A stretch of DNA of 31,216 bases, from IMG/VR virus record IMGVR_UViG_3300010413_000117, positions 1 through 31,216 of that record; one strand, 5' to 3'. The notes beneath the pieces were generated by a model. The model searched no databases. It was not told the origin of the DNA and worked only from the letters and a program-made list of their open reading frames with translations. Below are positions 1 through 31,216 of the stretch, piece after piece. Every line of letters starts with the position of its first letter. Position 1 is the first letter of the stretch. Made by a program: the position numbers and the translations under genes. The DNA comes from a virus.

Positions 1-850
1 CATAAATCGATAGCAATCTTGATTCGTCTACAGTAATTTCTTGGTCACCACCTGAAATTGATAGAGTGTATACTGCATCATACCAAGTCGAATTATCAAT
101 AATTTCAGTAATTTTAGCATAGTATGAATCCACATTACATGCGTCTGCTGCACTTGCTGTAGGTACATATGCCAAAGCAGTACCTGTCAAAGGAGTATTA
201 GATACTCCATCGGCAGCCATAGAAATTGTGAATGCACCTGATAATTGCCCTTTCGGGATAATTATCTGTACCATACCGATTTTGTTTGTGGTTACATCAG
301 CAGAGTTTAGTTGTGTTTCCATTACAAGTTTGATTACTTGTGGAATCATACTTGCTTTAATGGTAAGGCTTTTACCAGTTGATAGATTGGCGGTATAATA
401 ACGCACACACCATGTACCATCTGTTTCTGTTCCTGTTACTGTGAAATCTTTAGTGGTAAAAGTAACTCTCTGTGTTACTCCCAAAGGAGAAGTTGCCCAA
501 CCATATATTGTACTACCTTCGAATGCGATAGGTGTTTCTGAAACCGTACCTGCGCTGGCAGCAACAGTAACAGATTCTTCTTTGTAATAATTACCCAATT
601 CAAAGTCAGCGCCTGCTGTTGCACCCAACATTTCCAGATTCCACTGGGTTTCTGTCAAGTTGAATGACATTTCAGCAGTGTGGTAATAAGTATATTGCAA
701 CTGATTACCACGCCCACCACGAACAGGGGCAGAACCAAGAGAAACTTCAATAGAACTGTCTAGAAGTGTCTTTGCTACAAAGAGTAAGTTATCGTCACTG
801 TCGTAACCGAAAACATCTGCCACACTTGTTAAAAACTTTTTAATAGGCAT
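1..850 (-). CDS. Virion structural protein, 3' end cut by window edge
   Basis: An open frame runs from an ATG at 850 to the left edge with no stop (283 codons visible). The start follows a strong AGGAGG site about 8 nt upstream. The protein begins MPIKKFLTSVADVFGYD and continues with Ser/Thr/Val-rich, mostly beta-type sequence and alternating hydrophobic residues, without membrane segments, cysteine clusters or catalytic motifs that I can see. It sits at the downstream end of the head/neck gene run, after the 261-residue gene, with a 28-nt gap. The composition and place suit a tail tube, tail sheath or other major virion protein, but I do not recognise the family. That it is a real gene is well supported by frame, start site and context; the exact role is open because the C-terminus is outside the window. 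Confidence 0.8.
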   Translation of the reverse strand, partial: MPIKKFLTSVADVFGYDSDDNLLFVAKTLLDSSIEVSLGSAPVRGGRGNQLQYTYYHTAEMSFNLTETQWNLEMLGATAGADFELGNYYKEESVTVAASAGTVSETPIAFEGSTIYGWATSPLGVTQRVTFTTKDFTVTGTETDGTWCVRYYTANLSTGKSLTIKASMIPQVIKLVMETQLNSADVTTNKIGMVQIIIPKGQLSGAFTISMAADGVSNTPLTGTALAYVPTASAADACNVDSYYAKITEIIDNSTWYDAVYTLSISGGDQEITVDESRLLSIY

Positions 851-878
851 ATTTAAAACCTCCTAATTATGATAAGTG

Positions 879-1664
879 CTATTTCTTAGCACTTTCAAAC
901 GATATTTTGTCTTCCATTTCTTGTAAATCTATAGCGACATCGCTATATTTGTCTTCATCATCTAAATCTGTCAACCAGTGTTTTATAAACGTTTTATTTT
1001 TAAATTCCACCATACCAGAAAGAGATGCTGCAAGATATATTTTATAATGTATCAGATTATTCATTCGTCTTATACATTTAAAAAATTTTCTTATAGTCAT
1101 AGAGTATATATATTCCAATTTCCAACCTGTTGAGATAGAAAGAGAAATCATATAATCCTCTATAGACCCTGTTTTTTGTCCAGAGACTTTATTGCGAAAT
1201 TCTCTGGCTTTTTCTAAAGAATCTCTAACTTCTTTAGAGATATTTTCATCAATCAATTCGACCATATTTTGTAATGCTATTATTTCTTTTATTTTATCAA
1301 AATCACTTTCGGTATAGGTCTCATTTCCAATTACAAAAATAGGTCTTTTTTTATCATTATACCCATATCTATTTATACTTTCTTCTGATTTTTCAAAAGA
1401 CTTATCATCTTTCAAAGACAGGGAAAGTAATCTGTCAAACCATAGAATATAAGGAGTTTCTGCTATATTGTTTTCTGCACAATAAAATATATATCCCAAG
1501 TTGGTCATAGAGATTATTTTTGCATCGGGAATACTATTTTTATCAATTGTTAAACATTGTGAATAAGTATTGAAATAATAGTAATCTTTCATAGTTATAG
1601 GATACAATTTTAGAGTTTTATATTCCACAGGATAATCATATGTGTTAAAGTAATCTATGTTCAT
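879..1664 (-). CDS. Phage protein of unknown role in neck/tail region
   Basis: 261 residues if started at the ATG at 1664, which lies one base after the stop of the upstream gene (TAA-A-ATG), suggesting translational coupling; a TTG 21 bases further upstream has no ribosome site. The protein is largely alpha-helical and charged. It begins MNIDYFNTYDYPVEYK, has an IP-D-K-I segment near residue 45 and a helical middle including SDFDKIKEIIALQNMVEL, which resembles small tail-assembly or baseplate accessory proteins of Bacillota phages. No enzyme motif is visible. Genes on either side are virion proteins, so a role in tail or neck assembly is likely, but that is inference from position. Codon use and composition match its neighbours. 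Confidence 0.8.
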   Translation of the reverse strand: MNIDYFNTYDYPVEYKTLKLYPITMKDYYYFNTYSQCLTIDKNSIPDAKIISMTNLGYIFYCAENNIAETPYILWFDRLLSLSLKDDKSFEKSEESINRYGYNDKKRPIFVIGNETYTESDFDKIKEIIALQNMVELIDENISKEVRDSLEKAREFRNKVSGQKTGSIEDYMISLSISTGWKLEYIYSMTIRKFFKCIRRMNNLIHYKIYLAASLSGMVEFKNKTFIKHWLTDLDDEDKYSDVAIDLQEMEDKISFESAKK

Positions 1665-1665
1665 T

Positions 1666-2217
1666 TTATGCCGTATATGTTGCAAACACTATTTGTTTTC
1701 CGCCAAAAGGTATTTGCCCAACTGAGAATAAACGCGAACTCTGGTCAACCATTTTGTCAACTGATAGATAACCCAGTGTGCCCATATTAGAACCATTGAA
1801 CAATGCGAGAAGTTCTCCTGCGATTGTATCAACCCTTGTAGTATAATTTGATAAATGATTTATTTTATAGTGAGAATATACTTCCATACTGACTTCCATT
1901 AATGATAAAGTCCTATTAAAACCAATAGCATAATATGGCATTATTCTCAGAAGTGTTGTTTCATCCATCAAAACATCGGGTTGTTTGCTATCTAAGAACA
2001 CCTTAAATTTAGAACTATCCTGTTGACCCGCATATATTAATTCCGCCTTCTCTTCATGGGTTAAATCAGATTTATTCCATGCATCAGGACCATTATACTT
2101 TAAAAGTTTCCAAACAAGTTCATTGTTGTTTAATAAATATTTTACGCAATTATAAGATATTTGATTGAAACCTTTAAAATCACTATATGCATATTCACCG
2201 ATTTCCTGTGTTAACAT
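1666..2217 (-). CDS. Candidate neck or tail-completion protein
   Basis: 183 residues from an ATG at 2217 preceded by AAGGAGAAATACA. The protein starts MLTQEIGEYAYSDF, has an acidic helical first half and a more hydrophobic second half ending in FGGKQIVFATYTA. No signal peptide, membrane segment or catalytic motif is seen. It lies between the 438-residue Ig-domain protein (11-nt gap) and the 261-residue protein (coupled start), four genes after the major capsid gene. In tailed phages this part of the map encodes head-completion, neck and tail-terminator proteins, so that is the probable class. Assignment rests on position, not on a recognised family. Confidence 0.78.
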   Translation of the reverse strand: MLTQEIGEYAYSDFKGFNQISYNCVKYLLNNNELVWKLLKYNGPDAWNKSDLTHEEKAELIYAGQQDSSKFKVFLDSKQPDVLMDETTLLRIMPYYAIGFNRTLSLMEVSMEVYSHYKINHLSNYTTRVDTIAGELLALFNGSNMGTLGYLSVDKMVDQSSRLFSVGQIPFGGKQIVFATYTA

Positions 2218-2228
2218 TGTATTTCTCC

Positions 2229-3545
2229 TTATGCATTATCGAATTGCCATGCGCCACGTAGATATATATTATATTCTTTCGGAGTTAGTATGCCTGTTGT
2301 ACATTGTACCGTCAGATAAGATTCTACGTCTCGCAATATATTTGTTATTGTGAAAGTATTATCATCATCTTGTGTAAATGTATAATTTGTACTTGGGACA
2401 TCATTACCATTACATGTAATAGTAAATGCGTCTGCTTGTTGAACACCATCTATGTATAAATATACAGAATATGTTCTACTACTCCCTTCTAAGATATAAT
2501 TTGTCATTGGGCTTATTTGTATTACATTATTAGCAGATGGACTATCGGAAACAGTTATAACACAGGAATCCTCGGCGGGATTATTTACAACAGACACTGT
2601 AATTGTACATGTACCATTTGCCTGCAAAGTTACAAGACCGTTTTCGTCTACAGTTGCTATAGTTGTATCAGAACTTTCCCATTCCATATCTCTTGTGACA
2701 CTATCCCCATTATAAAGTACTTCTGCATACAATTGCATTTCGTCTGTTGCAGAACCAGATATAGTACCAGTATTCAAGATTACACTATAAACATTTGTAT
2801 AAACGTCAGCAATACCATTAACAATATCATCTGTTTCTCTATTCAAAAAGTTAGCAATTAAATCTAATGTTAATATATTTGCGCTGTTGTTATCATATGT
2901 TTCTGTATTTCTAAAATCATTCACACCAGTACCTATTATTTTATAACAGGTCCAGTGAAGAGAATTTCCAAATAGAAACCTCTGATTCTCTTTTATTGTT
3001 GCAGTACGCCCATTAAGCTGTGTCTCTATATGTAAGAACCCCCCGGGGGTCATAAAAGGAGAACCTTGTGTTGCATAATCTCTAGGTTCTTTTACCAGAT
3101 ACTCTATAACACAAGGTTCCTCGTAATATGCACCAGTTGATTCATCAATCCATCTTAGAGTATTATTACATCTCCTGATAGTACAGCTTGCCGCAATATT
3201 TTTTACTGCTTCTATATTTGTAACAAGCCATGTATTATCATCGAAGATATAGTATTTTCCCAAATCCGAAGCATGACTTAAATCCTTAAAGTATACCGTT
3301 TTCCAGTCGTCTCCAAGTTTCAAGCCTGTCTCGGCATTTATAACGTGGGATATACGCACATCAATTTCCTCATATGTCTGTGACCCGACACTTATTTCTT
3401 CTAATATTGTCCACCAGTTTGAAGCGTTATAAAACTGTTCATTCAATGTCTCTTGGAATATATCGATATAGTCCTGTTTCGGGTCTGCCCCTTTTTGTGC
3501 GCCTGCGATTGTGGATGCCAGAACGTGTTTATATACATATGTCAT
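2229..3545 (-). CDS. Virion protein with C-terminal BIG2-like Ig domains
   Basis: 438 residues, ATG at 3545 with AAGGAG 8 nt upstream. Residues 1 to about 255 form a mixed domain with a conserved-looking RRCNNTLRWID segment (about 124-134) and PCVIEYLVKEPRDY (about 144-157), a style I associate with phage connector or neck proteins. Residues about 265-333 look like a bacterial Ig-like (BIG2) domain: WESSDTTIATVDENGLVTL followed by G-T-C-T-I-T-V. A second Ig-like segment fills about 340-438. Ig-like domains on phage particles are usually displayed outward and help weak binding to glycans or mucus. The gene lies three after the capsid gene, so a head-tail connector or neck protein with surface decorations is the best reading; the N-terminal role is inferred. 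Confidence 0.8.
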   Translation of the reverse strand: MTYVYKHVLASTIAGAQKGADPKQDYIDIFQETLNEQFYNASNWWTILEEISVGSQTYEEIDVRISHVINAETGLKLGDDWKTVYFKDLSHASDLGKYYIFDDNTWLVTNIEAVKNIAASCTIRRCNNTLRWIDESTGAYYEEPCVIEYLVKEPRDYATQGSPFMTPGGFLHIETQLNGRTATIKENQRFLFGNSLHWTCYKIIGTGVNDFRNTETYDNNSANILTLDLIANFLNRETDDIVNGIADVYTNVYSVILNTGTISGSATDEMQLYAEVLYNGDSVTRDMEWESSDTTIATVDENGLVTLQANGTCTITVSVVNNPAEDSCVITVSDSPSANNVIQISPMTNYILEGSSRTYSVYLYIDGVQQADAFTITCNGNDVPSTNYTFTQDDDNTFTITNILRDVESYLTVQCTTGILTPKEYNIYLRGAWQFDNA

Positions 3546-3547
3546 AA

Positions 3548-4006
3548 TTACGCTCCTTCAAAATCCTGAGCAAACCATTCCACCCATTCATTATTTGTAT
3601 AACCATAATCGATTAGCATCTGAGAGCATTGTTCTTTAACTATGTTTAAATAGTTAGATTTCTCTCTCAGGTTTTGCGCTTCTGATGCAACTTTAAAGTC
3701 TCTATCAGTAACATGAAGATTGAATTGGGTTATATCATTTACGCTTTTTTGCAACCAGTATTTCATCATTAGAGTCGCCAATATAACTTTATTTCTCCTG
3801 CTTAATTCGACAGGAAATATTTTCGTATCATTGTCGAACTCTAAATCTTGGTCACAGATGCTGAATTCAGCAATAGCATATTCTAACCACGCCTGTAGAT
3901 AATTTTCAAAGTCTGGTAGTGAGGTGTTAAAAAGGTCTGTTAAACGATAGTCTGTAACGGTCATCATGAAAAAATCATAAACTTCCGCTAATTCAGTATT
4001 TGCCAT
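3548..4006 (-). CDS. Candidate head-tail adaptor protein
   Basis: 152 residues with the ATG at 4006, which has AGGAGG 5 nt upstream. A GTG two codons earlier overlaps that ribosome site and is unlikely to be used. The protein is small, acidic and helical (starts MANTELAEVYDFFM, ends in WFAQDFEGA), with no transmembrane segment. It lies two genes after the major capsid protein, the usual place of the gp6-type adaptor that docks on the portal after packaging. Size and helical character fit that class, but no diagnostic motif can be read by eye. The next gene starts only 2 nt after its stop, so the two are likely cotranslated. Confidence 0.75.
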   Translation of the reverse strand: MANTELAEVYDFFMMTVTDYRLTDLFNTSLPDFENYLQAWLEYAIAEFSICDQDLEFDNDTKIFPVELSRRNKVILATLMMKYWLQKSVNDITQFNLHVTDRDFKVASEAQNLREKSNYLNIVKEQCSQMLIDYGYTNNEWVEWFAQDFEGA

Positions 4007-4029
4007 TCTCACCTCCTAACTTGTATATT

Positions 4030-4647
4030 TTATTCATTAGTATCGGCTAATTCTTGTAATTCCTCATAGTCTCTTACTCTCTCATTGATATTAACTCCTG
4101 AAATTCTGGAAATCTTATCTATTGTGTTTAGATTAACAGCATCTGGATTTTCTCTTACTTTATCAATAAGTAATTGCAGAATTATTTTTTGTTGTTCTTC
4201 ATTAGCCGATTCATATAATGATACACTATTTTCTGAGTTTGTTTCGAGTATTTCTTCTATTTTTTCCTTTGTTAATATTTTAGAGTAAACTTCGTCTAAT
4301 CCATGCTGGCGTATCACAGCGGGGTTTAAAATATAGAAAAAACCCGACTCCATGAAACTTGAGTTTGTTTCCAATATATCAACCAAATCTTTATATAAGA
4401 TATTCTTTACTTCTCCAAATTTAGAAAACTTTTTAATATCTCCCGTACCATTTTCTTTGGTAGAAAGATTCAGTCTATATGGTAATAAACTCATCACAGG
4501 GATATATTCATCTAGCGGAATTTTAGTGCTCTCCATACGGTTTGCATCTTCCAATTCGGCTAATCTTGCCCTCAACATTTCGATTTCTTTTTTCTCATCG
4601 ATTTTATTCTCTTCAACTGTTGAAGACTGTACAGCATTTTTAGTCAT
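4030..4647 (-). CDS. Acidic coiled-coil protein downstream of capsid gene
   Basis: 205 residues from the ATG at 4647, chosen because GAGGAG lies 4-5 nt upstream. A longer reading starting at 4686 would begin inside the loop of the hairpin that follows the capsid gene and has no ribosome site. The N-terminal 40 or so residues are rich in Glu and Lys and look coiled-coil (KEIEMLRARLAELEDANR). The centre holds IPLDEYIPVMSLLPYRLNLS, and the C-terminal half is helical and acidic. I do not recognise the family. Position directly after the major capsid protein suggests a head protein or head-completion factor. No motif indicates an enzyme. Confidence 0.78.
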   Translation of the reverse strand: MTKNAVQSSTVEENKIDEKKEIEMLRARLAELEDANRMESTKIPLDEYIPVMSLLPYRLNLSTKENGTGDIKKFSKFGEVKNILYKDLVDILETNSSFMESGFFYILNPAVIRQHGLDEVYSKILTKEKIEEILETNSENSVSLYESANEEQQKIILQLLIDKVRENPDAVNLNTIDKISRISGVNINERVRDYEELQELADTNE

Positions 4648-4674
4648 TTTTCTCCTCAATATGTTAGTATTTGA

Positions 4675-4704
4675 GAGGGCAGGCATACTCTAAATCCTGC
4701 CCTC
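4675..4704 (-). other. Strong hairpin after the capsid gene
   Basis: GAGGGCAGG and CCTGCCCTC form a perfect 9-bp GC-rich stem with a 12-nt loop, 12 nt after the capsid stop codon. On the transcribed (minus) strand no U-run follows, so it is not a standard intrinsic terminator. It more likely protects or defines the 3' end of the capsid message, or attenuates transcription so that capsid is made in excess of the next gene. Confidence 0.7.
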
Positions 4705-4716
4705 AATTATAAAAAA

Positions 4717-5844
4717 TTATGCCAGTTGAATTACTGCCCCTACTGCGTTTGTAGCAATAGCTGTACCCCAACTCTTGATAATAGTTGAGGTTTGTACAAG
4801 GTTTGCGTTTGCATAAGTGTCGCTTGTGTATGATAGCACCGAACCTTCCAGCACAACCTTTACGATTTTCTGTGAAGATGGGGAAATAATCCATACACGA
4901 CTATCTGATAATTTTAGACCGAAAGGTGTCTGCCAATCAGCAATCTGTGGGAGCACCATAATATCGGTCCCTTGGAAGTTACGCAAGTAACCAACCTTTA
5001 CGAAATCGCTCTGAATATCATAGCGATAGTTTGCATTTGCGGGTAAGATGTTTGCTAATGCGCGCTGTGTACCAATTGCGATTGGTTGTGCACCGCCGTT
5101 CCATGCAGCAACGGTCTGTGAAAGACGCACAAACTCGGATTGTGTATAACCTGCAACACGTAGTCCGGTGCTTGCAGTTGCGTCAACTGCGTCCATTGCG
5201 GTATAGAATGCATCATAAACATCGTTTGCTAAAGCGGTCTCGAAAGAACGATTCATCTTCATTACAAATTCTGCCAGAGATTCCTTTCCGGCAAGAACCT
5301 TCATCAGCGAAACAAACACAGTCATTTCACGAGGTTCGGGTACAACTGTTACCTGTCCTTTGAATTGCTTGTGTAGTTCGGTGGTTCTCTTTGAACGACC
5401 TGCTTTAGATACAACAAATAAGTCACGAGGACTTACGTCAAATGCCGCAGAATCTCCCCAACCAATTGTACGTACATCGGAATAAAGACCAATGCTGTCG
5501 ATAATTGTTTCGGGTAAAATCATATCAATCATTGCTGAGATAACAGCGAATGTTGCCCATTTTAGGCTAGGATGATTTGCCCAAGTTTCGATTGGAAAAT
5601 CTGCAAAATTCTGGATGCCAGCAACGCGCATAATTTCACGCTTTAATGCTGCATTCAATTTTTCCTCTTTCTCAGCAAAAGAAAGAGGCACAACAGCACC
5701 ATCGTCAGTTGTGGTTGTCTTCTGGTATTCTACATTTGTAGCACCATTTAGAGCGCGATAGTGGTTGTAGTAGTCAACAAACATTTTATAAGGTGTTAAA
5801 TTTGCTTCACCTGCGAAAGAAACTACTTGATTCGGAATTTTCAT
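4717..5844 (-). CDS. Major capsid protein (HK97 fold)
   Basis: 375 residues from an ATG at 5844 with AAAAGGAGATAAT upstream. It follows protease/scaffold and a small candidate decoration protein and precedes candidate connector genes, the classic place of the major capsid gene. Composition is typical: a helical N-terminal arm with a charged stretch (KEEKLNAALKREIMRV, about 59-74), a long spine-helix-like segment (KESLAEFVMKMNRSFETALA), and a beta-rich C-terminal half ending in GAVIQLA. These are consistent with the HK97 fold, but the call rests on gene order and overall character, since capsid proteins lack short diagnostic motifs. If the protease acts on this protein, a cut in the N-terminal region would be expected. 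A GC-rich hairpin follows the stop codon, suiting a highly expressed message. Confidence 0.85.
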   Translation of the reverse strand: MKIPNQVVSFAGEANLTPYKMFVDYYNHYRALNGATNVEYQKTTTTDDGAVVPLSFAEKEEKLNAALKREIMRVAGIQNFADFPIETWANHPSLKWATFAVISAMIDMILPETIIDSIGLYSDVRTIGWGDSAAFDVSPRDLFVVSKAGRSKRTTELHKQFKGQVTVVPEPREMTVFVSLMKVLAGKESLAEFVMKMNRSFETALANDVYDAFYTAMDAVDATASTGLRVAGYTQSEFVRLSQTVAAWNGGAQPIAIGTQRALANILPANANYRYDIQSDFVKVGYLRNFQGTDIMVLPQIADWQTPFGLKLSDSRVWIISPSSQKIVKVVLEGSVLSYTSDTYANANLVQTSTIIKSWGTAIATNAVGAVIQLA

Positions 5845-5864
5845 AGTATATTATCTCCTTTTTA

Positions 5865-6410
5865 TTAAGCCTCTGCAATAACGCATTCTAACTCGTATGC
5901 AGTTACTCTCTGTGTGTTGATAGCGCCAGTAGCAATAGAGATATATTTTGTACCAATCTTCTTATATGCTAAAGCGGCTGTACCCGCAGGAGCGGCAGCC
6001 CATGTTAATTGCATAGCGCCATTAGCTGCAACAGCATAATCATTTACTGTGCCAGTTAATGATTCGCCTGTAAGAAGAATAATATCTCCTACTTTTGGTT
6101 TATATGCGGAAAATACTGTTCCTGATGCATTATAAAAATTGCGTGGATTGGGGTCTAAGCCCTTATATTTTCCATCGGTTGTAACAATTTCGTCACCAGA
6201 GTAAGCCATCCATACATTAAGTAAAGAACCTGTTGCGGGTGCAGCAACATTGAAAACTTCCGCACCACTGCCTGATGCCCATGCTTTTGTTGTGCAATAA
6301 AAAATCATTCCGTTATCAATCGAACTAGCACTTGAAATTACACTCCTATTAAGAGAATCAATGTTCATAGCTGCGATTGCTTCTGGAATTAAAACACCGT
6401 GATAAGCCAT
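5865..6410 (-). CDS. Candidate head decoration protein
   Basis: 181 residues, ATG at 6410, with AGGAGG 9 nt upstream. It starts MAYHGVLIPEAIAAMN and is rich in Ala, Gly, Thr and Val with short beta-type segments (VGDIILLTGESLTG near residue 106) and few charged residues. There is no signal peptide or membrane helix. A small, beta-rich gene between the protease/scaffold and the capsid protein is the usual position of head decoration or stabilisation proteins such as lambda gpD, so that is the likely role. Sequence identity to that family cannot be claimed by eye. The 20-nt gap to the capsid gene suggests cotranscription. Confidence 0.75.
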   Translation of the reverse strand: MAYHGVLIPEAIAAMNIDSLNRSVISSASSIDNGMIFYCTTKAWASGSGAEVFNVAAPATGSLLNVWMAYSGDEIVTTDGKYKGLDPNPRNFYNASGTVFSAYKPKVGDIILLTGESLTGTVNDYAVAANGAMQLTWAAAPAGTAALAYKKIGTKYISIATGAINTQRVTAYELECVIAEA

Positions 6411-6444
6411 AATAAAAACCTCCTGTTTTTATATTTTTATAAAA

Positions 6445-7101
6445 TTATGATGCCCAAAGGTCATCATTTCTTTTTTGAGTTGTATTTCCAAAAGGCAATC
6501 CAACTCGCTCAACATCTGATTTCTTTGTTTCAAGAATTGCGAAATCAAATGATTTTGCTTTACAATAATTCTTCCATGCTTCAATATTTTCAAGAGTATA
6601 TTTTTCTGCTTCCTCAATCATTTCCTCTTTATCTTCATCTGGAATAATTACCTTTGTTTCAAGTTCTGCGATTGTCTGGTCAATTGCGAATTTCTTCTGT
6701 TGCTGTTCAATCTCAGCCTTGAATTTCTTAAGTTCCTCATTCTCTGCCATATAGACTTTGTTTTCTTCTGCCATCTTTGCGATTGCGGCAGCCATTTTAG
6801 ACATCTTAGCAAATATTCCGCTCATGACAATATTATAGTCGACAGACATTTTATCCTTGCAGAATTCATCCTTTGCTTTTTTGATGTCCTCTTCTTCATC
6901 ATCATCGGCAAATAATTCAGACATTTTTTCCAAAGGAAATTCGAATTTTTCTTCTTCCTCTTCTTCCTCTTCCTTTTTCTCAGGAGAAGCGTCTTCGGAA
7001 AATTCTTCTTCGAGTTCTTCCTTTGGTTCTTCGATTGTTTCGGTATTCTTTTCTTCCTCTTCTGCAAATTCCTCTACAATCTTTTCTTCATCTTTGTTCA
7101 T
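6445..7101 (-). CDS. Nested scaffold protein from internal start
   Basis: Within the protease-scaffold gene, codon 381 is an ATG (7101) preceded by AAGGAG with a 6-nt spacer (GATGATT region), a good ribosome site inside the coding frame. Starting there gives a 218-residue protein made of the Glu-rich stretch plus the coiled-coil C-terminus, without the protease. This mirrors lambda C/Nu3 and similar pairs, where the scaffold is made in excess from an internal start. The acidic, helical composition is what scaffolds usually show. That the site is used is inference from the sequence. Confidence 0.5.
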   Translation of the reverse strand: MNKDEEKIVEEFAEEEEKNTETIEEPKEELEEEFSEDASPEKKEEEEEEEEKFEFPLEKMSELFADDDEEEDIKKAKDEFCKDKMSVDYNIVMSGIFAKMSKMAAAIAKMAEENKVYMAENEELKKFKAEIEQQQKKFAIDQTIAELETKVIIPDEDKEEMIEEAEKYTLENIEAWKNYCKAKSFDFAILETKKSDVERVGLPFGNTTQKRNDDLWAS

Positions 7102-8241
7102 AATCATCTCCTTATTATTGACGATTTCATCCTCTTCCGGTGCGGATGCTTTTACAGTACTACCTTTATTTTTAACCCACTTACCATCTTCTACATGATG
7201 TGTTTTTTTAAATGAACTTATTGCTATAGCCCAACCATTCTTTTCCTTATCTGAACCAACGGATTCGGCTTGTCTAGCAATAGCATTAGCCTGTGCAAGA
7301 GAAACCGGAGGAGTTATACCTTTTATAGCAGGATTAACTTCTGCTTTGGATTTATATGGGAATGTAAGAAGTTCATCATCCAAACGGCTTACCATTCTTT
7401 CAGCCCATTCTTTTGCATAATCCCCTCCCCATAAAAGCCAATCTATATTCTCGCTACTTGGAACATCGGCAATATTTACATTACCATATTTATGTGCAGC
7501 AAAATAGTTGGCGATTTCTCTAATTTTTTCATGGGGTATTGTTTTATTATTAATTAAGTATTTGGCAAATGCCAAACCTGTTGATGTACCCCCGCCATAC
7601 TCTTTTCTAAATTTTAGTCCTTTTTCTGCATTATATTTTACTTTATTTGGAATTATAATATCAGAAAGAGAGAATTCTTTTTCAAAATCTTCTTCGTATT
7701 CTTCTTTTATTTGAGAAAACGATAAGACACTACTCATTGCAGATGGTATTGCGGGAGTAACGAAACTTCCTAATATGGTTACAGCCTCATAACGGAAATC
7801 TGTGAGTTCTGTACCCCCATCTTCTGATTTCTTTGTTTCGTAAACACTCATTTCAACACTGACGGGTTTCTCTCCCCCATCACGCCTGAATATACTTAAA
7901 AGTGGACCAGTATATCTTTTCCACACATATGCGATTGTAGAAAGCATTGTGCGCCCATCTTCTAATTTCCTCGGGGTCACAGATGAACTTTCTGGTACAA
8001 AACCACATGGCACTTCATCGGGGTCATGTGTATATACATCATCCAGTACTTCATCATATTTCCATACAAGAGGACAGTTTTTAATAGTGTCTGCTGTTTT
8101 AAGTAATGTCTCTTCTGAAACATAGAGACGATGCAGATTGTCACCGGAAGCGAAAAAGTCTAAAGCTAAGAGAGCGAAGTTGGAATCAGGATTTTCCTGA
8201 ATCATTTCAACATTTTCAACTGCAAAACTAAGTTTTTTCAA
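6445..8241 (-). CDS. Prohead protease fused to scaffold
   Basis: 598 residues. The start is a TTG at 8241 placed 4 nt after AAAGGAGG. Residues 1 to about 175 look like a phage capsid-maturation serine protease: VYTHDPDEVPCGFV (about 69-82), MLSTIAYVWKRY (99-110), PVSVEMSVY (126-134) and VTPAIPSAMSSVLSF. His72 and Ser128 are my candidate catalytic residues. Residues about 195-282 contain a small domain with GLKFRKEYGGGTSTGLAFA and IDWLLWGGDYAKEWAERM, and about 305-358 a second with NGWAIAISSFKKTHH and DGKWVKN, both often seen in phage head proteins. From about 368 on, an extremely Glu-rich stretch leads into a coiled-coil scaffold-like C-terminus. The enzyme should trim scaffold and capsid arms inside the prohead. 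Confidence 0.85.
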   Translation of the reverse strand: MKKLSFAVENVEMIQENPDSNFALLALDFFASGDNLHRLYVSEETLLKTADTIKNCPLVWKYDEVLDDVYTHDPDEVPCGFVPESSSVTPRKLEDGRTMLSTIAYVWKRYTGPLLSIFRRDGGEKPVSVEMSVYETKKSEDGGTELTDFRYEAVTILGSFVTPAIPSAMSSVLSFSQIKEEYEEDFEKEFSLSDIIIPNKVKYNAEKGLKFRKEYGGGTSTGLAFAKYLINNKTIPHEKIREIANYFAAHKYGNVNIADVPSSENIDWLLWGGDYAKEWAERMVSRLDDELLTFPYKSKAEVNPAIKGITPPVSLAQANAIARQAESVGSDKEKNGWAIAISSFKKTHHVEDGKWVKNKGSTVKASAPEEDEIVNNKEMIMNKDEEKIVEEFAEEEEKNTETIEEPKEELEEEFSEDASPEKKEEEEEEEEKFEFPLEKMSELFADDDEEEDIKKAKDEFCKDKMSVDYNIVMSGIFAKMSKMAAAIAKMAEENKVYMAENEELKKFKAEIEQQQKKFAIDQTIAELETKVIIPDEDKEEMIEEAEKYTLENIEAWKNYCKAKSFDFAILETKKSDVERVGLPFGNTTQKRNDDLWAS

Positions 8242-8261
8242 ATTTACCTCCTTTCATGGAA

Positions 8262-8456
8262 TTATCCTTTGAATAAAGATAACAATTTTAAACCCAAAGG
8301 CATATTATCCAAACACTCTTTTAGCTTTTCTGTATAGGTAAAATAAAAGTAGTTTCTGTCAAAACTTAATAGTGGTATGCCACATTTAACAAGATAGTTT
8401 TTGACATTCTTTTTACATTTGTATTTATTCTCTATTACATTTGGGTTTATTATCAT
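8262..8456 (-). CDS. Small conserved-looking phage protein, 64 residues
   Basis: ATG at 8456, 13 nt after GGAGG; that ribosome site overlaps the last codons and stop of the ferritin gene, so translation is probably coupled. The protein is basic and aromatic-rich: KNYLVKCGIPLLSFDRNYFY and KLKECLDNMPLGLKLLSLF. Four Cys-or-Lys-rich positions are present (Cys14, Cys25, Cys48), but no clear metal motif. I do not recognise a named family. Spacing to the protease gene is 20 nt and composition matches neighbours, so it is likely a real gene. With ferritin, it forms a small insertion between portal and protease. Confidence 0.6.
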   Translation of the reverse strand: MIINPNVIENKYKCKKNVKNYLVKCGIPLLSFDRNYFYFTYTEKLKECLDNMPLGLKLLSLFKG

Positions 8457-8465
8457 TTCATATTC

Positions 8466-8957
8466 TTATCCTCCACAAGAGTCATTCCAAATTTTTACTT
8501 TCCACCATTCGTCTCCGCATAGAAAAGCATTATCCATAAAAGTACTTGCTTCGGCGTATTCGTTTTGTTGCTTCGTAATCATCTCTCTCATTTTTTCTTC
8601 AACAACGGGATTGTTATCCTGAATAGCCAATTTTTTAATTTCATCAATGCTTTTTGTGGTCAATACTTCTCTATTCAAATAAAGGGTGGCTATATCCATA
8701 ATGCTATTAATACCTATTGCTATTCCATCTATTTCAGGAATAGTAACATCAGCATTCAAATCTGTCAACAGGTTCAGGAATTCCATACCATGTCCCATTT
8801 CTTCTCCCTGTTGACCCTCAAAATGTTTAGCCAAATTGTCGAGACCCTTGTTCCTTAAAAAAGCGCATACGAATAAATAAAGATTTGCATTATAAAATTC
8901 GTGTGCAATTTGTTCACATAGCGCATTTCTAAGACTGTCTCCTATTAAACTAATCAT
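8466..8957 (-). CDS. Ferritin with intact ferroxidase centre
   Basis: 163 residues, close to the about 165 of bacterial non-haem ferritins. The first helix LCEQIAHEFYNANLYLF and second-helix motif GEEMGHGMEF match the ferritin pattern. By alignment to E. coli FtnA as I remember it, the iron ligands are Glu20, Glu53, His56, Glu97, Gln130 and Glu133 (FtnA Glu17, Glu50, His53, Glu94, Gln127, Glu130). Ferritins oxidise Fe(II) with O2 or peroxide and store ferric mineral in 24-subunit shells. The C-terminal tail GDEWWKVKIWNDSCGG is unlike FtnA and could be a targeting or docking peptide. The ATG overlaps the portal stop (TAATG) and its GAGGAGG ribosome site lies in the portal's last codons, so expression is tied to head assembly. 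A free cytoplasmic iron scavenger and a packaged cargo are both possible. Confidence 0.9.
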   Translation of the reverse strand: MISLIGDSLRNALCEQIAHEFYNANLYLFVCAFLRNKGLDNLAKHFEGQQGEEMGHGMEFLNLLTDLNADVTIPEIDGIAIGINSIMDIATLYLNREVLTTKSIDEIKKLAIQDNNPVVEEKMREMITKQQNEYAEASTFMDNAFLCGDEWWKVKIWNDSCGG

Positions 8958-10660
8958 TATAATTTACCTCCTCTACCTAAGTTAGACCCCTCAGTACGGG
9001 TTTGTTCTGTTTCTTCTGATATTTCTGAATCTTTCTTACGAGGTCTACCTCTAGAAACAGGTTGCCCATTCTCAGAAACTTCTTGCTGGTTCTGTTGCAT
9101 TTGTTTTGCTTGTTTTTCCTGTTGCTCTAATTGATTTTTCTGAGTCTGTTCCATCATCTTTTCTTGATTCTTCATATTTATTTCAGCCATTTGTTTCTGT
9201 TGTTCAAGAGTTGGTGGAGTAAGCATTTGCATAAAGTCCATTGCGCTTGATTCTTCCATATGTTTTCTCAAATGTGCTGGCTTCATGCCCATAGCGGCAG
9301 CAATTTTTTGTGGTAATACAATGCCTTGATTAAACAGTGTCATAACCGCATCAAGCCTGTTCTGCCTGTTTAAGAAAAAGTCTGTACCTTCAAAAATAAA
9401 GTTGAATTTAAAAGTCCTTGTGAACTTATTACCAAGATAATTCATGAAAACATTGAACTGGTCATACAAAGCGGACATCATCTGCTCATCTGTATTCAAA
9501 CTCAATTGTGTTTCCAATACATTCGGTTTCACATCACTTGTAAATATAAGATTAGTATTCACCCCACTGGACGCAAGCATTGTTTTCAAATAATCGTTAT
9601 ATATTTCATTTTCTGAATCAAAGCTGATACCCTGCATGTCTTCCAATGGTGCGCTTGCCACTTTTATAGATTCAGATATAGCACTTTTTACTAATGCCAT
9701 AAACTTACCCAATAATTCGGGACTGACAGCAATACTATCTTTTACTGTGGCTTTTATTTCTTTATTTAGCATTGGTACTTGCCCAACAATCATCTTACTT
9801 GCCGCTGCCATGTTTGCGTTTTTCTGTAAATTACGCATTAATGGCTGTAGTATCAAGTCGCTGAACAAAGGGGTAAAATATGGCAAGCGTGTTGCCAGTT
9901 CGGGAGTCATTTTGAAGCATACACCCACATCTACGGGCACATCTACCCAATATATCCAACTTGACTTGTCTCGCATTTCGGGAGGCAGAGAGGGGATATA
10001 AACCTTATTTTCTGGTCTATTCCATATTTCCTTATATTTCTTTTTAAAGAAATTCGGGTACATGTTGATATCCACGCCGGGCAATAGAAACCAGTACATA
10101 TTGAAACTGAATAAGAAACCGCCTTCCCATCTACCTGTTATTTTACAATAATCGGCGGGGAGTTCTTGGAGTATTATATTATCGCCCAAGTCTCTTATAC
10201 AACCAAAATAAGCATCATTTCTCAACATTTCTTTTACTGCAATACTCAGTTCTTTTCTATAATCGAATTTGTCGAGAAATGTTTCAACTGCTTTTAAATC
10301 CTTCTTATATTTCGGTGTGCTATAATCTTTAGGTTCTGCACTTGAAGTATATGTTATATCAAAGGAAAGCATATTTGCCATATAGGAAATAAGCCTTTTA
10401 TATACCATTGACCTCAATTCGAAATCCTGCGAGAATTCACGCAGTTGTAATTCACTATCTTTAGGTGCTGCTAGGGCTTTATTTAGTTCATCTTCTGTTG
10501 CCGCCATCGGGTTTAATGTAATATCCCGCATTCTGGCGCTTATTAAATCGGGAGTGAGATACCCCTGCCCATACATTCCTACTATGCTTCTGGCATAAGT
10601 TATAACGTCCCAAACTTCCTGTTCTGTTAATAATATATCATTTATTTGTTCATCAGTCAT
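8957..10660 (-). CDS. Portal protein
   Basis: 567 residues from the ATG at 10660, which has GGAGG 6 nt upstream; an overlapping ATG four bases earlier would stop after three codons. It directly follows the large terminase gene, as portals do. The protein shows portal-like features: helical N-terminus, ELPADYCKITGRWEGGFLFS (about 166-185) in the wing, a long central helix region with MRNLQKNANMAAASKMIVGQ, then SDVKPNVLETQLSLNTDEQM. Residues about 480 to 530 are extremely Gln-, Met- and Lys-rich and likely coiled-coil, followed by an Arg/Lys motif RGRPRKK near the end that resembles an AT-hook and may contact DNA or the prohead interior. Twelve copies should form the DNA channel. Confidence 0.85.
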   Translation of the reverse strand: MTDEQINDILLTEQEVWDVITYARSIVGMYGQGYLTPDLISARMRDITLNPMAATEDELNKALAAPKDSELQLREFSQDFELRSMVYKRLISYMANMLSFDITYTSSAEPKDYSTPKYKKDLKAVETFLDKFDYRKELSIAVKEMLRNDAYFGCIRDLGDNIILQELPADYCKITGRWEGGFLFSFNMYWFLLPGVDINMYPNFFKKKYKEIWNRPENKVYIPSLPPEMRDKSSWIYWVDVPVDVGVCFKMTPELATRLPYFTPLFSDLILQPLMRNLQKNANMAAASKMIVGQVPMLNKEIKATVKDSIAVSPELLGKFMALVKSAISESIKVASAPLEDMQGISFDSENEIYNDYLKTMLASSGVNTNLIFTSDVKPNVLETQLSLNTDEQMMSALYDQFNVFMNYLGNKFTRTFKFNFIFEGTDFFLNRQNRLDAVMTLFNQGIVLPQKIAAAMGMKPAHLRKHMEESSAMDFMQMLTPPTLEQQKQMAEINMKNQEKMMEQTQKNQLEQQEKQAKQMQQNQQEVSENGQPVSRGRPRKKDSEISEETEQTRTEGSNLGRGGKL

Positions 10661-10684
10661 CCATAACCTCCTCCTAGACCAAGA

Positions 10685-12508
10685 TTATACGACCATCGAA
10701 ACGCCGAGGAACTCTAGTTCATCCTCTGAGGCAGTATATCTAAAACCCAATAAATCTATGTCAATTAGAGACACATAATAATTGAGATAACTGACAGACG
10801 TATAGCGGTCTTTTCTTGCCCCGCTAGGTTCTACTAATTTTATTAGCCCATTTGCGGGAGCCATTTCTAGAGCAATACTTTCATTTATCATCAGGCTCGT
10901 TTGTAAGTGTGCCTGTAACAAATATGCTCTAATTCCTGTATCATCTTGGTCTAAAATATCCTTATTTCCAGACTTTATCAAGAATTCCTCTTCCGTGTTA
11001 TCGTCCACAAGAAAAGTAATAAGTTTTTTCTTTAGTCTTTCTCTGAATTTAACAGCGATAAGAGAATTCAACTGTGCAGTAGCAGAAATAGGGTATATGC
11101 ATTGCAGAGCATCCTTTCCTAATGTTCTTAAAGTTAGTTCATCATATACGCTAGTGTCTACATACATTGAATTCATTACCGTATATGGTCTATATTCCAG
11201 CCCTCTTATTTCATCTTTTGTGACAGAAGAAAGGGCATCGAATACACTTATACCCGCATTTTGCAGGTCAAGCACAAGGGCATCCCCTTGAAATTCTTCA
11301 TATATTTGTTTTATACGTAGTGCCTGTAAATTTGTATTTTTTCCATTATGAGATTCCATATAGACTATTTCTGTCAACCAACCTTTGCGGCTAGGGTATA
11401 ATCTTGCACAACTTATAATTGTATTGTCATTTGTTGACCCTGCCCTCATAGCCACGTCTACAGAAACAACTCTCATTTCATCTGATAACTTTGGTATATC
11501 ATATGGATTTTTCTTTGTTGTCAAAAATGTTTCATCTCTGATTGGTCTCCAACTTCTCTTTATCGTCCTGTTAAATAAACCTAATTTATAAAAAGACAGG
11601 TTTGAAGAGCCATATGGTATATTCCCATACTCCATCAAGAACGTAATTGGGTCAAGATTTTGTTTTTCTCTTACCATCTGTTTCTTTGTCTTTATACCGT
11701 GATGGATTGAGATTGGATAATCCAAGAACATCCCTTTTGTGTCGGGGTCACCATCAGCAATCATTCTTAAAAATTTCTTTGTCTCAGGATACCACTCATA
11801 ACTCTTGAAATGGGCACTTGTAATAATTATTTCTTGTGGTTCTTCTTTCAATTCGTCAATCTGTGCATATTCGGGAAATTTCATGTAAGGCGCTTGCCTG
11901 CTTACAAGGAAGGGACGTATAACGGAATCAATAACTTCTGTTTCTATCAGTCTTCTTTCTTCTAATACGGTTACATGACTTCTATGCCCTCTACCGCCTT
12001 CACCAGAAACAACAACGTTTATTTTAGAACCATTGTAGAATGTCATTTCCCATTTGTTCTGATTTGTTACAATATTAGAACATTCTCTGGCAATATTGGG
12101 GTGTTCGTCTCGGAGTGCTTTGCACTTTTCTGAAATAATAAGTCCCGCCTGTGCTTTGGTTGACGAGGCTAGAGCAACTATTGTACCCGGATAAAGGATA
12201 CATCTTGCAATAGCATAAACACCAATAAGCCAAGATTTTGCGCTTGCACGAGAGGCAATACCCACAAACTCGGTACATCTTGTCATAAGGTTCAGCCAAA
12301 ATCTTTGGTAGGGGTAAAGAGGAATGTCAAGATAATGCTCTACAAAAAAGCATATATTAGACCTGTAAAACGTTACCCAACTTTTGATGCGGTCCCGCTT
12401 TGCCTTTGTCATTTCCTCTTCGCCAATGAATTTCAATGGTTCATTAGCCTTGCTATAATGTTTCATATTTCTAAGAGGAGGATGTGTAGTTCTTTGTTTT
12501 TTAGCCAT
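10685..12508 (-). CDS. terL: Terminase large subunit
   Basis: 607 residues, ATG at 12508 after TGGAGGAAAAGT. The N-terminal ATPase shows a variant Walker A at about 85-92 (ASRASAKS, with Lys91) and a Walker B-like VTVLEE at 179-184, where the usual Asp-Glu is Glu-Glu. A coupling-motif-like EIIITSAH follows (about 226-233). The C-terminal nuclease has VVSVDVAMRAG (Asp351) and ALVLDLQNAG (Asp414), two of the metal-binding acids of the RNase H-like fold. It cuts concatemeric DNA and drives it through the portal. It lies between a zinc-ribbon candidate small subunit and the portal, with 20-25 nt gaps. Family recognition is firm; the Walker B change may be a lineage feature. Confidence 0.93.
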   Translation of the reverse strand: MAKKQRTTHPPLRNMKHYSKANEPLKFIGEEEMTKAKRDRIKSWVTFYRSNICFFVEHYLDIPLYPYQRFWLNLMTRCTEFVGIASRASAKSWLIGVYAIARCILYPGTIVALASSTKAQAGLIISEKCKALRDEHPNIARECSNIVTNQNKWEMTFYNGSKINVVVSGEGGRGHRSHVTVLEERRLIETEVIDSVIRPFLVSRQAPYMKFPEYAQIDELKEEPQEIIITSAHFKSYEWYPETKKFLRMIADGDPDTKGMFLDYPISIHHGIKTKKQMVREKQNLDPITFLMEYGNIPYGSSNLSFYKLGLFNRTIKRSWRPIRDETFLTTKKNPYDIPKLSDEMRVVSVDVAMRAGSTNDNTIISCARLYPSRKGWLTEIVYMESHNGKNTNLQALRIKQIYEEFQGDALVLDLQNAGISVFDALSSVTKDEIRGLEYRPYTVMNSMYVDTSVYDELTLRTLGKDALQCIYPISATAQLNSLIAVKFRERLKKKLITFLVDDNTEEEFLIKSGNKDILDQDDTGIRAYLLQAHLQTSLMINESIALEMAPANGLIKLVEPSGARKDRYTSVSYLNYYVSLIDIDLLGFRYTASEDELEFLGVSMVV

Positions 12509-12528
12509 ACTTTTCCTCCATTTAGGGA

Positions 12529-13479
12529 TTAGTGTACATTCTCATCCCCTTCTAATTTTATAAAATTTTCTATTTCCATATCATCGTATTCATCATCAAA
12601 TAACTCTTCCTCTACATTGAAATCTTTACTGCCAAGAATAAAATTTTTCAATGGTCTGACAATATATTTCTGGAAATAATCTTCTATATTTCCCACATCA
12701 CGGTACATGTCCCCTCTAGGGTCAGTCTTTAACCATTGTGCGGGTTCGCTTTTTTCTATATCCTGTATCCATAGACCAAAAGTGTCAATGCCCCCCGATT
12801 GACTGTTTTTCGCAGTACTTGGCGCAATAGCCAGATTTTTCATCAATGCTTGCAACTCTTTTACAAGGTCTGCCGTTTCATCTTGATTCATCCTTGCATT
12901 CTTTATATCCAGCATGGTATAACAAACCTGCTTCAATAATACAATTTCAGCATATGTATCTGCTTTATGGGTATTTTTGAAATTAGCATATTCTGTTTCA
13001 AGGTATTCGATTTCGTCTCTAGTTAAACCATCCCCCCAAAACTTGATTACTTCTTCGGGTATCGGGATTTCGCTTGTGTCTATTTCCTTTTCTGTGAAAA
13101 TAACACCAACATCTTCATATTGGAAGTTATTTTCGCCAGACTTGTCCATTGATTTTTTAGTGGCAATGAGTTTCATCAGGTATAAAGAAAAGATTGCGTT
13201 TACGTTCTTGCCATTATTTAACAATGTCTGGATATGTGCTTTGGCGGCGTCTAGTGCCTCATTTGTAAACTTGACATTTAATATTGTACACATGCGATGG
13301 ATTGTCTTTTCCATGCTAAGTGTTTCGCTGTATATAATATCATATATATCCTGTACACATGATTTACATACAGAGAATTTACCATTGGTATCGACAAGAC
13401 CCCCATCTACAGAATTATAGAAATTATTGCCTGACATTGTTTTAAGACATTTACGACAATAATACTCTTCTTTAGCCAT
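12529..13479 (-). CDS. Candidate small terminase with N-terminal zinc ribbon
   Basis: 316 residues, ATG at 13479, 2 nt after the preceding stop, with AAGGAATAG upstream. Residues 8-41 hold a clear zinc ribbon: Cys8-x2-Cys11 and Cys38-x2-Cys41 (YYCRKCLKTM and FSVCKSCVQDIY). The middle is helical and the C-terminus is acidic (EEELFDDEYDDMEIENF). Small terminases are poorly conserved; this gene's place directly before the large subunit and its DNA-binding-like zinc ribbon make that the best assignment. It would recognise the packaging site and load the large subunit. At 316 residues it is larger than the usual 140-200. A different DNA-binding head-assembly factor cannot be excluded. Confidence 0.7.
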   Translation of the reverse strand: MAKEEYYCRKCLKTMSGNNFYNSVDGGLVDTNGKFSVCKSCVQDIYDIIYSETLSMEKTIHRMCTILNVKFTNEALDAAKAHIQTLLNNGKNVNAIFSLYLMKLIATKKSMDKSGENNFQYEDVGVIFTEKEIDTSEIPIPEEVIKFWGDGLTRDEIEYLETEYANFKNTHKADTYAEIVLLKQVCYTMLDIKNARMNQDETADLVKELQALMKNLAIAPSTAKNSQSGGIDTFGLWIQDIEKSEPAQWLKTDPRGDMYRDVGNIEDYFQKYIVRPLKNFILGSKDFNVEEELFDDEYDDMEIENFIKLEGDENVH

Positions 13480-13480
13480 T

Positions 13481-13759
13481 TTATCTATTCCTTACGTCTA
13501 TTCTTATTGTACGTTCATCTATACGGTTATCGGTTGTTGTAATTTTACATGCTATATCATAACGACTACCAGAAGTGCCGCCAGAAAGCCATACTATTAC
13601 GCTTCCAGTTGTACTTGCGCTGGATGCAACTGTTATACCTGTTGTAGCACTTACTACGAAACTATAAAGCGATTCTCCTATCTGTAACCATTGTGACCAG
13701 TCAAAGCCATAATCTAAGGTTGCATCGGGGTCTTTAATAAATACATTTGATGTTGTCAT
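13481..13759 (-). CDS. Small Ig-like phage virion protein
   Basis: 92 residues, ATG at 13759; AAAGGCGG lies 8 nt upstream. The protein begins with FIKDPDATLDYGFDWSQWL, a pattern I associate with a widespread small phage virion family, and continues as beta-type sequence with GSVIVWLSGGTSGSRYDIAC. This alternation and length suit a single Ig-like or beta-sandwich domain, possibly a decoration or fibre-attachment module. It sits between the giant repeat protein (12-nt gap) and the candidate small terminase. No enzyme motif is seen. The functional assignment is general. Confidence 0.75.
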   Translation of the reverse strand: MTTSNVFIKDPDATLDYGFDWSQWLQIGESLYSFVVSATTGITVASSASTTGSVIVWLSGGTSGSRYDIACKITTTDNRIDERTIRIDVRNR

Positions 13760-13770
13760 AATTACCGCCT

Positions 13771-16700
13771 TTATTCTCCTATCACTTCAAATACACGTTC
13801 ATCTTTATAAACAATGTAAGGTAGCGCAGGAGGTGTAATATAAACTCTATATTCTTTTGGAATCCTGTATACACGGTCTTCCGCTGCTATAACTATATTT
13901 CTAATTTCTTTTGGAATTATATATCTTCTAAATTCGGGTATCTCATTTATAGGATATAACGGTTTAAATATTATTATTATCTTATCTGATGTTAATGCAT
14001 GAGTAGAATTATTAACAATAAGTACGTAATGCTGTACCAGATTGATATTCTCTGATGTTAAGATATGTGTGCTATCTTGTATACCAAGTACATTAGTGAA
14101 TATGATTGTTATATTATCGGAAGTCAGTACATGTGTACTGTCATTTACAGACAGAACATAACTTGCAGAAATATCAATATTATCCGAAGTGCAAATATGA
14201 GTACTGTTATTTACAGTTAATATATAATGTGCCAATAACACGGGTGCAGTTGACACCAAAGTATGTGTTGTATCCTGCGGGGTTATGGTATAATGTGCAC
14301 TCAGATTTACATTTTCCGATATTAATGCATGAGTACTGTCATTTGTTATTAATACCCCTGCAACCGCTAATGTGATAGTATCAGAAGTGAATGCGTGTGT
14401 AGCATCCTGTACAGCAAGTACATGGTGTTGTACAAGTGAAATACTTTCAGAAGCGAGTACTTGTGTACTATTATTTACATATAATGCACCATAAGGATGA
14501 TGCACTAAAGCAATATTATCTGATGTTAGTGTATGAGTCGAATCGTTGACAGATAATACATAGTGTTGTACCAGAGCAACATTATCAGAAGTCAGTACAT
14601 GAGTGCTGTTATCAGTTACTATTGCACCAACACCGTAAGCAACAACGTCTATGTTATCGGAAGTGAGTACATGTGTTGAATCCTGTGTTTCAAGTACATG
14701 ATATTGTACAAGTGCAATATTATCCGAAGTCAGTACATGTGTAGCATCAACGGCTATTATCTGCTCTCCCGCTGGATGGTATATCAGTGTTAAGTGTTCG
14801 GATATATCCAATGGGAAATACAACGAAGGTATACCATATTGACCAAAATATTGTTCAGTCAATATATAATCATTGATATATGATGTTACCTGTCTTGGTT
14901 TTTGTATATGACTTGCATCGTTTACTGTGATAAGGTAAACATTTATTACAGATATATTGTCAGAAGTCAGTACATGTATTGAATCCTGCACTACGAGTAC
15001 ATGATGTTGTACAAGTGCAACATTCTCTGAGGTCAATATATGACTACTATTTTGTGTAACGAGTAGTCCTGCCATTGCCAAAACAATGTTATCCGAAGTC
15101 AAAATGTGACTTGCATCGTTGACCGCTAAAACATGATGTTGTACCAAATCAATATTATCAGATGTTAGAATGTGAGTGCTGTCATTTGTGGATAACAGAT
15201 AATTTTGGGTAAGGTCAACGTTTTCGGATGTTAGAACGTGCGCACTATCATCTACCGATAATAGATAGTTTTGTACTAAATCTATGTTATCGGAAGTCAA
15301 AACATGTATGCTATCATTTACTGACAACGTATAATGTGCGCTCAAATCAACATTATTTGAGGTTAAAACATGCGTGCTGTCATTTGTTGACAGAGTATAA
15401 TGTGCACTTAAACTGACATTATCTGAGGTCAAAATATGGGTGCTATCATTTATTGACAATAGATAATTTTGAGTTAATTCTACATTATCAGAGGTCAATG
15501 CATGTGTAGCATCATTTGTAGTTATTGTATAATGTGCGCTCAGACTTATATTATCGGAAGTGAGCACTTGCATACTATCGTTTACCGTTAGAGTAAAGTA
15601 AGTATGTAATGTTATATGAGGGGTAAAGCCTAATGGGTAATACTCGATAGGTACAGCATATACACCGAAGTATTGCTTTCTAAGTATATAATCGTCTTCT
15701 TTGGTGTCCGCAGGCATTGACTTCATACCATGCGTACCATCATCAACAGTAAGAACTCCGGCTAAACCTAATATGATATTTTCAGAGGTTAGTATCTGTG
15801 TACTGTCGTTTACCGACAAAACTTGGTGCTGTGTAAGGTTTACATTCTCTGATGTCAAAACATGCGTAGAATTGTTTACTGTCAAAGCACCAACAGTGTG
15901 ATGCACAACGTCTATATTGTCTGATGTCAATATATGAGTGCTATTATTGGTTGATAATATATGATGTTGTATTAAAGCAATATTGTTGGAGGTTAAAACC
16001 TGTGTTGCATCATTAACCGTTAGGACATAATTCTGTACCAAATCAATATTGTCAGAAATTAAAACTTGTGTTGCATCATTATTTGTTAGTACATAATTCT
16101 GTACGAGGTCTATATTATCGGATGTTAGAATATGGGTAGCATTATCCACTGTTAAAGCGCCAGCAAGGTGCTGTACAACAACTACGTTATCCGAGGTCAA
16201 TACATGGGCACTATCATTGGTTGCTAAAACATGATGTTGAGTTAAAGCAACATTGTCAGATGTTAGTGCTTGTGTTGAGTCATTTACTGACAAAGTATAA
16301 TTCTGTGTTAATTCTAATGGAGTAGTATACCAGACTATTAGTTTAGGACGGTAGCCTGTTGTGGCATGGTCGGATGAACCAAAATAAATAACTTGACTTG
16401 GCGTCCAAAATATCAGACCATAGTTATTACCATCAACCCAATCCTGCACTTGGGATACGTTTAATGATATGTTATATTCTTGCCCAGTTCCATGTGTTTC
16501 TAAAACAGATATACTACCAAGTTGCGTGGCGTTATAATCTGTTCCAGATGTATTGCAACCAGCACTACCCGCCCAAGCTGTTGTGCCAGTCTGGTAACTC
16601 CAACATGCTCCCAGTTCTGTCCAGCTTGAATTTCCCGACAATAATACATGAATAGGTAATGTCAAATCATAAAGCGGATTACGCGATGAATAAAGATATA

Positions 16701-17829
16701 AATTAGCTGAATCGACTGTTGCACCGCTAATCGAACTTACATCGAACTTTATTAATGGTCTTTGCGTATAAGTAGAGTTGGCATTACATTCAAGCTCGGT
16801 ATCTGTGCCAAAATTATCTTCCGGTACATCCTTCTCCAAGAAGGTATCATACGCCGTGTTAACATCTCCCCCATAGCCATCAATAAACCTGTATTTGTTG
16901 GTGTTATGTAAATGAGTAGCATCCTGTACCGTTAATGGAGGGCTACGTGCTGTTACCGTTATATTGTCGGATACTAACACATGCGTAGCATCCTGCATGG
17001 TCAATGTTTCTACTCCCGCATACACCAATACAATGTTGTCGGAGGTCATTGCATGTACGGCGTCATTTATTGATAACACATGATGTTGTACTAAATCTAT
17101 ATTGTCTGAAATCAAGACCTGTGTCGAATCTACAGGACTTGATAAATAATTTTGTATAAGAGCAATATTGTCAGAGGTCAGTGGTTGCGTAGAATCTACC
17201 ATTGTAAGAACAGTTGCACCACCCGCAAAAGATATAGTATTAGGGAATTCAATCCAAGGATTTACACCATCAGCAGTACTATAATCCGTAGCCTCTGCGT
17301 CTGTGCTCTGGTCATCACCAAAGCGTATATGCCCATTGTGGTTACCAGCAGGAGTGGGGTCACCTCCATATCCTATTTCGATAACAAGTCTATCATTGGC
17401 TGAAACAGTTCTTGCTGTAGTTGTTGTAGAAAATGCTCTGATTTGTGCGCCTGTACTTGATAACTCTATATCATCATGTGTTAATGTTGTAGATAATAAA
17501 TCCTGAAACGTGCTTGCCCCATCCCAAGACCTGATACTTATGGTTATATTTAGATTATTGGCACTTGAACCTTCATCACAACCTATTGCCATTGTAACAG
17601 TTTGTGATGAAATGGTTTGTGCTGCCAAAGGTTCTGATACAAATTGTCTGAATAAAATATCTAGGTCAGTGCTATCGGAATCACTGAATGCTATATCTGT
17701 AAGTGTCGTGCTTGTCTTTGTAGTTACAAGGTCAATACGTGCCGCAATACTTGTATTATCCCATGCTGTATTATAAGCAGGGCTTACAGAAGGCGTTCCT
17801 GTATATGGAAGGTAAAATCTGGTAGCCAT
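13771..17829 (-). CDS. Giant 22-residue-repeat adhesin with DNRLRE domain
   Basis: 1352 residues, ATG at 17829 after TGGAGGTGAAATAAC. Residues 1-205 form a beta-rich cap starting MATRFYLPYTGTPSVSPAYN, a type I associate with phage surface proteins. Then come about 34 copies of a roughly 22-residue unit with consensus DSTHVLTSDNIxLVQHxVLxVN. Four copies precede a domain at about 312-505 that looks like a DNRLRE/CBM96-type carbohydrate-binding fold (VPEDNFGTDTEL, RPLIKFDVSSI, SQVQDWVDGNNYGLIFW, YRPKLIVWY). Two related spacers, about 703-745 and 970-1024, carry DDYILRKQYFGVYAVP and NDYILTEQYFGQYGIP. There is no signal peptide or membrane segment. The likely role is a long fibre or surface binding protein; the repeat probably makes an extended beta stack, but that is inference. 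Confidence 0.82.
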   Translation of the reverse strand: MATRFYLPYTGTPSVSPAYNTAWDNTSIAARIDLVTTKTSTTLTDIAFSDSDSTDLDILFRQFVSEPLAAQTISSQTVTMAIGCDEGSSANNLNITISIRSWDGASTFQDLLSTTLTHDDIELSSTGAQIRAFSTTTTARTVSANDRLVIEIGYGGDPTPAGNHNGHIRFGDDQSTDAEATDYSTADGVNPWIEFPNTISFAGGATVLTMVDSTQPLTSDNIALIQNYLSSPVDSTQVLISDNIDLVQHHVLSINDAVHAMTSDNIVLVYAGVETLTMQDATHVLVSDNITVTARSPPLTVQDATHLHNTNKYRFIDGYGGDVNTAYDTFLEKDVPEDNFGTDTELECNANSTYTQRPLIKFDVSSISGATVDSANLYLYSSRNPLYDLTLPIHVLLSGNSSWTELGACWSYQTGTTAWAGSAGCNTSGTDYNATQLGSISVLETHGTGQEYNISLNVSQVQDWVDGNNYGLIFWTPSQVIYFGSSDHATTGYRPKLIVWYTTPLELTQNYTLSVNDSTQALTSDNVALTQHHVLATNDSAHVLTSDNVVVVQHLAGALTVDNATHILTSDNIDLVQNYVLTNNDATQVLISDNIDLVQNYVLTVNDATQVLTSNNIALIQHHILSTNNSTHILTSDNIDVVHHTVGALTVNNSTHVLTSENVNLTQHQVLSVNDSTQILTSENIILGLAGVLTVDDGTHGMKSMPADTKEDDYILRKQYFGVYAVPIEYYPLGFTPHITLHTYFTLTVNDSMQVLTSDNISLSAHYTITTNDATHALTSDNVELTQNYLLSINDSTHILTSDNVSLSAHYTLSTNDSTHVLTSNNVDLSAHYTLSVNDSIHVLTSDNIDLVQNYLLSVDDSAHVLTSENVDLTQNYLLSTNDSTHILTSDNIDLVQHHVLAVNDASHILTSDNIVLAMAGLLVTQNSSHILTSENVALVQHHVLVVQDSIHVLTSDNISVINVYLITVNDASHIQKPRQVTSYINDYILTEQYFGQYGIPSLYFPLDISEHLTLIYHPAGEQIIAVDATHVLTSDNIALVQYHVLETQDSTHVLTSDNIDVVAYGVGAIVTDNSTHVLTSDNVALVQHYVLSVNDSTHTLTSDNIALVHHPYGALYVNNSTQVLASESISLVQHHVLAVQDATHAFTSDTITLAVAGVLITNDSTHALISENVNLSAHYTITPQDTTHTLVSTAPVLLAHYILTVNNSTHICTSDNIDISASYVLSVNDSTHVLTSDNITIIFTNVLGIQDSTHILTSENINLVQHYVLIVNNSTHALTSDKIIIIFKPLYPINEIPEFRRYIIPKEIRNIVIAAEDRVYRIPKEYRVYITPPALPYIVYKDERVFEVIGE
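13965..17205 (-). repeat. About 34 tandem 66-bp coding repeats
   Basis: Consecutive units of about 66 bp encode (D/N)(S/A)T(H/Q)xLTSDNIxLxQHxxLxxN. The protein consensus is tight at LTSDN/LTSEN, but the DNA copies differ widely in third positions, so the array is not a recent amplification of identical units. Breaks occur at the DNRLRE domain (about 16,320-16,890) and at two spacers near 15,600-15,720 and 14,760-14,920. Some units are lengthened by two residues, for example those ending GALTV. Low nucleotide identity would reduce recombinational loss while keeping length and fold. Confidence 0.9.
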
Positions 17830-17870
17830 GTTATTTCACCTCCATTTTTTTAAAATAAGAACACCGCCTG

Positions 17871-18422
17871 TTATGAAATTACGATATCTGTCCTGTTACC
17901 GTTGGAATCTACGGTAGCAACAACTCTGTCTGTACCGTCTCCCAAGTCTCTAAAGGTGATTGTACTTGTACCACCGCCGCTTACCTTACCCGCCATTACT
18001 GCCGCCATTATTTGTAATACAGCCTGAAAATCATATGTGCTATCGATTGTGGTATTCAATAAGTCATCTGCGTTCACGTTGAGTAAATCTGTACCCATCA
18101 TTGAATCATATACATTGGCAGGTACTACCATCCATGCATCCCAAACGGGCAATGCGCCAGCTTCATGTACTGCTAATTGCAATATGCCTACTGTACCTGT
18201 ATCAGTGGCATCTAAATTACATGTGTACCAACCGGGCAAATTTGTATCAGAAGTAGCACTACTGGCTTCATTCTTTGCTGTATAAGCCCCGCCGTTTTTT
18301 GATAAATAAATATCGGTATTCGTGAGGGTCAACCCACCTTCCGCTGTTTTACCGTCTGTATCGTCAAGGAATTCTCCAATCATAACTGTAACTGCGGTGC
18401 TTTGTTTTAAAAATCCGCTCAT
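17871..18422 (-). CDS. Fibre- or baseplate-associated phage protein
   Basis: 183 residues, ATG at 18422 overlapping the stop of the 390-residue gene (ATGA), with AAGGAG inside that gene's last codons. It begins MSGFLKQSTAVTVMIGEFLD and contains TDIYLSKNGGAYTAKNE, GWYTCNLDATDTGTVGILQL, ALPVWDAWMVVPANVYDSM, a pattern I recognise from a common phage protein near fibres, of BppU-like beta-sandwich character. The C-terminal 30 residues (TITFRDLGDGTDRVVATVD) look like a separate small beta unit. It likely links or decorates fibres. There is no catalytic motif. Confidence 0.75.
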   Translation of the reverse strand: MSGFLKQSTAVTVMIGEFLDDTDGKTAEGGLTLTNTDIYLSKNGGAYTAKNEASSATSDTNLPGWYTCNLDATDTGTVGILQLAVHEAGALPVWDAWMVVPANVYDSMMGTDLLNVNADDLLNTTIDSTYDFQAVLQIMAAVMAGKVSGGGTSTITFRDLGDGTDRVVATVDSNGNRTDIVIS

Positions 18423-19591
18423 AGTTTACTCCTTAGTCTTTTATAATGCATCATTTGTCTTGTACACCCACCGCCGCCTAAAAATATGTTATCTGAATAT
18501 AATGTTTGTATTGCGTTAAACATTACTAATACAATATTCATATTTGTCAAGAGAATATTTTCAGAAGTCAATGCCTGTGCCGAATTATATATAGTTAAAC
18601 TATATTGTGGCGGGTGATAAGTTATACTTACATTATCAGAATTTAATAATTGTGTTGAATCATCTACTGCCAGCAAATAATTCTGTACAAGGGTTATATT
18701 TTCACTTGTAAGCAGTTGTGTAGAATCATTGCTTACCAAATTAAGTGCTAATGATAATGAAATACTATCCGAAGTTAACGCCTGTGTCGCATCATTCATT
18801 ACCAATTGATATGTGGGTATGTGCCCAACCACAATTACATTATCAGATGATAATAATTGTGTCGCATCATTGCTTGTTAATATTGTGGGTGGTAAGTGTG
18901 CTGTAACAAGTATATTATCGCTTGTCAATGCCTGTGTTGCGTCTGAAATTGTGAGGGTATAACTTTGTGATAAATCTATATTATCACTTGTTAATACTTG
19001 TGCAGCGTCATTGGTTACAAGGGCTTGATGTTGCACGAGCGCAATATTATCTGATGTTAATGCTTGGGTTGCACCATTAGTTGTTATAGATGCGCCTTTC
19101 AAAACAGTGACGGTGGGGTATATTGTATACCCCGAAAGTCCAGATGGTCTTATGGCAATCGTATCACTGTTAGCAACATCCGTACCTATAATTTGCAGTG
19201 AGTATTCATGCTCCACTTGCTGTGCGCTCACGTTTATAGCGGTAGGGACAGCATCATGTGTACCTTCTCCGCCAGCAAAGGGATTAGTTGCAACTGTAAG
19301 AATGTTGGTTGTAGCAGCGCCATCTGTAAATTGACTGGATGCAACTGCCCTTACGATGCTGGAACTTGTAGTGATTTGATTCCAAGCACCCCCGTTCCAC
19401 GAGAGTTCAATATATCCGTAGTTCTGGAATAATTTGTTGTTTTGTTCCTCGGTTTCCATACGGATACGAAAAACAACATTAACTGCCTGTGACCAGTTGG
19501 TATTCTGGTTATAATTAAATGTTGTAGAGTTCAGGGTCTGTGTATCATCACGTCCACGATAAGCAGTTAGGGTACAATAAGTAGATGTCAT
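18419..19591 (-). CDS. Second repeat protein, shorter paralogue of the adhesin
   Basis: 390 residues, ATG at 19591 overlapping the upstream stop (ATGA); GGGGAGG lies 7 nt upstream. Residues 1 to about 165 form a beta-rich head domain (FNYNQNTNWSQAVNVVFRIR, YIELSWNGGAWNQITTSSS) different from that of the 1352-residue protein. Residues about 165 to 375 hold about nine copies of the same 22-residue unit, here usually with Gln (DATQALTSDNIxL) in place of the His found in the large protein. The C-terminus GGGGCTRQMMHYKRLRSKL is basic. It is probably a second surface fibre; the shared repeat shows common origin of the stalk with exchange of the head domain. Confidence 0.8.
   Translation of the reverse strand: MTSTYCTLTAYRGRDDTQTLNSTTFNYNQNTNWSQAVNVVFRIRMETEEQNNKLFQNYGYIELSWNGGAWNQITTSSSIVRAVASSQFTDGAATTNILTVATNPFAGGEGTHDAVPTAINVSAQQVEHEYSLQIIGTDVANSDTIAIRPSGLSGYTIYPTVTVLKGASITTNGATQALTSDNIALVQHQALVTNDAAQVLTSDNIDLSQSYTLTISDATQALTSDNILVTAHLPPTILTSNDATQLLSSDNVIVVGHIPTYQLVMNDATQALTSDSISLSLALNLVSNDSTQLLTSENITLVQNYLLAVDDSTQLLNSDNVSITYHPPQYSLTIYNSAQALTSENILLTNMNIVLVMFNAIQTLYSDNIFLGGGGCTRQMMHYKRLRSKL
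18480..19080 (-). repeat. About nine 66-75-bp coding repeats, Gln-type
   Basis: Same repeat family as in the 1352-residue protein, with consensus (D/N)(A/S)TQxLTSDNIxL. Unit length varies more here (about 22 to 25 residues) because of insertions such as AHLPPTIL and GHIPTYQL. The position after Thr is nearly always Gln, whereas the large protein mixes His and Gln. Confidence 0.85.
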
Positions 19592-19947
19592 GGCAAATCC
19601 TCCCCGGGACTATCCCCTTCCCACCAATAATAGTCATACCGTTCAAGTATTGTCCTATCTGGTGCTACTTCTTTGCTCATCCTTGCTTCTGTAACAATGG
19701 GGATGAATCTCCAATTTGCGATATGTTTACCAAAACGTACTACCTTTTTTCCCGGTCTGCATAGATAATCGATAAGTCCTGTATAATCCCCGCCTAGCCA
19801 CAACCCGTCATCACATGCGATTGCCTGTACACCCATTGCGGGTGCGTCTTCGGGTGCACCGTCTTTATCTGTAAATTTTGTACCGTCCCAATAATAAATA
19901 ATCCATTTGTTAAATTTGTCTGGTGCATTCTTATTTTCTTCTAGCAT
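19588..19947 (-). CDS. Hypothetical virion-block protein, 119 residues
   Basis: ATG at 19947 after TGGAGGTGCATT. The protein is Trp/Tyr-rich and acidic: KWIIYYWDGTKFTDKDGAP, GLWLGGDYTGLIDYLC, and a C-terminal YDYYWWEGDSPGEDLP. It has no membrane helix, signal peptide or motif that I recognise. Its stop overlaps the start of the 390-residue repeat protein, so they are likely translationally coupled and may act together, for example as chaperone or tip subunit, but this is inference from neighbourhood only. Confidence 0.7.
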   Translation of the reverse strand: MLEENKNAPDKFNKWIIYYWDGTKFTDKDGAPEDAPAMGVQAIACDDGLWLGGDYTGLIDYLCRPGKKVVRFGKHIANWRFIPIVTEARMSKEVAPDRTILERYDYYWWEGDSPGEDLP

Positions 19948-19982
19948 AATGCACCTCCATATATTTGCAACTACTTAAAATC

Positions 19983-20048
19983 CTATATGTCTAAGATACC
20001 CACGTAAATTAGACAGTAATTTAGGTATTTATCTTCTGGTGCTGGCAT
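19983..20048 (-). CDS. Possible micro-gene, maybe frameshifted
   Basis: A 21-codon frame starts at an ATG (20048) with AGGAGT 8 nt upstream, in an otherwise empty 128-nt gap. It begins MPAPEDKYLNY and ends VGILDI. A one-base shift backwards at the GATAAATACC run continues into IPKLLSNLRGYLRHIGF and a TAA at about 19,973-19,975, which reads like a more natural small basic peptide. The site may therefore carry a lost A, a sequencing error or a shift signal. It could also be chance. Confidence 0.3.
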   Translation of the reverse strand: MPAPEDKYLNYCLIYVGILDI

Positions 20049-20075
20049 GGTTTACCACTCCTTTACCGAAGATTA

Positions 20076-20456
20076 TTATGTTGGGTCTTCGATGTTAATC
20101 TTCCATGTAGGAATATCTACTGTACCACCCTGTACAAGGTCCTGTGGGGTGCAGGTCGTGATATAACATACACTTGCATTGGTTGTACTTACAATTGCAA
20201 CTGCACATGCTGTGCTAGAAGCAACGATTGATGCGCTTGTCTTTTCTGAGATTGTCAGTTTTCTCCCGCTTGTATCATCGGCAATGGCAAAATCGCCACC
20301 TGTCAATGCTATCATAGCGATATAAGAACCTGTTGGAGAAATTTGTGTACAATCCTGATATGTTATAGGACTGCCTGAGCATACAACAAGCATATTGCCT
20401 GAACCTGTTATGTACTGAAAAAATGCATCGAATGTATCGTTTGGACAAAGTTTCAT
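20076..20456 (-). CDS. Small beta-rich phage virion protein
   Basis: 126 residues, ATG at 20456 with AAAGGAAGG upstream. It starts MKLCPNDTFDAFFQYITGSG and is rich in Ser, Thr, Ala, Ile and Cys with alternating hydrophobics (SIVASSTACAVAIVSTTNAS), ending VDIPTWKINIEDPT. The pattern fits a small virion or decoration protein. Six or more cysteines are scattered without a metal motif. No signal peptide. It follows the 41-residue basic protein by 24 nt. Confidence 0.72.
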   Translation of the reverse strand: MKLCPNDTFDAFFQYITGSGNMLVVCSGSPITYQDCTQISPTGSYIAMIALTGGDFAIADDTSGRKLTISEKTSASIVASSTACAVAIVSTTNASVCYITTCTPQDLVQGGTVDIPTWKINIEDPT

Positions 20457-20480
20457 TTTTTACCTTCCTTTTTACTGAAT

Positions 20481-20606
20481 TTATTTACCTATTTTGGATT
20501 TTCCCAAGATAGAACCGTCTTGTACTTCCAGAACAAAATGCTTTTTTTGTTCCGTAGTTTTTTCTTTTTTTGGATGTCGTACTCTTTGTTTCTTTTTTTC
20601 TGTCAT
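20481..20606 (-). CDS. Small Lys-rich protein, 41 residues
   Basis: A 42-codon frame from an ATG at 20606 with AGGAAGGA about 8 nt upstream, placed 6 nt after the stop of the 106-residue gene. The first half is very basic (MTEKKKQRVRHPKKEKTTEQ), the second is HFVLEVQDGSILGKSKIGK. A basic, likely disordered head followed by a short beta-type tail could bind nucleic acid or an acidic partner. Ribosome site, spacing and strand all fit a real gene. Confidence 0.6.
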   Translation of the reverse strand: MTEKKKQRVRHPKKEKTTEQKKHFVLEVQDGSILGKSKIGK

Positions 20607-20611
20607 TTTAA

Positions 20612-20932
20612 TTATCCTTCCTGTACTACTGCACTTGCAGAAAAATAAATCGGATTATAAAAATACAAACGAGCAGTTGTGTTCATATTCAAATATAAAT
20701 ATACATCTTTTTCTGGTATTGTTTCAGTTTGTATATCAAATATTCTATTTTCAACAAAGTATTCAATACTTCCATTTCCTAATAAATTAGCCCTTCCGGG
20801 TATTATTTCCGTTTTCCAATCAACAGGATATACATTAAAAATATATGCGTTCTCCATTTGCACATGACGCGCATAAAATATAATAGGGAAAATATGTTTT
20901 CTATCTTTAGATGTTATATTAATACTTCCCAT
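20612..20932 (-). CDS. Small virion-block protein, paralogue of the gene at 23,124
   Basis: 106 residues, ATG at 20932 with CAGGAGAAATAAT upstream. It contains HIFPIIFYARHVQMENAYIF, YPVDWKTEIIPGRANLLGNG, closely matching HIFPTIFNSYNVQMENTYVF and FPIYWETEIIPGLATLIGNA in the 109-residue gene at 23,124-23,453. The C-terminal 40 residues differ. It may be a small fibre or connector subunit; no known family recognised. The duplication is direct from the sequence. Confidence 0.75.
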   Translation of the reverse strand: MGSINITSKDRKHIFPIIFYARHVQMENAYIFNVYPVDWKTEIIPGRANLLGNGSIEYFVENRIFDIQTETIPEKDVYLYLNMNTTARLYFYNPIYFSASAVVQEG

Positions 20933-20946
20933 ATTATTTCTCCTGT

Positions 20947-21321
20947 TTAAATACTGCCGATATAACTTCCCGTATCCGGGCTAGGAAAGATAATTATCTT
21001 CCCCTGTGCTGGCGCGTGAAATTTTCCATGATGGTCTAATATTTTTACTTGTTGCTGATAAACGCCAGCAGGTAAACCGGACCCCGAAAAGGTAACATAA
21101 AATTGGTTATTATAAGAGCCGCTGATAGATGCACCAGTTAATGTTGCAACAACATAATCAGTATGCCCATATTTAAATATGACCACTCTACTAAGAGCGT
21201 ATGTTAAATCTAGTGGATTTCCATATTGGTCCCAAGTGCTGTAGACAAATGTCTGTTCATCTCCTGCAATCATATGTATTTCTTCTAGATTATTGGCAAT
21301 AAGTGTGTCGAATCTAGCCAT
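20947..21321 (-). CDS. Ig-like fibre/baseplate-associated protein
   Basis: 124 residues, ATG at 21321 with AAAGGAGTATTT upstream. It begins MARFDTLIANNLEEIHMIAG and continues with beta-type segments typical of an Ig-like or BppU-type domain: TWDQYGNPLDLTYALSRVVI, GLPAGVYQQQVKILDHHGKF, and IIIFPSPDTGSYIGSI. The D-x-x-G-N-P-L-D-L pattern is common in phage baseplate upper proteins that link fibres to the tail. It lies in the fibre block with 14-20 nt gaps. Confidence 0.75.
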   Translation of the reverse strand: MARFDTLIANNLEEIHMIAGDEQTFVYSTWDQYGNPLDLTYALSRVVIFKYGHTDYVVATLTGASISGSYNNQFYVTFSGSGLPAGVYQQQVKILDHHGKFHAPAQGKIIIFPSPDTGSYIGSI

Positions 21322-21341
21322 AAATACTCCTTTAAAAATAC

Positions 21342-22154
21342 TTATCTAGTATATATCTTCAATTTACCCGTTTCAATTATAAAACTATCGTTTTGTTTTA
21401 TATTTACAGAACCGGATAAAGGAATTTTGAATAAAAGATTTCCTCCTGAACCGGAATCATAAATCATAATGCCTTTTATCGTACCCCAATCTAAAGGCGC
21501 TTGTTGTGTGAAAATCAGAGACCCCGTATTCATTGTTGAACCTGCTATTGGTTCTGCCCAACTCCCGCTCCCTCCCCAAGGAATTCTACAATAGCCAACA
21601 GAGCCAGTTATTTCTGTATTATTTGTCCTGTATAAAGAAATATATACATCTTCATTGGGGGATGGATAATTGACATCATTTAAATAATGTTCCAATATAT
21701 TATTTGCGAGGTATTCTTCATATCCCGAGAGAGTTAAATGAAGGTTTCCGGTTTTTACAAAAACAATACAATCAGTATTTACATAACGACAGGGGCTTAT
21801 TCTTCCATAAAAATATATATTTCCTAAATCTTCCATTCCCGAGCCTGTTCCCACTCCAAAAGCATATATAGAACCCCAATCATGATAACATGGCGGAAAT
21901 GCGGCAGAAGAGGTTGTCATTGTAGCTTTACAGGCTGAAATTGTCCACGAACCGCTAAGGTCAAGACGTTCATAGCCAGTAAAATAATAAGGGTTTAATC
22001 CCACTTCAGAGGCAGATGAACCTGTAAAAGTTTCATCAATGTATCTAAACAAACCCATGCGACAGATGCTGCCAGGTATACTTGCGCTTCTTAATGCGTG
22101 ATTGATAACAGTGTTCCCAAAGAAATAACTTATTCCTGAACCACTTGTAATCAT
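21342..22154 (-). CDS. Two-domain fibre-like protein, paralogue 5
   Basis: 270 residues, ATG at 22154 after AGGTGAAAAA. It has two copies of a roughly 130-residue domain. Each starts with an Asn-rich helix of the N-x-x-L/I-x-H-x-L type (NTVINHALRS; NNILEHYLND), has a short-chain strand (MGLFRY; ISLYRT), an SGS-type turn and a DWG motif (HDWGSIYAFGV; DWGTIKGIMIYDS), and ends in a lipophilic strand. Similar domains occur widely in phage virion or tail-fibre proteins. It is the last of five such genes and is the shortest. Confidence 0.78.
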   Translation of the reverse strand: MITSGSGISYFFGNTVINHALRSASIPGSICRMGLFRYIDETFTGSSASEVGLNPYYFTGYERLDLSGSWTISACKATMTTSSAAFPPCYHDWGSIYAFGVGTGSGMEDLGNIYFYGRISPCRYVNTDCIVFVKTGNLHLTLSGYEEYLANNILEHYLNDVNYPSPNEDVYISLYRTNNTEITGSVGYCRIPWGGSGSWAEPIAGSTMNTGSLIFTQQAPLDWGTIKGIMIYDSGSGGNLLFKIPLSGSVNIKQNDSFIIETGKLKIYTR

Positions 22155-22162
22155 TTTTTCAC

Positions 22163-23122
22163 CTATAGATAAACAGTTATATCACTATCGTTTACAAAAT
22201 GAAAAGAATCTCCTGTAATAACAGTAACATCCATGCCGTCCAAACTTCCTTCAAACTTGCTTATTAATAATAGTTCTCCTTCGTCTCCCGAGTGAGAACC
22301 ACTTGTAATCATCAATCCGCCGCCTTCTATATGTCCCCAATCTTCTGTAGCATCTTGAACATGCATAATACTGGCAGATAGATATGCTCTACGATTAGAA
22401 TCATCCCATACTGATTGCCATTCATCGGGTCCGGCAATTCTTTTTCTTTCATATCCTACAGACCCACTTATTTCTCTACCGCCACTTCCTGTAATTGAAG
22501 GAAGTTCATTATAAAAAACGAGATATAATGACATTCCGGGTTTAAAATAAAATTCTCTATTATAAATATAATTTAATAATTTATTGCTAGAATTATATAT
22601 CATTCTTTGTTGTGTTCCGGTTGGTCCTTCTTTTAAAGAAAGTTCTGTTAAAAGACCTCCGGTAGGGATACTAACTTTATAGCCATTATTCACTAAAAGG
22701 GACGGCGATAGTTTGGAATAAAAATATATTATTCCTTCACCTATTATGGATGAACTTACTAAACCAACATAAGCTACATATCCCCAATCTGTAGTTGCTA
22801 TAGGAAATTTTATTTGTGCAGTATTATAACCAATGCCGCTTCCAACTATCCAATTTTTATTAAGTAAAAAATTCTCACTATAAATATTTTGATTTATATT
22901 GGTTGCTATTAGTGCTTCTTCTAATTGCGTTTGACTTGCGCTCATTCGAATATAACCGCCCCCGGATACTTCTGACCCCGCTAAATTTATATGATAGTTT
23001 GATTCGGTTGTAGTTACCCAAGATGCTGTATATAAGGCGATATATAGTGGAGGAGGATAAAAATTTTTGTTATACAATAAAAGTTGTAGAAAAGAACCGG
23101 AAACATCTGGATTCGTAGCCAT
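22163..23122 (-). CDS. Two-domain fibre-like protein, paralogue 4
   Basis: 319 residues, ATG at 23122 with CAGGAGGAATGAT upstream. First domain: YIALYTASW, GGYIRMSAS, FPIATTDWGYVAYVGLVSS. Second domain: NKLLNYIYNREFYFKPG, SLYLVFYNELP, REISGSVGYERKR, ATEDWGHIEGGGLMITSG. This is the same two-domain plan as its neighbours, with longer insertions in both halves. The start overlaps the end of the 109-residue gene by a few bases of spacing (2 nt gap). Confidence 0.78.
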   Translation of the reverse strand: MATNPDVSGSFLQLLLYNKNFYPPPLYIALYTASWVTTTESNYHINLAGSEVSGGGYIRMSASQTQLEEALIATNINQNIYSENFLLNKNWIVGSGIGYNTAQIKFPIATTDWGYVAYVGLVSSSIIGEGIIYFYSKLSPSLLVNNGYKVSIPTGGLLTELSLKEGPTGTQQRMIYNSSNKLLNYIYNREFYFKPGMSLYLVFYNELPSITGSGGREISGSVGYERKRIAGPDEWQSVWDDSNRRAYLSASIMHVQDATEDWGHIEGGGLMITSGSHSGDEGELLLISKFEGSLDGMDVTVITGDSFHFVNDSDITVYL

Positions 23123-23123
23123 A

Positions 23124-23453
23124 TCATTCCTCCTGAATAAAGTATATTAATACATCTCCCCACATCTGGAACATTCCTCTGCCTTCATCTACGTAATCTG
23201 CCCTTGTTCTAGCACAGCCACTAGAAGTAAAACAGGCTGTAATGAGAGGAAGAACAATAGGAATAGAGGGTATAGGAGTAATCTCTGCATCGGGATTTAT
23301 TTCTATTGTAGCATTACCAATTAGAGTTGCCAATCCGGGTATTATTTCTGTTTCCCAATAGATAGGAAAAACATTAAAAACATATGTATTTTCCATTTGT
23401 ACATTATAAGAATTAAATATTGTCGGAAATATGTGTGTTCTTGTAATTGCCAT
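23124..23453 (-). CDS. Small virion-block protein, paralogue of the gene at 20,612
   Basis: 109 residues, ATG at 23453 after TTAGAGGAGAAAAAAT. The first 50 residues match the 106-residue protein at 20,612 (ETEIIPGLATLIGNATIEI). The second half is different: ITPIPSIPIVLPLITACFTS, then GRGMFQMWGDVLIYFIQEE. The duplicate lies between paralogues 3 and 4 of the two-domain family, suggesting that it was copied along with fibre genes. No function recognised. Confidence 0.75.
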   Translation of the reverse strand: MAITRTHIFPTIFNSYNVQMENTYVFNVFPIYWETEIIPGLATLIGNATIEINPDAEITPIPSIPIVLPLITACFTSSGCARTRADYVDEGRGMFQMWGDVLIYFIQEE

Positions 23454-23478
23454 ATTTTTTCTCCTCTAATAAATTCTT

Positions 23479-24303
23479 TTAATAAATCTTTATTTTAATA
23501 TTATATTCTTCTATATCAATCTCGTTTATATAGTTGGCAGAGAAATAATTATCAAAACCTATAGTAATTAATGAATTACCCCCTGTTTCAGAATCATATA
23601 TTGAGATTCCATATATATTTCCCCAATCCGGATTTACATTAGTGAAAACATATGAACCTGTATTACATGTAGAACCCGTTATTGGTTCTGTCCAACTTCC
23701 TGTCCCCCCGCAGGGTATCCTTTTGTAATATGTACCATTCACTTCTGTACTTCCAGATGTTTCATCATAATTATATAAACCCATAAACAAAGTATTTGTA
23801 GGAGGGATATAGATATTTCCGTTTAGATAGTGGTCAAGCATTTTATTTGAAAAATATGGAGAAAATTTTACAGAACTATTTTCGTATCCGTCTCCTAATA
23901 ATATACAAATTTTTTCATCAGTATCAATATAAAATTTTGTATCTAAATCAAAAGCACTATTTCCTCTTGGAGTATCGGTTTTATAAGCAAAATAAACACT
24001 TCCAAAATTTCCTTTTCCTGAACCAGTACAAACACCAAACCAAGCAATGCTCGCGAATGTCCCTAGCCAATCATATTCAATAGAATGCTCTAAAAAAGCC
24101 GAACCAGAACCAATTGCCCATGACCCGCTTACATCTCTTCGGATATATGTTGCGGGGGTGGGTTCATCTCCTGTTTCATAATAAGGACTATATGTTTCAT
24201 TAAAAATTGTTAAAAAGCACAAACTAGCGGACGCACTTGCGCTCCTAAACGTATGGTCTATTATAGTGTTCTTAAAAAAATTTCCAAGAATTTCGGTGTA
24301 CAT
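23479..24303 (-). CDS. Two-domain fibre-like protein, paralogue 3
   Basis: 274 residues, ATG at 24303 after AGAGGCAAAA. First domain: FFKNTIIDHTFRSASASASL, RRDVSGSWAIGSGSAFL, AWFGVCTGSGKGNFGSVYF. Second domain: NKMLDHYLNGNIYIPPTNTL, LFMGLYNYDETSGSTEVNGT, PCGGTGSWTEPITGSTCNTG, PDWGNIYGISIYDSETGGNS. The second domain is nearly superimposable on that of paralogue 5, so these two are the closest pair of the set. Confidence 0.78.
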   Translation of the reverse strand: MYTEILGNFFKNTIIDHTFRSASASASLCFLTIFNETYSPYYETGDEPTPATYIRRDVSGSWAIGSGSAFLEHSIEYDWLGTFASIAWFGVCTGSGKGNFGSVYFAYKTDTPRGNSAFDLDTKFYIDTDEKICILLGDGYENSSVKFSPYFSNKMLDHYLNGNIYIPPTNTLFMGLYNYDETSGSTEVNGTYYKRIPCGGTGSWTEPITGSTCNTGSYVFTNVNPDWGNIYGISIYDSETGGNSLITIGFDNYFSANYINEIDIEEYNIKIKIY

Positions 24304-24311
24304 TTTTGCCT

Positions 24312-25328
24312 CTATGAAGTATGGTCTTTTTTGTATAAGTCTGCATATGAATATTGTATTGTATCCCCCGTATAAATCATGTGTTTCGCTGTCATCTGTT
24401 CAATCCACGCAACAGATTCATAGGGTGTACCTATTTCTGCGGAATCGGCATATAACAATAATATATCAAATTGATGATTATAATAATCATAATTCCAAAA
24501 ATCATTTGCATTATTTAAATCAATGAGAACACCATCGGGTATTATAATAGATACACCGTTATTATTTTCAAAGTGATACATGCTTTCAGTCCAGTCTCCC
24601 GGGGAAAACAATTGTCGCTTAAAACCAGATGACGCACTTACTTCCGTACCTGTTTGTAAATTCCCATAAGATAAATACATATTTTTTTGAGAAGGGGGAT
24701 AATATATTTTATTAAAAAAATAATCAAGTTTTTCTGCGAGTTTTTCTTCATCGAACATCATACTATCAGGGTCTCCTCCTATTTTTCCTGTAGAAATGGA
24801 TAGACCCCCCGGGGGTATTACTAATTTTTGCCCGGCAAGTATAGTCGGGTTGTATCCAGTTTGAAATTTTAAAGTTGCTATAATGTTATAATCTCCTTCG
24901 CCTATTTCCGAATTACCAGTTAGAAACATGTGCGAGAAAGTGCCCCAATCATATGTTGCGACAGGAAACTCTATTTGATAATGGTTTGTTATAGCATTAC
25001 TGTAATGTGTCTCATATTCTTCTTTGGGTACATTGGCGATAAGTATGTCCCAAGGAGGGTCTGTAGGAGTAGAAACTGAATGAAAACCATATGTATTAAT
25101 ATCATCTTCTTGTGGTATATATTCATTCATATTGATACGTGTATATGCAGCAGAGGCGGTTGGCTCAAAACCAAATCCTGTAATTATACTATCGTGATAT
25201 ATTTCATACACATTAGATGTATCTAATAATAAACCTAGATATACATCTCCCGGTGTATAATCCCAACCGAGAACAAGTGTTCCTATCATCGACCCGGCGA
25301 AGATTCTTGTTATTCCGTTTGCTGTCAT
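24312..25328 (-). CDS. Two-domain fibre-like protein, paralogue 2
   Basis: 338 residues, ATG at 25328 with TAGGAGGAAAAC upstream. First domain: VYLGLLLDTSN, YTRINMNEYIPQ, FPVATYDWGTFSHMFLTGNS, LVIPPGGLSISTG. Second domain: EEKLAEKLDYFFNKIYYPPS, NMYLSYGNLQTGTEVSASSG, FKRQLFSPGDWTESMYHFEN, NDFWNYDYYNHQFDILLLYA. The second DWG is replaced by FWNYDYYNH, so that copy is the most diverged. It contains the palindromic ACCCCCCGGGGGT at 24,804-24,816 as codons for I-P-P-G-G-L. Confidence 0.78.
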   Translation of the reverse strand: MTANGITRIFAGSMIGTLVLGWDYTPGDVYLGLLLDTSNVYEIYHDSIITGFGFEPTASAAYTRINMNEYIPQEDDINTYGFHSVSTPTDPPWDILIANVPKEEYETHYSNAITNHYQIEFPVATYDWGTFSHMFLTGNSEIGEGDYNIIATLKFQTGYNPTILAGQKLVIPPGGLSISTGKIGGDPDSMMFDEEKLAEKLDYFFNKIYYPPSQKNMYLSYGNLQTGTEVSASSGFKRQLFSPGDWTESMYHFENNNGVSIIIPDGVLIDLNNANDFWNYDYYNHQFDILLLYADSAEIGTPYESVAWIEQMTAKHMIYTGDTIQYSYADLYKKDHTS

Positions 25329-25340
25329 GTTTTCCTCCTA

Positions 25341-26276
25341 TTATGTTTCCACGATTCTTTCAGTTTTGCTATGTTCTATCTTTATGCTGAATGGGGGAAA
25401 TTCAAAGCCATCGTTAGTAATAAGAGCAATGGGTGGATAAATAGAACCATAATACAACATGTTTCCCGTAGATTGGTGGTCCCAGATTGCCAAACCATTG
25501 AAAGGACCCCAATCAGTTGTGGCATAATCGGTATAGCGTGCTAGACCGATATTAGTTGTTGACCCTCCTGCCCAACTCGCGAGTTCCTGAGCCGAATTGT
25601 ATGGTATATATACTGCGGGAGTCCAACATGCTGTCGTAAATTTTATTCTCGCATAACCTGTTGACCCACTTACTTCTGTGCCTTCATTCCCCTCCCAATT
25701 AGGGGTTTGAAGATATAATGCGAGATAAGTATCTCCGGGCGCGCTATATGAATTATTATTTAAATAATGGTCTAATAATTTTTCTGAGAGATATTCGGAG
25801 TATGCGCCTGTTAATGAAAGTTTTACTCCTTCTATTGGAAATGTAAATCTTGTAAATTGTTCTATGACAAATGATGAACTGAATATACCATAAAGCATTA
25901 AACTTCCTGCTGTTGGGTTGTTATAAATGCCATAGAATGCAATTTTGTCCCAATTGCTTGTTGCTACAGGGAATCTTATTTCGGCATTATTCACCGCCGA
26001 ACCACTTCCTATTGTCCATAAGCCTGATACATCTACTCGCGAATAGCCACTGCCCGACAACTCTAACTGTGGGGACAAAGTTAATTGTTCCATTATAACA
26101 GACGGAGGAGAAAATGTTGTCTCATCATCTATTATTTCTTCGCTCTCATCAACCTGAAATAATGCCATATATGCCAAACTACCAGTAAAACCATTGTTCA
26201 TAAGAACGTGATTTAGAAATATGCTTTGGAAAGGTAATCCTATATTCGGTACATAAGTTGTTAATGTATCAGCCAT
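25341..26276 (-). CDS. Two-domain fibre-like protein, paralogue 1
   Basis: 311 residues, ATG at 26276 after AAGGAATGTGCAAAA. First domain: LNHVLMNNGFTGSLAYMALF, GYSRVDVSGLWTIGSGSAVN, IRFPVATSNWDKIAFYGIYN. Second domain: EKLLDHYLNNNSYSAPGDTY, LALYLQTPN, TEVSGSTGYARIKFTTACWT, TDWGPFNGLAIWDHQSTGNM. In both, the order Leu-Asp/Asn-His helix, strand, SGS-G-Y-x-R, DWG/NWD is kept. These domains are common on phage tail fibres or virion surfaces and probably form beta-rich binding modules. Confidence 0.8.
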   Translation of the reverse strand: MADTLTTYVPNIGLPFQSIFLNHVLMNNGFTGSLAYMALFQVDESEEIIDDETTFSPPSVIMEQLTLSPQLELSGSGYSRVDVSGLWTIGSGSAVNNAEIRFPVATSNWDKIAFYGIYNNPTAGSLMLYGIFSSSFVIEQFTRFTFPIEGVKLSLTGAYSEYLSEKLLDHYLNNNSYSAPGDTYLALYLQTPNWEGNEGTEVSGSTGYARIKFTTACWTPAVYIPYNSAQELASWAGGSTTNIGLARYTDYATTDWGPFNGLAIWDHQSTGNMLYYGSIYPPIALITNDGFEFPPFSIKIEHSKTERIVET

Positions 26277-26299
26277 TTTTGCACATTCCTTTTTTGTTG

Positions 26300-26647
26300 T
26301 TATTTAGTATCAAATATAAATTCTATATCGGCATCGTAAATTGTTTGATATACTTCTGATGCGCTATAGCCTTCCCTTGCTTTTATATATGTCCAAGGCA
26401 AAAATGCATCATAGTTTGTCTGATATGCCCTTGGAGATGCAGTGGTTATCAAAATTACTTCCGTACTATCTTTATCTAAAAGGGGAATATAATTCTGTCC
26501 ATCTGTAGAAACCAAGAAACTAACATAACTTGCGGTAATCACGCTGCCCGGGATTACGATACCCGATAGTGTACCTTCCATAAGTTGTGCAGATGCTGTT
26601 TCTCCTGTTCCAATTGAAATTGTTCTTGTTAGTTTATATCTTGGCAT
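26300..26647 (-). CDS. Small conserved phage virion protein
   Basis: 115 residues, ATG at 26647, with AAGGAGGACACT upstream. It begins MPRYKLTRTISIGTGETASA and has YVSFLVSTDGQNYIPLLDKD and LPWTYIKAREGYSASEVYQT, a pattern widespread among small phage structural proteins with one beta-sandwich domain. It is the first gene of the virion block after the HNH gene; the 59-nt gap holds its ribosome site and nothing else that I can see. It may be a decoration or adaptor protein. Confidence 0.75.
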   Translation of the reverse strand: MPRYKLTRTISIGTGETASAQLMEGTLSGIVIPGSVITASYVSFLVSTDGQNYIPLLDKDSTEVILITTASPRAYQTNYDAFLPWTYIKAREGYSASEVYQTIYDADIEFIFDTK

Positions 26648-26706
26648 AGTGTCCTCCTTGCCTAAATTTTATTTACTCACATGTAATACTCCTAGTTAGC
26701 AAAAAA

Positions 26707-27153
26707 TTAACTCCGCTTGTTTAAGTATAAGATAGATTGTATAAACAAGGGAGTCTCATCATTAAAAAATCCTAATACTCTATTACATCTATCACACAAT
26801 AAGCCTCTTATTTCTCCTGTTTCATGATTATGGTCAACACAGAGAGCCTTTTTTAGTTCTGATTGATGTGTATTACATATCGCGCAACATCCTTTTTGTT
26901 TTTCAAAAATCTCATTATATTCATCTATGGTTATTCCATATTTGTGTTTTAAATTGGATTTTCTTTTATTTTCAAGATATCTTTCTCTATTGTCTTCACG
27001 ATATTTTTTAACATATTGCCTTGATTTTTCTTTGTTGTTTTCGCGATATTCTTTATTTTTTTCTTTATATTCAGGATGATTTAATCGATAATTGCGTTGA
27101 TATTCCTTTTTATTTTCAGCATTATCTTTATAATATTTGTTTTTATCTGTCAT
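26707..27153 (-). CDS. Endonuclease VII-type HNH homing endonuclease
   Basis: 148 residues, ATG at 27153 after AGGAGTAAAAT. Residues 1-70 are a highly charged helix with repeated N-K-E-Y/R units. Residues 88-148 are an endonuclease VII-like HNH domain with zinc ligands Cys90-x2-Cys93 and Cys120-x2-Cys123, and the catalytic VDHNH at 107-111, followed by GEIRGLLCDRCNRVLGFF. Such enzymes cut double-stranded DNA and spread themselves into related phages, or resolve DNA branches. As a lone gene between the structured leader and the virion block it looks like a free-standing homing endonuclease. No interrupted host gene can be recognised. Confidence 0.88.
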   Translation of the reverse strand: MTDKNKYYKDNAENKKEYQRNYRLNHPEYKEKNKEYRENNKEKSRQYVKKYREDNRERYLENKRKSNLKHKYGITIDEYNEIFEKQKGCCAICNTHQSELKKALCVDHNHETGEIRGLLCDRCNRVLGFFNDETPLFIQSILYLNKRS

Positions 27154-27363
27154 ATTTTACTCCTAAATATTGAAAACCCGCTTACCCTGTTCTAAGCCCT
27201 AGCAGCGGGAGAGGTTCGGGAAGACTTTATGGTTGAGTCGTAACCTTGCTAATAGGGATTATAACCCGACAATAAAAAATTAATAAACTGTACCCTATTA
27301 GCCCGAGTATATACATTAAAAAATGCAAACATTATAAAAATAAGTAAAAACAGTTATATACTC
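27154..27363 (-). ncRNA. Structured leader RNA upstream of the HNH gene
   Basis: This 210-nt gap has several strong helices on the minus strand. Stem 1 pairs 27,355-27,363 with 27,305-27,313 (9 bp, GAGTATATA). Stem 2 pairs 27,293-27,302 with 27,248-27,257 (10 bp, GCTAATAGGG/CCCTATTAGC). A CCCGCT/AGCGGG stem pairs 27,204-27,209 with 27,177-27,182. A GGTT/AACC pair lies between them. Stem 1 would begin almost at the predicted transcript start of the promoter at 27,369-27,397. I match it to no known class. It may be a 5' regulatory leader or the remains of a ribozyme. Confidence 0.5.
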
Positions 27364-27368
27364 ATTAT

Positions 27369-27397
27369 ATTATAAATTAATCTCTATTTGCTAACAA
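27369..27397 (-). promoter_or_regulatory. Sigma-A-like promoter for the leader and virion block
   Basis: On the minus strand TTGTTA (27,392-27,397) is followed after 17 bp by TATAAT (27,369-27,374); a second overlapping TATAAT lies at 27,364-27,369. The -10 is consensus, the -35 matches 4 of 6. It overlaps the 3' end of the zinc-ribbon gene. Predicted start is near 27,362. AT-rich sequence makes chance matches common. Confidence 0.5.
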
Positions 27398-28196
27398 TTT
27401 GGGTCTTTTTTCTCCGATTTCGCATTAAAAATTTTTGACGCTCTCTTCTTATCTCTTTTGCACAGGGTTTACAATATTTTTGCTTGTTACTATTTTTTTT
27501 AATCTCTATACCACACTTTTCGCAACGGGTCATATATATATTCTTTTCAAATAGGATATTATAATAATCTATCATATTAGCGAGGTCATTTATTATAATT
27601 GTTTTCCTATCTTCATCTGTATAATTGAGACGCAACAGTTCCCTTTCGGGGTTGTAGAAAATGAACCACTGGCTATAGTTATGCAGTATCTTTGCCAAAT
27701 CTACTTCGCTTATATTATTCAAACGTGCTAACCTGATTATATCTGAAAAATTGTTATAGTGTATATAATAATGTTCCGATGTCCTGAATTCCTTTTTATC
27801 ACGTTTTGTATTTCCTCTTTTCAGGGCACGAGCGAGTACAAGTATGACAAATAATATTTTTCGGTCTCTGTCGTTTGTTATTGTTTTCAACGTTTCAATT
27901 TCATTCTCTGAAACGGTAACACTCTCTATTTTTCGCAGGTCATAGTTCATTGCAGAACGCAACCATTTTTTTATTATTTCTGCTTCTTTTATTGGATTGA
28001 AGTTTTCATCCTGTTCTTTACAAAAATCAATCAGGGCTTTTTCCAAGCGTATTTCTCCGAAGTTATTTGTCTGGCGTATGTATTTTGCCACTAAATACAT
28101 CTGCCCATAATCTATTATACCGTTTTCAAAACCGTTTTCATATAATCTCTTGGCGGGTTTCTCCTCATTGAACAAGAAGGTCTTCTTTGTCCTCAT
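27384..28196 (-). CDS. Zinc-ribbon protein coupled to the RNA polymerase gene
   Basis: 270 residues, ATG at 28196 with GGAGGAG upstream, overlapping the 3' end of the polymerase gene by 32 nt. Residues 1-215 are mainly helical and basic (PAKRLYENG, GEIRLEKALIDFC, DRKILFVILVLARALKRGNT, YYIHYNNFSDIIRLARLNN). The C-terminus has a zinc ribbon: Cys225-x2-Cys228 and Cys242-x2-Cys245 (RCEKCGIEIKK, KYCKPCAKEIRRERQ), followed by a very basic tail (RNRRKKTQ). It is probably a nucleic-acid-binding protein. Tight coupling to the polymerase suggests a partner such as a promoter-specificity or elongation factor, but no family is recognised. Confidence 0.82.
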   Translation of the reverse strand: MRTKKTFLFNEEKPAKRLYENGFENGIIDYGQMYLVAKYIRQTNNFGEIRLEKALIDFCKEQDENFNPIKEAEIIKKWLRSAMNYDLRKIESVTVSENEIETLKTITNDRDRKILFVILVLARALKRGNTKRDKKEFRTSEHYYIHYNNFSDIIRLARLNNISEVDLAKILHNYSQWFIFYNPERELLRLNYTDEDRKTIIINDLANMIDYYNILFEKNIYMTRCEKCGIEIKKNSNKQKYCKPCAKEIRRERQKFLMRNRRKKTQIVSK

Positions 28197-30930
28197 AAAA
28201 CTCCTCCAATGAAAATTCTTTTATTGTATATTTGTTCCACAGGTATTCTATTTCTCCGTTATCGTCTCGTATTGGAATTCGCAATATCCCGCTAGATTTT
28301 CTCATTATATTTTCCAGTATACCGTTAGGAAACATGCGCCAAGGGAATTCAACCATTTTATTATCGCCGCCATATGTTATCTCTACAGCATAATCCGCTA
28401 ATTCGGATTCGTTTGTGCTGATATTAACATAACACTCTTTTCTCAGATAGTGCATGAATGATTCTAAATTGGGGTAAGATGTTTCTAAATTATGACGTAT
28501 AGACTTTTTAAAGGCTTTATACTCATCAAGATAATGGTTCATCTTTTCTATGTTTACTTCTGTAAATTTATATTCTCCGCTTTGTAGGATAGTATAATCA
28601 AAATCCTTTACCTTTTTGGTGGAATATCTGCCAACTAATGCTAAGTTTGCTCTCATGTATCTGCTTATTCTATTGACAACAGAATTATTATCCAAAAAGA
28701 AGGAATGCTTTTTATATTCTTCTACCATAATTTTCTGTTCGGGGGTTAGATTTTGAGACCGCAATATTTCAGCAAAAGATGTCTTGAATACAAGTTGCGA
28801 ATAAAGATTGTATCTTTTTATTTCCTTGTTGTATCTTGTCATATAATGTGGGTATAGAAAGCGAAAATAAGCAGGGCGTACATTACATAGCACTTTGTTA
28901 TTAAAGTCCCATCGTAACCTTTCTTCTGGTGACATATCATGTGTTAATTTTTTATATTTTACCCAATGTTCACGGAAAGGTGGTACTTCTAACCCCTTTA
29001 CACCATCGATGATTTCTCCCTGTATTACACGTCCTATTTTCAACCTGTTGAGTAAAATGTCCTGTTCTTCGCTCCCCATTGGGAATTCTTCAAGCATTGT
29101 GTATATTGAACTAGAAATATTGGTTGCATAACCGACTTTACTGTTATAGCCTTTTAGTTGACATTCTACCTGTGTCTTATCGTCTCTAGCATCGATGATT
29201 TCCTTTTTCGCCTTCTTGCTTTCGTATAAGATTGGGTTGCCCGGTATCCTGCCTTTTAGCATTATATCATTGTCGATTGTACATACAAGGTCACCATCGA
29301 AATCTGCGCCGCCATGCAATGCACAATCTATACCTATGCCATTAGCAGGATAGATTATGCCGCTATGAATATGGTAGTACCAATCTTTTATTTCTTCTCT
29401 ATTTTTAAAATCCAGTACAACGAATTCAGAATGATGCACAATTGGGCTGCGGATTGCACCTACTCTTTTTACACCCCTATTCAACCAGTATTCAGAGTAG
29501 TATTCATGCTCTTTTAAAAGGGGTGGGGCGTCCACACCGAATATATGACAGGCTTGATAATATGGGTCGCCAATCATAAATTGATAATTGGCGTTGATTA
29601 GAATGCTGCCCATATAAGATTCTTTTTTCTTTTTAGTTATTGTCTTGATAAACCTGTTCTGGATATACTTATCTTTTGCTAATGCGGGGTTAAGTAAAAT
29701 TGCTTTTACTGAAATGTCTGCTTTGTTGAATTCTCTTAAATCAAAGTTGTGTTCACCTGTTGCGTAGAGCAGCATATTTTCGGGACTGTTACCACTTACG
29801 TCCCTGAACCAGTCGATTGTAGGTTCGCATAATTGTGCAATATCCCCGTCCGTTAAATCAAGCACCTGTAAGAATTGGTAACTGGTACGGGAGTGAGATT
29901 TCTTGCTATTTATATTTACTTTGGCAATGGAGAAACCTAAATGATTTTTATGGCATTTAGCAACATAGTCTGCTGTGTTATCATAGGCGTCATATAGTTT
30001 GAACATTGACTCGGATACAATCAAATCAATATCCCGTATATCATGTTTGTCTCCATAAATGTCAGTGAACATGTAATCGCCTGCGACTTTTTCGGCAAAT
30101 CTCTGTAAGTCGAATACAACTACCAAACCTTTTAGATATGGCGCTCTTATTATGGCGCAACTGAGTGTGTAATCCAGTTCTAATTCGTCACTCCATACTT
30201 TGGCAAAACGTGGGGTTATCAGTCCCTGTCCGTCCCACGCATTAGCCTCTATCTCGTATTCTATTTCCTCTACCTTATCGTCAATGCCTTCTGCTATGTA
30301 TGTTACAAAATCTACATTGCGGAGTGTCTTTATTATCTTGTCGGATACAACTGCAAGTCTAGGAAATGTAACGGGTAATGTCGATGAACTGTAAAGCGAA
30401 AAATACGCACCATATTTTGCTGTTACTATTGGTACGGCTTCGTCTCTATCATTTTCCAGTATATCCATTAATGGATGCTTGATGTTATTGTTTATAAACA
30501 GGGCAGTATTCCGCCTAATCATGCCTGCGGATGCCATAAAGGGGGTAAAACGTATACCGTTTACATAAAAGCCATTGTTTTCAAGGATATTCAGGTAATG
30601 TATCTTGTTTTTGAATTGTATGCTTACTAAATCTTCTACAAATAGAATTTTTTCTATTTTTTCTATGGTTTTCGTAAGTTTTTCTTGATTTTTTTTGAAA
30701 TTTTTTGATTTTTTTAAGGTTTTCTGTAATAAAAGCAGATTATCCAGTTCATTTTGGTCGAAATTTATGTTTTTGTAACGAAATAATGCCCTTAACAGTT
30801 CAGAATTATTGATTGTTATTACTTCATTGTTGATACGGGCATTATCTAAAGATATGTTTATGTCGAAATTTGCTTTTTTTAGTCTATCAGAAGAGAATTT
30901 GAGTATGTAAAACTGTTGGAGTTTTCTCAA
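28165..30930 (-). CDS. YonO/QDE-1-type single-chain RNA polymerase
   Basis: 921 residues, close to the about 905 of SPbeta YonO. The start is a TTG at 30930 with GGAGG 9 nt upstream; no ATG is better placed. The metal-binding motif is CALHGGADFDGDLVCTIDND with Asp543, Asp545 and Asp547, the DxDGD signature shared by cellular RNA polymerase beta', YonO and eukaryotic RNA-silencing polymerases. Upstream, DGQG (233-236), then AIIRAPYLKGLVVVF with Lys267, matches the first double-psi barrel (the catalytic Lys-Gly of this family); SESMFKL and RTSYQFLQVL follow in the order seen in QDE-1-like enzymes. YonO is a DNA-dependent RNA polymerase that transcribes phage late genes, so that is the likely role. 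It lies first after the host-type promoter. A virion-packaged role is less likely given no large fusion. Confidence 0.85.
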   Translation of the reverse strand: MRKLQQFYILKFSSDRLKKANFDINISLDNARINNEVITINNSELLRALFRYKNINFDQNELDNLLLLQKTLKKSKNFKKNQEKLTKTIEKIEKILFVEDLVSIQFKNKIHYLNILENNGFYVNGIRFTPFMASAGMIRRNTALFINNNIKHPLMDILENDRDEAVPIVTAKYGAYFSLYSSSTLPVTFPRLAVVSDKIIKTLRNVDFVTYIAEGIDDKVEEIEYEIEANAWDGQGLITPRFAKVWSDELELDYTLSCAIIRAPYLKGLVVVFDLQRFAEKVAGDYMFTDIYGDKHDIRDIDLIVSESMFKLYDAYDNTADYVAKCHKNHLGFSIAKVNINSKKSHSRTSYQFLQVLDLTDGDIAQLCEPTIDWFRDVSGNSPENMLLYATGEHNFDLREFNKADISVKAILLNPALAKDKYIQNRFIKTITKKKKESYMGSILINANYQFMIGDPYYQACHIFGVDAPPLLKEHEYYSEYWLNRGVKRVGAIRSPIVHHSEFVVLDFKNREEIKDWYYHIHSGIIYPANGIGIDCALHGGADFDGDLVCTIDNDIMLKGRIPGNPILYESKKAKKEIIDARDDKTQVECQLKGYNSKVGYATNISSSIYTMLEEFPMGSEEQDILLNRLKIGRVIQGEIIDGVKGLEVPPFREHWVKYKKLTHDMSPEERLRWDFNNKVLCNVRPAYFRFLYPHYMTRYNKEIKRYNLYSQLVFKTSFAEILRSQNLTPEQKIMVEEYKKHSFFLDNNSVVNRISRYMRANLALVGRYSTKKVKDFDYTILQSGEYKFTEVNIEKMNHYLDEYKAFKKSIRHNLETSYPNLESFMHYLRKECYVNISTNESELADYAVEITYGGDNKMVEFPWRMFPNGILENIMRKSSGILRIPIRDDNGEIEYLWNKYTIKEFSLEEFYEDKEDLLVQ

Positions 30931-31101
30931 AAAATAGTACCTCCGTTATCGTGGTGCATTTTATTTTGTTATCATAACCCTATCGTGAGTTTGTAGATAT
31001 ATTCCCCGTAGGGGTCTCCCTTTCTTCTTTACCTCCTTCCTGTTGGATTTCTCCAATTATTTTCTCTAGCTATTTCTCTCTCCTGCATATTTATAATTGT
31101 A
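30931..31101 (-). other. Leader of the RNA polymerase message
   Basis: About 170 nt between the predicted start of transcription and the polymerase gene. It holds a possible 19-codon leader peptide, a small CCCCTACGGGG hairpin at 31,004-31,014, an unused AAGGAGG at the leader-peptide stop, and the polymerase's own ribosome site ACGGAGG at about 30,939-30,945. The length suggests regulation at the RNA level, but no known riboswitch is recognised. Confidence 0.5.
31029..31088 (-). CDS. Possible leader peptide, 19 residues
   Basis: An ATG at 31088 opens a 20-codon frame (MQEREIARENNWRNPTGRR) ending at TAA inside the AGGAGGTAA sequence. It lies about 13 nt after the predicted transcript start, and the only ribosome-like site (GGAG) is at the very 5' end, so initiation would be weak. 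It may be chance. Confidence 0.25.
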   Translation of the reverse strand: MQEREIARENNWRNPTGRR

Positions 31102-31108
31102 CTCCTAT

Positions 31109-31137
31109 ATTATACCACACTTTTTCATTTTTGTCAA
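31109..31137 (-). promoter_or_regulatory. Consensus sigma-A promoter for the RNA polymerase gene
   Basis: On the minus strand TTGACA (31,132-31,137), a 17-bp spacer and TATAAT (31,109-31,114), with TGG directly before the -10 (extended -10). Both hexamers are perfect matches. Predicted start near 31,102. This is the strongest promoter signal in the window and indicates early transcription by the host enzyme. Confidence 0.9.
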
Positions 31138-31153
31138 GGGGGTTTACACCCTT
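31136..31153. promoter_or_regulatory. Candidate operator palindrome over the -35 edge
   Basis: AAGGGGGTTTACACCCTT is an imperfect 18-bp palindrome (7 of 9 pairs match) that overlaps the last two bases of the -35. This is a common position for a repressor operator. No second copy was noticed in the window. Confidence 0.4.
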
Positions 31154-31216
31154 AGTCCAAGTGCAAAACAGGCATTTGTGTAATGGGGTTTATAATCTTT
31201 TCCCTTCGCAGCGGTC

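Follow-up and report, generated by a model that had tools for sequence, protein, structure and literature searches.

What is a ferritin gene doing in the head operon of a phage? The question is raised by a 31,216-nucleotide stretch of viral DNA (positions 1 to 31,216 of IMG/VR record IMGVR_UViG_3300010413_000117, hereafter the window), in which an open reading frame located among head genes (Table 1) had been described, in an initial annotation made from the letters alone, as encoding a full ferritin. This description is confirmed by a match to the Pfam Ferritin profile PF00210 (E = 7.6e-19; 68.5 bits against a gathering cut-off of 24.5), by matches to PDB ferritins from archaea and bacteria (E-values down to 1e-10) and by an AlphaFold2 (AF2) model with five helices, A to E, and a pLDDT of 95.7 (a single-chain prediction from a 20-sequence alignment). 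The six ferroxidase ligands said to be kept, E20, E53, H56, E97, Q130 and E133, are all present together with Y27 (E17, E50, H53, E94, Q127, E130 and Y24 in FtnA numbering), and all seven residues are invariant in 27/27 de-replicated phage ferritins, which form the two clades A and B described below, and in 73/73 sampled cellular ferritins. The dN/dS values of 16 pairs of phage ferritins, obtained as simple Nei-Gojobori counts with dS saturated in several pairs, were 0.05–0.13, except for one pair with 0.28. The low values indicate that the reading frame is a real gene and that it is under purifying selection; taken together with the invariant ligands, they make the window protein very probably a working ferroxidase.

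Table 1. Features of the head operon of the window (positions in the window; helices in residues of the ferritin).
Feature	Position	Strand	Basis or remark
Major capsid protein	4717..5844	-	phrog_4088; 40% identical to annotated PMBT24 major capsid protein
181-aa head protein	5865..6410	-	one or two copies in relatives
Putative prohead protease fused to scaffold-like C-terminal region	6445..8241	-	phrog_3313 (unknown function), E = 1.3e-18
Conserved 64-aa protein, far edge of slot	8262..8456	-	homologues in the family's viral-contig loci
Ferritin (clade A), 163 aa	8466..8957	-	PF00210 E = 7.6e-19; AF2 pLDDT 95.7; invariant ligands
Helix E and C-terminus codons (WWKVKIWNDSCGG), the "Trp-rich tail"	8466..8507	-	AF2 helix 151–161; alignment with 73 cellular ferritins
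Ferritin helices	A 7–36, B 40–66, C 86–113, D 117–147, E 151–161		AF2
TAATG junction, read on sense strand	8955..8959	-	portal stop and ferritin start share one base
Portal protein, 567 aa	8957..10660	-	phrog_2739 portal, E = 9.9e-52
Terminase large subunit	10685..12508	-	phrog_2, E = 1.7e-14

By its sequence, the protein is a genuine classical (Ftn-type) non-heme ferritin with a complete di-iron ferroxidase centre. The five-helix fold, the ligands, the tyrosine and the length are common to it and to bacterial and archaeal Ftn (P. furiosus, A. fulgidus, T. maritima, E. coli FtnA), from which the phage proteins differ by W151 and the loss of two site-C glutamates (both in clade A) and by an aromatic residue at position 157. 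Against the E. coli FtnA equivalog (NCBIfam PRK10304) the window ferritin scores 24.6 bits, with a threshold of 178. In bacterioferritin (Bfr), which has a heme-binding Met, a His replaces the second helix-D Glu, whereas the window protein has the Ftn-type Q130 and E133; Dps has an inter-subunit ferroxidase site and no helix E, whereas here the ligands are intra-subunit and helix E is present.

The C-terminus is where the phage ferritins depart from the cellular ones. The Trp-rich tail had been proposed to be a docking peptide, a reading that we reject, since the phage VALWDASIGG aligns with the cellular helix E pattern GLFMLDRELGKR with the Asp mostly kept, and the segment is predicted to be helical. 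W151 is found in 21/21 phage rows that have a residue at this position, including all clade A rows, and position 157 is W, F or Y in phages and mostly L, M or I in cellular ferritins. Alignment and model thus agree in identifying the tail as a helix E that phages have remodelled, rather than an added peptide. In the AF2 model the chain ends two residues past helix E, and an encapsulin-type C-terminal targeting peptide after a linker was not found in the window ferritin. Two positions of site C, 129 and 132 (FtnA E126 and E129), carry Glu in 73/73 and 72/73 cellular ferritins; both are non-Glu in most phages, with Glu at position 129 in 6/27 phage rows. In the window, E52 (FtnA E49) is kept, and K129 and N132 replace the other two glutamates. 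On this alignment two site-C glutamates, present almost without exception in the 73 sampled cellular ferritins, have been lost from clade A. By analogy with SynFtn-type ferritins, which have no site C (PMC7762939), this absence would not bar membership of the ferritin fold family. SynFtn of marine picocyanobacteria has, by its published description, a ferroxidase centre without the full site C, like the window ferritin, which differs in keeping the site-C residue E52 and the shared E133.

The genes of the operon follow one another on the sense strand in the order 316-aa protein, terminase, portal, ferritin, 64-aa protein, protease/scaffold-like protein, 181-aa protein and major capsid protein. 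The reported overlap of the ferritin start with the portal stop codon was borne out: the final base of the stop codon is the first base of the ATG, and an AGGAGG ribosome-binding site lies ca. 9 bases upstream of it, inside the end of the portal gene. In relatives the portal-ferritin spacing ranges from -3 to about 900 bases, and in the sequences compared the 1-base overlap is not general. The placement of the ferritin between portal and capsid protease holds on the portal side; on the other side the conserved 64-aa gene intervenes. The name "protease" is itself putative and relies on a motif (invariant H72 and S128, the latter in PVSVEM) and on gene order, without a family match.

Relatives of the locus were collected by an IMG/VR search with the portal, which gave 68 loci, and by ferritin searches, which added more. 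The same neighbourhood recurs, as had been proposed for checking, in many viral contigs, where ferritin relatives occupy a lineage-specific slot bounded by the portal gene and the conserved 64-aa gene; each of 11/11 long contigs with ferritin has one copy, in this slot. The 64-aa gene is found in the family's viral-contig loci whatever the slot state and was not recognised in named cultured phages. On a tree of 49 distinct portals including that of the window (three loci, L031, L034 and L037, were assigned by hand), the slot holds ferritin A in 22 cases, ferritin B, ca. 25–30% identical to ferritin A, in 6, a ligand-less protein of ferritin fold in 4 and another gene in 6, and is empty in 11; the ligand-less cases include cultured Enterocloster phages. 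Besides a GIY-YIG endonuclease (L051), the other genes encode a phrog_6660 protein of 163 aa and two kinds of protein of unknown function, of 107 and 313 aa. We rejected chance acquisition or an annotation artefact as the origin of the gene, because its neighbourhood is conserved in relatives and the gene is under selection.

The slot state changes 15 times on the portal tree, compared to a minimum of 4 and to 24.5 in shuffled data, and pairs of close relatives place the edges of the exchanged DNA at the gene ends. Loci L015 and L020, of sister phages, carry ferritin A and ferritin B, respectively; they are 84–85% identical in DNA on both flanks, up to the ferritin start and again from its last bases, and the DNA between the flanks has no match. 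Loci L003 and L039 are 80–88% identical on both sides of the ferritin gene (ca. 460 bases), which is absent from L039. Loci L010 and L012 are 97% identical overall and 78–87% at and just past the ferritin 3′ end, which suggests local recombination. Taken together, the state changes, the clean A/B swap and the clean presence/absence make ferritin, at the level of sequence, an optional, swappable cassette and not an essential head structure. The idea that tight coupling to portal translation marks a necessary role in the head is thereby weakened, since some relatives lack the gene or have another instead of it, with clean edges and with the neighbouring genes unmoved. Homing endonucleases (GIY-YIG, LAGLIDADG) are found around the terminase, portal and ferritin genes in several relatives and may drive slot exchange. 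In locus L004 (1290-4216) a LAGLIDADG endonuclease ORF splits the terminase gene, as in an intron or intein-like insertion. A sugar-nucleotide epimerase-like gene lies upstream of ferritin in locus L086 (1768-2790), and the slot is thus able to take up several accessory genes. The phrog_6660-family slot protein of loci L060 (5551-6042) and L063 ends in SLWGDL, resembling the scaffold C-terminus of the phage family.

In an unrooted tree, ferritin A and ferritin B each form a monophyletic group (100/98 and 100/96), and together they are separated with 100/99 support from the 73 sampled cellular ferritins, a sample that comprises Thermotoga-like ferritins and the best matches from ca. 800 genomes of two phyla. 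Within this limited sample, a recent capture from a host is without support.

Slot proteins of the same length as the ferritin are also found in loci L033 and L095–L098 and in cultured Enterocloster bolteae phages, whose gene order is that of the window head operon. The slot protein of one of the latter, PMBT24 (WDQ45549.1), carries the name ferritin in the published genome (PMC11035940), with a Pfam Ferritin match of only E = 0.09; it shares slot, gene order and a remote ferritin ancestry with the window ferritin and differs from it in lacking the equivalents of E97, Q130 and E133. These three ligands are replaced in the ligand-less family (proteins of L033, L095, L096 and the cultured Enterocloster phages PMBT24 and CB473P1), and the helix A and B positions are ambiguous. 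In a PDB profile search the family matches an Archaeoglobus ferritin with E = 5e-6, and nearly all its other matches are ferritins. The AF2 model of the L033 protein has low confidence (pLDDT 61.9) and the helix order of a ferritin; the 50 best PDB fold matches of this low-confidence model are all ferritins (E from 3e-3, probability 0.98–1.00), and its closest counterparts among viral models are uncharacterised siphophage proteins. Direct profile-profile comparison with ferritins is weak (hhalign probability 21%), and the ferritin link of the family is carried by the PDB profile and fold searches. Since these matches coincide with replaced ligands, part of the phage family has probably retained the ferritin fold in the slot but not the iron site.

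The phage family has head genes of the Enterocloster PMBT24 and Brevibacillus Sundance type, and its cultured relatives infect Bacillota. A tblastn search of cultured phage records with clade A ferritin gave no match, and one with clade B ferritin matched two unannotated Staphylococcus-named records; when GTDB genomes were scanned with the portal, no relative was found.

The reading that we favour, with a probability of about 0.55, is that of a late-expressed iron and oxidant sink, a cage that oxidises and stores iron in the infected cell and is encoded by an exchangeable slot cassette. We infer its timing, assembly, catalysis and benefit as follows. The ferritin would be co-transcribed with the head genes and hence made late; with its fold and intact helix E it would assemble into a cage, which would take up Fe2+, oxidise it with O2 or H2O2 and lock the iron away, so that less Fenton damage would reach the replicating and packaged DNA and the assembly proteins until lysis. 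Iron sequestration and Fenton protection are the functions that fit best. That the ligands are retained in clade B, a distant ferritin that serves as a replacement, argues that ferroxidation is the selected trait. SynFtn, which belongs to the ferritins without site C, has been tied to a suggested stress role (PMC7762939), and Gratiaviridae and other gut phages carry the ferritin-superfamily enzymes Dps and Mn-catalase, for which a role in tolerance of oxidative stress has been suggested (PMC8008677). The Dps and Mn-catalase are of families other than that of the window ferritin; those phages likewise have an accessory gene located between the portal and the capsid genes, there a HipA-like kinase and not a ferritin. 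The rubrerythrin hits in 15 related contigs were the ferritin itself and nothing else, and these contigs thus give no sign of a wider stress kit. Anaerobic ribonucleotide reductase, sought as a clue to the host, was present in 2/15 contigs, both without ferritin. A cell-protective enzyme leaves unexplained both the fixed place beside the portal and the ligand-less fold in the same slot of some members.

The fixed position between the portal and the protease/scaffold gene speaks for virion cargo, that is, for ferritin packed in the prohead with the scaffold and carried or ejected by the mature particle, so that the DNA or the next host would be supplied with iron or with anti-oxidant capacity. 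We regard this, the main rival reading, as unlikely. Encapsulins, which have HK97-type shells, load ferritin-like cargo, and their shell genes lie near ferritin-superfamily genes, as in the window (PMC8346489); unlike an encapsulin system, the window codes for the complete head module of a phage, terminase and portal included, and for a ferritin without a targeting peptide. A hydrophobic-Trp-polar end is common to the scaffold C-terminus (SLWD, DDLWAS) and to the ferritin tail (LWDAS), a sequence likeness that is a lead only: the scaffold motif occurs in phages without ferritin, the Asp of the tail is ancestral, and the tail is helix E with nothing after it. In known 24-mers the four-fold axis is where helix E is found, and the C-terminus points to the cavity. 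A Foldseek search with the ferritin model retrieved proteins of 763, 432 and 333 aa named "prohead protease" from uncultured Caudovirales phages (E 0.02–0.03), matches that suggest Dps-like domains fused to head proteins; these are weak leads, and the putative fusions are known by name and fold match only. Long "prohead protease" proteins matching the ferritin fold, possible Dps-protease fusions, are BFVD entries A0A6J7WPK9, A0A6J7WIS1 and A0A6J7XDU5. The clean absence of ferritin from L039, a close relative with intact flanking head genes, stands against a cargo function. No virion proteomics was found, and the text of the PMBT24 paper (PMC11035940) has no virion mass spectrometry. A bolder version is more doubtful still: slot proteins of ferritin fold would enter the prohead, possibly through the scaffold-like hydrophobic-Trp-Asp end, the virion would be a ferritin-loaded HK97-type shell, and the ligand-less members would be descendant internal head proteins.

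About as doubtful is a use of the ferritin fold as a structural part of the assembling head or in regulation, where ferroxidation would be secondary or would have been lost; the ligand-less slot proteins of ferritin ancestry suit it, whereas clades A and B retain every ligand and 11/49 portal lineages have no slot gene. Least probable is a cage that deprives the host or a competing phage of iron, or one that keeps a store of it to be released after lysis: iron binding is common to all active ferritins, and papers using the Ferrojan Horse idea propose phage-iron interaction, but the site-C Glu loss of clade A would not be expected of a storage-optimised ferritin, and no other iron gene was recognised nearby.

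Ferritin-like genes are known in phages: a Dps-like protein of Lactobacillus phages has been published (PMC6669764), and viral model sets contain other phage ferritins. No description of a conserved head-operon ferritin slot or of its exchange was found in the open-access literature, and such a conserved, swapped slot seems to be undescribed in the literature searched. Here, a position-specific slot has repeatedly received ferritins, in two distant ligand-intact clades and what is probably a ligand-less offshoot. Through it one can test whether phages handle iron and oxidants in the late phase of infection, and whether ferritin is ever carried by phage heads, from which encapsulin shells likely descend; the Enterocloster phages offer a cultured entry point for the ligand-less form only.

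Other genes of the window include those for 1352-aa and 390-aa proteins (13771-17829 and 18419-19591) with a repeated motif like LTSDNIxLVQHHVLSVNDSTHV, and a series of Ser/Gly-rich proteins of ca. 270–340 aa (21342-26276) that are alike and apparently paralogous. A Recombination endonuclease VII-type protein is encoded at 26707-27153 (PF02945, E = 6.5e-24). The 921-aa protein encoded at 28165-30930 has a DFDGD motif, matches Pfam RdRP PF05183 (E = 1.3e-8) as well as phrog_8308, and has the appearance of a phage-encoded RNA polymerase.
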